Of a DNA stretch of 64,000 bases, positions 1 through 64,000 are shown piece by piece. Each line of letters starts with the position of its first letter. Within the stretch, counting starts at the first letter, position 1. Location: contig CAJVXS010000003.1 in assembly GCA_913009235.1 (NCBI GenBank), positions 62,001-126,000 on the forward strand, in the 5' to 3' direction. Origin of the DNA: an uncultured Methylophilaceae bacterium (lineage in GTDB: Bacteria; Pseudomonadota; Gammaproteobacteria; Burkholderiales; Methylophilaceae). Both the position numbers and the translations under genes were made by a program. The notes below the pieces were generated by a model. The model saw only the letters and a list, made by a program, of their open reading frames with translations. It was not told the origin of the DNA and searched no databases.

Positions 1-169
1 CGTACCAACAGAAAAAGTATTAGCTTTCGAAGCTGGCTTACACGGCCACATGAAATCTAAATACAAAAAACTGATGAATGCAGTTGAGAAAAACAAAGCC
101 TTGAGTGCCGATGACGAAAAAGCAGTAGTCGATGCGATCAAAGATTTTAAATCATCAAGCGCATATTAA
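1..169 (+). CDS. atpA: ATP synthase F1 subunit alpha, C-terminal fragment
   Basis: The window opens inside this gene; the frame starting at base 2 gives 55 codons ending in TAA at 167-169. The tail reads like the C-terminal helical domain of AtpA (an LAFEAGLHGHM stretch followed by lysine- and alanine-rich helix). AtpA is the non-catalytic nucleotide-binding subunit of the F1 head. It lies 24 bases upstream of atpG, the standard atp operon order, which supports the assignment. The rest of the gene is outside the window. Confidence 0.9.
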   Translation, partial: VPTEKVLAFEAGLHGHMKSKYKKLMNAVEKNKALSADDEKAVVDAIKDFKSSSAY

Positions 170-193
170 TCTCTAGAAAATTAGGACAATAAA

Positions 194-1063
194 ATGGCTG
201 GTAGTAAAGAGATTAGAACCAAGATCAAGTCGGTAGAAAATACCCGCAAGATCACGAAAGCAATGGAGATGGTTGCTGCTTCTAAGATGCGCAAGGCGCA
301 GGATAGAATGCGCGCATCACGTCCATATGCAGACAAAATTCGTAACGTTGCGGCTCACTTATCTTATACACAACCTGAATATAAGCATCCATTTTTAATT
401 AAACGTGATGTGGTTAAGAATGTTGGTTTGATTGTAGTGAGTTCTGATAAAGGTTTATGTGGTGGCTTGAACACTAACATGCTACGCCTTTCTGTTAATC
501 AAATGAAAACCTGGGAGACAGAAGGCAAAAACATTAAAGTCAGCGCCTTCGGTAATAAAGGCCTGAGCTTCATGACGCGTATGGGTGCAGAGGTTACATC
601 TAACGTAACAGGTTTGGGTGATGCACCACATTTAGAGACGCTTCTTGGCTCTATCAAAGTGATGTTGGACGCTTTTGAGGCGGGCGAAATCGACCAATTA
701 TCGATTAGTTACACCAAGTTCATTAATACCATGAAACAAGAGCCTGTGATTGAGCAATTGTTACCATTGTCGGGTGACAAGCTGGGTAGTCCTGATGGTA
801 ACTGGGCTTATATCTATGAGCCTGAGCCGGAGCTAGTGATTGATGAGCTCATGACACGTTACATTGAATCAATGATCTATAGCGCAGTAGCAGAGAATAT
901 GGCTTCTGAGCAATCATCTCGTATGGTTGCAATGAAATCAGCGTCTGATAATGCGAAAACAGTGATTGAAGATTTGAAGCTTGTTTATAACAAGGCACGT
1001 CAAGCAGCGATTACAAAAGAGATTTCAGAAATTGTCGGCGGTGCCGCGGCAATCTCTAGTTAA
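194..1063 (+). CDS. atpG: ATP synthase F1 subunit gamma
   Basis: 289 aa, the normal length for the gamma subunit, the central rotor shaft that couples proton flow through Fo to catalysis in the alpha3beta3 head. The N-terminal helix ([20 protein letters not shown]) and the C-terminal helix rich in Ala, Lys and Arg (about residues 235-285) are the two halves of the coiled-coil shaft. The mid-section has the conserved [11 protein letters not shown] segment (about residues 83-93). It sits between atpA and atpD, as expected. ATG start preceded by an AGGA-type ribosome site. Confidence 0.97.
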
Positions 1064-1089
1064 TTTTATTTATATTATAAAGTATCTGA

Positions 1090-2547
<1,458 letters not shown>

Positions 2548-2570
2548 ACTAAGTTTGTGAGAAATAAATA

Positions 2571-2990
2571 ATGGCAAATACAGTTCGTGTTGACGTAGTA
2601 AGCGCTGAAGAGGAAATCTTTTCTGGCGAGGCTGAGCTTGTTGTAGCACCAGCATCAGAGGGTGAAGTGGGTGTTTACCCACATCACGCTCCGATGATTA
2701 CAATGATTAAACCAGGCGCACTACGTATTAAACTACCAGATACTAAAGAGGAAATGTTAATCTTTATCTCTGGCGGCATGCTGGAAGTGCAACCAGGTTT
2801 AGTGACCGTATTGGCAGATACAGCAATACGCGGTCATGATTTAGATGAAACTAAAGCCATTGCTGCTAAAGAGGCCGCAGAAGAAGCGATGAGAAATAAA
2901 GCTTCTGATATGGACTATGCTAAAGCACAAGCTGAGTTGACAGAAGCGGTGGCACAAATTCAAGCGATTAAAAGATTAAGTAAGCAATAA
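2571..2990 (+). CDS. atpC: ATP synthase F1 subunit epsilon
   Basis: 139 aa. The N-terminal beta-sandwich (about residues 1-85, with the G-x-Y-P-x-H-A-P motif around residue 36) and the C-terminal helical hairpin (about 88-139) match AtpC, which binds the rotor and can inhibit ATP hydrolysis. It is the last gene of the atp operon and is followed within 20 bases by a strong intrinsic terminator. Confidence 0.96.
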
Positions 2991-3009
2991 GAGATAAGAG
3001 ATACATAAT

Positions 3010-3036
3010 AAAAAAGCGGCTTTTAGCCGCTTTTTT
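3010..3036 (+). terminator. Intrinsic terminator of the atp operon
   Basis: A GCGGCT / AGCCGC stem with a TTT loop is flanked by an A run on the left and six T on the right. It lies just after atpC. The symmetric A and T runs could allow function in both directions, but only the plus strand has an upstream gene. Confidence 0.9.
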
Positions 3037-3096
3037 ATTATCAACTACCTGAGTACGTACATGAAGCTGCTGACCCGTAGTAGAATAACCCGTTAT

Positions 3097-4476
3097 ATGA
3101 AAAACAATCAATTAAACATTATTATCCTGGCGGCTGGCAAGGGCACACGTATGCACTCTATCCAGCCAAAAGTGCTACATCAAATTGGTGGGAAGAGCCT
3201 TTTAGGACATGTTTTAGATTGTGCTAACAGTTTAAATCCAAGCAAAATTATTGTGGTTTATGGTTATGGTGGTGAAAAGGTGCAAGCCGCCCTTCAGCAA
3301 GAAAATTTAGTCTGGGCCGAGCAAAAAGAACAGCTAGGCACAGGCCATGCAGTGCAACAGGCATTGCCGTATTTAGACGAAAATTCAAAAACCCTAATAT
3401 TGTTGGGCGATGTGCCATTAATTAGTAGCGCAGCTTGCAATGCTTTGCTTGCGCAAGCAGATAGCCAACTAATGATTCAGTCATTCAACAAGTCAAACCC
3501 TACCGGGTACGGCAGAATGGTACGTAACGAACAAGGTTTAGTGCATGCTATAGTTGAAGAAAAAGATACGATAGCAGCACAACGTGACATTAATGAAGTA
3601 AATACTGGCATTATGGCCATGCCGACTAAACAGCTAAAAGGCTGGTTAAATCGATTAACGAATAACAATGCACAGCAAGAATATTACTTAACAGATATCG
3701 TTGGGTTTGCCGTTGAGGATAATATCCAAGTCCATGCTGATATCGCTGATGATGAATGGTCAGTGACTGGCGTTAACAGTAAACAGGATTTAGCTTTAAT
3801 CGAGCGCGTCTACCAACAACGACAAGCAGAGGTGTTGCTCAAAAAAGGCGTAACCTTATTTGATCCGGCACGCATTGATATCCGTGGGCGGCTAGAGACA
3901 GAAAAAGACGTTACAGTCGATGTGGGTTGTATTTTTGAAGGTCAAGTGCGGCTGGGAGAGGGGGTGAAAATTGGTGCTTATTGCATTATTAAAAACGCTA
4001 CCATTGCTGCTGGCACGACCATTGCACCGTTTACTCATGTCGATGATGCAACCATTGGTGAAAATAGCAAAGTAGGGCCATATGCAAGGTTGCGCCCGGG
4101 TACTGCCTTGGGTGGTGAAACGCATGTCGGTAACTTTGTAGAGCTTAAAAATGCACAAGTAGATACGGGGAGTAAGATTAATCATTTAAGTTACGTTGGT
4201 GATGCGACCATAGGCAAAAAAGTAAACATTGGCGCGGGTACGATTACCTGTAACTATGATGGCGCTAATAAGTTTAAAACAGTCATAGAGGACAATGTAT
4301 TTGTTGGATCAGATAGTCAATTAGTAGCGCCTATTACCATAGGTAAAGGTGCGACCATTGCCGCTGGATCAACCATTACAAAAGACACCCCTGCCGATGC
4401 ATTAACCCTGTGCCGTGCAAGAGAGCAAAAATCAATTCTCGGTTGGAAAAGACCAGTCAAGGCAAAGAAAGACTAA
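3097..4476 (+). CDS. glmU: Bifunctional GlcNAc-1-phosphate uridylyltransferase / glucosamine-1-phosphate acetyltransferase
   Basis: 459 aa from the preferred start. The N-terminal domain is a nucleotidyltransferase with the LAAGKGTRM signature at about residues 11-19. The C-terminal half (from about residue 240) is a left-handed beta-helix made of hexapeptide repeats (I-G-x-x-x-x type) that acetylates glucosamine-1-phosphate. Together they make UDP-GlcNAc for peptidoglycan, LPS and the glycan locus later in this window. The frame is open from an ATG at 3061, but 3097 places the nucleotide-binding loop at the usual distance from the N-terminus, so I chose it; neither start has a strong ribosome site. 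glmS follows 4 bases later. Confidence 0.95.
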
Positions 4477-4480
4477 GCGT

Positions 4481-6310
4481 ATGTGCGGTATTATCGGTGC
4501 GGTTGCAAAAAAAAATATAGTTTCTACGCTGGTCGAAGGCTTGAGTCGTCTCGAGTACCGTGGTTATGATTCTGCTGGTATTGCCATTTTAGATGGTGAT
4601 ATTAAGCGTGTCCGTGCAGTAGGCCGTGTGTCAGCAATGCAAACGAAAGCAGAGAGTGAACAACTATCGGGCTTGGTTGGAATTGGCCATACGCGCTGGG
4701 CAACCCATGGGGGGGTGACAGAACGCAATGCACACCCACATGTTTCGCGCGATGAAATTGCAGTGGTTCACAATGGCATTATTGAAAACCATGATGAACA
4801 ACGTGACCGTCTAATAGCGCTAGGCTACACATTTATATCACAAACAGATACCGAGGTCATTGCACACTTAATCCATCACTTTCATGATAAGGGTGAGTCC
4901 TTACTATCATCAGTAAAGATGGCAGTTAAAGAGTTGGCAGGCGCTTTTGCCATTAGTGTTGTTACAGTTAAAGAACCCAATAGCATGATAGCCGCACGTC
5001 AAGGTTGCCCGCTACTAATTGGCTTGGGTGAAGAGGCGAACTATATTGCTTCTGATGTATCAGCGGTATTAGCAGAAACACGACAAGTCATTTATTTAGA
5101 AGATGGGGATGTTGCCGAAATAACAGCAAACGGTGTGGCCATTTGGGATGCAATAGATACCGTGGTAGAACGTGAAATACATGTGAGTGATGTGTCTTTG
5201 GCTAGTATGGAGCTGGGCCCATATACGCATTTTATGCAAAAAGAAATCCACGAGCAACCACGTGCGCTGACAGATACGATTGAAGCGTTGATTGATGATG
5301 CAAGTTTCTCCCCAGCACTGTTTGGGGAAAGTGCTGAAACTATTTTTCAGCAAGTGGATAGCGTATTAATCCTGGCTGCAGGTACTAGTTATTATGCAGG
5401 CTTAACTGCAAAATATTGGATGGAGAGTATTGCAGGCTTGCCGACTAATGTAGAGGTTGCGAGTGAATACCGTTACCGTACTTCTGTACCAAACCCGAAA
5501 CAACTAATCGTTACTATCTCTCAGTCTGGTGAAACACTAGACACTATGGAAGCGCTTAAGCATGCAAAAAGTTTGGGGCAAGACCTGACATTATCGATTT
5601 GTAATGTGCAGGAAAGCGCACTACCCCGCGCCTCTGAGCTAGTCCTCTATACACGTGCTGGTGCGGAAATTGGCGTGGCATCGACCAAGGCCTTTACGAC
5701 ACAATTAGTCGCACTGTTTACCTTGGCAGTAGTGCTTGGCAAGCAGCATGGCCGTGTCAGCAAAGCAGATGAAGATGGTTATTTGGGTGCACTACGTCAT
5801 TTACCTGTCAGTGTGCAATATGCGCTTAATCTAGAAGTGCAAATTAGTGAGTGGGCTAAACGACTTGGAGATAAAGAGCATGCCTTATTTTTAGGGCGCG
5901 GTGTCCATTATCCGATTGCAATGGAAGGCGCACTAAAGCTCAAAGAAATTTCCTATATTCATGCTGAAGCTTACCCAGCAGGGGAGCTAAAACATGGGCC
6001 ATTAGCGCTAGTTGATAGTAATATGCCGGTTGTGGTGATTGCACCAAATGATACCTTGCTGGAAAAAGTGAAATCCAACATGCAAGAAGTCCGTGCGCGT
6101 GGTGGGGAGCTATTTGTATTTGCTGATGCAGACAGCCACTTTGTGGGGTCAGAAGGCGTGCATGTGATTCGTACACCACGCCATGTGGGCGTGCTTTCTC
6201 CAATCTTGCATGCCATTCCCGTGCAGTTACTGTCTTACCATGTTGCTTTGTTGAAAGGGACAGATGTAGATAAGCCAAGGAATTTGGCGAAGAGTGTAAC
6301 TGTAGAATAA
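4481..6310 (+). CDS. glmS: Glutamine--fructose-6-phosphate aminotransferase (isomerizing)
   Basis: 609 aa. The start at 4481 is fixed by chemistry: MCGIIGA places Cys2 as the N-terminal nucleophile of the class II glutaminase domain after Met removal. The frame stays open upstream into glmU, but that extension would bury the cysteine. Two SIS domains follow (about residues 285-425 and 455-595), with the SQSGETLDT and STKAFTTQ sugar-phosphate motifs. The enzyme makes glucosamine-6-phosphate, the first step towards UDP-GlcNAc. It is almost contiguous with glmU, so the two are probably co-transcribed. No glmS ribozyme is possible in the 4-base gap. Confidence 0.97.
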
Positions 6311-6437
6311 TTTTGAATAGTGAATATGCTGGGTATCGAAACTATCTATTAAGCTATTTGTGATTCAATATTACTTGAGATAATTACATCCCCAGTAAAG
6401 CTTATAAGGTGTTTATCGAAAAGCAGCAAGCCAGGCC

Positions 6438-7241
6438 CTACAACCAATCCCATTCCGTTCTTTCTTTATGGGGAGCTTTACGCATAATGCGATCCCATAA
6501 AGCAGGAGGAATGAAGCGCATCAACCTAGCCACCCAGCCCATTTGCCAAGGAATAATAATAAAGCGGCGCTTCTTCTCGATGGCTGCAATACATTTCTTT
6601 GCAAAAACATCAGCACCCATTAAAAAGGACATTTTGTATTCGTTGATGCCCGTCATAGGTGTGCGAATATAGCCAGGTGCAACAGTTGTTACATCAATAC
6701 CATAAGTCCTCATTTCAACGCGTAAGCTTTCAAGATAAGTAATAGCAGCAGCCTTACTTGCACTATAAGCACCTGCCCCCGGTAAGCCACGAACGCCAGC
6801 AACACTAGCGATACCCACTAATTGTGTTTGTTCAGTCAGTGGCGCTTCTTGCATAGCAGTAACAAATGGACTAAACGTCTTCACCATCCCCATTACGTTA
6901 ATATCCATAATGGCTTGGAACGCTGCAATATCTTCTTGATGTTCCGTGAGTGTGCCACGGCTTACACCGGCGCTGGCAATAACAATATTGGGGGCACCAA
7001 AGCGCGCTATAAAATCGAGTGCAGCCTCATTAAGGGCTGCACCATCTCTAACATCAAGCGCATAAATGACACAGGTTGCATTATATTTAGACTCAAGTTC
7101 TTGGGCGACTTGTTTTAAAATATTTAGTTTGCGCCCTACTAAACCAAGTACCAAATTCTGGTGTGCAAAATTAATGGCGTATTTGTGAGCTAAAGCTAAG
7201 CCAATACCGCTGGAGGCACCTGTTATCAATATTTTTTTCAT
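6438..7241 (-). CDS. Short-chain dehydrogenase/reductase of unknown substrate
   Basis: 267 aa from the Met at 7241. The classical SDR NAD(P) loop TGASSGIG is at about residues 7-14, an N-I-V-I-A-S-A-G segment follows strand 4, and the catalytic Ser and Y-S-A-S-K motif are intact at about residues 140-160. The C-terminal tail is basic and hydrophobic, as in membrane-associated SDRs. The frame is open 14 codons further upstream, but 7241 gives the usual position for the glycine-rich loop. The substrate cannot be read from sequence. It is convergent with glmS and is the last of a run of minus-strand genes, separated from dsbA by a terminator. Confidence 0.88.
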   Translation of the reverse strand: MKKILITGASSGIGLALAHKYAINFAHQNLVLGLVGRKLNILKQVAQELESKYNATCVIYALDVRDGAALNEAALDFIARFGAPNIVIASAGVSRGTLTEHQEDIAAFQAIMDINVMGMVKTFSPFVTAMQEAPLTEQTQLVGIASVAGVRGLPGAGAYSASKAAAITYLESLRVEMRTYGIDVTTVAPGYIRTPMTGINEYKMSFLMGADVFAKKCIAAIEKKRRFIIIPWQMGWVARLMRFIPPALWDRIMRKAPHKERTEWDWL

Positions 7242-7266
7242 ATGGCTTCCACTTATCGTACACAAT

Positions 7267-7300
7267 AAAAAACCCGCTAACATAATTGCTTGGCGGGTTT
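7267..7300 (-). terminator. Intrinsic terminator of dsbA
   Basis: On the minus strand an AAACCCGC / GCGGGTTT stem with a loop of about 15 bases is followed by a T-rich tail. It lies between the end of dsbA and the start of the SDR gene, so the SDR needs its own promoter. Confidence 0.8.
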
Positions 7301-7353
7301 AGTGAACAGTTACTTGAGCCTAGAAGTCAACTTGACCCTGTCAGCCGCCTTAA

Positions 7354-7992
7354 TTATTTTTTTGATGCACGTATATTTTTCAGAATATAGTCAACTACTT
7401 GTAATGCTTGTGCATTACCACCAGCCATTGTACCGGAAGTAATATACTTACCATCAATAACAAAGCTAGGAACGCCAGTTGCACCTGATGAACGGAATAC
7501 TTGCGCAGCACGTTTAAGCTTGGCATTAACAGTAAAAGAGTTAAACGTATCTTCTACTTTTTTGCGATCCAAACCACTGGTATTGATTATCCAATCAATA
7601 GCAGCTTTTTGCTTTGTTGGATTTAAATTTTTCTGTTTATGAATCGCTTCAAATAGCTTGTTGTGCAACTTTCCTTGAATACCCAATGCATCCATCGTGT
7701 AATAAGCTTGTGCCATCGGTGTCCAGCTAGGGTTAGGTAAGCCAGGCATGCGCTTAAAGTTAACATCAGCAGGCTTGCTCTTCAGCCAAGTATGTAATGG
7801 TGTTTCCATGTGGTAGCAATGAGAACAACCATACCAAAAAATCTCCATTACTTCGATTTTTCTTTTGTCTTCTGTTGGCAGTGTTTGCGCAACAGTATCA
7901 AACTGTTGTCCTAGTTGTGGTGCTGCCGAGGCAGTGTTGCTTAAGCCCACAGTGCTTAACATGACAATAAGCGAGAGTAACAATTTTTTCAT
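7354..7992 (-). CDS. dsbA: Periplasmic thiol:disulfide interchange protein DsbA
   Basis: 212 aa. A Sec signal peptide covers about residues 1-23 (KK, hydrophobic core, A-S-A-A cleavage region). The thioredoxin-like domain has the redox pair C56-S-H-C59 and the cis-proline loop T-G-V-P near residue 170, with the helical insertion between them. DsbA introduces disulfides into exported proteins and is reoxidised by DsbB. The CSHC active site is within the range seen in betaproteobacteria (E. coli has CPHC). The gene lies downstream of argS and a SPOR-domain gene and ends at an intrinsic terminator. Confidence 0.94.
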   Translation of the reverse strand: MKKLLLSLIVMLSTVGLSNTASAAPQLGQQFDTVAQTLPTEDKRKIEVMEIFWYGCSHCYHMETPLHTWLKSKPADVNFKRMPGLPNPSWTPMAQAYYTMDALGIQGKLHNKLFEAIHKQKNLNPTKQKAAIDWIINTSGLDRKKVEDTFNSFTVNAKLKRAAQVFRSSGATGVPSFVIDGKYITSGTMAGGNAQALQVVDYILKNIRASKK

Positions 7993-8082
7993 TATTGATC
8001 CTGGATTTCGTAATTAATGGGATGTATATAGTATACCGATTGAGAGACAACACAGCTGATGCTTAATTTCAGTTAGCTTCAC

Positions 8083-8667
8083 TTATTTTGCCTCAGTTTT
8101 CACTTTAATCAAATTAGCACTAAAGCTATTCGCTAATAAATCAGCACGAGTTTTACTAATGGAAGCAATATTTTTTAATGGCCCAACACGTACGCGGTGC
8201 CATGTACCTTGTCCAGGGGGGATGGCTGTTTGTACAAACGCTTCAAAACCTTGCAGGGCAAGTTTGGCTTTTAGATTATCAGCATCAGCCTCTGTTCTAA
8301 ACGAGCCCACCTGTAAAAAATAACTTTCTTTTTTGGTTTGTATGTTAGCGGTTTTGTTTATTTGCGCAATTTCTTTTACTGCCACAGCGCTTTCTATTTT
8401 AGGCAAGATGGTATAGAAATCAAGCTTGTCTTCAGGTATTTCATTTTCTGTATTAACGCCCGGTTGTTCGGCCTTTGTACTATCAGTCAGCGGTTCGATT
8501 TTAGATGGCTTGGACTTTGGATTTTGGAATGGGCTGGTATCGCCTTTGATATACACGGTCAGTCCAGCGGTGACCAAGACGCCGAGTAAGAAGCCGATCA
8601 TCAGGCCAGATAGGAATGGGCTCCCACTACTTATTTTTTTCGACTGGGGCTTGTAATCTCTATTCAT
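8083..8667 (-). CDS. SPOR-domain inner-membrane protein (FtsN/DedD-like)
   Basis: 194 aa. It has a short basic cytoplasmic N-terminus, one transmembrane segment (about residues 20-42), a polar linker, and a C-terminal SPOR domain (about 115-192) beginning with YFLQVGSFRTEADAD. SPOR domains bind denuded septal peptidoglycan, so a divisome-linked role is likely. The gene sits 36 bases after argS, an arrangement common in betaproteobacteria. It is too short and divergent to call FtsN itself with confidence. Confidence 0.85.
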   Translation of the reverse strand: MNRDYKPQSKKISSGSPFLSGLMIGFLLGVLVTAGLTVYIKGDTSPFQNPKSKPSKIEPLTDSTKAEQPGVNTENEIPEDKLDFYTILPKIESAVAVKEIAQINKTANIQTKKESYFLQVGSFRTEADADNLKAKLALQGFEAFVQTAIPPGQGTWHRVRVGPLKNIASISKTRADLLANSFSANLIKVKTEAK

Positions 8668-8703
8668 TATCTGTATCCATTTATTACTACATTTACTGGG
8701 AGC

Positions 8704-10362
8704 TTACATTTCAAGGGGTGCGCTAACCCCAAGCAAATGTAAACCATTCTTTAAAACATGCTTTGTCGAAGTGATTAACGCCATGCGTGCCAGCTTAGTT
8801 GGCGTATCATCTACTAAGAACTTTGTGTCATTGTAATAGCTATGTAACTCACTCGCACACTCTTTTAAATAATTGGCAATCATATGTGGCGCTAAATCAT
8901 TCGCTGCCTGTTGTACGACATCAGGAAACTCACTCAGCTTTTGCATGAGTATGGCCTCACGCGGTGAGGCTAATGCGCTTAAATCAGTTGCGGCTAGGCT
9001 TGATGTGTCGCCTCCCCACTGCGTTAATACGCTGCAAATGCGCGCATGCGCATACTGAATGTAATACACAGGGTTGTCATTGGTTTGCGCACGGGCAAGG
9101 TCAATATCAAATACCAATTGTGAGTCTGACTTGCGCGCTGCTAAGAAATAACGTGTTGCATCACAACCCACCTCTTCAATTAAGTCGCGCAATGTAACAT
9201 AGCTACCGGCTCGTTTAGACAGCTTTACTTCTTCACCGCCACGCATTACCGTCACCATTTGGTGCAATACATAACTAGGCCAGCCCTTTGGAATGGCCAC
9301 ATCTAACGCCTGCAAGCCGGCCCTCACCCTTGTAATCGTACTATGGTGATCTGCACCTTGCTCATTAATCACTTTTGTAAAACCACGATTCCATTTTTCC
9401 AAATGGTAAGATACATCAGGGACAAAGTAAGTATAGCCCCCCTCTTTTTTACGCATCACGCGGTCTTTGTCATCGCCGAAGTCAGTAGTGCGCAACCAAA
9501 GTGCGCCCCCCTCTTCGTAAGTATAGCCACTCTTAATTAAGGACTGTACAGTATCTTCTACTTTGCCCGATGCATAGAGTGCGCTTTCTAATGAAAATAC
9601 GTCGAATTGGATTTGGAAGGCACGCAAATCTAAATCTTGCTCATGGCGCAAATAAGCTACGCTAAAATGGCGAATAGATTCGATATCTTTTAAGTCGCCG
9701 CTGGCGGTGACTTTAATGTCATCAGCGACAATGGTTTCTTTGGCTAAATAAGCAGTAGCAATATTGGCAATATATTCACCGCGATAACCGTTTTCTGGGA
9801 AGCTAGAGTCATCGGTTGAAACACCATTCGCACGAGCTAGTACTGATATCGCCAGGTTGTCAATTTGTGCACCTGCATCGTTGTAGTAAAACTCACGAGT
9901 TACATCCCAGCCATTTGCGGCTAATAAACGCGATAAACAATCGCCCACTGCCGCACCACGACCATGGCCTACATGCAAGGGCCCAGTTGGATTTGCTGAT
10001 ACAAATTCCACTTGTGCTTTTTCGCCCTTGCCTGTTTGGTTTTGACCATACTTATCACCAGCTTGCAAAATGGATTTAACCACGGCATGCTTGGTATCTG
10101 CTGCTAAATAGAAGTTAATAAAACCAGCACCAGCTACTTCTACTTTTGCTATCTTGTCGCTTTGGGGCAATGCTTGAATGAGCTGCTCAGCAATCGCACG
10201 CGGATTTTGACGTAAAGGCTTTGCCAGCATCATGGCAAGGTTGCATGAAAAGTCGCCATGCGCAGCCGATTTAGGCCGCTCTAAAATAATGTTTATACTA
10301 GCCGAGTCCTCAACCAAGGTGTGGGCTGCTTGCACGAGTAGGTTTGAGATGAATTCTTTCAA
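8704..10362 (-). CDS. argS: Arginyl-tRNA synthetase
   Basis: 552 aa, class I aminoacyl-tRNA synthetase charging tRNA-Arg. It has the N-terminal additional domain (about residues 1-110), the HIGH-type motif HVGHGRG near residue 130, a KMSKS-type KLSKRAG segment in the second half, and the DALR anticodon-binding domain at the C-terminus, ending in the typical hydrophobic LLGV...M tail. It is divergent from priA, with 127 bases between them that must hold both promoters. Confidence 0.96.
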
Positions 10363-10489
10363 TGGTCGCTTCTTAAATATCGGTTAGCCAAAGCTAAATT
10401 AGAAAGTTGTATTGCATTAAATGCACGAAACCAGTATTTTAACCTATTAAGCCACTACACTAAAACTATCTATACGCCTCTTATCGCCC

Positions 10490-12673
10490 ATGCCAAAGCA
10501 AATCCTTAGAGTTGGACTTGATGTACCGTTAAACCGCTTATTTGATTATGTAAATGACGGATTTAACGCACAAGTTGGGGCGCGTGTTGCTGTTTCATTT
10601 GCAGGGCGCAATTTGGTTGGTGTGATTGTTGAAATAACGGACACTTCTGCTGTGCCAGCAGTTAAGTTAAAAGCTGTACAGCATGTGTTCGATGGTGTGG
10701 TGTTTGATGCCAATATGTTTAAGTTGCTCAACTTTTGCGCAAACTATTATCACTACCCGCTAGGACAAGCCATGATTGCGGCTCTGCCATTGCGCTTACG
10801 TCAGATTAACCCAGCTAAGATGCGTAAAAGCTATGTTTACCAGCTTAACCAAACTGTCGACATTGCATCTTTACCGAAACGACAGGTTGTATTGAAACGC
10901 ACTGTGCAAGCTTTGCAAGCCAACATCAGCTTAAGCGAGGCCCAATTAGCAGAAATCTCAACGGGTTGGCGTAAGGCTATTGCAACATTAAAAGAAATGG
11001 GTTGTTTACAGCAAGCAGAAGTCGTTGCTGTGAAAGCTAGTCTGCAATCATCCAATGTGGAGCCAACATTAAACGCTGAACAGCAGCAAGTCATACAGTC
11101 CGTTTTAGGTGAAGCCAATCACTTTAAGCCGTGGTTGCTATATGGCATCACGGGCAGTGGTAAAACTGAAGTGTATATCCAGATCCTAAAAACAGTCCTG
11201 GCTGAAAGGGGTGCACAGGCTTTAATTTTGGTGCCAGAGATTAATTTAACGCCGCAATTAGAAGCACGCTTTAGAAGCCGACTAAGTGAATACCCTTTGG
11301 CCACTTTGCACAGCAATTTAAGCGACAGTGAGCGCTTACAATCTTGGTATTCTGCTAGTACAGGGGCAGCAAAAATCGTGGTCGGTACGCGGCTGGGTGT
11401 ATTTTCAGCCATGCCAAATGTGAAAATGATCATCATTGATGAGGAGCATGATAGCTCTTACAAGCAGCAAGACGGTATGCGGTATCACGCCAGAGACATT
11501 GCCATTATGCGGGCCAAGCAGTTGGGCATTCCGATTGTCATGGGTAGTGCCACTCCGTCATTAGAAACTTGGCATTTAGCAAAGAAGCAACAATATGGAT
11601 TATTGCGATTAAAGGAGCGTGCCGTAGAGAGCGCGAAACTGCCTAAAATTAATTGTATTGATATCGGCAAGTCACCGACAGAAAATGGGCTGTCCCCTAT
11701 TCTGGTTCGCGAGATGGGAGAACGGTTAAGCCGTGGCGAACAAAGTTTGATATTTTTAAATCGCCGCGGCTATGCGCCCGTATTGCATTGCAGCGCTTGC
11801 CAATGGGTCGCGCCTTGTGTGCGCTGCTCCGCACGCTTGGTCGTGCATCTTGGCCAAAAGCAGCTTAAATGCCACCATTGTGGACATGAGCAACGTATCC
11901 CAGTGCAATGTCCAGATTGCGGCAACCCTGATCTAAGCCCTGTTGGACAAGCGACGCAAAGGCTTGAGCAAGCGCTAGTGGATTTATTTCCCGCGGCGAA
12001 TGTTGCCAGAGTCGACCGTGACAGCATACGCAATAAAGGTGCATTGACTGATTTGTTAAAAAAGGTGCAAGAGAAAGAAATTGATATTTTGGTCGGCACA
12101 CAAATGTTGGCAAAAGGCCATGACTTCCCACACTTAACCTTGGTCGGTGTGATCGATACCGATACTGCCCTATTCAGTCCAGATTTTCGTGCAAGTGAGC
12201 GGCTTTTTTCTCAACTCATGCAAGTTTCAGGCAGGGCTGGCCGCGCAGAAAAGCCGGGCGAAGTGTTGATACAAACCACCTTTCCACAACATGCATTATT
12301 TGATGCCTTACGCGCACAAGATTATGAAACCTATGCCAATGCTTTATTGGACGAACGTGCTGCCATGGATTTCCCACCAACTAGCTACTTTGCCTTGTTG
12401 AAAGCTGAAGCAAGTTATTATAGCCAAGTATTAACGTTTTTAAATGATGCTGTTGCATTAGCACAGCAGATTCCCAATGAGGTGATGGTCTATGACCCAC
12501 TCAGGCCGCAGTTGGAGCGATTAAACAATATGGAAAGAGGCCAATTACTGCTGCAAGCCAATAGCCGCACGGCATTCCATCAGTTTTTAAGGCAATGGAT
12601 GCCGCAATTACGTGCACAGATATTGGCGAATAAGGTACGCTGGGTGCTAGATATAGATCCGATTGAGTTCTAG
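10490..12673 (+). CDS. priA: Primosomal replication restart helicase PriA
   Basis: 727 aa. It has an N-terminal 3'-end-binding domain (about residues 1-105), superfamily 2 helicase core with Walker A GITGSGKT near residue 220 and DEEHD Walker B near residue 317, then the zinc module with paired cysteines (CSACQWVAPCVRC and CHHC...CPDCGNPD) and helicase motifs V/VI (GTQMLAKGHDFP, Q-V-S-G-R-A-G-R). PriA reloads DnaB at stalled forks. All expected motifs are present. It is divergent from argS. Confidence 0.96.
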   Translation: MPKQILRVGLDVPLNRLFDYVNDGFNAQVGARVAVSFAGRNLVGVIVEITDTSAVPAVKLKAVQHVFDGVVFDANMFKLLNFCANYYHYPLGQAMIAALPLRLRQINPAKMRKSYVYQLNQTVDIASLPKRQVVLKRTVQALQANISLSEAQLAEISTGWRKAIATLKEMGCLQQAEVVAVKASLQSSNVEPTLNAEQQQVIQSVLGEANHFKPWLLYGITGSGKTEVYIQILKTVLAERGAQALILVPEINLTPQLEARFRSRLSEYPLATLHSNLSDSERLQSWYSASTGAAKIVVGTRLGVFSAMPNVKMIIIDEEHDSSYKQQDGMRYHARDIAIMRAKQLGIPIVMGSATPSLETWHLAKKQQYGLLRLKERAVESAKLPKINCIDIGKSPTENGLSPILVREMGERLSRGEQSLIFLNRRGYAPVLHCSACQWVAPCVRCSARLVVHLGQKQLKCHHCGHEQRIPVQCPDCGNPDLSPVGQATQRLEQALVDLFPAANVARVDRDSIRNKGALTDLLKKVQEKEIDILVGTQMLAKGHDFPHLTLVGVIDTDTALFSPDFRASERLFSQLMQVSGRAGRAEKPGEVLIQTTFPQHALFDALRAQDYETYANALLDERAAMDFPPTSYFALLKAEASYYSQVLTFLNDAVALAQQIPNEVMVYDPLRPQLERLNNMERGQLLLQANSRTAFHQFLRQWMPQLRAQILANKVRWVLDIDPIEF

Positions 12674-12815
12674 CAAAGCATGGTAAGCCGTTTAGCATTT
12701 TTTAGCTGTTTGCAGGTAATTCGTATAAAATTACAAAAGATATTTTTGCCAAATACCGACAGCATCAGTAATAACGAACTAGACTCCATTGAGTCTTATG
12801 AACGGATAGAGAGCA

Positions 12816-13676
12816 ATGACCAAAACACCCCCATGCGTAATGACATTTTCAGCAACTGACCCCAGTAGCGGTTCGGGCTTGCAAGCGGATGTTTTAACTT
12901 TGGCGAGCATCGGCTGCCATCCCTTGTCCGTTGCCACTGGTGTTACCGTGCAAGATACCGCAGGTGTTGAAAATGTCATGGCATTAGATGCTGAGTGGAT
13001 TAACGATCAAGCGCGGGTAATATTAGAAGATGTCAAAGTGTCTGCGTTTAAGCTGGGCTTGTTGGGTAGTGTGGAAAATGTGGCGGTGATTGCCGAGATC
13101 ATGGCGGACTATCCTGATGTACCCTTGTTGATTGACCCCGTTTTAACTTCAAGTCGCGGTGATGATTTAAGTAACGAGGAAATGCAAGCTGCGATGTGTG
13201 AACTACTGTTCCCACAAGCAACACTGATTGCACCGAATAGCATAGAAGCGCGGCGATTAGCTTTTTATAATGAAGATGAAGAGGGTAAATATACTTCCTT
13301 AGAGGAAGCTTCGCAGCGCTTATTGGGGCTCGGCCCTGAGTATGTGCTGATTACTGGAACGCATGAGCGTACCACCGATGTGGTGAATGGGTTGTACGGC
13401 GCAGAAGGGCTGATTAAAGAGTATCGCTGGGAGCGATTGGCTAGTAGTTATCATGGCTCAGGTTGCACTCTAACCAGTGCAATTGTGGCGTGCTTGGCGC
13501 ATGGCTTGACCATAGAAGAGGCGCTGCAAGAAGCACAAGAGTATACGTGGCAAACGCTTAAAAATGCTTTTAGACCAGGGATGGGGCAATTTATTCCTGA
13601 TCGATTCTTTTGGGCGCGAGAAGAAAATGAAGCATCAGCTTCAGATTTTGAAAAGCCATCATCCATTCAGCACTAG
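12816..13676 (+). CDS. thiD: Hydroxymethylpyrimidine/phosphomethylpyrimidine kinase
   Basis: 286 aa, ribokinase fold. The N-terminal substrate loop reads TDPSSGSGLQAD, close to the usual D-S-G-G-x-A-G-I-Q-A-D. The catalytic GSGCTLTSA anion-hole motif is at about residue 210. ThiD phosphorylates HMP and HMP-P for thiamine synthesis. The acidic N-terminal variation and a C-terminal tail of about 20 polar residues are slightly unusual but occur in ThiD-like proteins that lie next to hemL in betaproteobacteria. The true substrate could therefore differ within the HMP/pyridoxal kinase group. Confidence 0.85.
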   Translation: MTKTPPCVMTFSATDPSSGSGLQADVLTLASIGCHPLSVATGVTVQDTAGVENVMALDAEWINDQARVILEDVKVSAFKLGLLGSVENVAVIAEIMADYPDVPLLIDPVLTSSRGDDLSNEEMQAAMCELLFPQATLIAPNSIEARRLAFYNEDEEGKYTSLEEASQRLLGLGPEYVLITGTHERTTDVVNGLYGAEGLIKEYRWERLASSYHGSGCTLTSAIVACLAHGLTIEEALQEAQEYTWQTLKNAFRPGMGQFIPDRFFWAREENEASASDFEKPSSIQH

Positions 13677-13820
13677 TTCTTTAATCCACAGCCACGAAAA
13701 GATGCGATACCAAGGTTGGAGTCGCCTTGGTGCGTGATTATTACAATGTCGCTATAAAATAGCAGATAATAGCTAACAATTTAACTAAACTTTATTCGTA
13801 AGAACGAAACAATTCAAATC

Positions 13821-15113
13821 ATGACATCACAAAATCAAATACTATTCGAAAAATCCCAGCACCTGATTCCAGGCGGCGTTAACTCACCAGTACGTGCATT
13901 TCGTAGTGTGGGCGGCACGCCAGTTTTCTTTAAAAAAGGGCTGGGGTCTAAGCTGTGGGATGTGGACGGAAAAGAATATATTGACTATATCAACTCTTGG
14001 GGGCCGATGATTGTTGGCCATGCACACCCCGAAGTGATTGAGGCAGTACAAGCTGTTGCTGCCAATAGTTTGTCGTTTGGCACGCCGACAGGTTTAGAGT
14101 TGGAAATGGCTGAGATGATTAATAAGCTGGTGCCTAGTATGGAGCAAATACGTTTAGTGAGTTCTGGTACTGAAGCGACGATGAGCGCGATTCGCGTGGC
14201 GCGTGGCTTTACAGCTCGCAGCAAGCTGGTGAAATTTGAGGGTTGCTATCACGGGCATGCTGATTCGCTGCTGGTTAAAGCAGGTTCAGGATTGTTGACG
14301 CTTGGTGAGCCAGACTCAGCAGGGGTGCCAGCAGAGGTGGCAGCCAATACATTGACCCTGCCTTATAATGATGTTGAACAGTTAGAGGCCTTATTTAAGC
14401 AATCTGCTAATGAGATTGCCTGTGTCATTCTTGAGCCGGTTGTCGGCAATATGAACCTAGTCAAGCCGACCGAAGCCTTTCTAAAAGCATTGCGTGATTT
14501 GTGTACTCAGCATGGCGCAGTATTGATTTTTGATGAAGTGATGACTGGCTTCCGCGTACATTTAGGTGGAGCACAGGCACTTTATGGTATTAAGCCGGAC
14601 ATGACTACGCTGGGTAAAGTGATTGGCGGCGGTTTGCCTGTCGGCGCTTTTGGCGGGCGTAAGGACATCATGTCTGGCTTGGCGCCATTAGGTAAAGTGT
14701 ATCAAGCGGGTACGCTTTCAGGTAATCCGGTAGCAGTAACTGCTGGGCTTAAAACGTTAGAGTTGATTCAAGCACCAGGTTTTCATAAAAAACTAGCTGC
14801 ACAGACGCAAAAACTAGTCGACGGTTTAATTGCTGCAGCTAAAAAAGTCGGCGTTACATTCAATGCGCAGGCTGTAGGCGGCATGTTTGGGATGTACTTC
14901 AGTGAGACATGCCCAACCTCTTTTGATGAGGTAATGGCTTCAGATAAAACCGTTTTTAATACCTTTTTCCATAGCATGTTGGAGAGTGGTATTTACCTTG
15001 GCCCATCTGCTTTTGAGGCAGGGTTTGTTTCTGCAGCCCACACAGATGCTGATATTGCGGCAACAGTAGCTGCGGCAGAAAAGGCTTTTCAGGAAAGTTT
15101 ATCCAATAAATAG
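13821..15113 (+). CDS. hemL: Glutamate-1-semialdehyde 2,1-aminomutase
   Basis: 430 aa, class III PLP aminotransferase fold. The N-terminal [12 protein letters not shown] motif, the [12 protein letters not shown] phosphate-binding loop and the PLP lysine in [10 protein letters not shown] (about residue 266) are all canonical. It converts glutamate-1-semialdehyde to 5-aminolevulinate in the C5 haem pathway. hemE, a later haem gene, lies about 6 kb downstream beyond gltBD. Confidence 0.97.
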
Positions 15114-15208
15114 CTTTAAATTGTTCGCTATGTGATTGATAGCATGCGTATTTAACGGTATCATTCTTGGTTCCGTTAAATGCGCAAGATATGCTTGAGA
15201 ATATCGTA

Positions 15209-18200
15209 ATGAATATGAACAACCCAATTAATGACCAGGATTCAAAAGTGACTAGGTCGACAATTATCCAATCAGCTGAAAAATCGATAAAAGCAACGCC
15301 AGAAAAACAAGGCTTGTATAGCCCTGATCATGAGCATGACGCATGTGGCGTTGGCTTTGTGGCGCACATTAAAGGCAAGAAAAGTCATCAAATCGTTCAG
15401 CAGGGTTTAGAGTTGTTAACCAACCTAACCCATCGAGGTGCGACTGGTTATGACCCTAAGCTTGGTGATGGCGCTGGTTTGCTCATGCAAATTCCAGATG
15501 CATTTATGCGGGAAGAGGCAGCTAAGCTCGATATTGAACTGCCACCAATTGGTCAGTATGCGGTTGGTAATTTGTTTTTACCACAAGTATTAAGCAATAG
15601 AGCTCAATGTGAAGGTGTGATTGAGAATATTTTGCAGGAAGAAGGCCAGGTGTTGCTTGGCTGGCGCGATGTGCCTGTAGATAGTAGTAATATTGCAGAA
15701 GCAGCGCAAGATGTTGAGCCAATGATGCGCCAGGTGTTTGTCGGCAGCAATTTTGACGACCCTGAAGCGTTTGAGCGTAAATGTTATGTAATGCGTAAAC
15801 GTATTGAGCATGCGGTACGTCATTTGGAAATTCACGACAACGCGTATTTCTATGTACCATCATTGTCTTCACGCACCATTGTATATAAAGGCATGTTGCT
15901 AGCGAACGAGGTCGGTGTTTATTACAAAGATCTAGTCGATGAGCGTGTGGTGTCAGCATTGGCATTGGTACATCAACGCTTCTCAACTAATACCTTCCCA
16001 TCATGGCATTTAGCACATCCATTCCGCATGATTGCGCATAATGGTGAAATTAACACCGTGCAAGGCAATGTGAACTGGATGACAGCACGTCATGCAGCGA
16101 TGCATTCAGATTTGTTGGGTGAGGATCTGGAAAAGGTATGGCCATTAATTATTGCTGGCCGCTCAGACTCTGCTTGTTTTGATAATTGTTTAGAGCTGTT
16201 AGTAGCCGGTGGTTACAGTGTGCCGCATGCCATGATGATGATGATTCCAGAGGCCTGGAATGATAAAGCCATTATGGATGAAGATAGACGCGCTTTCTAT
16301 GAGTATCATGCAGCGATTATGGAGCCATGGGATGGTCCGGCAGCAGTCGCATTTACCGATGGTAAAACTATTGGTGCAACATTGGATCGCAATGGGTTGC
16401 GCCCAGCACGTTACTTAGTGACCGATGATGACGTTGTAATGATGGCTTCTGAAATGGGTGTGTTGACATTCCCAGAAGAAAAAATCGTGAAAAAATGGCG
16501 TTTAGAGCCGGGGAAAATGTTGATGATCGACATGGAGAGAGGCCGCATTATTGACGATGAAGAAGTGAAGGGAACGTTAACGAGTGCTAAGCCATATCGT
16601 CAGTGGATTGATGAAACACGTTACAACATTTGCGATTTGCCCAAAGTTGAGGCGCAGTATGAATTAAAAGAAAGCTTATTAGATACGCAGCAAGCTTTTG
16701 GCATGACCCAGGAGGATATTAAGTTCATACTAGGGCCAATGGTCAAGAATGGTGCTGAAGCATCAGGCTCTATGGGCAATGACGCGGCGCTACCAGTATT
16801 GTCGAACAGGCCTAAGGTTTTATATAGCTACTTTAAACAGTTGTTTGCGCAGGTAACCAACCCGCCAATTGATGCAATTCGTGAAGAACTGGTGATGTCA
16901 TTAGTGACTTTTGTTGGGCCCAAGCCTAACCTGCTTGAACTGCATGAAACAACGCCGGATGCGCGCTTGGAAGGCAGCCAGCCTGTCCTCAGTGAAGAAG
17001 GCTTTGCTAAAATCATGGGCATCAAGTCAATTACCAATGGTGATTACAATTCGGCTTCATTAGATATGTGCTACCCAGCTGCAGAAGGTGTAGCGGGGAT
17101 GGCATCTGCATTAGCCGCGCTATGTGCAAAAGCAGAGCAATCAGTTGTCGAGGGTTTTAATATTATTGTTTTAAATGATATGAATATGGATAGCGACATG
17201 GTTGCTATCCCAGCCTTGTTAGCGACTTCTACTGTGCATATGCATTTGGTTGACGCTGGCTTGCGTACGCAAACGGGCCTGGTTGTTTCAACAGGTTCGG
17301 CACGTGAAGTGCATCACTTTGCCTTGCTAGCAGGTTACGGTGCTGAAGCAGTATTCCCATGGTTAACTTACAAAACGATTGCTAACATTACTGACAAGCC
17401 AGAAGAGGCGAGCGAGAACTTTATTAAGGCCGTTGGTAAAGGGTTGTATAAGGTTATGTCTAAAATGGGCATTTCTACTTATCAGTCATACTGTGGTGCA
17501 CATATCTTCGAAGCTATTGGCTTAAACTCACATTTTGTGGATGCTTATTTTAAAGGCACAACAACCCAAATTGAAGGTATTGGTTTAGATCAGGTCGCTG
17601 AAGAGGCACTTCGCTTGCATCAAAATGCTTTTGGTAATGACCTTGTACTTAGCAATGCTTTAGAGGCGGGCGGTGACTATGCTTACCGTGTACGTGGTGA
17701 AGAGCATATGTGGACGCCAGACTCCATTGCCAAGCTGCAAAATGCAACGCGCACTAATAAATACGATACTTATAAAGAGTATGCAAAATTAATCAATGAC
17801 CAAACACGCCGTCACATGACATTGCGCGGCTTGTTTGAGATTAAATCAGCGGGCACAGCAATTCCATTGGAGCAAGTGGAGTCAGCTAAAGAAATTGTGA
17901 AGCGGTTTGCAACTGGGGCCATGTCGATGGGGTCCATTTCGACAGAAGCGCATGCGACATTAGCCGTTGCGATGAATCGTATCGGGGGCAAATCAAACAC
18001 TGGTGAAGGCGGCGAAGATAAGAAGCGCTTTATCCCGATTGCAACAGATACGACGATGTCAGAAGTGTTCGGTAAAGAGTTCATTGAGGCTGATGTTAAG
18101 TTAAAAGCGGGCGACTCAATGCGCTCTAGCATTAAGCAAGTCGCGAGCGGTCGTTTTGGTGTGACTGCAGAGTACTTAGCGAATGCGGATCAAATTCAAA

Positions 18201-19891
18201 TTAAAATGGCACAAGGCGCTAAGCCAGGTGAAGGTGGCCAATTACCAGGCCATAAAGTCAGCCAGTACATTGCTACTTTGCGCTTTAGTGTGCCGGGGGT
18301 TGGTTTGATTTCTCCACCGCCACATCATGATATTTACTCAATCGAGGATTTAGCACAGCTGATTCACGATTTAAAAAATGCTAACCCCAAAGCTTCAATT
18401 TCAACAAAACTCGTTTCTGAAACTGGTGTTGGTACGGTTGCAGCTGGTGTTACAAAAGCAAAATCAGATCACATTGTGATCGCAGGCTATGATGGCGGTA
18501 CAGGTGCCTCCCCACTCACTTCAGTGATGCATGCAGGTACGCCTTGGGAGTTAGGCCTGGCTGAAACGCAACAGACATTGGTATTAAACCAATTACGCGG
18601 CCGTGTCATTGTACAAGCCGATGGCCAAATGAAAACAGGCCGTGATGTTGTGATTGGTGCATTATTAGGTGCCGATGAGTTTGGCTTTGCAACGGCACCA
18701 TTGGTGGTTGAAGGTTGCATCATGATGCGCAAGTGCCATTTAAATACTTGTCCAGTGGGCGTCGCAACACAAGATCCAGCATTGCGTCAGAAATTTACAG
18801 GTGAGCCAGAGCATGTCGTGAACTACTTCTTCTTTGTGGCAGAAGAAATTCGTGAATTAATGGCAAGTATTGGTATTGCTAAGTTTGACGATCTCATTGG
18901 CCGTGCAGACTTGCTTGATATGCAAGCTGGTATCGATCACTGGAAAATTAATGGTTTAGACTTTAGTAAAATCTTCCACTTACCAGATATGCCAGCAAGC
19001 GTTGCACGCTATAACGTAGAAGGCCAAGATCACGGTTTAGTCGGTGCATTAGATAATGTGTTAATTGAAAAAGCAAAACCGGCGATTGAAGCAGGTGAGG
19101 CAGTGGTGATTGAGACGTCAATTTTAAATATCAACCGTACAGTTGGTACGATGCTATCGAATCAAATTGCCAGCAAATATGGCGATGCTGGATTGCCCGA
19201 TGATACGATCAAAGTTAACTTCACTGGCACATCAGGGCAAAGTTTCGCAGCATTCTTAGCCAAAGGCATTACATTCACCTTAACAGGCGATGGTAATGAT
19301 TACGTCGGTAAGGGCTTAAGTGGCGGCCGTATTGTTATTAAAACGCCAGCAGCATTTAGCGGCGCTTCACATGAAAACATTATTGTGGGTAACACGGTAA
19401 TGTACGGTGCAACACGCGGTGAGACTTACTTCGGAGGTGTTGCTGGCGAGCGCTTCTGTGTACGTAACTCAGGCGCCTCAGCCGTTGTTGAAGGTGTTGG
19501 CAACCATGGGTGTGAATATATGACGGGTGGTACAGTGGTTGTATTGGGTGTTACTGGTCAAAACTTCGCAGCGGGTATGAGTGGTGGTGTGGCTTATATC
19601 TATGACCTAGATGGCGAGTTTGCTAAGCGCTGCAACATGAGCATGGTGACATTGAAAAAAGTTGAGCCAGCTGATGCTGATGTTAGCAAGGTTCAGCACT
19701 TAGGTCAGCCAGATGAAGTGACGCTAAAAGGCTTAATCCAAAACCAGGCAGATTTAACTGATAGCCGGCGCGCACAAGCTATTTTGGCTGATTGGGATAA
19801 TGAAAGAACTAAATTTGTAAAAGTCATGCCAATTGAATATGAACGTGCACTAACTGAGTTAGCTGCCGCAGCAAGCAAGGAGGCCGCATAA
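15209..19891 (+). CDS. gltB: Glutamate synthase (NADPH) large subunit
   Basis: About 1560 aa. The N-terminal class II glutaminase domain begins at the cysteine of [10 protein letters not shown], which becomes the N-terminal nucleophile after removal of a propeptide. A central domain, the FMN-binding synthase domain (about residues 800-1230, with the Cys cluster [13 protein letters not shown] for the 3Fe-4S centre) and the C-terminal GXGXG beta-helix follow. It transfers the glutamine amide to 2-oxoglutarate together with GltD. The frame is open from a TTG at 15167 and another ATG at 15191; I chose 15209 because a GAGA site lies 8 bases upstream, but the start is uncertain and within the cleaved propeptide. 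Confidence 0.95.
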
Positions 19892-21318
19892 TGGGTAAAG
19901 CGACAGGGTTTAAAGAGTTCGAGCGACTATCAGAAGGGAACCTTCCAGTTAAAGAGCGCGTTCAAAATTACAAAGAGTTTATATTGCATTTAAGCGATGA
20001 TGATGCAAAAACGCAGGGTGCCCGCTGTATGGATTGTGGCATTCCATTTTGTACGACTGGCTGTCCTGTTAACAATATCATTCCTGATTTTAATGACTTG
20101 GTATACAACCAAGACTGGAAGCAAGCGATTGATGTGCTGCACTCGACCAATAACTTCCCAGAGTTTACCGGCCGTATTTGCCCTGCACCATGTGAGGCAG
20201 CCTGTACGCTGAATATTAATGATGATGCCGTTGGCATTAAATCCATTGAGCATGCCATTATTGATAAAGCTTGGGAAAATGATTGGGTGACACCGCAAAT
20301 CAACCCTAATAAAACAGGAAAAACAGCTGCTGTTGTAGGCTCTGGACCTGCTGGTTTAGCCGCAGCACAACAGTTGGCACGTGCTGGTCATGCGGTCACT
20401 TTGCTAGAAAAAAATGATCGTATCGGTGGTTTATTACGCTACGGCATCCCAGACTTCAAGATGGAAAAGTCGCACATTGACCGCCGTATGGTGCAGATGG
20501 AGGCAGAAGGCGTCACGTTCAAGACAAATCAATATGTGGGCGACAATGTCAATGCAGATGATATATTAAAAGCGTATGATGCTGTTGTGCTGGCAGGCGG
20601 TGCAGAGCACCCTCGTGATTTACCTGTGCCCGGACGTGAATTAGATGGCGTTCATTTTGCAATGGACTTTTTAGTGCCGAATAATAAAGCGGTGGCAGGT
20701 GATACGATTGCTGACCAAATTAAAGCGACAGATAAACATGTCGTTGTTATTGGTGGTGGTGATACGGGTTCTGACTGTGTTGGTACTTCTAACCGTCACG
20801 GCGCGGCCAGCATCACGCAGTTTGAATTGATGCCACAACCACCTGAGCAAGAGAACCGCGCCTTAACATGGCCAAATTGGCCACTTAAAATGCGTACATC
20901 AAGCTCGCATGAAGAAGGGGCAGATCGCGACTGGTCAGTGGCAACAAAAGCATTAGTTGGTGAAGATGGTAAAGTCACTGGCTTACAAGGTATTAGGCTA
21001 GAATGGAAAGGCCGAGAAATGACTGAGGTTCCAGGCTCAGAGTTTACGATTAAAGCAGACCTAGTCTTATTAGCGATGGGCTTTGTTTCACCAATCTCAA
21101 AAGTACTGGATGCATTTGGCATTGAAAAAGATGGACGAGGCAACGTAAAGGCAACGACAGATGGCGAAGGTTGCTACTTCACTAGTAAAGATAAAATCTT
21201 TGCTGCGGGTGATATGCGTCGTGGTCAATCATTAGTTGTATGGGCTATTCGTGAAGGTCGTCAATGTGCGAAAGCGGTTGATGAATTCCTGATGGGTTCA
21301 TCAGCATTGCCACGATAA
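19891..21318 (+). CDS. gltD: Glutamate synthase (NADPH) small subunit
   Basis: 475 aa. N-terminal cysteine motifs ([14 protein letters not shown] and [10 protein letters not shown], about residues 46-108) bind two 4Fe-4S clusters. An FAD-binding [10 protein letters not shown] loop at about residue 150 and an NADPH-binding [11 protein letters not shown] loop at about residue 287 follow. It passes electrons from NADPH to GltB. Its ATG overlaps the gltB stop by one base (TAATG), so translation is coupled. A perfect-stem terminator follows. Confidence 0.97.
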
Positions 21319-21354
21319 GTTACTAGAGTCATAGTAAGCTATATGTAGTAAATA

Positions 21355-21386
21355 ATGGGGATACAAGCTTGTATCCCCAATTTTTT
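21355..21386 (+). terminator. Intrinsic terminator of gltBD
   Basis: A perfect 9-bp stem GGGGATACA / TGTATCCCC closes an AGCT loop and is followed by AATTTTTT. It ends only 12 bases before hemE, so hemE transcription depends on readthrough or a promoter within gltD or this gap. Confidence 0.85.
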
Positions 21387-21397
21387 GGAAAAGAGTA

Positions 21398-22483
21398 ATG
21401 AATATGCAAACACTTCAGAATGATACTTTTTTAAAAGCATTGATGCGCGAGCCTATTGACTACACGCCGGTATGGATGATGCGTCAAGCTGGGCGTTATT
21501 TGCCTGAGTATAAAGAGACGCGTAAAGATGCGGGCAGCTTTATGGATTTGTGCCGTAATGCGCAGTTTGCAACGGACGTGACATTGCAGCCGTTAGATCG
21601 CTACCCATTATTGGATGCGGCGATTCTCTTTTCTGATATTTTAACTATTCCCGATGCGATGGGTTTAGGGTTGTCATTTGAAACAGGTGAAGGCCCACGA
21701 TTTGAGCGCACTTTGCAGCAAGAGGATGATATTAAAAAGCTGGCTGTGCCTGACATGGGCGACTTGCAGTATGTCTTTAACGCCGTATCCAGTATTCGCA
21801 AGGCGTTGAATGGTCGAGTGCCTTTAATTGGCTTCTCTGGCAGTCCTTGGACGCTGGCGACTTATATGGTCGAAGGAAAAGGCGGCACTGACTTTTTAAA
21901 CATTAAAAAAATGGCGTATGCGCGACCTGATTTGCTGCACCATATTTTAGAAACAACTGCTCAAACTGTGATTCAGTATTTGAATGCACAAATTGAAGCA
22001 GGCGCACAAACGGTGATGATTTTTGATTCATGGGGTGGCGCGCTTTCACATAACGCTTACATTGAGTTCTCACTCAATTATATGAAAAAGATTATTGCTG
22101 GCTTAACTAAAACAGCCGATGGCCGTAAAGTGCCATGCGTGATGTTTACTAAAGGCGGTGGTCTTTGGTTAGAGGCGCAGGCTGAATCTGGCGCAGATGC
22201 CTTAGGTTTGGATTGGGCTGTCGATATAGGACAAGCACGAGCACGTGTGGGTGACACAATGGCATTGCAAGGCAATTTAGATCCCGTGGTGCTGCTGTCG
22301 ACACCGGAGGCGATTGATAAAGAGGTTGCTAATATTTTAGCGAGTTATGGTCATGGTAACGGGCATGTGTTTAATTTAGGGCATGGCATTACACAATGGA
22401 CATCACCTGAAAATGCAGCAGCTTTTCTTGAGGCTGTTCGTAAACATAGTGTTCAGTACCATCAGCGATCACAACCATCCTAG
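21398..22483 (+). CDS. hemE: Uroporphyrinogen decarboxylase
   Basis: 361 aa. It has the N-terminal [15 protein letters not shown] signature containing the substrate-binding Arg residues, the [14 protein letters not shown] segment with the catalytic Asp, and the [13 protein letters not shown] segment. HemE decarboxylates uroporphyrinogen III to coproporphyrinogen III. An AAGAG site precedes the ATG; a second in-frame ATG lies two codons later. It sits immediately downstream of the gltBD terminator. Confidence 0.97.
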
Positions 22484-22523
22484 CAACAAAATAAATGTTC
22501 AGTAACGCACCTATATAGCAGAC

Positions 22524-22557
22524 AAAAAAATGGCTCTTTATTAAAAAGAGCCATTTC
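22524..22557. terminator. Bidirectional terminator between hemE and csp
   Basis: An AAATGGCTCTTT / AAAGAGCCATTT stem with a short loop lies between convergent hemE (plus) and the cold-shock gene (minus). A and T runs on both sides suit termination in either direction. Confidence 0.8.
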
Positions 22558-22591
22558 AATCGAGGCTGTTACACCTCAGGTTTTATGTAAC

Positions 22592-22795
22592 TTAAGCTTT
22601 CTGAATATTAGAAGCTTGTTTACCTTTTGGTCCGTCAGTAACGTCAAAAGTTACTTTTTCGCTTTCTTTCAAACTTTTGTAACCGCTATCAACGATTGCT
22701 GAGAAGTGAGCGAATAAATCGTCACCACCTTCGTCTGGAGTAATGAACCCAAAACCTTTTGAGTCGTTAAACCATTTTACTGTTCCTGTAGCCAT
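22592..22795 (-). CDS. cspA: Cold-shock domain protein (CspA family)
   Basis: 67 aa from the Met at 22795. The start M-A-T-G-T-V-K-W-F and RNP1-type GFGFITPD plus RNP2-type DLFAHFSAI motifs are the nucleic-acid-binding strands of the OB fold. CspA-type proteins act as RNA chaperones. The frame runs 12 codons further upstream, but that extension is not family-like. About 270 bases separate it from divergent infA; part of this is likely a long csp 5' untranslated region, as in cold-inducible csp genes, though I see no diagnostic cold box. Confidence 0.94.
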
Positions 22796-23069
22796 GTTTT
22801 TATATCTTTCATACTTTAAATAGGGAGGCACCCTGAAAACTTGGGTTTTAAAATCATATGCCTAACTGACTTAAAATTGAAAAATCCAACGCCTTAGTAC
22901 GCTTTGTACACGCTCTGTTACAGAAAGACAAGGGATAAAGCCACCTTTTTCCAAAAAAAGCACAAATAAGTGCATTTATTGGTGTTTTTGTTGCTAAACA
23001 GTCCATCGAAGCCTATACTCCGTGGGTTATTGTGACGGTATGCAATTTAGAAGATTTTGGAGTAAATAG

Positions 23070-23330
23070 GTGGCTAAAGAAGAATTAATTGAAATGAATG
23101 GCGTGGTAACAGAAGTGTTGCCAGATTCACGTTATCGTGTGACATTAGAAAATGACCATAAATTAATCGCCTATGCAGGCGGTAAAATGAAAAAGAACCA
23201 TATTCGTATTTTGGCGGGAGACAATGTCACTTTAGAATTATCGCCATACGATATTAATAATGGACGTATTACATTTAGACATATCGAACCAGGTAGTAAT
23301 AACTTTACACCTCGTAAAAGACGGTACTAA
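23070..23330 (+). CDS. infA: Translation initiation factor IF-1
   Basis: 86 aa, OB-fold. [15 protein letters not shown] at the N-terminus and [12 protein letters not shown] in the body match IF-1. The 86-residue length with a basic C-terminal tail (PRKRRY) is that of the extended betaproteobacterial paralogue rather than the 72-aa form normally found in the ribosomal-protein operon. Starts at GTG, with GGAG 7 bases upstream fixing the start. It is divergent from cspA, which may hint at co-response to cold. The standard infA may exist elsewhere. Confidence 0.93.
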
Positions 23331-23354
23331 AGGTAGTTGTTATTCGTTAGATAA

Positions 23355-23381
23355 TAAAAAAGCTCCTTTCGGAGCTTTTTT
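23355..23381. terminator. Bidirectional terminator between infA and the cytochrome b561 gene
   Basis: A run of A, the stem AGCTCC / GGAGCT with loop TTTC, then six T. It lies between convergent genes. Confidence 0.88.
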
Positions 23382-23397
23382 AGTTTATGCGTTTCAT

Positions 23398-23985
23398 TTA
23401 TGGCAACATGCGTTTCATGGTGTCATCTTTATCGATAAACTTATGTTTAAGAGCCCCAGCGATATGCAGCAATATAATAAAGATTAAAATAATGCCAGCA
23501 ATTTCATGTATTTCATGAAAGATTTCTTTTAGTGGCTCACTATCTATACCATTTATTAGTTTAATGCCGAACCATTTCACGCCGTACTTGCTGCCAACTG
23601 ATTGAATCAAACCACTGACTGGGATAATGACCATTAGCGCATAAAGCAAATGGTGCGTACCGGTCGATAGTTTGCGCTCCCAAGCTTTATAGCTAGCAAG
23701 CAGTGTTGGTGGTTTGTGCGTGATACGCCAAAAGATACGCAGCATAATTAAACCCATAATCGTGATGCCAAATGATTTGTGCAAGTTGTAGTAAAAGGCT
23801 CTAGGAGACTCTTCTTTCACTAGGCCCCAAGTGTAGATCCCCCAGTTAAAAAGATCATAGCTCATTTGTTTTGGTGCCTCTTTAGGTAAGTCAGTCATGA
23901 ACCAGCCCAATGCAAGCATGCCGATTATGCCGAACCCAATCAGCCAATGTAAAAGAACGGCGGTCTTGGTATAACGATTACTCAT
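23398..23985 (-). CDS. Cytochrome b561-family membrane protein
   Basis: 195 aa with four predicted transmembrane helices (about residues 10-27, 70-92, 110-130, 160-182). Haem-ligand histidines are placed as in the family: L-L-H-W-L in helix 1, HKSFG and HHLLY in the middle helices and L-L-H-I-A in helix 4. Bacterial b561 proteins oxidise ubiquinol, for example CybB reducing superoxide. The C-terminal acidic/basic tail is cytoplasmic. It is a single-gene unit that ends at a shared terminator. Confidence 0.88.
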   Translation of the reverse strand: MSNRYTKTAVLLHWLIGFGIIGMLALGWFMTDLPKEAPKQMSYDLFNWGIYTWGLVKEESPRAFYYNLHKSFGITIMGLIMLRIFWRITHKPPTLLASYKAWERKLSTGTHHLLYALMVIIPVSGLIQSVGSKYGVKWFGIKLINGIDSEPLKEIFHEIHEIAGIILIFIILLHIAGALKHKFIDKDDTMKRMLP

Positions 23986-24091
23986 AGCATTTTCCTTTTA
24001 ATACGTTTTTAATCTTTATTTTGTGTGACAATCATAAAGTACTTTATTGTTAGGTAGCATTTTAACCGTTAACAACGAATATAATCAGCTT

Positions 24092-25009
24092 ATGAGAATT
24101 TTAATACCATTATTAGCACTGTTAATGTTGTCTAGTTGCGCTAACAGTAAGTCGACTGGTTTCTTAGACAATATCGGTGATGGTATTTATGTGCATCATG
24201 GTGAGCATTTAGATGTTGATACGGGCTACCAAGGTGATATTTGCAATATTAGTGTCGTCGTAGGAAGTAAGGGTGTTGGTGTGATTGACACTTCGGGAAG
24301 CTTGACAGTAGGCAAACAGCTACGGGCTGCGATTGCAGAGATTACGCAACTACCTATTTTATATGTAGTCAATACGCATGTGCACCCTGATCATGTTTTT
24401 GGTAATGCGGCTTTTGTTGCGGATAAACCAACCTTTGTAGGACATGAAAAATTAGCAGAGGCGATGCAGCTGCGTGAAGAAGGTTACGCAAAATTGAATG
24501 AAAAATATCTAGGAGAGGATGCTAAAGGGAGCGATATTGTCATTCCTACTTTAGCGGTGAAAGAGTCTTTAGAGTTAGATTTGGGCGGCCGGATATTAAC
24601 AATAACAGCGCACCCTGTGGCACACACCAATACAGATGTCACGGTAATTGACAGCCAAACACAAACATTATTTACTGGAGACTTATTATTTATTGAGCGC
24701 ACGCCAGTGCTTGAGGGCGATATTAAAGGCTTAATCTCAACGTTAGAAACACTGAAAACATCTGCCGACGTGAAACAAGTGGTGCCTGGACATGGGCCAC
24801 AAACAACCGAGTGGAAGCAAGCGATTGATAATGAACTACGTTATCTAACGCTATTGCTAAAAGACATCCGTGCAGGGATAGAAAACGATATTGGCTTAGA
24901 GGAAACAATGGACACCGCCGCAGCAAGTGAAAAAGATAAGTGGGCGCTGTTTAAAGTTTCGAATCGACGGAATGTGAACATCTTATATCCCGCTTTAGAG
25001 TGGGAATAA
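24092..25009 (+). CDS. SoxH-like MBL-fold metallo-hydrolase lipoprotein
   Basis: 305 aa from the ATG at 24092. The N-terminus is a lipoprotein signal with lipobox L-S-S-C near residue 15. The metallo-beta-lactamase fold carries the metal motif H-V-H-P-D-H (about residues 96-101), a second His in A-H-T-N and the downstream G-H-G-P. The arrangement resembles the SoxH / quinoprotein-relay metallo-hydrolase group found in methylotrophs with PQQ-dependent dehydrogenases; that specific assignment is by resemblance only. The frame is open 15 codons upstream, but only 24092 gives a proper signal peptide. It ends in an intrinsic terminator. Confidence 0.8.
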   Translation: MRILIPLLALLMLSSCANSKSTGFLDNIGDGIYVHHGEHLDVDTGYQGDICNISVVVGSKGVGVIDTSGSLTVGKQLRAAIAEITQLPILYVVNTHVHPDHVFGNAAFVADKPTFVGHEKLAEAMQLREEGYAKLNEKYLGEDAKGSDIVIPTLAVKESLELDLGGRILTITAHPVAHTNTDVTVIDSQTQTLFTGDLLFIERTPVLEGDIKGLISTLETLKTSADVKQVVPGHGPQTTEWKQAIDNELRYLTLLLKDIRAGIENDIGLEETMDTAAASEKDKWALFKVSNRRNVNILYPALEWE

Positions 25010-25033
25010 AAAAGCGGCTAATGCCGCTTTTTT
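25010..25033. terminator. Bidirectional terminator after the metallo-hydrolase gene
   Basis: A run, stem GCGGC / GCCGC with loop TAAT, then T run. It starts at the stop codon of the metallo-hydrolase and also faces the end of the minus-strand DoxX gene. Confidence 0.87.
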
Positions 25034-25048
25034 ATTAATTGCTAGATA

Positions 25049-25426
25049 CTACTTGCGATTATCTAAACTAAAAACTGTTTGTGGGTGGCAGCTAAGTAAC
25101 AACATGCCGCCAGCAATGCCCAGGTATAAGAAGAATACCTCAGGAATTTTAGTTCCTAGCACTAATGCTAAAAAGAACGCTAACCCCGCTAGTAGGCGCG
25201 CAAACAATTTCGTTTTGAAACCAACTAGCAAGCTTGTCCCTGCAATTAATTGGACCAAGATTAATATTGGCGCAAAGATAGTGGGTAATCCAAATTGACC
25301 CAATGTGACTTGATATTGCACGTAGCCATCAGGTGTATACATAATCGCACTTAGGCGTAAAAGCACTAAGCCTAAAAAAACCAATGCTAATAAAATTCGC
25401 GCTATTGCTGTTTGATACATTTGCAT
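25049..25426 (-). CDS. DoxX-family membrane protein
   Basis: 125 aa with four hydrophobic helices (about residues 8-28, 45-68, 72-92, 96-113), the DoxX/DoxD-type compact membrane fold. The function of this family is poorly defined; members are linked to quinone or thiol redox chemistry. ATG start. It is monocistronic on the minus strand, ending at the shared terminator. Confidence 0.75.
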   Translation of the reverse strand: MQMYQTAIARILLALVFLGLVLLRLSAIMYTPDGYVQYQVTLGQFGLPTIFAPILILVQLIAGTSLLVGFKTKLFARLLAGLAFFLALVLGTKIPEVFFLYLGIAGGMLLLSCHPQTVFSLDNRK

Positions 25427-25521
25427 CGTTCCATCCTTAAATTCACAGTTTAAAATTATGCATGCATAATGCCTAAAAGCACTATGGACTGCAAGTTTTA
25501 CAAACTAGGTTGTCAAAATTG

Positions 25522-25947
25522 ATGCAAGAATTTTATCTTAAACAAGTTACTTGGGCTACACATGAAGCACAGTTACGGCTGATTCGAGAACAAGTTTTTA
25601 TTGTTGAGCAGCAAGTGCCTGTCGCTTTGGAGTGGGATGAGCATGATGTGGCTGCATGGCATTTACTGGCTTTCAACCAACCAGAGGTGGTAATTGGCTG
25701 CGCACGCATTTTGCGCAGTGGCAGCATAGGGCGCATGGCGGTGCTGCAAGAAAAGCGCGGGTGCGGTGTCGGTAAAGTATTATTAAGTGCAGCTATCACA
25801 CTCTGTAAACAGCAGCGCCTAAAAAGAGTGACGCTTTCTGCGCAAACACATGCCACATCATTTTACGAGCAAGCAGGCTTTTCCATCGCTAGTGATGTGT
25901 ATTTAGATGCCAATATCCCGCATGTGGATATGCAGCTTATGTTTTAA
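25522..25947 (+). CDS. GNAT-family N-acetyltransferase
   Basis: 141 aa from the ATG at 25522 (a TTG four codons upstream is also open). The acetyl-CoA-binding motif A reads I-G-R-M-A-V followed by R-G-C-G-V-G-K, and the C-terminal FYEQAGF strand-helix is typical. Overall layout resembles the ElaA-like group of GNAT proteins. The substrate is unknown. Confidence 0.85.
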   Translation: MQEFYLKQVTWATHEAQLRLIREQVFIVEQQVPVALEWDEHDVAAWHLLAFNQPEVVIGCARILRSGSIGRMAVLQEKRGCGVGKVLLSAAITLCKQQRLKRVTLSAQTHATSFYEQAGFSIASDVYLDANIPHVDMQLMF

Positions 25948-26019
25948 GTCGCCGCATTAAAATTGTATAATCCACCATAGATTTTAAGCTGGTTTCTAGT
26001 TCAATTATGAAGGGCATGT

Positions 26020-26562
26020 ATGTCAAAAATTATTTTAAAAGCAGGCGAAGCAACATTATACACAGAGGGTAAGGACACCTCTGCTGCAATGCCGGAAATT
26101 CTCATAGGCGCAGTTGATGGCCCAGTTGGCCAAGCATTCGCTAACTTAATGCAACAAACCAAAGGTCACACAGCCATGTTTGCTGTGCGTGACTTGAACC
26201 AAATGGTGCGTCCAGTTTGCATGACGGTACCAAAAGTGACTTTAAAAGATTCAGCTAACATTGATTTGTTCGGCGGCTTGGTACAGGCAGCAACAGCTGA
26301 TGCGATTTTAGATTGTGTGATTGAAGGCATCATCCCTAAAGACGAAGTGAATGACCTTTGCATTATCAGCTTGGTATGGATTGATCCGGGAGCTGCTACA
26401 GATCCTAACTTAGACAAAAAAGACATGTACAAAAATAACTACGAAGCGACTAAGCTTGCGATTAAACGTGCATTAAATGACGAGCCTAGTATTGATGAAT
26501 TAATTGCTAACCGTCAAAAAGTAAAACACTGCATGTGGGAAGATAGCTGGGATCAAGACTAA
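26020..26562 (+). CDS. Formaldehyde-activating enzyme (Fae) homologue
   Basis: 180 aa. N-terminal K-A-G-E-A-T, mid-section P-K-V-T-L-K-D and the C-terminal NNYEATKLAIKRALN match Fae, which condenses formaldehyde with tetrahydromethanopterin in methylotrophs. Two features depart from classical Fae as I remember it: the conserved active-site His before strand 2 (A-H-I-D-L-I-I-G) aligns with Met24 here (A-M-P-E-I-L-I-G), and there is an insertion of about ten residues before NNYEATK. It is therefore probably a paralogue of the Fae2/Fae3 type, with modified or non-catalytic function. A TATAAT lies at 25966-25971 and an AAGGG site before the ATG. It is a single-gene unit. Confidence 0.85.
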   Translation: MSKIILKAGEATLYTEGKDTSAAMPEILIGAVDGPVGQAFANLMQQTKGHTAMFAVRDLNQMVRPVCMTVPKVTLKDSANIDLFGGLVQAATADAILDCVIEGIIPKDEVNDLCIISLVWIDPGAATDPNLDKKDMYKNNYEATKLAIKRALNDEPSIDELIANRQKVKHCMWEDSWDQD

Positions 26563-26614
26563 ACCGCTTGTTGGCGGCCTTATCTGTTTTTTTACTTTCT
26601 TCCAATGCTTCCTC

Positions 26615-27649
26615 CTACTTGAAATTTAGCAGAATGTTCCTAACAGGCGTAGGCAATGCGGCACAAATCGCGTCGCCTATCTCCATCCAAACATACCCCG
26701 CCTTTTCTTTTCGAGCTGGTGTGCTGGTGACTTGTAAGGACTGCGGCGTAATGGCGAGCTTGTAGTGGGTAAAAACATGATTAACGATAGCTAACGGTTC
26801 GTCTGGTTCTACAGTTAAACCAAATTTCTCATGCGCTACTTCACTCGCAATCTCAGTCATGCTGGTTTCAGGTAAGCTCCAAAGCCCTGCCCAAATACCT
26901 TTTTGGGGGCGCTTTTCTAGTAGCACCTCATTGCCCATGCGAATGACTAGCATGGTGGTTTCTTTGTGCGGCATGGTTTTTTTCGGTTTGGGGGTTGGTA
27001 GGCTTTTCGTTTGATCGTTAGCTAATGCTTTGCAGCTTTTACTCACTGGGCAGAGCGTACATTTTGGTTTGCTGCGTGTGCAGACGGATGAGCCCAAATC
27101 CATCAAGCCTTGCGTATAAGCAATGGCGCCCTTAGGTGGATTTTCTTGTTCGGCAATAGACCATAGCTGTTGTTGAATAGCTGGCTTACCCGTCCAACCT
27201 TCGATGAGAAAGTGTCTTGCAAATACGCGTTTCACATTGCCATCTAAAATCGGTTGTGGGCGGTCTAAAGCAAAGGTTGAGATGGCAGCGGCAGTTGAGC
27301 GACCGATACCTGACAAGCTGACAATGTCGCCAAAGTCAGCTGGAAAGATACCGTTAAAATTATCGATGATGGTTCGTGCAGCATTATGTAAATTGCGCGC
27401 ACGCGAGTAATAACCTAAACCGCTCCAAGACTGCAGCACTTCTTCTTGTGTCGCATTGGCAAGGTCTGCAATGGATGGAAAGCGCGCCATGAAATTAGCA
27501 TAATAGCCAATGACGGCGGCGACTTGGGTTTGTTGCAACATGATTTCAGATACCCAAATAGCATAAGGGTCTGTAGTGTTTTGCCATGGTAAGTCGTGTC
27601 TGCCATGGTCTTTTTGCCATGTAATAACCTGAGCGTAAAATTTAGACAT
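26615..27649 (-). CDS. mutY: A/G-specific adenine DNA glycosylase
   Basis: 344 aa. The helix-hairpin-helix region (SLSGIGRSTAAAI) precedes the catalytic Asp in GLMDLGSSVC. The 4Fe-4S cluster motif has exact C-x6-C-x2-C-x5-C spacing (about residues 190-206). The C-terminal Nudix-like domain recognises 8-oxoG. MutY removes adenine mispaired with 8-oxoguanine. The gene starts 23 bases after the end of uppP on the same strand, so they are probably co-transcribed. Confidence 0.95.
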   Translation of the reverse strand: MSKFYAQVITWQKDHGRHDLPWQNTTDPYAIWVSEIMLQQTQVAAVIGYYANFMARFPSIADLANATQEEVLQSWSGLGYYSRARNLHNAARTIIDNFNGIFPADFGDIVSLSGIGRSTAAAISTFALDRPQPILDGNVKRVFARHFLIEGWTGKPAIQQQLWSIAEQENPPKGAIAYTQGLMDLGSSVCTRSKPKCTLCPVSKSCKALANDQTKSLPTPKPKKTMPHKETTMLVIRMGNEVLLEKRPQKGIWAGLWSLPETSMTEIASEVAHEKFGLTVEPDEPLAIVNHVFTHYKLAITPQSLQVTSTPARKEKAGYVWMEIGDAICAALPTPVRNILLNFK

Positions 27650-27672
27650 TTATTTTCGAGGGTGAATAGCAT

Positions 27673-28470
27673 TTACCAGTAATAAAAAAGCACTAGCGCG
27701 CCAAATGCAATACGATACCAAGCAAATATAGTGAAATTGTGATTAGCAATATAGCGAATAAATACTTTAATGACAACGAGCGCAGCGATAAATGCGGTGA
27801 CAAAGCCAATTAAAAATATCCACACATCATCACTAGCCAGCAAATCTTTGCTTTTGAATAAGTCATAAGCGGTTGCGGCAAACATTACAGGAATCGCTAA
27901 AAAGAATGAAAACTCAGTTGCCGCAGTGCGAGATAAACCAAACACCATGCCACCGACAATGGTTGAGGCAGCTCTAGATGCTCCAGGAATTAAGGCAATG
28001 GCTTGGATAAAGCCTATCTTCAGCGCATGCTTCCAGTCCATGTTATCTACTGAAGTCACTGTGACTTTAGGTAGCTTCCTCTCTATCCATAAAATAATAA
28101 AGCCACCAATAATCAATGCAATAGCAACTGATTTTGGATTAAACAATAAGGTTTTAATTTGATGGTGAAAGGCTAGGCCGATAATTGCCAGTGGTAAAAA
28201 AGCAATAAACAAGTTAATCACTAGTTGCTGTGATTTCTTCTCATGTAAATTGGTGGTGACATGCATGACCTTTGTACGGTACTGCCACACTACAGCTAGT
28301 ATCGCGCCTAGCTGAATAATGATTTCAAAAACATCACGTTTGTCTTTGCTCAAAAAGCCAAGTACATCGCCTGCAATAATGAGGTGCCCAGTGCTGCTAA
28401 TAGGCAAAAATTCAGTAGCACCTTCTACGACGCCCATAATAATGGTTTTGAGAATTAACAATAAATCCAT
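27673..28470 (-). CDS. uppP: Undecaprenyl-diphosphatase
   Basis: 265 aa, a polytopic inner-membrane protein (about 7-8 hydrophobic helices). Both family signatures are present: EGATEFLPISSTGHLI at about residues 16-31 and PGASRAAST near residue 162. UppP recycles undecaprenyl pyrophosphate, the carrier lipid of peptidoglycan and of the polysaccharide locus that begins 2 kb away. ATG start. Probably co-transcribed with mutY. Confidence 0.95.
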   Translation of the reverse strand: MDLLLILKTIIMGVVEGATEFLPISSTGHLIIAGDVLGFLSKDKRDVFEIIIQLGAILAVVWQYRTKVMHVTTNLHEKKSQQLVINLFIAFLPLAIIGLAFHHQIKTLLFNPKSVAIALIIGGFIILWIERKLPKVTVTSVDNMDWKHALKIGFIQAIALIPGASRAASTIVGGMVFGLSRTAATEFSFFLAIPVMFAATAYDLFKSKDLLASDDVWIFLIGFVTAFIAALVVIKVFIRYIANHNFTIFAWYRIAFGALVLFYYW

Positions 28471-28541
28471 GAGGTACTTTTCTTAAGTCGTTATTGAACA
28501 AGGGTTCATTTTATCAGCTCAGTAGCTGAGGAGGTGACGGC

Positions 28542-28582
28542 AAAAAACAAATGGCGCCTAATATTGCTATTGGCACCATTGT
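28542..28582 (-). terminator. Probable intrinsic terminator of the pseudouridine synthase gene
   Basis: On the minus strand ATGGTGCC pairs with GGCGCCAT (one G-U type mismatch) around a loop of about 13 bases, followed by TTGTTTTTTG. It lies 29 bases after the stop codon. Confidence 0.6.
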
Positions 28583-28610
28583 TAATCTTTAGCTTTTATT
28601 TCAGCATGCC

Positions 28611-29870
28611 CTAAAACTGTTCGTTATCGCGCAGGTAGCGCCACATCCCTGGTGGTAGTTTACCTAAATTTACACTTCCAATGCGTACACGCTTTAGGCC
28701 CACCACATGCAAGCCGACCATTTCGCACATTCGTCTGATTTGGCGCTTTTTACCTTCGCGTAAGACGAAGCGTAATTGGTCTTCATTTTGCCAGCTGACT
28801 TTAGCTGGTTTCAGTTGCTCACCATCTAAGCTTAAGCCGTGATTTAAACGTTCAAGGTCTGTATCGCTTAACTCTCCTTCGACACGAACCAAATATTCTT
28901 TCTCTACGCTGGTGTCTTGCCCAATCAAATGACGTGCGACACGACCGTCTTGAGTAAGCACTAACAAACCCGTTGAATCAATATCTAAACGGCCTGCCGG
29001 CGCAAGCCCTTTTAAGAATCCCCGTTGGAATTCTTTTTCATTAGCCTCGTTAAGGTCGGGATCTTCTACCCACTCATTATCTGGGTGCACTAAAACAATC
29101 GCAGGTTGGTACCCATCTTCAGCTTGGCCGCTCACATGACCAACTGGTTTATGTAGTAAGATGGTGACACTCTCGGCTTGATACTCCATGGCATAGCCGC
29201 TGACAATGATTTCTGCATCTGGGCTTACTCGTGAGCCTAACACATCAATAATTTCACCATCTACTTTTACCCAGCCATTGACGATCCAATCATCAGCCTC
29301 ACGGCGTGAACAAAGTCCAAGTTCAGCCATTAGTTTAGAGAGCCTTGGCTGTGTATTGCTTTGTGTATTTGGCAGCTTTTCGGCTGCTTTTTGATGGGCA
29401 GCCGTTTTACTTGCACGGGTATTATCAAACTCACTTGCGACAAAACCATCACGTGCTTTACCACCACGCCTTGGCGGATTGCGGTAATTACCTTCGCGGT
29501 CTGCATAGTTGCGGGTTGTGTCGGCCTGTACTTTGCCGCCCTCGTCCTGCTGCTTATCCGGGACTCGGTTATTTCCCCTCTGCGATTTACGCTGTTCGCG
29601 CTCACTATTGTTATCCACAAAAGAACGGTCTTTAAACTCACTTCTTAAAATGGGGCCATCAGCCTCGGCTGGCGCTCCTTTGCTTTCATGTAAGCTACCG
29701 TCGTGTTTGTGGTTACGTTGGCGCGATGACTGTTCACCAGCACCCTTAAATGTTGGTCTAGGCGGTGGCGGTTTACTGCGGTCGCGTTTAGAAGGGTCTG
29801 CACGACGCACAGGTGATTTTCGCGCTGTGGGTTTGTCAGATTGCTTTTTGTTTAGTTTAATTGTGGTCAA
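28611..29870 (-). CDS. rluF: S4-domain rRNA/tRNA pseudouridine synthase (RluF/RluB family) with long disordered N-terminus
   Basis: 419 aa. Residues about 1-175 are low-complexity and rich in Lys, Arg, Pro, Ser, Gly and Glu, and look disordered. An S4 RNA-binding domain follows (LSKLMAELGLCSRREADDWI, about 178-240), then the RsuA-type catalytic domain with GRLDIDSTGLLVLT carrying the catalytic Asp. The C-terminal KRQIRRMCEMVG segment is closer to RluF than to RluB as I remember them, so I use rluF with reservation. It modifies 23S rRNA (and in E. coli also a tRNA). The last housekeeping gene before the glycan locus; ends at a probable terminator. Confidence 0.8.
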   Translation of the reverse strand: MTTIKLNKKQSDKPTARKSPVRRADPSKRDRSKPPPPRPTFKGAGEQSSRQRNHKHDGSLHESKGAPAEADGPILRSEFKDRSFVDNNSEREQRKSQRGNNRVPDKQQDEGGKVQADTTRNYADREGNYRNPPRRGGKARDGFVASEFDNTRASKTAAHQKAAEKLPNTQSNTQPRLSKLMAELGLCSRREADDWIVNGWVKVDGEIIDVLGSRVSPDAEIIVSGYAMEYQAESVTILLHKPVGHVSGQAEDGYQPAIVLVHPDNEWVEDPDLNEANEKEFQRGFLKGLAPAGRLDIDSTGLLVLTQDGRVARHLIGQDTSVEKEYLVRVEGELSDTDLERLNHGLSLDGEQLKPAKVSWQNEDQLRFVLREGKKRQIRRMCEMVGLHVVGLKRVRIGSVNLGKLPPGMWRYLRDNEQF

Positions 29871-30336
29871 AATGGGTTCCTAATTTGAAGTGCATTTTAA
29901 CAGAGTAATATGTAAGTTTACATCTTGCATTAATTAAAAAGGCGGCTGCTATTTGCTGTTATCGAGGTAAGGTTTGGCGAGGCTCGTTTGGTTTTAAACC
30001 AAGGTTAACTAGGTGAAGATATTTTATAACTCAATTATTGAGAAGAGCTGATAAAGCGCTTAGGATTTCAGCTGGCGATCTCCGGGGTGGAAAAAGCAAT
30101 AATTATAGGACCTAGTTGATTCCCGTTCCGGTTAGTCTGATGGATTTTTTGCAAATTTATTAGGCAAAAGCACAATAGCCAATCGTCTTTTTGGCTTTTA
30201 CAGGATAACTCAAGAGCGCTATCTTAGGGGTCTTATTAGAATAGCAACTTATGGCTTATACTTCGCTATAATAGCCATTATCGTTTTTAATAATATGTAA
30301 GATTGCCTTGAATGAGTTATTGGTTTTGAATTTAAT
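29871..30336 (+). promoter_or_regulatory. Intergenic leader/promoter region of the polysaccharide locus
   Basis: A 466-base gap without a credible gene between divergent rluF-like and manC. A TATAAT at 30267-30272 with no good -35 hexamer is the best plus-strand -10 candidate, 65 bases before manC. A small hairpin AGCCAA / TTGGCT followed by TTTT lies at about 30178-30199 and could act as a weak attenuator or be chance. No JUMPStart/ops element was recognised. The rluF-like promoter must also lie here. Confidence 0.35.
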
Positions 30337-31752
30337 ATGAAAATAGTTCCAGTTATTCTCTCAGGAGGTTCAGGCACACGCCTTTGGCCCTTGTCTCGTA
30401 AGCAATATCCTAAACAGTATTTGCCTTTAGCGGGTGATAACACCATGCTGCAAGAAACCATTCTTCGCTTGAACGGCCTAGATAATCTTGCAGATCCGAT
30501 TATCATTTGTAATGCTGACCATCGTTTTTTAGTGGCTGAGCAATGTCAGAAAATTGATATTAAAAATCCAATAATATTACTTGAACCCATTGGTAGAAAC
30601 ACCGCCCCTGCTATTGCCGCTGCAGCACTGCAATCACTTAAAGAAACAGATGATGCGGTACTACTAGTTTTATCAGCTGACCATGTTATTCAAGATGTTG
30701 ATGTATTTCATCAGGCAGTTGATATTGCTAGCCAGCAAGCACAAGAGGACAAATTGGTAACTTTCGGCATTGTGCCAACGGATGCAAATACGGGTTATGG
30801 CTATATTAAATCTTCGAAACAAAGTATTGATGGCGCAGGTAAGGTTGAAGAGTTTGTTGAAAAGCCAGATGTTAAAACTGCTGAGAAATATATAGAGCAG
30901 GGCAGCTATCTTTGGAATAGCGGTATGTTTATGTTTAAGGCGGACACGCTCATTGATGAACTAACCACTCAATCACCTGATATTGTTAAAGCCGTTAATA
31001 ACTCTGTTAGTAGTGCAGTGCGTGATCTTGATTTTATTAGGCTAGATCGAAAAGCCTTTGAATCATCTCCAAGTGATTCGATTGATTGCGCTCTGATGGA
31101 AAAATCTAACAATGTTGTTGTTGTTCCACTAGATGCTGGCTGGAATGATATTGGGTCTTGGTCTGCGCTGTATGATATTGGCACAAAAGATACTAATGGT
31201 AACGTTATTCAGGGTGATGTATTTACCGAGGATACAATCAACACTTATATTAATGCTAATCACCATATGGTGGCAACTATCGGCGTACAAGATCTAGTGA
31301 TAGTAGACACGCCTAATGCCACATTAATAGCAACTAAAGACAAAGCACAAGAAGTTAAAAAGATTATAGAACGGCTTCAACAACAAGGCAGAGGGGAGCA
31401 GCTTTGTCACCGCAAGGTCTATCGCCCATGGGGATGGTACGATTCTATTGAGGAGGGTGCTCATTTTCAAGTGAAAAGACTAAATGTTAACCCAGGGGCA
31501 AAGCTTTCACTGCAAATGCATCATAAACGTGCAGAGCATTGGGTGGTAGTAAGTGGTACAGCCACAGCCATTAATGGAGAAGACATCCTTACACTAACAG
31601 AAGGTGAATCAACTTATATTCCTGTTGGTACAACGCATAGTTTAGAAAATAAAACCAATGAACAGCTAGAGATAATTGAAGTGCAAAGTGGTGCTTATCT
31701 AAGCGAAGATGATATTGTAAGATTTGAAGACATATATGGAAGAATTGAATGA
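30337..31752 (+). CDS. manC: Mannose-1-phosphate guanylyltransferase / mannose-6-phosphate isomerase
   Basis: 471 aa, type II bifunctional enzyme. The GDP-mannose pyrophosphorylase domain begins with [20 protein letters not shown] (about residues 7-26) and includes FVEKP (about residue 173). The C-terminal cupin domain (about 350-471) has RPWGWYDS and the metal-site H-x-x-x-R-A-E-H-W motif of phosphomannose isomerase. It makes GDP-mannose for gmd, whose ATG overlaps its stop by 4 bases. First gene of a long overlapping operon. Confidence 0.96.
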
Positions 31753-32780
31753 AGAAAGCATTTATAACGGGAATTACCGGACAAGATGGCTCATATTTAG
31801 CGGAATTGTTATTAGATAAAGGTTATGAAGTTCATGGGATATTAAGGCGTGCGTCTGTATTTACAACACAAAGAATTGAACATATTTTTGAACATGAAAG
31901 AATGTTTACTTATCATGGAGATTTGACAGATTCAAGCAATCTTCATAGATTATTAATGAAGATTAAGCCTGATGAAATATACAATCTGGGCGCACAGTCA
32001 CATGTAGCTGTATCTTTTGAAGTGCCTGAATATACTGCCGATGTAGTTGGCTTAGGGGCGATTAGGTTGCTGGATGCAGTTCGTGATTTAGGTCCAGATT
32101 GTAAATATTATCAGGCTTCAACGTCAGAACTTTTTGGCGGCCTTCCAGGAACTGAACCACAAAGCGAAACAACACCTTTTTATCCTAAATCTCCATACGG
32201 AGCAGCTAAACTTTATGCCTATTGGGTAACGGTAAATTATCGTGAATCATATAATTTATTCGCATGCAATGGCATTTTGTTTAATCATGAGTCGCCACGT
32301 AGAGGTGAGACATTTGTAACTAAGAAGATTACTCAGGCAGCTGCAAGGATTTATCAAGGTCGGCAAAAAGTATTAAAATTGGGAAATATGGATGCTAAGA
32401 GAGATTGGGGGCATGCTAAAGATTTTGTCTATGCGCAATGGTTAATGCTACAGCAAGACAAGCCACAGGATTATGTTATTGCAACAGGCGAAACTCATAC
32501 CGTTCGTGAATTTGTAGAAGTTGCATTTAAAGAGGTTGGTATAGATATTGAATGGCAAGGCGTTGGTGTGGATGAAAGGGGTGTAGACAAAGACACAGGA
32601 AATACTTTAGTTGAAGTGGATGAGAAATATTTCCGACCAGCAGAAGTTGAATTATTGTTGGGCGACCCTACTAAAGCTGAGAAAGAGTTGGGCTGGAAAA
32701 GAAAGGTATCATTCCGGGAGCTAGTTTCAGGGATGATTAAATACGATTTGGAAAATGACGATTTTGGTGGTAAAGAGTGA
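31749..32780 (+). CDS. gmd: GDP-mannose 4,6-dehydratase
   Basis: 343 aa, extended SDR. NADP loop [12 protein letters not shown] at residues 7-18, the T-S-E active-site segment (STSELFG) and Y-G-A-A-K catalytic pair are intact. It converts GDP-mannose to GDP-4-keto-6-deoxy-D-mannose, the branch point to GDP-fucose, rhamnose, perosamine and related sugars. No GDP-fucose synthase (fcl) is present in the window, so the keto sugar is probably handled by the four genes that follow. Confidence 0.96.
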
Positions 32781-33304
32781 GTATAGAGTTTGATATTAAG
32801 GAGTCTGCTGTAATCAACGGTGTTTATATCTTGACACCATCAATTTCTGAAGATGCAAGGGGTAATATCTGGACTTCGTTCTTAAAAGATGAAGTTGAAG
32901 AGCTATTGCCGAGCGATTTATATTTTAAACATGACAAGTTTTCAACCTCTAAGCACAATGTTTTAAGAGGCATTCACGGCGACACAAAATCTTGGAAGTT
33001 GGTAACTTGTGTACATGGTGAAATCCAGCAAGTAGTTGTAGATTGTAGAGAAGGTTCGCCAACATATAAACAGTGGCAAGATTTCATAATCAATCAGAAC
33101 AGCCAGCAGCTCATACTTATTCCACCAAATATGGGTAATGCTTATTATGTTAATAGTGAGAACGCAGTTTATCATTACAAGCTCGCCTACACGGGCGACT
33201 ATATTGACGCTGATGAACAGTTTTCACTAAGCTGGAATGATGACAGTATCGGCATTAATTGGCTATCGGATAATCCATTCTTATCAAACAGGGACGCAAA
33301 GTAA
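32777..33304 (+). CDS. dTDP-4-dehydrorhamnose 3,5-epimerase (RmlC)-like protein
   Basis: 175 aa, cupin-type jelly roll. The RmlC core signature is visible: a G-I-H motif (catalytic His retained), [20 protein letters not shown] and the ending [11 protein letters not shown]. Canonical RmlC has A-H-G-F where this protein has N-A-Y-Y, so a second conserved histidine is missing. No dTDP-sugar genes are present, so it probably epimerises the GDP-4-keto sugar made by Gmd, or a later keto intermediate. GTG start overlapping gmd by 4 bases. Confidence 0.75.
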
Positions 33305-33709
33305 GTGGAAAAAATCACACATAATGGACAAATAATATCAATTATTTACAGAGATAAGGATTGGGTAAAAGGCCTTAATTTTATAACGCCAGATGAGCTT
33401 TTTGTGCAAGTAGGGTCATGGTGGTATGACAAAGGTAGAAAGCTGGATTCTCACATTCATAAAGAGTTTGATCGCAACGCCACAAGGACGCAAGAGACAA
33501 TTTACGTAAAACAAGGCTCGGTAAAAGTGTTGCTTTACACTGAAAGAGAAGAATTTTTTCAAGATTATATTTTATATCAAGGTGACCTTGCAGTTTTTGG
33601 TTATGGTGGACATGGCTATGAAATTTTAGAAGATGATACTCAAATTATTGAATCAAAAAATGGTCCATTTATTTCTGTTGATAAAGATAAAAAGAAGTTT
33701 AAGGGTTAG
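33305..33709 (+). CDS. Small cupin-fold protein of unknown function
   Basis: 134 aa, GTG start directly abutting the previous stop. It has a single beta-barrel pattern with S-H-I-H-K-E-F-D-R-N (about residues 48-57), Q-E-T-I-Y-V-K-Q-G-S-V and a late G-H-G-Y-E segment, as in metal-binding cupins of sugar clusters. It might be a sugar ketoisomerase or epimerase acting on the Gmd product, but no specific family motif supports that. The tail is lysine-rich. Its position within a tight run from manC to the aminotransferase suggests a role in making one nucleotide sugar. Confidence 0.6.
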   Translation: MEKITHNGQIISIIYRDKDWVKGLNFITPDELFVQVGSWWYDKGRKLDSHIHKEFDRNATRTQETIYVKQGSVKVLLYTEREEFFQDYILYQGDLAVFGYGGHGYEILEDDTQIIESKNGPFISVDKDKKKFKG

Positions 33710-33711
33710 GT

Positions 33712-34263
33712 GTGAAATTACATTTAGGGTGTTGGCATAGAAATATACCTGGTTTTGTTAATGTTGATTTATGCGATATGGAACATATAGACTACAAATC
33801 AAGTATTGACGATTTATCTATGTTTGACGATGAATCAGTTTCGTTAATATATTCAAGTCATTGCTTTGAATATTTTAACCGTCAACAAGCAGTTGAAGTC
33901 TTAATGGAATGGAATAGAGTTTTGAAATCAGGAGGAATTTTGCGCCTAGCTGTTCCGGATTTTGATAGTTTAATTCGAGTGTATCAAAAGACTAATCAAA
34001 TAGAAAATATCCTAGGCCCTTTATATGGAGAAATGGATATAGATACACGGGATGGCAAAACAAAACTTTATCACAAAACGATTTATAACTTTGATAGCTT
34101 ATTTAAGATCCTTAATGAAAATGGCTTTTCAGATGTTATAAAATATGACTGGAAAAATACAATTCACAAAGATTATGATGATCACTCTCAAGCATATTTC
34201 CCACACATGGATAAGGAGAACGGTATTTTGGTAAGTCTTAATGTGGAGGCAACAAAAATATGA
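33712..34263 (+). CDS. SAM-dependent class I methyltransferase
   Basis: 183 aa. Motif I is L-H-L-G-C-W-H-R-N at residues 3-11, followed by V-D-L-C-D and the W-N-R-V-L-K-S-G-G-I-L-R strand-turn characteristic of class I methyltransferases. It lacks any membrane segment. It probably O- or N-methylates a sugar or an AEP-bearing residue. GTG start; its stop overlaps the next ATG by 4 bases. Confidence 0.75.
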   Translation: MKLHLGCWHRNIPGFVNVDLCDMEHIDYKSSIDDLSMFDDESVSLIYSSHCFEYFNRQQAVEVLMEWNRVLKSGGILRLAVPDFDSLIRVYQKTNQIENILGPLYGEMDIDTRDGKTKLYHKTIYNFDSLFKILNENGFSDVIKYDWKNTIHKDYDDHSQAYFPHMDKENGILVSLNVEATKI

Positions 34264-35351
34264 GCGATTTTATAATGCAAATGCGTCCTTGGTTTGGCGA
34301 TGAGGAAAAACAGGCGCTATGTGAGTACATGGACGAAGGTGGCTTCATTACTGAGTTCAAACGTACTGGTAATTTTGAACAAATGTTAGCCGACTACACG
34401 GGTGCCAAGCATTGTGTAGTGGTGAATAATGGCACCATCAGTCTAACACTGGCGGCAATGGCAGTGGGTGTTGAGCATGGTGACGAGGTAATTGTGCCCA
34501 ACTATACAATGATTGCCACGCCAAATTCGGTCAAAATGTTTGGCGCGAAGCCAGTGTTTGTCGATGTAGAATCTGAAACACTGTGTTTGGATGTAGCGTT
34601 AGTTAAGCAAGCGATAACATCAAAAACCAAGGCCATTATGTTGGTATCTGCTAATGGCCGTTATCCCAAGGCAGGCATACAAGCATTTGAAGATTTATGC
34701 AAAGAAAAAGGCTTGGTTTTAATCGAAGACTCTGCCCAGTCTTTGGGTTCTTTTTATCCAGATGGCAGGCATATTGGCACTGTCGGCCTGGTGGGTAGTT
34801 TTTCATTTTCAGCGCCAAAAATTATATCAACAGGGCAGGGCGGAGCAATTATCACTAACGACGATACGGTAGCCAATAAATTACGAAAATTAAAAGACTT
34901 TGGCAGGAGTGGTGGTGGTAATGATATTCATGATGAAATAGGCTTTAACTTTAAATTTACCGAATTACAAGCCTGCATTGGTATTGAGCAGATGAAAAAA
35001 TTACCTTGGAGGGTGGATAGAAAAAAACAAATTTTGAAGCTTTATCAAGAACTGTTAAAAGAGGTTAGTCAAATACAGTTTTTTAATCAAGATTTAGAAA
35101 ATACAACCCCTTGGTTTATTGACTGTCTAGCAGAAGATAGAGAAAATTTGATTGCGCATTTAAAAGAACAGAATATAGGTTCTAGGGTAATGTATCCACC
35201 CATAAATAAGCAAAAAGTTTACCTAATGCCAGGCGAACATCCTATTGCAAATTTGGTGGGTGAAAAAGGGTTGTGGTTGCCGTCATCAGGGCAATTGACT
35301 GATGACGACATTCATCGCATTTGTTTAGCCATTAATATTTTTTATAGCTAG
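34260..35351 (+). CDS. DegT/DnrJ/EryC1-family sugar aminotransferase (perosamine synthetase-like)
   Basis: 363 aa, PLP fold type I. The internal aldimine lysine is K187 in FSFSAPKIISTGQGG; the phosphate-binding N-G-T-I-S segment (about residues 58-62) and E-D-S-A-Q-S are also present. Retention of the lysine rules out a ColD-type 3-dehydratase. With gmd upstream, the simplest product is GDP-4-amino-4,6-dideoxyhexose (GDP-perosamine or an epimer, if the RmlC-like protein acts first). No matching N-acyl- or formyltransferase follows directly. After it comes a 114-base gap, the largest so far in the operon, before the phosphonate genes. Confidence 0.82.
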   Translation: MSDFIMQMRPWFGDEEKQALCEYMDEGGFITEFKRTGNFEQMLADYTGAKHCVVVNNGTISLTLAAMAVGVEHGDEVIVPNYTMIATPNSVKMFGAKPVFVDVESETLCLDVALVKQAITSKTKAIMLVSANGRYPKAGIQAFEDLCKEKGLVLIEDSAQSLGSFYPDGRHIGTVGLVGSFSFSAPKIISTGQGGAIITNDDTVANKLRKLKDFGRSGGGNDIHDEIGFNFKFTELQACIGIEQMKKLPWRVDRKKQILKLYQELLKEVSQIQFFNQDLENTTPWFIDCLAEDRENLIAHLKEQNIGSRVMYPPINKQKVYLMPGEHPIANLVGEKGLWLPSSGQLTDDDIHRICLAINIFYS

Positions 35352-35352
35352 A

Positions 35353-35469
35353 ATGCAAATAAAAATAATTTTACTAAGAGTAGATGTTCTAGTGAATATT
35401 GTTGTCATAGATCCTCTTAAATTTATTGGATTTAATTACAAAACTGATTTAAGGAATGACATTAAATGA
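35353..35469 (+). CDS. Possible small ORF (38 aa) before aepX
   Basis: An ATG at 35353 opens 38 codons ending in a TGA that overlaps the aepX start as ATGA. The product is hydrophobic in its first half (M-Q-I-K-I-I-L-L-R) and polar at the end. There is no recognisable domain and no clear ribosome site. It could be a leader peptide coupling translation into aepX, a gene remnant, or chance in AT-rich DNA. Confidence 0.2.
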   Translation: MQIKIILLRVDVLVNIVVIDPLKFIGFNYKTDLRNDIK

Positions 35470-36770
35470 GCATGAAAAAAGTATATGTGTCACTGATTGC
35501 AGATTTATTGCATGCAGGTCATATTAATATATTAGCAGAGGCAGCAAAGCATGGAGAGGTTACAGTTGGGTTGCTGACATCTACTGCGATTAATGAATTA
35601 AACGATACTGTATATCTTAAGTATCAGCAGCGTGCAGATGTTGTTAAGAATTTGACAATGGTGTCAGATGTTATTCCACAAGCAAGCGCAAGCTATAAAA
35701 AAAACCTAACAACAATAAAACCTGATTATGTTGTGCATGGCGATGACTGGCTTGATAGTAAACAGTCTAAATATCGACAAGAGGTTATTGATTTATTAAG
35801 TGAGTGGGGTGGTGAATTAATCGAGATTGAATATAGCTCAGATATTAGCGATAAAAACCTTAAAAATCAACTAATGAAGTTGGGTGTAATAACTGTTCAT
35901 CGTTTAGGTAGATTAAGACAATTAATTCAGGATAAACCAATTGTTCGCATCTTGGAGGCACATAATGCATTAAGTGCATTGATTGCAGAAAACACGGTTG
36001 TTGAAAGAAATGGTGAAGATGTAAGTTTCGACGGTGTTTGGTCAAGTTCTTTGACGGACTCAACCGCAAAAGGCAAGCCTGATATTGAAGTAATTGATAT
36101 TACTTCTCGCATCAATGCTGTTAATGATATTTTTGAAGTAACTACGAAGCCTATGATTTTCGATGCTGATACAGGCGGTAAAACGGAACACTTTGAGTTT
36201 ACTGTTAAAAGTTTAGAAAGAACAGGCGTAAGTGCTGTTGTTATTGAGGATAAAACAGGACTCAAAAAGAATTCTTTATTTGGTAATGATGTTCCACAAA
36301 CTCAAGATAGTATTGAAAACTTCTGTGAGAAAATTTCTCGTGGTAAAGCGGTACAACTTAGTGATGATTTTATGATTGTTGCTCGCATTGAGTCTTTAAT
36401 CTTGGAGGCAGGTATGGAAGATGCATTAATTCGTGCTGAAGCTTATATTAAAGCTGGTGCTGATGGAATTATGATTCATTCTCGGCACAAAGATCCAGCA
36501 GAAATTATGGAATTTATGCAAAAGTTCAGAGCAACCGATACAGCAACACCAGTCGTAGTTGTACCAACGAGTTTTAATACGGTAACAGTGGAAGAATTTA
36601 TTGAAATGGGCGTGAATGTTGTTGTAACAGCAAACCATATGTTGCGAGCTGCTTATCCTGCGATGTTAAATGTTGCAAAATCTGTGCTTGAGAATGGTAG
36701 AAGTCTTGAAGCTGAGCCAGATTGTATGAGTATTAAAGAGATACTGAATTTCATTCCTGGTACAAAATAA
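35466..36770 (+). CDS. aepX: Phosphoenolpyruvate mutase with N-terminal nucleotidyltransferase-like domain
   Basis: 434 aa, two domains. Residues about 4-130 form an HxGH-type nucleotidyltransferase-like Rossmann domain (H16-A-G-H19, H-G-D-D-W near residue 95), but the second signature that usually reads I-S-S-T is I-S-D-K here. Residues about 140-434 form the isocitrate-lyase-like PEP mutase, with the diagnostic E-D-K-x-x-x-K-x-N-S motif at residues 261-270 (EDKTGLKKNS). PEP mutase makes the C-P bond: PEP to phosphonopyruvate. The N-terminal fusion is common in AepX of glycan clusters; its role there is unproven. AAGGA lies 10 bases before the ATG. The stop overlaps the aepY start by one base. 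Confidence 0.95.
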   Translation: MSMKKVYVSLIADLLHAGHINILAEAAKHGEVTVGLLTSTAINELNDTVYLKYQQRADVVKNLTMVSDVIPQASASYKKNLTTIKPDYVVHGDDWLDSKQSKYRQEVIDLLSEWGGELIEIEYSSDISDKNLKNQLMKLGVITVHRLGRLRQLIQDKPIVRILEAHNALSALIAENTVVERNGEDVSFDGVWSSSLTDSTAKGKPDIEVIDITSRINAVNDIFEVTTKPMIFDADTGGKTEHFEFTVKSLERTGVSAVVIEDKTGLKKNSLFGNDVPQTQDSIENFCEKISRGKAVQLSDDFMIVARIESLILEAGMEDALIRAEAYIKAGADGIMIHSRHKDPAEIMEFMQKFRATDTATPVVVVPTSFNTVTVEEFIEMGVNVVVTANHMLRAAYPAMLNVAKSVLENGRSLEAEPDCMSIKEILNFIPGTK

Positions 36771-37831
36771 TGGCGCTTAATACAGTAGATTTTGTTGATT
36801 CCTTAATAGAGAACAATTACACGCATCTTTGTGTTGTTCCTTGTAGTTTTGCAAAGAATGTCATTAATGAGGCAATCAATAATAAAAGTATAGAATACTT
36901 ACCAGCAGCCAGTGAGGCCGTTGCTTGTTCTGTTGCTGCCGGCCTTAAAATGGCGGGTAAAAACCCTATTGTGATTGTGCAATCATCTGGCCTTACCAAC
37001 ATGGCAAGTTGTATTACTAGTCTTTTAAAGCCGTATGGCGTCACTTTTCCAATTCTCACAAGTTGGCGCACTTATAAAGAGGGCGATAGTGAGATACAAC
37101 ACCAGCATTTGGCGACTGAATTACCAAAATTGATTAGTGCTTATGGGTATCAGCATAATATTCTTGATAATCAAGATCTGGATAATGCCATTTCTCAAAT
37201 CAATGATTGTAATGAAAATCATACAATTTGCGTTATTAAACAAGACAGCTTTGATAGAGTTGAGCTGAAAACCAGACACACACTTGATTTATCTACCTAC
37301 ACACCTAGGAGCGAGTTCCTAGTCTCATTAAATGAGCAGTTTAAGGACAAGGATGTCTTATTTATCGGCACAACAGGTAACGCAGCAAGAGAAATGTATA
37401 GTTTTATGCCAGGTACTAACAATTTTTATATGGCAGGCAATATGGGAGGCGCATTGAGCGTTGGCTTAGGTGCTGCAAAAGCAGGAAAAAAAGTGATTGT
37501 TTGCGGTGGTGACGCTGAATTTGTCATGCATATGGGTGGCTTAACTACTGCTGGTAGATATGCGGATGAGGTCGATTTAACTTACATTCTCTTTGATAAC
37601 GAACAAAATAAATCAACAGGAGGACAGAACACTTATCAAGCACATTTGGATTATATAAATGTTGCAAAAAGCTCTGGTTTTGATGTCGTTGATCATTCAA
37701 TTAAAGCACTTGATGATTTTGAGTCAATAGTTAAAGATATTTATGGTTTGAAGTTTGTTTGGGTTAAATGTGGACTTGATGATGAAACACCAAGACCACC
37801 GTTAGACATTGTTAGAGTAAAGGAGTTTTAA
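36770..37831 (+). CDS. aepY: Phosphonopyruvate decarboxylase
   Basis: 353 aa, thiamine-diphosphate-dependent. The Pyr domain holds the catalytic Glu region (A-A-S-E-A-V-A, about residues 46-52), and the PP domain holds the G-G-D-A-E-F ... D-N TPP/Mg motif (about residues 246-276) followed by N-K-S-T-G-G-Q. It pulls the unfavourable mutase reaction forward by decarboxylating phosphonopyruvate to phosphonoacetaldehyde. Its length fits AepY (shorter than acetolactate synthases). Overlap with aepX (TAATG) implies coupled translation. Confidence 0.95.
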   Translation: MALNTVDFVDSLIENNYTHLCVVPCSFAKNVINEAINNKSIEYLPAASEAVACSVAAGLKMAGKNPIVIVQSSGLTNMASCITSLLKPYGVTFPILTSWRTYKEGDSEIQHQHLATELPKLISAYGYQHNILDNQDLDNAISQINDCNENHTICVIKQDSFDRVELKTRHTLDLSTYTPRSEFLVSLNEQFKDKDVLFIGTTGNAAREMYSFMPGTNNFYMAGNMGGALSVGLGAAKAGKKVIVCGGDAEFVMHMGGLTTAGRYADEVDLTYILFDNEQNKSTGGQNTYQAHLDYINVAKSSGFDVVDHSIKALDDFESIVKDIYGLKFVWVKCGLDDETPRPPLDIVRVKEF

Positions 37832-37833
37832 CA

Positions 37834-37926
37834 ATGGATAGTCGTAAAAAAATATGGAATAAGGATGATAGGGTCGATCAAATTATCCTTGAAAGTTTAA
37901 TAAAGCAGATGGATTTAATGTGGTAA
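37834..37926 (+). CDS. Possible small ORF (30 aa) between aepY and the pntC-aepZ fusion
   Basis: ATG at 37834 with a strong AAAGGAG site (37819-37825, inside the end of aepY) opens 30 codons ending at TAA. The product is charged and helical (starts M-D-S-R-K-K-I-W-N-K-D-D, ends Q-M-D-L-M-W). The good ribosome site and position inside the phosphonate gene set are reasons to note it. It could equally be the remnant of a larger deleted gene. No family recognised. Confidence 0.3.
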   Translation: MDSRKKIWNKDDRVDQIILESLIKQMDLMW

Positions 37927-37935
37927 TTAAAAATT

Positions 37936-39411
37936 ATGACTAAAAGAATAATGGTAGACATGTCTGCAACCTTGATTCATCACGGACATGTGCGCTTGTT
38001 AAAAAAAGCGTCTGAATATGGAAAAGTCATTGTAGGGTTAACTACTGATGATGAAATCATTAGTAAAAAAGGTTATCAGCCAGAATTGGACTTTGAATAT
38101 AGAAAAGAAATAATGGAATCTGTTAGGTATGTAAGTGAAGTTGTTCCTGTGCCTTGGCTATTAGATGAGGAAGTCTTAGAAAAATACAATATTGATTTGC
38201 TTGTGCATGGTGATGACAATTCCAATAATATTGATGAAAATAAACTACTAATTTTTCCAAGAACGGAAGGTGTTAGTAGCGCAGACATCAGACAACGAGT
38301 ATTAAAAGCAATTTCCCAGAAATCAAGTAGAAATATACTTTTAAACCCAGGACCCGCAAGCACCACGTATAGCGTAAAGATGGCACAAGTGGTGCCAGAT
38401 ATTTGCCCAAGGGAGAGTGAATTTGGCGATCTAATGCAATATATTTCAAGTGAACTTACGAAAATTGTGGCCAATGAAAATGATTACGCAGCAGTGCTGT
38501 TCGGTGGTAGTGGGACAGCATCAGTTGAGTCAGTTTTATGCTCTGTTGTTCCGAATGGTAAAACAGTGTTAATTGTAAATAATGGCGCTTATGGGGAAAG
38601 AATGTGCCAAATTGCATCAGTTTACAATATGAGCTATATAGAATATCCAAGCCCCTTAATAGAGCCTATTGATCTTAAGAATCTTAAAGATGTTATTTTA
38701 AACAATAAAAATATTTCACATCTGGCAATTATTCATAACGAAACAACAACAGGTCTTTTAAATAATTTGGATGATTTGGGCGAATTAGCAAAAGAGCATA
38801 ATTTAGAGTTGATAGTTGATGCAATGAGTTCGTATGCTGCAATTCCTATTGATATGGAGAGGCAAAATATTTCTTATTTAATTGCAAGCTCAAACAAAAA
38901 TATACAAGGAATGGCCGGAGTTGGGTTTGTTATAGCAAATAAAAACTCACTTAATAGTATAAAGAATATAAAACCACGAAGTTTTTATTTGGATTTGTAT
39001 GCTCAATATGAGAACTTTTTAAGTTTTCATCAAATGAGATTTACCCCGCCAGTGCAAACCCTCTATTCTTTACGACAGGCGATACTAGAAGTAAATGAAG
39101 AAGGTGTTGAAAACCGATACCAAAGATATTCAGAGTCTTGGGAAGTGCTGACAAATTCTTTAAAGGAAATGAATTTAAAGTATTTGGTTGATGATGAGTA
39201 TCATTCCAGAATAATTACCTCTATATTTATTCCTGATGGCGTTGATTTTAATCATATGCATGATTATTTTTATGATTTAGGATTCACAATTTATCCGGGG
39301 AAGGTTGATGCTTTTAATACTTTTAGGATTGCCAATATTGGCAATATTGACTGTAATGACATGAAAACTTTTATAAAGTTATTAGAGGTGTTTTTAGAAA
39401 GTCATAGTTAA
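37936..39411 (+). CDS. Cytidylyltransferase / 2-aminoethylphosphonate--pyruvate transaminase fusion
   Basis: 491 aa. Residues about 1-125 are a TagD-like HxGH cytidylyltransferase domain with all signatures intact: H15-H-G-H18, E-Y-R-K, H-G-D-D-N and R-T-E-G-V-S-S-A-D-I-R (109-119). Residues about 130-491 are a class V aminotransferase of the PhnW/AepZ type: N-P-G-P-A-S-T-T-Y-S-V at the start, a glycine-rich G-G-S-G-T-A-S phosphate loop, and the PLP lysine K321 in SSNKNIQG. Predicted activities are transamination of phosphonoacetaldehyde to 2-aminoethylphosphonate and then activation to CMP-AEP. PntC-transaminase fusions are known, but those I recall use a LicC/MobA-type cytidylyltransferase, not the HxGH fold. 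Confidence 0.9.
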   Translation: MTKRIMVDMSATLIHHGHVRLLKKASEYGKVIVGLTTDDEIISKKGYQPELDFEYRKEIMESVRYVSEVVPVPWLLDEEVLEKYNIDLLVHGDDNSNNIDENKLLIFPRTEGVSSADIRQRVLKAISQKSSRNILLNPGPASTTYSVKMAQVVPDICPRESEFGDLMQYISSELTKIVANENDYAAVLFGGSGTASVESVLCSVVPNGKTVLIVNNGAYGERMCQIASVYNMSYIEYPSPLIEPIDLKNLKDVILNNKNISHLAIIHNETTTGLLNNLDDLGELAKEHNLELIVDAMSSYAAIPIDMERQNISYLIASSNKNIQGMAGVGFVIANKNSLNSIKNIKPRSFYLDLYAQYENFLSFHQMRFTPPVQTLYSLRQAILEVNEEGVENRYQRYSESWEVLTNSLKEMNLKYLVDDEYHSRIITSIFIPDGVDFNHMHDYFYDLGFTIYPGKVDAFNTFRIANIGNIDCNDMKTFIKLLEVFLESHS

Positions 39412-39435
39412 GGAATATATTAAGAAAACTGCATA

Positions 39436-40740
39436 ATGATTTCCAAAATAAAAAAATTACAGTTAAGTAATGAAGCCTTGAAATATTTTCACAACACTTC
39501 TTGGATGTTTCTGGATAAGGCGCTTAAGATGGCTGTCGGTTTTTTTGTGATAGTTTATCTGACAAGGTATTTAGGACCAGATAGGTTTGGAATGCTCTCG
39601 TATGCTGAGAGTGTTGTTAGTATTTTCTTGGCATTATCTACCTTGGGGTTGGCAAATGGCGGCCCCTTAGTAAGGGAATTGGTTAATAGCCCTGTTAAGA
39701 GAGATATGTTGCTAGGAACGGTGTTTTATTTAACGCTTTTTTCTTCTATTATAACGATCAGCATTATTTTAGGGGTGGTGAATTTTTTACCAGACGGTCA
39801 GGTGAATATCCTAATCTTGATTATATCTTTTTCGATTATTTTTCAAAATATTAATATGATAATAATTGATTATTTTCAATACAAAGTTTTATTTAAATAC
39901 GTTGCTTACTGCGGTACCACTGTTTTTTTCACATCATCTGCACTAAAAATCACACTAATCTATTTTAATATGGAGCTGGTATTTTTTGCTTACGCCTTAC
40001 TTTTTGATAGCGCTTTCCTATTGGTTGGACTTGCCTATATCTATAAAAAACAAGGTCTGTCTTTTATTCAATGGGAGTTTAATTTAGTTGCTGCGAAGCT
40101 ATTCTTAAAAGTTGCTATACCTTTAACGTTGGTAGCTATTTCAGCATTTGTATACACACGTATTGATCAAATAATGATAAAACACATGCTTGGTAACGAA
40201 GCAGTGGGGAATTATGCAGCAGCAATTAAAGTTAGTGAATTGTTCTATTTTATACCAGGGATTATCGTGACGTCGCTATTCCCCAAGCTGGTGGCATTGA
40301 AAAAAGACAAGGGTGACTACCTTGGCCTCTTAGAAAAAATGTATAGACTAACGATGTGGATTGCCATTCCTATTGCAATCAGCATATTTCTCTTCAGTGA
40401 TCTGATAGCAAGCATTTTATATGGTGGCCAATATACTCAGGCAAGCGGCATATTGGCCATTTTGTCATGGGGGTTGATTTTTGCTTCTGTTAGCGCCGTA
40501 TTTGTCAAAATACTTTATGTAGAGTCTTATGAGAAAAAATATCTGTTCAAAAATTTATTTGGAGTAGTTATGAACATAGTATTAAATTATTATTTAATAC
40601 TCATGTATGGCGTTTATGGCGCGGCAATTGCCACAATTGTTACGTTATTTAGTGTGAATTATATATATGACTTGTTGGATAAAGACCTTAGAAGATTTTA
40701 CTATCTGAAAATTAATGCTTTAAATCCATTCAAGCTATGA
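39436..40740 (+). CDS. wzx: Wzx-type polysaccharide flippase (first of two)
   Basis: 434 aa with about 12 hydrophobic helices, MATE/MVF-like. The N-terminal pattern (W-M-F-L-D-K-A-L-K-M, then V-Y-L-T-R-Y-L-G-P-D-R-F-G) is typical of Wzx/RfbX. It would flip undecaprenyl-linked oligosaccharide repeat units to the periplasm. It follows the phosphonate genes by 24 bases and overlaps the next gene by 4. A second flippase lies at 53422. Confidence 0.88.
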   Translation: MISKIKKLQLSNEALKYFHNTSWMFLDKALKMAVGFFVIVYLTRYLGPDRFGMLSYAESVVSIFLALSTLGLANGGPLVRELVNSPVKRDMLLGTVFYLTLFSSIITISIILGVVNFLPDGQVNILILIISFSIIFQNINMIIIDYFQYKVLFKYVAYCGTTVFFTSSALKITLIYFNMELVFFAYALLFDSAFLLVGLAYIYKKQGLSFIQWEFNLVAAKLFLKVAIPLTLVAISAFVYTRIDQIMIKHMLGNEAVGNYAAAIKVSELFYFIPGIIVTSLFPKLVALKKDKGDYLGLLEKMYRLTMWIAIPIAISIFLFSDLIASILYGGQYTQASGILAILSWGLIFASVSAVFVKILYVESYEKKYLFKNLFGVVMNIVLNYYLILMYGVYGAAIATIVTLFSVNYIYDLLDKDLRRFYYLKINALNPFKL

Positions 40741-41756
40741 AAAAGGGAAATAATTTAATCGCTATTTATGCCCCGTACGATAAAAGAGTTGAAAATGACG
40801 GTTTTTTAAGTTTCCCAAATTCAAATGAATATGTTGTGCTTGCAAAAAAAATGGAGGAATCTGGATTTGAATTACACAGTCTGGATGTGTGTAAAAGGAA
40901 TAATCAATATCCTATGGTATGTATATTCCTTGATACACCGCCAGTTAAGGTAAGCACTTTGGTAGATAACAGAACAAAAACAATTGTTTTGTTAAGAGAG
41001 GCAGAGTTAAATTGTCCGGATAATTTTAAGAAGGAAAGACAGCAAGAGTTTGATCTGATACTTACTTGGAAATCCAGGCTAGTTGATAATAAAAGGTTTC
41101 TTAGTTATCCGGCTACGAGGTTGTCGAGCTTCAAACAGTTGGACAATGTTGACATCAATAATAGGAAATTATGCGTACTTATTAATAGTAATTTATCATC
41201 AAAAGTTCATGGTGAGCTGTATTCCGAGAGAAGAAGAGTTGTCGATTGGTTCTATAAAAATCACAAAGAGGATTTCGACTTATGGGGGTATGGTTGGGAT
41301 AAGCTAGCATTTACTTTCTTCAATAGAACATTACTTAGTTTACAGAAGCCTAGAATGCTTATTCATCCGCTATATAAAGGTATAGCTGAAGATAAGTGTA
41401 GGACTCTTAGTAAGTACAATTTTTCAATATGTTTTGAAAATGTGAAAACGGAGAGTGACTATGTATCCGAAAAAATTTTTGATTCTCTCTTAGCGAAAAA
41501 TGTTCCCATATATATGGGTGCGCCAAATATAACAAACAAAATTCCTAAAGAGTGTTTTATTGATTATAGAGCTTTTAAAAGCATTGAAGATTTGTTTTAT
41601 TTCCTTCGCAACATGAGTAAAGACACATATTTAGAATATTTAAAAAATATTAATAGTTTTTTAAATAGTGAAAAAGCGCAAGAATTTTCTTTAGATAGGT
41701 GGCTTCAGGTTACTCTTAATGCCACACAGAAGCTGGTTAAGGAAAATAATGATTAA
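40737..41756 (+). CDS. GT10-like (alpha-1,3-fucosyltransferase-type) glycosyltransferase
   Basis: 339 aa. The C-terminal half (about residues 225-260) carries the GT10 donor-site signature: F-S-I-C-F-E-N, then S-D-Y-V-S-E-K-I-F-D-S, then P-I-Y-M-G-A-P-N-I. GT10 enzymes use GDP-fucose, but there is no fcl here, so the donor may be the GDP-deoxy sugar built by genes 31749-35351. The N-terminal acceptor domain is divergent. There is no signal peptide or membrane helix, so it acts in the cytoplasm on the lipid-linked chain. Confidence 0.75.
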   Translation: MKKGNNLIAIYAPYDKRVENDGFLSFPNSNEYVVLAKKMEESGFELHSLDVCKRNNQYPMVCIFLDTPPVKVSTLVDNRTKTIVLLREAELNCPDNFKKERQQEFDLILTWKSRLVDNKRFLSYPATRLSSFKQLDNVDINNRKLCVLINSNLSSKVHGELYSERRRVVDWFYKNHKEDFDLWGYGWDKLAFTFFNRTLLSLQKPRMLIHPLYKGIAEDKCRTLSKYNFSICFENVKTESDYVSEKIFDSLLAKNVPIYMGAPNITNKIPKECFIDYRAFKSIEDLFYFLRNMSKDTYLEYLKNINSFLNSEKAQEFSLDRWLQVTLNATQKLVKENND

Positions 41757-42456
41757 GAAGAATGAATTTAACCCCAAATTAAGAGAATTCTTTTTTAGTC
41801 CAAGTTATTTAGAGCGAAAAGAGTTGTATGACAATATTGAAAATATTTCCAAAGGTTTCTCTGGAGATATTTTAGACTTAGGTTGTGGAGCTAAACCGTA
41901 CCAACATCTATTTGATTGTGATAGTTATAAAGGGCTTGAAGTAAATGGAGGGGGGGGTGACGCAGATTATTTTTACGATGGTTTTAAATTCCCATTTAAA
42001 AATAAAGAGTTTGATGGCGTGGTAAGTTTTCAAGTGATATACCAAATACCAAATCTAGATGATATTTTAAAAGAGATGAATAGAGTACTAAAAGAAAATG
42101 GAAAGCTTTTAGTATCCGTTCCATTTATTTGGTTTGATGGTGGCAGCAATATGCACAGACGATTTTCTCAAGAATATGTAAAAACAAAATTTAAACAATT
42201 TGGATTTGAAACTATAAAAGTTGAACAGACAAATTCTAATATGTCAGCATTGTGTTTGCTGACAAGTAAATATATAGAATATAAAATATCGAAAATATCA
42301 TTTAGCCCCGTAAGAAAAATATTAAGATTACTAGAAATTTTACTAGTCACCCCTTTCTTTAATCTAATTGGCAGTCTTTTTTTAAAATTTATGAAAAAAG
42401 ATAATGAATTATATATAGATACAATATTGTTTGCGAAAAAAGTAAAAAATGTTTAG
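41749..42456 (+). CDS. SAM-dependent methyltransferase
   Basis: 235 aa from the ATG at 41749, chosen because AAGGA lies 5 bases upstream and it gives an 8-base overlap with the previous stop (the frame is open 10 codons further). Motif I is I-L-D-L-G-C-G-A-K-P-Y near residue 42. A methyltransferase_11-type core follows (F-D-G-V-V-S-F-Q-V, N-R-V-L-K-E-N-G). The C-terminal part has a hydrophobic segment (about 200-220). Probably methylates a glycan residue or chain end. Confidence 0.75.
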   Translation: MIKKNEFNPKLREFFFSPSYLERKELYDNIENISKGFSGDILDLGCGAKPYQHLFDCDSYKGLEVNGGGGDADYFYDGFKFPFKNKEFDGVVSFQVIYQIPNLDDILKEMNRVLKENGKLLVSVPFIWFDGGSNMHRRFSQEYVKTKFKQFGFETIKVEQTNSNMSALCLLTSKYIEYKISKISFSPVRKILRLLEILLVTPFFNLIGSLFLKFMKKDNELYIDTILFAKKVKNV

Positions 42457-43342
42457 TTTTTTTAAAAAAATATATTGGAATGTTTTTTCAACGCACCAAT
42501 GGTTTATTTTGTATAGAGATAATGGTGATGGCAAGTGGATTAGACTCAAACAGCCAATTGATGTAAGTCGTGCAGATGCATTTGTGGTAATGGAAAATGG
42601 AAAAGTATATATATTTTTTGAAGAATTTAAGATTGAAGAACGCCATGGTTATTTATGTGTAGGTGAGTTAAACAAAACAAAACAAAGTTTAGACAATGTT
42701 AGAGTGGTTCTAGAAAAAAAATACCATCTTTCCTTTCCCAATGTATTTAAATACCAAGATAAATATTACATGATTCCAGAAAGTCATGAAAATAATAGTA
42801 TTGAACTATATGAGTTTGTAGATTTCCCATATAAACTCAAAAAAACTAGGGATCTAATTAGTAACGTTAATGCTGTAGATAGCGTGTTCTTACAAAAAGA
42901 CAACTTATGCTATCTTTTTACAAATAAATATACCCATAAGGATTGTTTACATAGTGAAAATTTATCTATATTTGTCTCTGATGATTTGTTGAAAAATGAT
43001 TTTAAAGAGTTGCATCAGAACCCTGTGACAACAAACCCTGTTTATGCTCGAATGGGAGGAAGTTTTTTTGTGAAAAACAATAAGTTATTCAGAGTGGCGC
43101 AAGATTGCACAATAAGGTATGGGTACAAAATAAACTTAATGCTAGTCGATAAGCTTACACAAAATAAATATGAGGAGCATCTTTTTAAAGAGTTGTTCCC
43201 ACCTAGTGGATATATAGCTTTTCATACATTGAATATTTGCAAGGGTATAGAGGTGGCGGACGGAAAGATAGTAATTAAATCACCAAGAGTGATTATTAAA
43301 AATATTGTTGAGTTTATATCATTGGTGATAAAAAGAAGGTGA
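42449..43342 (+). CDS. GINT1 N-terminal-like beta-propeller protein, stand-alone
   Basis: 297 aa. The repeated A-D-A-F-V-V, Y-I-F-F-E-E-F, Y-H-L-S-F-P-N-V-F and Y-M-I-P-E-S segments match the domain found at the N-terminus of plant glucosamine inositolphosphorylceramide transferase (GINT1) and in a set of bacterial glycan-cluster proteins. The family has a five-bladed propeller-like fold related to glycosidases. Here it is not fused to a formyl- or glycosyltransferase domain, and its role (binding or transferring an amino sugar) is unknown. Overlaps its upstream neighbour by 8 bases. Confidence 0.6.
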   Translation: MFSFFKKIYWNVFSTHQWFILYRDNGDGKWIRLKQPIDVSRADAFVVMENGKVYIFFEEFKIEERHGYLCVGELNKTKQSLDNVRVVLEKKYHLSFPNVFKYQDKYYMIPESHENNSIELYEFVDFPYKLKKTRDLISNVNAVDSVFLQKDNLCYLFTNKYTHKDCLHSENLSIFVSDDLLKNDFKELHQNPVTTNPVYARMGGSFFVKNNKLFRVAQDCTIRYGYKINLMLVDKLTQNKYEEHLFKELFPPSGYIAFHTLNICKGIEVADGKIVIKSPRVIIKNIVEFISLVIKRR

Positions 43343-44457
43343 TGCAAAAAATAGTATTTTTTAACTCCACAATGCAAATGGGCGGCCCTGCAAGAGTGAT
43401 AAATTTATGGAGCAATTATTTTGTTGATAACGGCTACGAAGTTGAAGTTGTATCAAACATTGATGTCCCTTTGTTTTATCATTTTGATGGCAGTATAAAA
43501 TACTCTATTTTAGGCATTGATAAATTTCAACAAAAATGCAAAGTTAAAACTCTCTATAAAATGTTCATTTTTCTAAAAAATAGAAAAAATGAGGCCCTAG
43601 TCTTTAGTAAAGGACTATATATAGGCTATCTTTTTGTCTTAAAAAAGATTGGATTGATTGACGATAGTTTGCGACTAGTTTATGTGATACATGGTGGAAC
43701 AAGTGATTTTAAAATCATTTACAACAACTTGACCAAGTATATGATTTTAAAAGTATTTGATAACATTGTGGTTAACTATGATGATTATCATAAATACAAA
43801 AAAACTGTTAGCAAATCCTTTAAACGAAAAATTATAGATAGTTTGATGGGGGATTGTTTTGATGAACTTAAACCTAAAGTCACTTGCCTATTAAACCCAG
43901 CAACATTTAGATCAAATAAAACACCAACATATGACAATAAGGTTGTTATTGCAGTTGGTAGGCTGGACTATATTAAAGGTTTTGACTTATTGATAGATAG
44001 TTGGAGTGCAATTGCTCCGGACTATCCTGGCTGGAAATTAAGAATTGTTGGTGGTGGAGAGAGGGCGCAAGATTTAATAAATCAAATAGATCAATTGTCT
44101 TTAAATAACGTTGTTGAGATGATTCCTTCGTCGGATGATGTTAAATCCTTATTGTTGTCTTCATCAATTTACGCTATGTCTTCGAGGGAAGAGGGACTGC
44201 CAATGGCTGTGATAGAAGCAATGGAGTGTGGTTTGCCTGTTGTTGCTTTCAATAATATTGGTGCAAGTTATTTGGTTAAAGATAAAGAAAATGGGCTTGT
44301 ATGCGATATTGGAAATACTGAAGCATTATCATCTAACATGGAAGCATTGATGAATGATAAAGAGATGCGACAAGAAATGGGTTGTAAATCGAAGGAAATG
44401 GCACAGCAATTCCATATAGAAAATATATTTCCTATATGGAATGACCTACTGTCATAA
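43342..44457 (+). CDS. GT4-family glycosyltransferase
   Basis: 371 aa. GT-B fold: the N-terminal M-Q-M-G-G-P-A-R-V loop, then in the C-terminal half V-G-R-L-D-Y-I-K-G-F-D-L and the donor-binding E-E-G-L-P-M-A-V-I-E-A-M-E (EX7E). The retaining mechanism is expected for GT4; donor and linkage cannot be read. The ATG at 43342 is preferred; a GTG one codon earlier overlaps the AGAAGG site and is less likely. The gene end is followed by a 27-base gap. Confidence 0.85.
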   Translation: MQKIVFFNSTMQMGGPARVINLWSNYFVDNGYEVEVVSNIDVPLFYHFDGSIKYSILGIDKFQQKCKVKTLYKMFIFLKNRKNEALVFSKGLYIGYLFVLKKIGLIDDSLRLVYVIHGGTSDFKIIYNNLTKYMILKVFDNIVVNYDDYHKYKKTVSKSFKRKIIDSLMGDCFDELKPKVTCLLNPATFRSNKTPTYDNKVVIAVGRLDYIKGFDLLIDSWSAIAPDYPGWKLRIVGGGERAQDLINQIDQLSLNNVVEMIPSSDDVKSLLLSSSIYAMSSREEGLPMAVIEAMECGLPVVAFNNIGASYLVKDKENGLVCDIGNTEALSSNMEALMNDKEMRQEMGCKSKEMAQQFHIENIFPIWNDLLS

Positions 44458-44484
44458 TCTAATTTTCGTAAGTTTAATTTATAT

Positions 44485-45303
44485 ATGACAACACTAATTT
44501 TTGGCAAGGACAGCAATCTCTCTAGGCGCATATTGTCAAAATTAGAGAATAGTGTATCTTTTTCAACAAGAGAAATTGTAAGTGGAGATGCAATATTAGA
44601 AAAATATAACAAAACTAAAATAAATTTAATTTTTAATAACTTTCAAACATCGACCAAATTAAATGACTTGTCATCCCCAAAGAGCTATATAGAGCAATCA
44701 ATATATTCCACGTCCGTCATCTTAGAATTGATCCGGAATTACAATATAAATAAAATTGTTTATATAAGCAGCAGCTCTGTATACGGAAATAATAAGCTTT
44801 GTAATGAAGGGGATAGGCTACATCCAGGAAGCTTGCATGCTTCATTAAAAGTCGCCAATGAAGAGCTGATCTCCATGTTTTGTTTAAGTAGAGATATAAA
44901 TTATACGATTGCAAGAGTTTTTAATATGTATGGGGGTGAGGACAAGTTCTCAGTAATTCATAAGATAATAAATGCACATAAAGAGAGTGGAAGGTTGGAG
45001 TTAATTAATAACGGCAGCGGAATAAGAGATTTTATACATATTGATGATGTGGTAAGGGCTGTGATTAACATTTTAGAAGTAAAAGATACAAAGATTATTA
45101 ATATAGGAACAGGCGCAAAGAAATCTATTAGGTCTATATTGGACTTCTTAGAAAGTAGCAAAGGCATTAGAATTGATACTAACAATGTAAATAAAAGCGA
45201 AATCCCAATATCTATAGCTGATAATCGATTATTGGAAGAATTATTTAAAGAGATAAAGTTTATTAGAATTGAAGATTATATGGTGAAAGAACTAGGTGAG
45301 TAA
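44485..45303 (+). CDS. NAD-dependent epimerase/dehydratase-like protein with altered catalytic motifs
   Basis: 272 aa, extended-SDR layout. The N-terminal dinucleotide loop reads F-G-K-D-S-N-L-S, keeping one of three glycines. The usual Y-x-x-x-K pair reads H118-A-S-L-K122 (codon CAT), so the catalytic Tyr is His. S-S-S-S-V-Y-G, R-V-F-N-M-Y-G and R-D-F-I-H-I-D-D are otherwise family-like, and the frame is intact. It may bind sugar nucleotide without oxidoreduction, or use modified chemistry. It partly overlaps the following sulfotransferase-like gene (8 bases). Confidence 0.72.
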   Translation: MTTLIFGKDSNLSRRILSKLENSVSFSTREIVSGDAILEKYNKTKINLIFNNFQTSTKLNDLSSPKSYIEQSIYSTSVILELIRNYNINKIVYISSSSVYGNNKLCNEGDRLHPGSLHASLKVANEELISMFCLSRDINYTIARVFNMYGGEDKFSVIHKIINAHKESGRLELINNGSGIRDFIHIDDVVRAVINILEVKDTKIINIGTGAKKSIRSILDFLESSKGIRIDTNNVNKSEIPISIADNRLLEELFKEIKFIRIEDYMVKELGE

Positions 45304-46309
45304 ACAAGTTGTATCATGCGCAGGATATGGTGGCACTGGAAGTAGTGCAATTACAGATTTGTTAAAAGAATTCGATAGTTGTCTATCGATAGGAAATGTC
45401 GAGTTTTGGTTTTTGCAAGATTATGATGGCGTAAGTGATTTAGAATATGCTTTGGTAGATGGCAATCATCGCTCTAAAGTCAGTTTGGCAATACAAAAGT
45501 ATAGAAATTACATTCTCAATAATAATAAGTTCTACAGCAAGTTCTTTGGTGATGGGTTTTTATTGTACAGCAATGAATTTTTAGAAGAGCTTATTGACTC
45601 AAAATTTAGAAAAGCATGTAGTTACGCAGAAGAAACAAGCAGTTTTAAAAGGTTTTTCTTTTTTCAGTTGTCGCCATTGTTGCAAATAATATTTAAGAAA
45701 GTTACTTTTCAAAGTACTTTTGAATTTTCCCCTTGGGTGCCAGTAGTGGAGAAAACTTATACCTACCTAACACTTAATAAATTCTCCAAGGTGACAAAGA
45801 AATATACAGGCAAACTATTTGCGCATTTAGATAAAAATAATAAGCATCAAAACCTAATACTTGATCAACTTGTACCAACAACCAATATCAAAAGATATTT
45901 TAATTATGTGGACAATCTGAAAGTTATTGTAGTCGATAGAGACCCAAGGGATTTATATTTATTAAATCAACTACATTGGAAAGGTGCCAGTTACATTTGT
46001 GATACATCAGATGTTAATGAGTACATAAGTTGGTATAAATCACTAAGAATGCATAGAAATCATGAAGATTTAAATAATGAAAATATCATAACTATAAACT
46101 TCGAGGAGTTGATTTATGAGTATGAAGACACAGTGATAAAGATATGTGATTTCTTAAATATAAACATTCAAGAGCAAACTTATAAGAAGAAATATTTTGA
46201 TCCAAAAATTTCTATAAAAAATACAAAATTATGGGAAAGCGAACACAATTATCAAAATGAAATTAAATCGATAGAAAAAGAATTGAGTAAATTTCTCTAT
46301 GATAAATAA
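45296..46309 (+). CDS. Sulfotransferase-fold protein
   Basis: 337 aa. The 5'-phosphosulfate loop is an N-terminal P-loop variant C-A-G-Y-G-G-T-G-S-S-A (residues 8-18), and the 3'-phosphate site is V-V-D-R-D-P-R-D-L-Y (about residue 218). This is the architecture of PAPS-dependent carbohydrate sulfotransferases. A substantial insertion with aromatic residues lies between them. It would transfer sulfate to a sugar of the repeat unit; another phosphate-group transfer cannot be excluded. GTG start; the stop overlaps the next gene by 11 bases. Confidence 0.7.
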   Translation: MSKQVVSCAGYGGTGSSAITDLLKEFDSCLSIGNVEFWFLQDYDGVSDLEYALVDGNHRSKVSLAIQKYRNYILNNNKFYSKFFGDGFLLYSNEFLEELIDSKFRKACSYAEETSSFKRFFFFQLSPLLQIIFKKVTFQSTFEFSPWVPVVEKTYTYLTLNKFSKVTKKYTGKLFAHLDKNNKHQNLILDQLVPTTNIKRYFNYVDNLKVIVVDRDPRDLYLLNQLHWKGASYICDTSDVNEYISWYKSLRMHRNHEDLNNENIITINFEELIYEYEDTVIKICDFLNINIQEQTYKKKYFDPKISIKNTKLWESEHNYQNEIKSIEKELSKFLYDK

Positions 46310-47762
46310 GAGAAGATTAGAGGAATTAATCGAACCGCATTTTTTCTCTGATTTAAAAGATGAAGGCTATGCTGTAAATCGTATAAAGTCAAATTGGTTG
46401 CTTACTTCCAATAGGTTTGATTTGGCATTTAAATTACTTTATCTTGAAATGAAAGGTAAGGGCGTAGGGTTTTCAAAAGAGTTTTATCAGAAACATATAG
46501 GCGCACTAAGTCTAGGAAAATTTACTGAACCCGGTAATGAAAAAAAAAATAGCATAGAAAATTTTATAAAGGAGTTTGACAAAACCTTCGAGAATATTCA
46601 GACAAATGGCTTTGATGAACAAAGAACCTTAATCCCTCTTTCAAAAAATGGCTCAATAGCAAATGGTTCTCATAGAGTGGCAAGTGCCATATTTCTTGAT
46701 AAGGATGTCAAATCCGTAAAAATTGATACTGATAATCATATTTATGATTATCGTTTTTTTCAAGAAAGAGGCATGTCAAGCAATGTGCTGGATGTTGTGG
46801 CAACTAAGTTTATTTCATATTCAACTAATACGCACATTGCTTTCATATGGCCTTCAGCCGTTGGACATGATAAAGAGGTGGAGAGCCTTATCCCTAATAT
46901 TGTGTATCGAAAGAGCGTACAGTTAAGTAAAAATGGCGCACATAATTTACTGTCTCAAATTTATTTTGGTGAAGAGTGGTTGGGCAGTGTTGAGGATAAT
47001 TTCAAGGGTGCAGAAGGGAAGCTTGTTGAGTGTTTTAAAAATGACAGGCCAGTTAGGGTTATCGCTTTTCATGCGGATAGTTTGAATTATGTTGCCAAAA
47101 TTAAAGATGAAATACGTAAAATTTTTAACATCGATAAACATTCAGTTCATATCACAGACACTAAAGATGAAGCGGATAGGGTTGCAAGAACAGTATTTAA
47201 TGACAATAGCATTCATTTTTTAAATCATGCAAGGCCCAATAAATTTGTCTCAACGCATAATAAGGTCGCTGCTTTTAAAGTATTTATAAGTAACCGTGAT
47301 GTTCGTCATGACGATGTACTACTCGATGGGTCGATGGTGTTATCTGCTTACGGGGTAAGGGAGGCGAATGATATCGATTATTTTGCGAATGACAATAGCA
47401 AGGTTGACATTCAAAATGACGCGTTCGAGTGTCATGACAGCGAGCTGAAATATCACGATATAGAGAAATTATCGCTTATCCATAATCCTCAATATTATTT
47501 TTATTTTAACGATATAAAGTTTGTGTCGTTCGAGCAAGTTTATAAAATGAAAAAAAATAGAAATGAGACTAAGGATATTGCTGATTGCAAAATGATGGAA
47601 GCATTATTGGAAAACAACAAAACCAAGGCAATGTTGAACAAATTTAGGCAATTTTTCTATTATCAAAAAATAAAGACAAGGGTGTCGCTCATCAAGTTTT
47701 TAAGGCTTGTTGGGCTACATTCCACTCTAAAGTTTTTGTATGGACTAATGGTAAAGAAATGA
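46299..47762 (+). CDS. Unassigned protein: ParB/Srx-like N-terminal part and polymerase-beta/LicD-type nucleotidyltransferase domain
   Basis: 487 aa. In the first third, residues 118-130 (S-I-A-N-G-S-H-R-V-A-S-A-I) resemble the D/N-G-x-H-R loop of ParB/sulfiredoxin folds. A middle domain (about 170-310) has F-H-A-D-S and H-I-T-D-T-K segments. Residues 340-362 hold D-G344-S345, then twelve residues, then D358-I-D360, which fits the hG[GS]x(9-13)Dh[DE]h signature of the nucleotidyltransferase superfamily to which LicD belongs. A downstream F-V-S-F-E-Q-V-Y-K-M-K then K-D-I-A-D is also seen in that group. In this context a role in transferring AEP from CMP-AEP to a sugar is plausible but unproven. 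Confidence 0.55.
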   Translation: MINKRRLEELIEPHFFSDLKDEGYAVNRIKSNWLLTSNRFDLAFKLLYLEMKGKGVGFSKEFYQKHIGALSLGKFTEPGNEKKNSIENFIKEFDKTFENIQTNGFDEQRTLIPLSKNGSIANGSHRVASAIFLDKDVKSVKIDTDNHIYDYRFFQERGMSSNVLDVVATKFISYSTNTHIAFIWPSAVGHDKEVESLIPNIVYRKSVQLSKNGAHNLLSQIYFGEEWLGSVEDNFKGAEGKLVECFKNDRPVRVIAFHADSLNYVAKIKDEIRKIFNIDKHSVHITDTKDEADRVARTVFNDNSIHFLNHARPNKFVSTHNKVAAFKVFISNRDVRHDDVLLDGSMVLSAYGVREANDIDYFANDNSKVDIQNDAFECHDSELKYHDIEKLSLIHNPQYYFYFNDIKFVSFEQVYKMKKNRNETKDIADCKMMEALLENNKTKAMLNKFRQFFYYQKIKTRVSLIKFLRLVGLHSTLKFLYGLMVKK

Positions 47763-48646
47763 AAGATATTTTAATCTCTGTTATTTTGCCGGTGTATAAC
47801 GGCGCACCATACCTTGATGAAGCGATTGTCAGTATATTAAAACAAACGCATGATAATTTTGAGCTTATTGTTATTAATGACGGATCTACAGATGAAAGTT
47901 TAGAAATTTTAGAAAAATATGCCATTCAAGATAGCCGAATTATATTAATCAATCGTCAGAATAAGGGTTTGGTTTATAGTTTGAATGAGGGCTTTTTAAA
48001 AGCCAAGGGTAAATACATTGCTAGAATGGATGCCGACGATGTGAGCGATCCATTTCGATTAGAAAGTCAGATTGAGCATATCGAAAAACACAATTTAGAT
48101 ATTTGTGGCGGACATTGCTTATTGATAGATGGTGAAGGCAAAATTAATGGATTAAATGTTGTGCCAACAAGCCATCAAATGTGTACTTTGTCATTGTTGT
48201 TTAAGGTTCCTTTTTCCCATCCTAGCGTTATGCTTCGGAAGCAATTTTTAGATAAAAATTCTTTAGAATATGGTCAATCTGTTTACAAAGTAGCAGAAGA
48301 TTTAGATTTGTGGCTAAGAATGCACAAGTGTGGCGCAAGATTTGGTAATGTTGATAGAGTGGTCTTAAAGTATAGAATGCTTGGTGAGTCTTTATCTAAA
48401 GTGAATAATGCACCAATACTTAAAGAAACAAAAGCCATGCTCCATCAGTTTTATAAAGATAATCATCAGCAACTCGCCCTAATTATAAAGAACCTGCCAT
48501 CAGTGTTAAATGAAGAGGAAAAATCATTGCTGGTGCGTTATATATATCAACGCGTTAAAAGATTAGACTTTTCTAATGTTGGCCTGATGAAGAAAATAGA
48601 TAAGAAGATTATTCTTAATAGCATCCTATCTGAGATGATAAGGTGA
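47759..48646 (+). CDS. GT2-family glycosyltransferase
   Basis: 295 aa, GT-A fold. The N-terminal S-V-I-L-P-V-Y-N-G, V-I-N-D-G-S-T-D and metal-binding M-D-A-D-D (about residues 90-94) are canonical; S-H-P-S-V-M-L-R follows. An inverting cytoplasmic glycosyltransferase adding one sugar to the lipid-linked unit. ATGA overlap with the upstream gene. Confidence 0.92.
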   Translation: MKDILISVILPVYNGAPYLDEAIVSILKQTHDNFELIVINDGSTDESLEILEKYAIQDSRIILINRQNKGLVYSLNEGFLKAKGKYIARMDADDVSDPFRLESQIEHIEKHNLDICGGHCLLIDGEGKINGLNVVPTSHQMCTLSLLFKVPFSHPSVMLRKQFLDKNSLEYGQSVYKVAEDLDLWLRMHKCGARFGNVDRVVLKYRMLGESLSKVNNAPILKETKAMLHQFYKDNHQQLALIIKNLPSVLNEEEKSLLVRYIYQRVKRLDFSNVGLMKKIDKKIILNSILSEMIR

Positions 48647-48679
48647 TTGCATATGATGTTAATAAGGCCAAGGTGAGTA

Positions 48680-49819
48680 ATGATATTGGTTAATGCTTTA
48701 GGTGTAATTGACTCTGGCGGTATTGTTGTTTTAGATAAATTTTTATGTGAATGTTTAGAATATCCTTTGGGCCGCAGATATCTTATTATTGCAAATGATA
48801 ATTTCAATATTAGGCAGTTACTTGGCAAGTATAAAGAAAACTCCTTATTTGATTTGTTGATTATTAAAAATAAGGGCTTTATGTACAGGCTTTTTTATGA
48901 AAATCTAATCTTTAGGAAGTTAGTCAAAGAGCATTGTATTGACTTAATATATAATTTTTCTGGAACTACACAATTCTTTACTAAAACTCCACAGCTGATA
49001 AAAATTCAAAATCTTTTGTTTTACTCCAAAAAACTGGATGGTTCCTATCAAGAGAAAAAGCTTTTCTTGAGGTGGCTTAAAGATATTTTTGTAAAAAGAA
49101 TGATATTCATTCAAATGCTGAGTTTTGCCACTCATTTTGAAATACAATCTTCGCATGTTAAGCGGTGTTTGTCGGATTTTATTAATACTAGAAATAAATT
49201 TTTTTATGTAAAGAGTGATGTTGATGTGTCTGACATCGAATTCCACACACCAAGACAATATGATTTCGCAAAAAAAATAAAGTTTTTGTATATTGTCGGC
49301 CCTCATTTTGAGAGTTTGCATAAAAACTTTCAAGATTTCACAAATGCCATGATGAGTTTGGCTGAGGCAGGTATTGGCTTTGAAATTAATATTACATTAT
49401 CTAATGAACAGTTGAGCAGCTCTAAAGTTTGGGACGCTTCTTTAGATTCGAAAACAAATTTTCTTGGCTACATAAGTGATCAAGAAAAAATAATGGAATT
49501 ATTTTGCGATAATACAATTCTAATTTCCACTTCTGTTATTGAGACGTTGGGATTGCACGTAATAGAAGGTATTAAGCATGGCGTTATTACTATTGTCCCG
49601 GATGAAGAATACGCTAATACAGTTTATGGAAGTAATTTGTTTAAATATAAGTTATTTAATACAAATGCTTTGTTCAGCACTGTAATGACTATAATAAATG
49701 GCAATGGGCCTTATAGTGATAAAATTTTATCCGTACAAGATGATTTAAGGCAGAGTGAAATGAGCAAGTTTTATAGTATTCAAGATGTATTCGATGAGGT
49801 TATAAATGTTCAAGAATAA
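48680..49819 (+). CDS. GT4-like glycosyltransferase
   Basis: 379 aa. GT-B-like: N-terminal G-V-I-D-S-G-G-I-V-V acceptor-side loop, mid-section F-L-Y-I-V-G-P, and the donor region S-T-S-V-I-E-T-L-G-L-H-V-I-E-G-I (EX7E-like, about residues 285-300). More divergent than the other two GT4 proteins of the locus. The ATG at 48680 follows an AAGGTGAG site. Overlaps the next gene by 14 bases. Confidence 0.75.
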   Translation: MILVNALGVIDSGGIVVLDKFLCECLEYPLGRRYLIIANDNFNIRQLLGKYKENSLFDLLIIKNKGFMYRLFYENLIFRKLVKEHCIDLIYNFSGTTQFFTKTPQLIKIQNLLFYSKKLDGSYQEKKLFLRWLKDIFVKRMIFIQMLSFATHFEIQSSHVKRCLSDFINTRNKFFYVKSDVDVSDIEFHTPRQYDFAKKIKFLYIVGPHFESLHKNFQDFTNAMMSLAEAGIGFEINITLSNEQLSSSKVWDASLDSKTNFLGYISDQEKIMELFCDNTILISTSVIETLGLHVIEGIKHGVITIVPDEEYANTVYGSNLFKYKLFNTNALFSTVMTIINGNGPYSDKILSVQDDLRQSEMSKFYSIQDVFDEVINVQE

Positions 49820-50828
49820 GGTTTTATTAATTACTGGTGGTACAGGGTCATTTGGTAATGCTGTGTTAAGGAGATTCTTAACCACTGATATTAAAGAGAT
49901 ACGCATTTTCTCAAGAGATGAGCTTAAGCAAGGCGACATGAGAAAGCGTTATAACAACGATAAGCTTAAATTTTATATCGGCGATGTAAGAGATAAAAAT
50001 TCAATTGATGACGCAATTAGGGGCGTTGATTATGTATTTCATGCGGCGGCCCTTAAACAAGTCCCATCGTGTGAATTTTACCCGATGCAGGCGGTTAAAA
50101 CTAATGTTATAGGGACCGAAAACCTATTAAACTCAGCTATTCGTGCAGGCGTCAAGAAGGTCATCGCACTTAGCACAGATAAAGCTGTTTATCCAATCAA
50201 TGCAATGGGCATCAGCAAGGCCATGATGGAAAGGGTTGTTGTATGTAAGGGCAGAAATGTCAAAGACACTATGATTGCTTGTACTAGATATGGCAATGTG
50301 ATGGCTAGCCGTGGTTCGGTTATTCCATTATTTATTGATCAAGTTAGGAATGGCAATCCTATAACTATTACAGATCCAAATATGACCCGATTTATGATGA
50401 GTCTAGACCAGGCGGTAGATTTGGTGTTATTTGCATTTGAAAATGGACAGAGTGGCGATGTTTTTGTGCAGAAGGCCCCTGCCGCAACAGTAGAGCTACT
50501 TGCTAGTACGATGAAAAATATTTTAGGCGTACCTGGGCATGAAGTAAAAACTATTGGCACAAGGCATGGCGAAAAGTTGTATGAAACTTTGCTGACGAAA
50601 GAGGAGATGGTAAAGGCTATTGATATGGGTGAATATTACCGAATTCCTGCCGATACACGAGACCTTAATTACAATCAGTTTTTCGAAGAGGGGGAGGAAG
50701 TCATTACAGAGGCGGGTGAATATCATTCTCATAATACCCATAGATTAAATGCAGAGGAGTTAACAGAGTTGCTGTTGAGCCTTAGAGAGATTCAGGATGA
50801 TTTAAAGGAGTTTCAGAAAAATGGATAA
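49806..50828 (+). CDS. fnlA: UDP-GlcNAc 4,6-dehydratase/5-epimerase, FnlA/WbjB/CapE type
   Basis: 340 aa. NAD loop T-G-G-T-G-S-F-G (residues 9-16), the A-A-L-K-Q-V-P-S-C-E-F segment, and S-T-D-K-A-V-Y-P-I-N followed by M-G-I-S-K, where Met replaces the usual SDR Tyr as is normal in the FlaA1/CapE family. It starts the branch to UDP-L-FucNAc or UDP-L-QuiNAc/L-RhaNAc from UDP-GlcNAc. The C-terminal N-T-H-R-L latch (about 315) is present. It overlaps the 2-epimerase gene by 8 bases. Confidence 0.9.
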   Translation: MFKNKVLLITGGTGSFGNAVLRRFLTTDIKEIRIFSRDELKQGDMRKRYNNDKLKFYIGDVRDKNSIDDAIRGVDYVFHAAALKQVPSCEFYPMQAVKTNVIGTENLLNSAIRAGVKKVIALSTDKAVYPINAMGISKAMMERVVVCKGRNVKDTMIACTRYGNVMASRGSVIPLFIDQVRNGNPITITDPNMTRFMMSLDQAVDLVLFAFENGQSGDVFVQKAPAATVELLASTMKNILGVPGHEVKTIGTRHGEKLYETLLTKEEMVKAIDMGEYYRIPADTRDLNYNQFFEEGEEVITEAGEYHSHNTHRLNAEELTELLLSLREIQDDLKEFQKNG

Positions 50829-51954
50829 GTTGAAGGTAATGACTATTGTAGGCACTAGGCCAGAGATCATCAAGCTAAGCCAAGTGATGAAAGAGTTAGA
50901 TCGACACGTAGATCACACAATTGTCCATACTGGCCAGAATTATGATTATGAATTGAATGAATTATTTTTTGAACAGTTAGACATTAGAAGACCTGATATC
51001 TTCTTGGAAGCCGTTAAAGGTACACCATCAGAAACTATTGGAGATATTATCGCAAAGGCTGACAAGGTCTTCGATGAACTGCAGCCGGATGCTTTATTGA
51101 TCTATGGCGATACTAACAGCTGCTTAAGTGTTATTCCCGCAAAGAAGAGAAAGATACCAATCTTTCATATGGAGGCGGGTAATCGATGCTTTGACCAAAG
51201 AGTTCCAGAAGAAGTTAATAGAAAAATTGTAGATCATTTGAGTGATATCAACCTACCTCTTTCAGAACAAGCTAGGGATTATCTGATTGCAGAAGGCATC
51301 AAGCCTGAAACAATTATTAAAACTGGTTCACCGATGACAGAAGTCTTAACTGCGAATATGGGAAAGATCAAATCTTGCGATATTCTAGAAAGAGAAGGGC
51401 TGAAGCCAAAAGCATATATTGTTATGAGTATTCACAGGGAAGAAAATGTTGACTCGCCCAAAAACTTCAGTGATTTATTAGAATCGATTGATGAGTTAGC
51501 TAAGAAATACAATATGCCAATTATTATTTCTACACATCCAAGAACAAGAAAGAAATTGGAAGATATTGGCCACAAAAACGAAAACCCTTTAATTAGATTC
51601 TCAAAACCTTATGGTTTTCATGAATATAACAACCTGCAAATGAATGCATTTTGCGTGATCTCAGATAGTGGCACTATTGCTGAAGAGGGGTCAATACTGA
51701 ATTTACCTGCTGTCACAATACGTCAGGCACACGAACGACCAGAAGGCATGGATGAAACGACAGTAATCATGTCCGGATTGAATAAGGCTAGGGTTGTTCA
51801 TGCAGTTGAAGTTGCTACAGCCCATAATTCACAAGATGCTAGAGTGATAAAGCCCGTTAAGGACTATGAGGCTGACAATGTTTCTAAAAAGATTTTAAGG
51901 ATCATCTTGTCGTATGTTGATTATGTTGACAGAACTGTTTGGCATAAACATTAA
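50821..51954 (+). CDS. fnlC: UDP-N-acetylglucosamine 2-epimerase-type enzyme, FnlC/WbjD/CapG type
   Basis: 377 aa, GT-B-like epimerase. It begins V-G-T-R-P-E-I-I-K, with the H-T-G-Q-N-Y-D-Y, G-D-T-N-S and H-M-E-A-G-N-R signatures of the WecB family and S-D-S-G-T-I-A-E-E in the C-terminal domain. Next to FnlA it is expected to epimerise C2 of the UDP-2-acetamido-2,6-dideoxy-L-hexose. A 90-base gap, the longest in this half of the operon, follows. Confidence 0.9.
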   Translation: MDKLKVMTIVGTRPEIIKLSQVMKELDRHVDHTIVHTGQNYDYELNELFFEQLDIRRPDIFLEAVKGTPSETIGDIIAKADKVFDELQPDALLIYGDTNSCLSVIPAKKRKIPIFHMEAGNRCFDQRVPEEVNRKIVDHLSDINLPLSEQARDYLIAEGIKPETIIKTGSPMTEVLTANMGKIKSCDILEREGLKPKAYIVMSIHREENVDSPKNFSDLLESIDELAKKYNMPIIISTHPRTRKKLEDIGHKNENPLIRFSKPYGFHEYNNLQMNAFCVISDSGTIAEEGSILNLPAVTIRQAHERPEGMDETTVIMSGLNKARVVHAVEVATAHNSQDARVIKPVKDYEADNVSKKILRIILSYVDYVDRTVWHKH

Positions 51955-52043
51955 GAGCGAAGTATACTCGCCCAAATAATTCTCTAGGTAAAGTAAGAAG
52001 CAATTATTTTCTACCTGCCACCTCATTCTACAAGGCTTTTAGT

Positions 52044-53429
52044 TTGAAGCGTTCTCTTTTAGCAATTTGTATATTAACTATATTGCTTGTTACTGGGTAT
52101 ACGGCAAATGCTTATAACGGCGATATTTATATATTTCTATTATTTTCAGCAACCTCAAATTTCCTATTGTTGTTTGGCTTCAGGGGGAAGGCTTTCTTTT
52201 TCGATACGTTTATCGGCGTATTTTTGTGGATTGCTTTCTGGTTAAAATTAGTTTTAGGCATCGCTGTGGTTGGCAGCTCGATTGCGGGTATTTCTGAGAG
52301 TGTAACAGTGCTAGATGACTCTTTGTTGGTTTCTTCAGTTGCTTTTCTCGCATTAATTATTGCGAGTTACCTTAAAGAGTTTATCTTATATAAAAATCAT
52401 CATGTTAATGACAAAGGCAACGGTGCAATGTTTTTTTTATATAAAGAGCATAGAAAATATATTTTAATTTTTTATGTATTGTTATTTGTTTTTATCGCTG
52501 TTACTAATTCAATTTTTCATATATACCAAAAAGGCATTGTAACCCCGCCAGGGGTTTCCTCAGTAGCTAATGTATATAAGTTGCTGTTATTGTTTGGGCT
52601 ATCTTCATTTGGTGCATTAATCCTTAGGTACGAGCTTGATTTAAAAAGTAAAACCACATTTTTTGCGCCACTCCTTGTGATTGTGGAGGCTTTTTTTACA
52701 AATGTCTCGTTATTAAGTAGAGCATTTATAATGAATATAGCCTCCCTGGGCTTTGGTTTTTTGAAGCACCTACAGCTTAATAAAATAAAACTTAAATTGA
52801 ATTTTCTAATCGTTATTACATTTGTGGGCTTGGTTGCCTTTATTGGCTCTGTTCTTGTTGTTAATAGTCTTAGGCTGCAAGTTTCAGATGGAAATAGTCT
52901 TACAGTCACAGAGCATGCCGAGTCTATTAGCAACCTTGTTTTAAATAGACTAGTTGGGCTTGAAGGAGTGGTGGCAGTATCGCGCCATCCAGGGATAGGG
53001 TTTGAATTATTTAGCGCATCTTTAGATGAAAAATATGATGAACATAGCATGAGTTTTTATGATAAGAATTTTATTGACTCACCATACACTGGCTTATATG
53101 AACGAATTAAAGGCAACAACAATATAAATCATTATTCTAGCCTTCCAGGATTTATAGCGTTTTTCTATTATTCTGGATCCATGTGTTTTGTGTTTCTGAT
53201 GACGTTCGTATTCGGCTTTATTGCTGTTTTTATAGAATGGCTAGCATACAATTTAAGCAGTAGAAATGTAATCTTTTCATCGCTAATAGCGCAAACTATT
53301 GCTTATAGATATATTCATTTCGGTTACGCACCATTAAATAGCTACAAGCTTTTTGGGGCTATCATATTCACTATATTTTCACTCTATATAATAGAGAAAG
53401 TATTAGGTTGTTGGTATAAAAATGTATAG
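52044..53429 (+). CDS. wzy: Wzy-like polysaccharide polymerase
   Basis: 461 aa with about ten to twelve hydrophobic helices and one large periplasmic loop (about residues 285-370, containing L-V-G-L-E-G-V-V-A-V-S-R-H-P-G-I-G and S-S-L-P-G-F-I-A-F). The topology and loop are typical of O-antigen polymerases, which have little conserved sequence. TTG start at 52044 without a strong ribosome site; the start is uncertain. It overlaps the second flippase by 8 bases. Confidence 0.7.
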   Translation: MKRSLLAICILTILLVTGYTANAYNGDIYIFLLFSATSNFLLLFGFRGKAFFFDTFIGVFLWIAFWLKLVLGIAVVGSSIAGISESVTVLDDSLLVSSVAFLALIIASYLKEFILYKNHHVNDKGNGAMFFLYKEHRKYILIFYVLLFVFIAVTNSIFHIYQKGIVTPPGVSSVANVYKLLLLFGLSSFGALILRYELDLKSKTTFFAPLLVIVEAFFTNVSLLSRAFIMNIASLGFGFLKHLQLNKIKLKLNFLIVITFVGLVAFIGSVLVVNSLRLQVSDGNSLTVTEHAESISNLVLNRLVGLEGVVAVSRHPGIGFELFSASLDEKYDEHSMSFYDKNFIDSPYTGLYERIKGNNNINHYSSLPGFIAFFYYSGSMCFVFLMTFVFGFIAVFIEWLAYNLSSRNVIFSSLIAQTIAYRYIHFGYAPLNSYKLFGAIIFTIFSLYIIEKVLGCWYKNV

Positions 53430-54921
53430 AAAATCATTTATTACAGGAGCTACTTTTAGTTACATCCATGTGTTCCTATATTTTTTTACAGGCCTATTAG
53501 TAACTCCAGTTCTATTAGGCCATTTTGGCCGAGATTATTTCTCATTGTTAATGCTAATATATGCAATTATTGCTTATATTAACAATATAAAGTTAGGGCT
53601 CCCTGAGTCGTTGGCAATGCTCGTTGCCAAGCAAAGCAATACAGAGTTAAGTAAGTTTCAGATTAAAAAAAGTTTTTTAATCTTGACTATTGTTGCTTGT
53701 CTCGCTCTGTCAATTATACTTCTAACCGGCACCCTGATAACTGATTGGAGGGTAATCTTAGGAGGTGTTTATCAATTAGAAGAAGATATTGTCTTGGAAG
53801 TGCTGTATGTATTGGTCGCTTTTTCGCTTATCAAAATACCTTTGGATTTATCTCTATCTGTTTATGTCGGCTTTAATGATGTTTATTTGGAAAAAATTTA
53901 CAGATCGATAAACCTAATTGTAAATCTTTTATTGGTATTGTTTGTGGTTCAGAATAATCACAATATAATATTTTTTGCCTGGTCTGCAGCTATTGCGGAC
54001 TTGCTCGTAAGCCTTGTATCCTTTGTGCATGCATTATTCAAATATAAAATTTATAGATCTGCATGGCATTCAGCTAACTTTAGAGCAACAAGACTGTTAC
54101 GTAGTGGTATTGATTTTTTTCAATTAAATATAACTCAGGCAATAGTTCTGGGTGCAGGTATTTTTCTTGTTAGTCATCTCCTCTCGCTGGAAAGTGTGGC
54201 TACTTATAGCTTAACAATGAAGGTTTATGCGTTCATTTTCTACGCTTTCACCATTATCAATACTGTTATCGCACCATTATATGGTAAATGCATAGCAAAT
54301 AATGACCATCAAGTGATTAATAAGGTTTTCAATGTTTCAATCTTATTATTGCCATTTGTCGGGGGCGTGATTTGGATTGTAACTATTGTTTTTATGAGGC
54401 ATGCTATACTCCTTTGGACATCTTCTGAGCATTTCTTTATAGGTAATTATTTTGTTGTATTTATGGGTTTGTTTCTTTATACAGTAGGATATATATATTC
54501 TTATATTACTTTAATATCTAGCTTTGGAAAGGTGTCCAGCATTCACTCCATAAGATGGGTCGAGGGTTTATTTGGCTTCTTTCTTTCCTTTATCTTAGTA
54601 CATTATATTGGTGTTTCAGGCATAGCAATCGGTCTCTCTTCTGCCAGCTTACTCATTTCAATGCGATATATGCCCATACATGTAAGGAAGGTGGCATCTA
54701 TTAATTTAGACTTTAGTACGCATAAAAAACATTTTTTTGTAGTGCTGCTGCCTAGCATTATTGCTGCCCTAATAATAGTAGAGTTTTATGACTCAATATG
54801 GGAGGGAATAATAGCAAGCGTTATATTACTCGCTTTCTACTCAGTTGCATCTTGGAAGCAGTTGGGCCTAGAAGATAGAAGAGATATTATTAAGCATTTA
54901 TTTTCTTACAAAATGAGGTGA
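53422..54921 (+). CDS. wzx: Wzx-type polysaccharide flippase (second of two)
   Basis: 499 aa, about 12-14 hydrophobic helices with the MATE/RfbX-like layout. Unlike the first flippase at 39436 it is paired with the polymerase gene (8-base overlap), so it is the more likely partner of Wzy. Two flippases in a single locus are unusual. One could serve a differently decorated unit or be a leftover of recombination between two clusters. Confidence 0.8.
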   Translation: MYRKSFITGATFSYIHVFLYFFTGLLVTPVLLGHFGRDYFSLLMLIYAIIAYINNIKLGLPESLAMLVAKQSNTELSKFQIKKSFLILTIVACLALSIILLTGTLITDWRVILGGVYQLEEDIVLEVLYVLVAFSLIKIPLDLSLSVYVGFNDVYLEKIYRSINLIVNLLLVLFVVQNNHNIIFFAWSAAIADLLVSLVSFVHALFKYKIYRSAWHSANFRATRLLRSGIDFFQLNITQAIVLGAGIFLVSHLLSLESVATYSLTMKVYAFIFYAFTIINTVIAPLYGKCIANNDHQVINKVFNVSILLLPFVGGVIWIVTIVFMRHAILLWTSSEHFFIGNYFVVFMGLFLYTVGYIYSYITLISSFGKVSSIHSIRWVEGLFGFFLSFILVHYIGVSGIAIGLSSASLLISMRYMPIHVRKVASINLDFSTHKKHFFVVLLPSIIAALIIVEFYDSIWEGIIASVILLAFYSVASWKQLGLEDRRDIIKHLFSYKMR

Positions 54922-54925
54922 TAAG

Positions 54926-55807
54926 TTGAAGAGTCGAGTTCTAATCTTGGGGGCCTCAGGGATGATTGGCCATCAGATATTTAATCATTTAAAAAATAAT
55001 AGTGATTACGATCTATATAACTTTTCGTATAGAAAAAAGTTACAGGCAGATACAGTGTTGTTGGATGCGAGAGATGAACAGAATTTCATTGATAAGATAG
55101 CAAGCATTAGTCCGCATTATATTGTTAACTGTGCCGGTATTTTGATTAACGGATCAGATGCAGATCCTGAAAATGCCATCTTTCTCAATTCGTATATGCC
55201 CCACAGATTGACCAGGCTGGCAGATAAGATTAATGCAATATTAATCCATATATCAACTGATTGTGTTTTTTCAGGCGACAAGAAGGAGCCATATGTAGAA
55301 ACTGATGAGAAGGATGGAAGAGGCGTATATGCCAAAACTAAAGGGCTTGGAGAGGTTGTTAATGACAAGCATCTTACATTAAGAACCTCGGTTGTAGGCC
55401 CTGAGTTAAAAAGCAATGGAGAGGAGTTATTTCATTGGTTTATGAATCAATCGGATAGCGTTTCTGGATTTACTAAAGCTATTTGGTCAGGCGTAACCAC
55501 AATAGAGCTTGCAAAGTTTGTTAAGTGGTCTATCGATCATCATATAACTGGCTTATATCATGTGACCAACAACTCATCAATTAGCAAGCATGATCTTCTT
55601 CGGTTGTTCCAAAAGTATACAAAAAAAGATATCAGTATTAAGCCATTAGATGGGAAAAATGTTGATAAAAGCTTTATTGATACCAGATTATTAATAGATT
55701 ATAAAATACCATCCTATGAGCGGATGGTTTCCGATATGATTAATTTGATTGCCAATAATAGGTCGCTGTACTCTCAGTATAAGGTCGGGACTTGTGACAA
55801 AGAATAA
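54926..55807 (+). CDS. RmlD-like sugar nucleotide reductase (WbvR-type)
   Basis: 293 aa, SDR. G-A-S-G-M-I-G-H at residues 9-16, S-T-D-C-V-F-S-G and Y-A-K-T-K (intact Y-x-x-x-K) match RmlD. With FnlA- and FnlC-type genes it should reduce C4 of the UDP-4-keto sugar. The short RmlD-like form, without the C-terminal cupin domain of CapF/WbjC (about 370 aa), is the kind reported for the UDP-L-RhaNAc/UDP-L-QuiNAc branch rather than L-FucNAc. TTG start with a GAGGTG site upstream. Confidence 0.8.
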   Translation: MKSRVLILGASGMIGHQIFNHLKNNSDYDLYNFSYRKKLQADTVLLDARDEQNFIDKIASISPHYIVNCAGILINGSDADPENAIFLNSYMPHRLTRLADKINAILIHISTDCVFSGDKKEPYVETDEKDGRGVYAKTKGLGEVVNDKHLTLRTSVVGPELKSNGEELFHWFMNQSDSVSGFTKAIWSGVTTIELAKFVKWSIDHHITGLYHVTNNSSISKHDLLRLFQKYTKKDISIKPLDGKNVDKSFIDTRLLIDYKIPSYERMVSDMINLIANNRSLYSQYKVGTCDKE

Positions 55808-57005
55808 AAAGATATTAATTGTTACAGAGTGCTTTTACCCTGAAGAGTTCAAGATAAATGATGTTGCTTTGTCGTGGAAAGGTAAAGGGTATGATGTTGA
55901 TGTGTTGACTTTAGCCCCAACCTACCCATTAGGCAAAGTTTTTCTGGGCTATAGAAATGGTTTCTTTCAAAAAGATGAATACCAAGGCATAAACATTTTT
56001 AGAGTGCACGCTGTTACGGGCTATAGAGATAGTGCAGTTAGAAAGGTCTTTAAATATATAAACTTTATGATTTTTGGCAGTATTGCTGCAATTTTTCTTG
56101 GCAGAAGATACGACTATGTTTTCGGGTTTAATGTGGGCTCACTAACAGATATGTTGCCAGCAGTTGTAATTCGCAAGTTATATAAGAAGCCAACTATGTT
56201 TTGGGTGCAGGATGTTTGGCCCGATAGTGTCTATGCATATGAGTTTAAAAAAACCAAGATACTTTCAACCTTGTTAGATGCGTTTGTAAAATTCATGCAT
56301 CACAACATTACTGCCGTTGCTATTTCAAGCAAAGGCTTTGAATCAAAATTAGAGCCATATGTTAAGAAAGGCTTAAAGTTTAATTACGCTCCAAATTGGG
56401 CAGATGATTTAGATATGGACATGGACCCTATTGCTCTAAGCAAAACTCAAAAAATTCATTTTACTTTTGCGGGAAATGTTGGCAAGGTGCAAAATCTAGA
56501 GAATATTATCAATGCATTTTGTTTATTGCCAGATGGACATCAAAAAAAATCTCAACTGAATATTATTGGCGATGGCTCTAATCTGATTAATTTAAAAAAA
56601 CTTTCGAATAACAATCCAAACATAATATTTCACGGCAAACAGATGCGTGAAGATATGGCTAAATTTTACAAAGCTAGTGATTTTCTAATTGTATCTTTAA
56701 TTAATGAGCCAATATTTTCAGTAACGGTTCCTGCTAAAACTCAAACCTATATTGCGGCTAAAAAACCTATATTGGCTATTATTAATGGCGATGTGGCAGA
56801 TATTGTGAATGATAATAACCTAGGGGTTTGTGCAGATCCATCCAATGTGGGCCTTATTAAAGAGGCTTTTAAAAAGTGTATAGATATGCCTGAGAATGAA
56901 AAATCTAAATTTATCATTAATAATACAAAGCTACTGGAAACGACCTTTAATAAAGATAGTATTATCAATATGCTAACCAACCAATTGGTTGGCTATAACG
57001 ATTAA
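55794..57005 (+). CDS. GT4-family glycosyltransferase, WbuB-like (probable L-FucNAc/L-QuiNAc transferase)
   Basis: 403 aa from the GTG at 55794 (AAGG 10 bases upstream, overlap of 14 bases with the previous gene). The opening K-I-L-I-V-T-E-C-F-Y-P-E-E-F, then W-V-Q-D-V-W-P-D-S (about residue 140) and F-A-G-N-V-G-K-V-Q-N-L (about 223) are the WbuB-type pattern. Enzymes of this type often add the second sugar, L-FucNAc or L-QuiNAc, to the initiating residue. Its position directly after the reductase supports that. Confidence 0.85.
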   Translation: MTKNKKILIVTECFYPEEFKINDVALSWKGKGYDVDVLTLAPTYPLGKVFLGYRNGFFQKDEYQGINIFRVHAVTGYRDSAVRKVFKYINFMIFGSIAAIFLGRRYDYVFGFNVGSLTDMLPAVVIRKLYKKPTMFWVQDVWPDSVYAYEFKKTKILSTLLDAFVKFMHHNITAVAISSKGFESKLEPYVKKGLKFNYAPNWADDLDMDMDPIALSKTQKIHFTFAGNVGKVQNLENIINAFCLLPDGHQKKSQLNIIGDGSNLINLKKLSNNNPNIIFHGKQMREDMAKFYKASDFLIVSLINEPIFSVTVPAKTQTYIAAKKPILAIINGDVADIVNDNNLGVCADPSNVGLIKEAFKKCIDMPENEKSKFIINNTKLLETTFNKDSIINMLTNQLVGYND

Positions 57006-57920
57006 ATGACGAAATATTTAGTAACAGGATCAACTGGATTTATTGGTAATCGACTACTAGGCTTGTTGAACACTATAGAGTGCGATGTTAGATTGCTTGC
57101 TAGATCTGAGGTCAATAATTATGAAACAGTGGTATGCAATCTGGAGCAAGATAGAATACCTAAGGGTGCTTTCGAATCTGTAGATACCGTTTTTCATCTT
57201 GCGGGCTTTGCGCATGATATGCAAGACCCCAGTAAAGTTGAAGATTTATATCGTGTAATTAACGTAGACGCTACAGTTGAGCTGGCTAGATTGGCAGTAG
57301 AAAGCGGTGTAAAACGATTTGTTTTTATTAGTAGCGTTAAGGCTGGAGGGGGTTTAGCTTCGGGCAAGTGTATTAATGAGCTTGATCAGAATGAGCCTGA
57401 AGGAGTCTATGGTAAAAGCAAACGAGAGGCAGAGTTAATGCTATTAAAAATAGGTAGCGAATCTGGTATGCATGTGTCAATCATTCGACCTTCATTGGTT
57501 TACGGCCCAGATGTTAAGGGTAATTTACAATTGATGCTATCTGGAATTAAGAAAGGCTGGTTTCCTCCTTTACCTGAAACGGGTAGCCGACGCTCTATGA
57601 TTCATGTAGATGATTTAGTGCGAGCGATTTTACTGGTTGCTGAAGACAAACGAGCTAATGGGGAAATTTTTATCGCAACAGATGGCACGCCTTATTCTTC
57701 TCGTGAGATTTATAATGCTATGTGTGATGTGACAGGCAAACCAATTCCAAAATGGAGTGTGCCAAAAGCCTTCTTCGATATTGCTAGCCTGGCAAGTCCT
57801 CGCATTAGGTATAAAATTAACAAATTACTGGGTGATGAGTGTTGTTCTTCTGCTAAATTAGAGGCACTTGGATTTCAAGCTAAAAAATCTTTAAAGGGTA
57901 TGAATGAAACAGATTTTTGA
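57006..57920 (+). CDS. NAD-dependent epimerase/reductase, WbpV-like
   Basis: 304 aa, extended SDR with intact T-G-S-T-G-F-I-G loop (residues 7-14), S-S-V-K-A and Y-G-K-S-K catalytic pair. Genes of this kind placed directly before an initiating sugar transferase usually encode a UDP-4-keto-6-deoxy-GlcNAc C4 reductase (WbpV, making UDP-D-QuiNAc) or a UDP-hexose 4-epimerase. No WbpM-type dehydratase is seen in the window to supply the WbpV substrate, so the exact role is open. Overlaps the next gene by 17 bases. Confidence 0.78.
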   Translation: MTKYLVTGSTGFIGNRLLGLLNTIECDVRLLARSEVNNYETVVCNLEQDRIPKGAFESVDTVFHLAGFAHDMQDPSKVEDLYRVINVDATVELARLAVESGVKRFVFISSVKAGGGLASGKCINELDQNEPEGVYGKSKREAELMLLKIGSESGMHVSIIRPSLVYGPDVKGNLQLMLSGIKKGWFPPLPETGSRRSMIHVDDLVRAILLVAEDKRANGEIFIATDGTPYSSREIYNAMCDVTGKPIPKWSVPKAFFDIASLASPRIRYKINKLLGDECCSSAKLEALGFQAKKSLKGMNETDF

Positions 57921-58464
57921 TTTAGTTCTAGGCATTGTGATTGTTGCGCTGTTGGCAGTCCCGATGCTATTCGTTGCTATTGCTATTCGTTTAACATCTG
58001 AAGGTTCTGCTTTATACTGGTCTGACAGAGTTGGTAAAAATAATAAAATATTCAGAATGCCAAAGTTCAGATCAATGTTAATTGGTACTCCAACTGTAGC
58101 TACACATTTACTGGGCAATCCAGATTCTTACTTGTCACCAATTGGCGGATTTTTACGTCGTTCTAGTTTGGACGAGCTTCCACAATTGATTTCAATATTA
58201 AAAGGCGATATGAGCTTTGTAGGGCCTCGTCCTGCCCTCTTTAATCAAGATGATCTAATCGCTCTACGTACTGAAAAAAGTGTGGACAAACTATTGCCGG
58301 GTATTACGGGCTGGGCACAAGTGAATGGAAGAGATGAACTGTCAATTACTAATAAAGTAGCGTTAGATATGGAATATTTAAATCGTCAATCATTCTGGTT
58401 TGATATAAAAATATTGTGGATGACTTGCTTAAAGGTTGCGAAGAGCGACTGCGTTAGTCACTAA
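57904..58464 (+). CDS. Initiating phosphoglycosyl transferase, PglC/WbtB type (monotopic)
   Basis: 186 aa. One N-terminal reentrant hydrophobic segment (about residues 5-32), then the PF02397 core: G-K-N-N-K-I-F-R-M-P-K-F-R-S-M, L-D-E-L-P-Q-L (catalytic D-E dyad near residues 98-99), F-V-G-P-R-P-A-L and P-G-I-T-G-W-A-Q-V-N-G-R. It transfers a phospho-amino sugar to undecaprenyl phosphate and starts the repeat unit. It is the last gene of the glycan operon, 14 bases before the unrelated isochorismatase gene. Confidence 0.92.
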   Translation: MKQIFDLVLGIVIVALLAVPMLFVAIAIRLTSEGSALYWSDRVGKNNKIFRMPKFRSMLIGTPTVATHLLGNPDSYLSPIGGFLRRSSLDELPQLISILKGDMSFVGPRPALFNQDDLIALRTEKSVDKLLPGITGWAQVNGRDELSITNKVALDMEYLNRQSFWFDIKILWMTCLKVAKSDCVSH

Positions 58465-58478
58465 CAAGGACAGTGATA

Positions 58479-59036
58479 ATGTTAAATGCCCCTATCTCGC
58501 ATGCTCCATCCAGTCAGTTAGCCATTATCGATGTGCAAACCAAGTTATGTGGTGTGATGCAAGCGACAGAGATGCAAGCCGTGATTCAGAACTGTAGCCG
58601 CTTAGCGCAAACAGCCAATTTATTAGAAGTGCCAGTCATTGCTACCGAGCAATACCCACAAGCCTTAGGAGAAACATTAGCTGACATCGCACAATACTTA
58701 CTAGCGAAAAAGCCAATTGCAAAAACTGCATTCTCAGCCTATGCTGAACCAAAATTTAAATCAAAGTTACAGCGAGATAAATCACAAATCGTATTGATCG
58801 GCTTAGAGGCGCACATTTGTGTCTTGCAAACAGCGCTTGATTTAATCGCACAAGGCAAACAAGTCTTTGTCGTTGCTGATGCCATTATTTCCCGCCAGCC
58901 TGAAAACAAAGCCAATGCATTGGCACGTTTAGCCAGTGCAGGTTGCATCGTCACTAACACTGAGTCAGTTGTATTTGAATGGTTGGGCAATGCCAGTCAG
59001 GAAGCATTCAAGGCAATCTCTAAACTGATGAAGTAG
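58479..59036 (+). CDS. Isochorismatase-family cysteine hydrolase
   Basis: 185 aa from the ATG at 58479; AAGGA lies 8 bases upstream, which favours it over the GTG two codons earlier. The catalytic triad is visible: Asp in I-I-D-V-Q, Lys in K-T-A-F-S-A, and Cys in A-H-I-C-V-L-Q-T, following the family cis-peptide position. The family includes nicotinamidases and other amidohydrolases; the substrate is unknown. It may be co-transcribed with the end of the glycan operon, but nothing links it functionally. Confidence 0.85.
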   Translation: MLNAPISHAPSSQLAIIDVQTKLCGVMQATEMQAVIQNCSRLAQTANLLEVPVIATEQYPQALGETLADIAQYLLAKKPIAKTAFSAYAEPKFKSKLQRDKSQIVLIGLEAHICVLQTALDLIAQGKQVFVVADAIISRQPENKANALARLASAGCIVTNTESVVFEWLGNASQEAFKAISKLMK

Positions 59037-59048
59037 GCGTGCCCACTA

Positions 59049-60311
59049 TCAAGCTAAGTGGTTAATCAGCGCCATCGTTCTAGCGGTTGCCCCAGCGGAT
59101 GCTTGGCTAAACTGAGTCGCTGCCTGGTGCATGCTGTTACGTTGGGCAGGGTTTTGTAACAAGCTTACAATTTGATGACGTAGATCAGTGGCATTGCTTA
59201 CTTGAATTGCGGCGCCACTTGCAATCGCATTAGCACTCGCTTCTGCAAAATTAAACGTATGCTCGCCGATTAAAATGGGCTTGCCCATGGAGGCGGGCTC
59301 AATTAAATTCTGCCCACCAAAGTTAAGCAGGCTGCCACCGACAAAGGTGAAGTCACACGCCGAATAATAACTAAACATTTCTCCCATACTATCGCCCAAC
59401 ACGACTTGTACGCTCTTCTCGACCTGTGTGGCAATGGTAGAGCGACGAACAAAAGAGAAACCTTCTTCTGCTAACAATGTCGCGACGGCATCGAAGCGTT
59501 GCGGATGGCGTGGCACAATTACGGTTAATACCTTTAAGCCACGTACTGCTTCTAATATCAGTGCCTCTTCACCCTCTCGTGTGCTGGCAGCTAAAAACAC
59601 GGCCCTCTTTTTGCCAAAGGTAGTACGTAATTCGATGCCTTTTTCGAGACTATCTGCTGGTGGTGTGACATCAAATTTCAGGTTGCCAGCCACACTCACA
59701 TCATGCGCGCCTAATGCAATGAAACGCGCAGCATCCGCTTCGCTTTGTGCGGCAACAGCGGTTAAAGCGTTCAAGCCATTGGTCATCAAACTTCCAAGCT
59801 TCGCATAGCCCTTGGCTGACCTCTCAGATAGCCTTGCGTTCAGCAATAGCAATGGAACCTTGTTTTGTTTACAGCCGGCAATCAAGTTAAACCAAATCTC
59901 CGTTTCCATCAGTAGGCCGAGAGATGGCGTAAAGTGCTTCAAAAAGCGCTGTACAGCAAATGGCACATCGTAAGGTAAATATACGCGCTGCACGGTGTCG
60001 CCAAACAGCTGCTCGCTAGCGGCACGGCCAGTTGGTGTGGTGTGGGTGAGCAGTACCTGGTGTTTCGGGTGCTGCTGTTGTAGCGATTTAATTAAAGGCG
60101 CTGCGGCATGCGTTTCGCCAACAGAAACACAATGTAACCAAATCACTGGCTCTAAAGGCTTCATTTGACCATAGCTTCCAAAACGCTCGCCCCAGTGTTG
60201 CAGATATTCACACTGCTTCATTCCGCGCCACAAGAGTTTAAGTGGCACAAATGGCAAAGCCGCATAAAGTAAGAGCGTATATAAGAATCTTGGCATACCG
60301 CATTTTCTCAT
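59049..60311 (-). CDS. waaA: 3-deoxy-D-manno-octulosonic acid transferase
   Basis: 420 aa. It has an N-terminal membrane anchor (about residues 7-22), H-C-V-S-V-G-E-T-H-A-A near 60, M-E-T-E-I-W-F-N and L-L-N-A-R-L-S-E-R-S in the acceptor half, and G-G-S-L-L-N-F-G-G-Q-N-L-I-E-P in the donor half. These are the WaaA signatures. It adds Kdo to lipid A precursor at the inner membrane, so the glycan locus abuts a core LPS gene. Start at 60311 or the Met five codons downstream at 60296. Convergent with the isochorismatase gene with only 12 bases between. Confidence 0.95.
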   Translation of the reverse strand: MRKCGMPRFLYTLLLYAALPFVPLKLLWRGMKQCEYLQHWGERFGSYGQMKPLEPVIWLHCVSVGETHAAAPLIKSLQQQHPKHQVLLTHTTPTGRAASEQLFGDTVQRVYLPYDVPFAVQRFLKHFTPSLGLLMETEIWFNLIAGCKQNKVPLLLLNARLSERSAKGYAKLGSLMTNGLNALTAVAAQSEADAARFIALGAHDVSVAGNLKFDVTPPADSLEKGIELRTTFGKKRAVFLAASTREGEEALILEAVRGLKVLTVIVPRHPQRFDAVATLLAEEGFSFVRRSTIATQVEKSVQVVLGDSMGEMFSYYSACDFTFVGGSLLNFGGQNLIEPASMGKPILIGEHTFNFAEASANAIASGAAIQVSNATDLRHQIVSLLQNPAQRNSMHQAATQFSQASAGATARTMALINHLA

Positions 60312-60516
60312 AGAACTTTCTCAGTCAATAGCCATTTGCAACACCTAGCCCAAAAGTTGTTATGCAGATATAACCTCTCGGCCCATTTAATTATTTTTTT
60401 GTGTTGTTTTTTGAGGTTGGTAATCACTCACATTGGCGGCATCCTACTAATAGCGCAATCTAGTCATTTATGCCCAATTATGGTGAAGAATACAGCCGTA
60501 AAAAGAATGTTGCAAA

Positions 60517-60532
60517 ACACATTATAAAGGCT
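60517..60532. promoter_or_regulatory. NrdR box-like site 1 upstream of nrdJa
   Basis: ACACATTATAAAGGCT matches about 12 of 16 positions of the NrdR box (acaCwAtATaTwGtgt). It is weaker than site 2, but its start lies 32 bases from that of site 2, three helical turns, which is the usual spacing of NrdR box pairs. Confidence 0.45.
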
Positions 60533-60548
60533 TAAATTATCACTTGGG

Positions 60549-60564
60549 ACACAACATATTGTGT
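60549..60564. promoter_or_regulatory. NrdR box-like site 2 upstream of nrdJa
   Basis: ACACAACATATTGTGT fits the NrdR consensus at every position but one (c for t at position 7) and sits in a longer inverted repeat CACAACA / TGTTGTG. It lies 112 bases before the nrdJa start. NrdR represses ribonucleotide reductase genes when dATP is abundant. The rest of the 60312-60675 gap shows no gene and no recognisable cobalamin riboswitch. Confidence 0.7.
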
Positions 60565-60675
60565 TGTGGGGAGGTGTTTTGATTGATGTAAATAGTGGAT
60601 GTTTATATAAATCAGAACCTTAGGCGGCATGCTGTAGAGGCTGCAGTATTATTAAAAATAAAAGCGGGGATAAAA

Positions 60676-62853
60676 ATGCTAAAAGCAGTAGAGTCAGCCA
60701 GAAAGTCAGATGCAGCATCAGGTGTAGTAGATACACAAGAAATTCCAATGCAGGATGTTTCATTAGATATTTGGGATAAAAAGTACTGTCTTAAAACTAA
60801 AAGTGGCGAACAGGTTGATAAAAACATTGAAGACTCTTATGCCCGTGTAGCAAAAGCACTTGCAGACGTAGAAGAATCTGATGAAAAGCGCGCAGAATGG
60901 AACGAGAAGTTCCTGTGGGCATTACGCCATGGTGCCATCCCCGCTGGCCGTATTACTTCTAATGCGGGAGCGCTAGAGCATAAGCCAGCCACATCCACCA
61001 TTAACTGTACCGTATCAGGTGTGGTTGAAGATAGCATGGACGACGTGTTAAATAAAGTACACGAAGCTGGCTTAACACTAAAAGCGGGTTGTGGTATTGG
61101 TTACGAGTTCTCTACGCTACGTCCAAAAGGCGCATTCGTTGCGGGTGCTGGTGCGGTCACTTCTGGCCCGCTATCATTCATGGATATCTACGACAAGATG
61201 TGTTTCACCGTTTCATCAGCTGGTGGCCGTCGTGGTGCGCAAATGGCGACATTCGATATTAGCCATCCCGATGTCACAGATTTCATCAAGGCAAAACGTG
61301 AAGATGGCCGTTTACGTCAATTCAACCTTTCATGCCTCATTACTAAAGAGTTCATGGAGGCCGTAAAAGCGGATGCGGATTGGAAGCTAGCCTTTCCAGT
61401 GACAGAAAAAGAAGCCATTGTAGACGGATTAGATACCAACAATCAAGACCGAGTGGTATGGCGCGAGTGGCCAGTTAAGGATAAGTACCTGACTAAAGAA
61501 AAAGGAGTAGATGCTGGTAAAGTGGCTTGCCGCATTTATAAAACGATTAAAGCACAGCGCTTGTGGGATGTGATTATGTCCAGCACATACGACTTTGCAG
61601 AGCCAGGATTTATCCTGATTGATCGTGTTAACGAAATGAACAATAACTGGTTCTGCGAAAATATCCGTGCAACCAACCCATGTGGCGAGCAACCATTGCC
61701 ACCATACGGCTCTTGCTTACTTGGCTCAGTGAACCTAACTAAGTTTGTGACGAACCCATTCACACCGGAAGCGGAATTCGACTGGGCTAAATACCGTGAA
61801 GTGGTGTCTATCTTTACGCGTATGCTTGATAACGTCGTCGAAATCAACGGATTGCCACTAGAGAAGCAACGTGAAGAAATTGCCCGTAAACGCCGTCATG
61901 GCATGGGCTATTTAGGTCTTGGTTCAACCATGACCATGATGCAGCAAAAATACGGTGATGAAGATTCATTGAAATTCACAGAAGAAGTGACTCGTGTCAT
62001 GGCGGAAATAGGCTGGGAAACAGGCGTGCAGCTCGCTGATGAAAAAGGCCCGGCGCCAATCATGAATGAGAAATTCATAGTGACAGCCGACATGCTAGCG
62101 AAACGCCCAGAGATGGCAGCCGATGGCATTAAAGTAGGGAATAAGATTGCTGGTAAAGTCTTGCTCGGTAAATATAGCCGCTATATGCAGCAGTTCCCAG
62201 TTGGGTTGCGTGATCAAATCGCAGATAAAGGCATACGCTTTACGCATCATAGCTCAATTGCCCCAACAGGTACTATTTCTCTATCATTAGCCAATAACGC
62301 CAGTAACGGTATTGAGCCTAGCTTTGCCCATCACTATGCACGTAACGTCATTCGTGAAGGTAAAAAATCGAAAGAGAAGGTCGACGTATATTCATTCGAG
62401 CTACTCGCTTACCGTGAATTGATTAATTCACATGCCATGCCTTTTGGTGAGTCGGAAGAAGAAAAGCTACCAGACTACTTCATGGACTCTTCAACCATTA
62501 AAGCCAAAGCGCATGTGGATATTCAAGCAGCCGCACAAAAATGGATTGATAGTTCGATTTCAAAAACCATTAACGTGCCAACAGAATATGACTTTGAAGA
62601 CTTCAAAAGCATCTATCTATACGCATACGATAAGGGCCTGAAAGGATGTACCACATTCCGCTTCAATCCAGAGGCATTCCAAGGTGTATTGGTGACAGAG
62701 AAAGATCTGGAAAGCACCACCTATAAATTTACGTTGGATGATGGTACCGAAGTTGAAGCCAAGGGTAATGAAGATATTGAGTATGATGGGGAGACACACT
62801 CAGCCGCGAATCTATACGATGCTCTAAAAGAGGGCTATTACGGAAAATTCTAG
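60676..62853 (+). CDS. nrdJ: Adenosylcobalamin-dependent ribonucleotide reductase, main subunit (NrdJa)
   Basis: 725 aa from the ATG at 60676, which has a GGGGA site 5 bases upstream; the frame is open from GTG at 60595, but the extra residues do not look family-like. Class II reductase core: N-C-T-V-S-G with a substrate Cys (about residue 118), G-A-G-C-G-I-G-Y region, the thiyl-radical motif N-P-C336-G-E and P-T-G-T-I-S-L. It reduces ribonucleotides with a B12 cofactor, independent of oxygen. The protein stops short of the C-terminal cysteine-rich part of full-length NrdJ, which is encoded separately by the next gene, as in the NrdJa/NrdJb split of pseudomonads. Confidence 0.93.
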   Translation: MLKAVESARKSDAASGVVDTQEIPMQDVSLDIWDKKYCLKTKSGEQVDKNIEDSYARVAKALADVEESDEKRAEWNEKFLWALRHGAIPAGRITSNAGALEHKPATSTINCTVSGVVEDSMDDVLNKVHEAGLTLKAGCGIGYEFSTLRPKGAFVAGAGAVTSGPLSFMDIYDKMCFTVSSAGGRRGAQMATFDISHPDVTDFIKAKREDGRLRQFNLSCLITKEFMEAVKADADWKLAFPVTEKEAIVDGLDTNNQDRVVWREWPVKDKYLTKEKGVDAGKVACRIYKTIKAQRLWDVIMSSTYDFAEPGFILIDRVNEMNNNWFCENIRATNPCGEQPLPPYGSCLLGSVNLTKFVTNPFTPEAEFDWAKYREVVSIFTRMLDNVVEINGLPLEKQREEIARKRRHGMGYLGLGSTMTMMQQKYGDEDSLKFTEEVTRVMAEIGWETGVQLADEKGPAPIMNEKFIVTADMLAKRPEMAADGIKVGNKIAGKVLLGKYSRYMQQFPVGLRDQIADKGIRFTHHSSIAPTGTISLSLANNASNGIEPSFAHHYARNVIREGKKSKEKVDVYSFELLAYRELINSHAMPFGESEEEKLPDYFMDSSTIKAKAHVDIQAAAQKWIDSSISKTINVPTEYDFEDFKSIYLYAYDKGLKGCTTFRFNPEAFQGVLVTEKDLESTTYKFTLDDGTEVEAKGNEDIEYDGETHSAANLYDALKEGYYGKF

Positions 62854-62999
62854 TTTTAAGCTATTGCCCCTTGAGGGCGTAGTTGGGAATGTGCTTTAAG
62901 TCCTAGCATTTTAGATGCATAAAAGAGTAAACAGATAGTTAAATTAAATAGCAAAATCAACCCATAAGGGAATGTGAGATAGCTCACTAGGAGATAAAA

Positions 63000-63692
63000 A
63001 TGGCAATTAAAATTGAAAAGAAAATCACTGCATATAATTTAGTCATGCCAGAGACTGAAGAAGAAAAACCCAAGGCAGAAGCCGCGGCGAGTAACGTGGT
63101 GCAGATGGGTGAGCCGTTAAGCCGCCCAGAAGACTTAGTGGGGAATACCTACAAAATTAAAACACCTGTGACAGAGCATGCGCTTTACATCACCATTAAC
63201 GACATCGTGATGAACGTAGGTACTGATCGAGAGCATCGCCGTCCGTTTGAAGTGTTTATTAACTCCAAAAACATGGAGCACTTTCAATGGATTGTTGCGC
63301 TAACGAGGGTCATGTCTGCAGTGTTTCGGAAAGGTGGCGATGTCACTTTCTTGGTAGAAGAGCTTAAAAGCGTATTTGAGCCAAGTGGCGGTTACTTTAA
63401 AAAAGGTGGCAAGTTTGTGCCAAGTCTAGTGGCTGAAATTGGTGAAGTGTTAGAGAAGCATCTACAAAACATCGGCATGTTAGAAAAAGCAGGCTTAGAT
63501 GAGCATCAACAAAAATTGGTTGATGAGAAAAAAGCAGAGTATTTAGAAAATCATGCCCAAGCAGGCGAAAAAATGAATGGTGAAGGCTTCCCTAAGGGCG
63601 CGCAGCTTTGTCATAAATGTAATACCAAAGCGAGCATCGTGATGGATGGGTGTTTGACTTGTTTGAATTGTGGGGAAAGTAAGTGTGGTTAG
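63000..63692 (+). CDS. Class II ribonucleotide reductase C-terminal subunit (NrdJb)
   Basis: 230 aa. The central part (about residues 42-140) is the TSCPD-like domain with Y-K-I-K-T-P and Y-I-T-I-N-D-I motifs. The C-terminus has a zinc-binding array C204-x2-C207 and C221-x2-C224 plus C218 and C229, the last residues being the redox-active tail that re-reduces the NrdJa active site. It lies 146 bases after nrdJa, with a GGAGAT ribosome site before the ATG. The gap contains only a weak hairpin, so co-transcription with nrdJa is likely. Confidence 0.88.
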   Translation: MAIKIEKKITAYNLVMPETEEEKPKAEAAASNVVQMGEPLSRPEDLVGNTYKIKTPVTEHALYITINDIVMNVGTDREHRRPFEVFINSKNMEHFQWIVALTRVMSAVFRKGGDVTFLVEELKSVFEPSGGYFKKGGKFVPSLVAEIGEVLEKHLQNIGMLEKAGLDEHQQKLVDEKKAEYLENHAQAGEKMNGEGFPKGAQLCHKCNTKASIVMDGCLTCLNCGESKCG

Positions 63693-63712
63693 TTTTTAAG
63701 TGGTAAAGAAAT

Positions 63713-63859
63713 TTGCTCGTAACAGGGGACCTGTTAAAAGCCGGGCTACTTGGTGGCGTGACGCTAGCACGTGCGGTGAATGATGAGAGGCTAGCTAAGG
63801 AAATAGCGCACACGATTAAAAAAGCAATCAATGAGTATCCAGCCTCGCTAACTGCTTAG
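63713..63859 (+). pseudogene. Remnant of a TetR-family regulator (C-terminal part)
   Basis: The frame 63713-63859 encodes about 48 residues including L-L-K-A-G-L-L-G-G-V-T-L-A-R-A-V-N-D and a terminal amphipathic helix, which resembles the last two helices of a TetR C-terminal ligand-binding domain (the G-x-x-x-L-A-R-A-V-x-D pattern). There is no DNA-binding domain, credible start codon or ribosome site upstream, and the frame closes at a TAA just before. It looks like the tail of a deleted gene. Confidence 0.45.
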
Positions 63860-63883
63860 CGGCATTTCAGCTATCATTCATAC

Positions 63884-64000
63884 ATGACCAACTCACCCCC
63901 TGAACAACCTAACAATCCATTACATGGCATCACACTCAAGACCATCGTGACTGAGTTGGTGACGCATTATGGGTGGGAGGATTTAGAAAAGGCTATTCCC
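63884..64000 (+). CDS. VF530-family (DUF2132) DNA-binding protein, N-terminal part
   Basis: ATG at 63884 runs open for 39 codons to the window edge. The start [16 protein letters not shown], then H-Y-G-W-E-D-L, is the VF530/DUF2132 signature, a small protein of about 75-90 aa with a four-helix fold and reported DNA binding. Truncated by the window end. Confidence 0.8.

What the first reader, a model, noticed from the sequence alone, without database searches (positions are those of the whole stretch)
35466..39411. Complete 2-aminoethylphosphonate pathway with a cytidylyltransferase-transaminase fusion inside a glycan locus
AepX (EDKTGLKKNS PEP-mutase motif), AepY (TPP motif) and an AEP transaminase with PLP Lys321 are contiguous. 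The transaminase is fused behind an intact TagD-like HxGH cytidylyltransferase domain (H15-H-G-H18; R-T-E-G-V-S-S-A-D-I-R at 109-119). Known PntC enzymes that make CMP-AEP, as I recall them, belong to the LicC/MobA-type NTP transferase fold, also found fused to the transaminase. If this domain makes CMP-AEP, it is an independently recruited activating enzyme. The context predicts a phosphonate-decorated O-antigen or capsule in a methylotroph.
Basis: partly seen in the sequence, partly recalled or inferred. Interest (0 to 1): 0.85.

Follow-up and report, generated by a model that had tools for sequence, protein, structure and literature searches.

The report
Transaminase-fused enzyme likely activating a phosphonate
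A bacterial surface-sugar gene cluster carries a two-part enzyme that probably makes the carbon-phosphorus compound 2-aminoethylphosphonate and then primes it with CTP for attachment to the cell surface, using a different protein fold from the known enzyme for this step.

Summary
35466-39411 encodes PEP mutase, a phosphonopyruvate decarboxylase relative and a 491-aa protein with an intact HxGH cytidylyltransferase domain in front of an AEP transaminase.

The transaminase-fused domain belongs to a subfamily ("HxGH-C") traced through 80 loci (SAR11, Prochlorococcus, SAR86, Methylophilus, gut bacteria). 47 of 80 hold a PEP mutase; 45 of those 47 a detectable transaminase; 0 of 47 a strong PntC/LicC-like gene. 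Of the 33 others, 16 carry a putative 2-AEP ABC transporter next to HxGH-C. Key catalytic residues are kept in 81 of 81 HxGH-C sequences.

Best reading: HxGH-C makes CMP-AEP; it is unrelated to PntC and distinct from Fom1's domain. HxGH activation of other phosphonates (Fom1, PhpF) is already known, so this is a new variant of a known logic. The bolder extension is an import-activate-attach salvage route in bacteria that do not make AEP. No activity was measured, and no AEP transferase was recognised in the window.

The parts
35466..35912 (+). N-terminal Fom1-type HxGH domain of the PEP mutase, probably inactive here (HAGH kept; N in place of the conserved Lys, D in place of Gly and of the second Ser of the GxSS signature)
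   Evidence: PF01467; 5x3d E 1.6e-38; residue columns
35913..36770 (+). PEP mutase domain, EDKTGLKKNS
   Evidence: TIGR02320 424.8 bits, cut-off 319.55
36770..37831 (+). TPP-dependent phosphonopyruvate decarboxylase relative
   Evidence: TIGR03297 184.3 bits, best family but below its 312.5 cut-off; 43 of 47 mutase loci with HxGH-C hold a relative
37936..38325 (+). HxGH-C cytidylyltransferase domain, proposed to make CMP-AEP
   Evidence: PF01467; all tested catalytic positions intact; model pLDDT 94.1 and HxGH fold matches
38326..39411 (+). AEP transaminase domain, PLP Lys321
   Evidence: TIGR03301 379.8 bits, cut-off 360.8; best solved relative is the transaminase half of the PntC fusion Tde1415, 6pd1, E 6.5e-103
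34260..35351 (+). DegT/DnrJ-type aminotransferase directly upstream (context)
   Evidence: PF01041 E 5.6e-94
39436..40740 (+). polysaccharide flippase-like protein (context)
   Evidence: PF13440 E 1.2e-25
50821..51954 (+). UDP-GlcNAc 2-epimerase-like protein (context)
   Evidence: PF02350 E 1.2e-92
57904..58464 (+). initiating sugar transferase-like protein (context)
   Evidence: PF02397 E 5.1e-56

Best explanation
The three genes convert PEP to phosphonopyruvate, phosphonoacetaldehyde and AEP. The N-terminal HxGH-C domain of the last enzyme then transfers CMP from CTP to AEP, giving CMP-AEP and pyrophosphate on the same polypeptide that made AEP. An unidentified transferase moves the AEP phosphonyl group to a surface glycan. 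HxGH-C is a subfamily separate from PntC and from the Fom1-type domain on the mutase; the latter is degenerate here, so HxGH-C is the only intact cytidylyltransferase of the module. Shown by computation: genes, domains, fold, catalytic residues, family-wide genomic links. Inferred: substrate, product, hand-over between domains, attachment.
For: Fusion or adjacency to a transaminase: 45 of 47 mutase loci. In 16 of 33 loci without mutase the gene sits with an AEP-type transporter, with gaps of -35 to +17 bases in the 13 loci measured; none of these 16 genomes has a PEP mutase over the TIGR02320 cut-off. 4 of 4 inspected transporter homologues lie beside AEP-degradation genes. Catalytic positions H, H, K, R, R-T and last S kept in 81 of 81 HxGH-C sequences, whereas the mutase-fused copy is degenerate in 11 of 11 scored fused-type loci, the window included. 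Strong LicC-like genes in 0 of 47 HxGH-C mutase loci against 14 of 20 sampled mutase loci, none of which has HxGH-C over 100 bits. Best solved relative by sequence is ethanolamine-phosphate cytidylyltransferase, whose substrate resembles AEP. Mammalian Pcyt2 is reported to take the AEP analogue (PMC8776951, passages).
Against: No activity measured. T. brucei ECT rejects AEP (PMC2784872, passage), so kinship to ECT does not imply AEP use. Structural matches to Fom1, ECT and GCT are ties (Z 17.1, 16.8, 16.7). 13 of 80 loci have neither mutase, transporter nor a transaminase: six with a PF04464-type gene and seven with none of these, some on short contigs. No PF04464 transferase in the 48%-complete genome. 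The transporter subunits score below the equivalog cut-offs, and 7 of the 16 transporter genomes also have PhnX, so import may partly serve catabolism. Loci are related, so the counts are not independent, and the residue test was set up after I had seen the window's changes.
Confidence: 0.73

Rival explanations
1. HxGH-C activates glycerol-3-phosphate or phosphoethanolamine for the glycan, and its fusion to the transaminase is not a reaction sequence.
For: TIGR01518 (glycerol-3-phosphate cytidylyltransferase) is its best NCBIfam cytidylyltransferase family at 70 bits. PF04464-type genes, whose known members use CDP-glycerol or CDP-ribitol (recalled), occur in 32 of 80 loci. Human ECT is the best solved relative.
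Against: 70 bits against a cut-off of 165.4. The loop after HG-D is DNxN in 42 of 48 mutase-linked and 15 of 15 transporter-linked sequences, not the DW seen in the TagD alignment. Recurrent links to AEP synthesis or AEP-type import.
Confidence: 0.15
2. The mutase-fused Fom1-type domain is the activating enzyme, and HxGH-C modifies another phosphonate or is only structural.
For: Fom1's homologous domain makes CMP-HEP (PMC6697681). In 26 of 31 loci where HxGH-C is a separate protein the mutase-fused copy is intact too, so two activities may exist there.
Against: In the window and in all 11 scored fused-type loci the mutase domain lacks at least one conserved catalytic residue. Transporter-linked loci have HxGH-C and no mutase.
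Confidence: 0.07

Closest known systems
PntC-AEPT fusion Tde1415 of Treponema denticola (6PD1/6PD2)
   Same: A cytidylyltransferase domain in front of a homologous AEP transaminase (E 6.5e-103); proposed product CMP-AEP, which PntC makes (PMC6697681).
   Different: The cytidylyltransferase is HxGH (PF01467), not LicC/MobA-type (PF12804).
Fom1 CyTase domain and other PF01467 domains fused to PEP mutase
   Same: HxGH fold, phosphonate pathway; Z 17.1.
   Different: Separate group in the tree; DN instead of DW loop; fused to or next to the transaminase, not the mutase.
Ethanolamine-phosphate cytidylyltransferase (ECT/Pcyt2, 3elb)
   Same: Best solved relative by sequence, E 3.6e-23; Z 16.8; substrate resembles AEP.
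   Different: Two-domain eukaryotic lipid enzyme; not linked to phosphonate genes.
TagD/GCT glycerol-3-phosphate cytidylyltransferase (1coz, 2b7l)
   Same: Same fold, HxGH and RTxGxS motifs.
   Different: Far below the family cut-off; different loop; phosphonate context.
lic pathway (choline import, LicC activation, LicD transfer; described in PMC6697681)
   Same: Logic of import, CTP activation and attachment, proposed for the transporter-linked branch.
   Different: No kinase step needed; other protein families; nothing shown experimentally.

Membership tests
PntC (LicC/MobA-like, PF12804) | PF12804 domain | tested here: not met
   Pfam finds PF01467 and no PF12804 in the fusion at E 0.001; sequence and fold matches are HxGH enzymes
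PntC (LicC/MobA-like, PF12804) | makes CMP-AEP from CTP and AEP | not testable with these tools
   needs an enzyme assay
HxGH cytidylyltransferases (PF01467) | HxGH, catalytic Lys and RTxGxS motifs, HxGH fold | tested here: met
Fom1-type mutase-fused CyTase | groups with Fom1-type mutase-fused domains | tested here: not met
   HxGH-C rows group apart (0.816) from the mutase-fused rows (0.992, with one extra low-scoring mutase N-domain) in a tree with TagD outgroup; DN not DW loop. The mutase's own N-domain is Fom1-type
Glycerol-3-phosphate cytidylyltransferase (TIGR01518) | score over curated cut-off 165.4 | tested here: not met
   70 bits
AEP aminotransferase PhnW-AepZ (TIGR03301) | score over cut-off and PLP lysine | tested here: met
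   379.8 against 360.8; K321 nearly invariant in A4
PEP mutase (TIGR02320) | score over cut-off and EDKxxxxxNS | tested here: met
   424.8 against 319.55; EDKTGLKKNS
Phosphonopyruvate decarboxylase (TIGR03297) | score over curated cut-off | tested here: not met
   184.3 against 312.5; still its best family
2-AEP ABC transporter (TIGR03261/03265/03262), partner in loci without mutase | scores over the curated cut-offs | tested here: not met
   344.1/392.75, 336.9/457.7 and 495.3/593.25 bits for one protein of each subunit, best family each time
2-AEP ABC transporter, partner in loci without mutase | close homologues lie with AEP catabolism genes | tested here: met
   4 of 4 inspected plasmid homologues, chosen from 30 listed of 437 records with a match

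The most novel reading that the evidence does not exclude
HxGH-C is a widespread, unrecognised second family of AEP cytidylyltransferases, unrelated to PntC. It serves abundant marine phosphonate makers (SAR11, Prochlorococcus, SAR86). In bacteria without PEP mutase (Sutterella, Parasutterella, Mailhella, Photobacterium, Shewanella and others) it forms, with an AEP importer and often a PF04464-type transferase and a YidC-like membrane protein, a salvage operon: such bacteria would decorate their surface with scavenged AEP, as the lic pathway does with imported choline.
Probability: 0.48. Interest if true: 0.85.

Novelty: new variant of a known kind. Interest (0 to 1): 0.7.

Why it matters
CMP activation is the proposed entry step for attaching phosphonates to cell surfaces, and the only characterised bacterial AEP-activating enzymes I saw in the library are PntC. 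A second, unrelated family would mean that surveys built on PntC miss AEP activation in marine lineages and gut bacteria. It would also give a marker gene for AEP decoration in organisms that cannot make the C-P bond and so carry no PEP mutase. One small protein, CTP and AEP suffice for the first test.

Tried and rejected
Origin of the AepZ-type fusion: an IQ-TREE of 36 rows puts the fused domains in one supported set of 18 (11 AT2, 6 AEPT, 1 solo; 97/95), but one AT2 fusion (L091) falls outside it, and the AU test does not reject a single AEPT clade (p 0.275). I do not claim that transaminases were swapped behind one HxGH domain, only that it is possible. L043 and L045 bins come from the same metagenome, so L045's Hydrogenothermaceae label may be a binning error.

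Full-length fusion model (15 sequences): pLDDT 79.4, residues 108-140 below 50; not used for domain arrangement and not searched.

AEP transferase in the window: no PF04464 in the genome at hand; no hit of profiles built from the neighbour transferases; Pfam gives nothing for 46299-47759, nothing convincing for 52044-53426, weak glycosyltransferase similarity for 48680-49816 and a MatE-like hit for 53422-54918. PntC is not among the 50 rows shown of either fold search; this absence is not a test.

Transporter explained by AEP catabolism? Partly possible: 9 of 22 queried genomes have PhnX and 11 of 22 PhnW over cut-off; of the 16 transporter-linked genomes 7 have PhnX. PhnAY and C-P lyase were not tested there.

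Rows dropped or uneven. One search confirmed 82 relatives and kept 80. The 80-locus count is the window, L121 and 78 of those 80; L117 and L118 (no or weak HxGH-C ORF) and L122 (copy of L055) are out, and L011 (copy of L121) was never in. L080 and L082 are short contigs that may have lost the mutase by being cut; L092 and L108 are the two mutase loci without a detected transaminase, and their contigs end there. In the residue test L104's mutase N-domain scored too low to be included; L055, L077, L083 and L101 have the variant mutase without such a domain; L048's mutase is cut; the seven control N-domains count two places twice (L149/L176, L157/L184). One search counts 48 mutase-linked sequences because L055 and L122 are both in it, and 15 transporter-linked ones; one search corrected L056 to make 16. 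Control mutase loci: one search found 28 matches including the window's; I fetched 20 and left seven, all below the curated cut-off. The LicC profile was built from 9 of those 20, which match by construction. Weak LicC hits in L094, L097 and window 3061-4476 (43, 27, 37 bits) are under my 80-bit line; three of the 14 control positives are close to it (82-90 bits).

Literature: ten searches. No listed title or abstract start describes an HxGH AEP cytidylyltransferase, an HxGH-transaminase fusion or AEP salvage into glycans; lists were capped, one search found no paper, and most subscription papers are not held.
Full report
What is there. Window 35466-39411 holds three + strand genes: PEP mutase (434 aa), a TPP-dependent decarboxylase (353 aa) and a 491-aa protein with an N-terminal HxGH cytidylyltransferase domain and a C-terminal AEP transaminase. 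They lie in a polysaccharide locus (flippase, glycosyltransferases, UDP-GlcNAc 2-epimerase, initiating sugar transferase) whose GC content is 31-37% over 32-56 kb against 41-46% in the rest of the window, which suggests a transferred island (inference). The genome held is 746 kb in three contigs, 48% complete, and is not named.

The mutase has its own N-terminal HxGH domain, homologous to the Fom1 CyTase domain (5x3d, E 1.6e-38). Such mutase fusions are common, 23.6% of PEP mutases, and Fom1 and PhpF are named as PF01467 phosphonate cytidylyltransferases (PMC6697681, parts 1-4 of 8 read). HxGH activation of phosphonates is therefore not new in itself. The parts read do not mention an HxGH-transaminase fusion.

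Two HxGH domains, one of which looks alive. In the window's mutase-fused domain HAGH remains, but the conserved Lys is N, and Gly and the second Ser of the GxSS signature are D. All 11 scored loci in which the other HxGH domain is fused to a transaminase have a mutase domain lacking at least one tested catalytic residue; where that domain is a separate protein the mutase-fused copy is intact in 26 of 31 (Fisher p 1e-6, but related loci are not independent, and I had noticed the window's changes before choosing the columns). The transaminase-fused type, HxGH-C, keeps H, H, K, R, R-T and the last S in 81 of 81 sequences.

A subfamily. A scan of one genome for each of 84,980 species with an alignment of six domains confirmed 82 relatives and kept 80. 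The 80 loci classified are 78 of these plus the window and L121. 47 of 80 hold PEP mutase or an ESK variant of it. In these 47, a transaminase is detected in 45 (canonical AepZ type, or a divergent shorter type, AT2, with the PLP lysine in 44 of 44 aligned rows, some duplicates) and a decarboxylase in 43. The order mutase, decarboxylase, AT2, HxGH-C is seen in the Methylophilus and Methylotenera loci that are long enough and in 4 of 10 Pelagibacteraceae loci; the other Pelagibacteraceae loci are rearranged, cut or lack a detected decarboxylase. In SAR86, Prochlorococcus L104, two Bacteroidota and others HxGH-C is fused to AT2. In the window, four Campylobacterota and one Hydrogenothermaceae MAG it is fused to the canonical transaminase. 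No further canonical fusion turned up among 369 genomes of the window's class, where two AT2 fusions did.

Import instead of synthesis. Of the other 33 loci, 16 carry an ABC transporter. One protein of each of its subunits was scanned; PhnS2, PhnT2 and PhnU2 (putative 2-AEP transporter) are the best NCBIfam matches, below the equivalog cut-offs. In the 13 loci measured the binding-protein gene starts between 35 bases before and 17 bases after the end of the HxGH-C ORF. None of the 16 genomes has a PEP mutase over the TIGR02320 cut-off; 3 of all 32 genomes queried do. No mutase locus has the transporter (0 of 47). As a control on the transporter's substrate, four plasmid homologues (43-46% identical) were inspected, and all four lie beside a 2-AEP transaminase gene with phnX or phnA/phnY. 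Murphy et al. describe an aepXVW-phnWAY operon and measured 23 nM affinity for AEP for one AepX, a protein of the same Pfam family, PF13343 (PMC8316502, passages; Pfam match of a locus protein). PF04464-type transferases, whose known members use CDP-glycerol or CDP-ribitol (recalled), occur in 15 of 47 mutase loci and 17 of 33 others. Against this reading, 7 of the 16 transporter genomes have PhnX, so the import may also feed catabolism.

PntC. A profile from the LicC-like extensions of 9 mutases found matches of 80 bits or more in 14 of 20 mutase loci sampled from the phylum without regard to HxGH-C, and in 0 of 47 mutase loci with HxGH-C. None of the 20 has HxGH-C over 100 bits. The two enzymes look like alternatives. 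Two genomes, those of L054 and L065, have HxGH-C in one place and, in another, a mutase of 536-537 aa, the size of the LicC-fused ones.

Fold and relatives. The domain model (pLDDT 94.1) matches Fom1 CyTase with HEP-CMP (Z 17.1), human ECT (16.8) and GCT (16.7), which are ties (Foldseek). By sequence the best solved relative is human ECT (E 3.6e-23), then GCT and Fom1. In a FastTree with three TagD as outgroup the 81 HxGH-C rows form one group (0.816) and the mutase-fused rows another (0.992, with one extra low-scoring mutase N-domain). HG-D is followed by N in 78 of 83 HxGH-C sequences; DNxN holds in 42 of 48 mutase-linked and 15 of 15 transporter-linked ones; mutase-fused domains have DW in 45 of 49 and DNxN in none. 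The same loop in both settings fits one shared substrate (inference).

Mechanism proposed. CTP + AEP gives CMP-AEP + PPi on HxGH-C, with the HxGH histidines, K45 and the RTxGxSS loop acting as in relatives (inference from the family). The transaminase domain supplies AEP. A transferase then moves the AEP phosphonyl group to a glycan: perhaps the PF04464-type protein where present, unknown in the window. Mammalian ECT is reported to use the AEP analogue (PMC8776951, passages) and T. brucei ECT does not (PMC2784872, passage), so the fold permits but does not imply the substrate.

Verdict. The stronger novelty is the importer-linked branch, which is a hypothesis.

Noticed in passing
L055 6759-7985, L077 6752-7984, L083 6752-7984, L101 6704-7990: A variant PEP-mutase relative has ESKRFPKVNS in place of EDKxxxxxNS and a C-terminal extension of unknown kind; in all four loci it neighbours HxGH-C fused to AT2 and a decarboxylase.
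   Followed up: partly
Methylophilus loci such as L057 1081-2775: The mutase to HxGH-C module lies near flagellar genes (a FliD-like cluster in 10 loci), which suggests that flagellin glycans may carry the phosphonate.
   Followed up: no
L057 8396-9094 and relatives: A small methyltransferase gene occurs in 19 loci of the set, often directly after HxGH-C; N-methylated AEP is a guess.
   Followed up: no
L066 5682-8324 and relatives: A large membrane protein with a YidC-like N-terminus (PF02096) sits in many transporter operons; its C-terminal part has weak, sub-threshold similarity to the sulfatase superfamily (E 0.0012).
   Followed up: partly
L134 (7998-8357), L135, L136: Three contigs of the viral collection encode HxGH-C relatives, 52, 38 and 34% identical; whether these are truly viral was not checked.
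   Followed up: no
L058 4480-5832: The mutase reads as two adjacent ORFs, the HxGH domain (150 aa) and the mutase domain (299 aa), so the fusion is split or the sequence has an error.
   Followed up: no
L043 3363-3824: A further HxGH-type ORF (153 aa) lies upstream of the mutase in a Campylobacteraceae locus that also has the canonical fusion.
   Followed up: no
window 42449-43342 and 45296-46309: A GINT1_N-domain protein and a sulfotransferase-like protein lie in the glycan locus; they may add further modifications.
   Followed up: no
window 32001-56000: GC content is 31-37% here against 41-46% in the rest of the window, which suggests a horizontally acquired glycan island.
   Followed up: no
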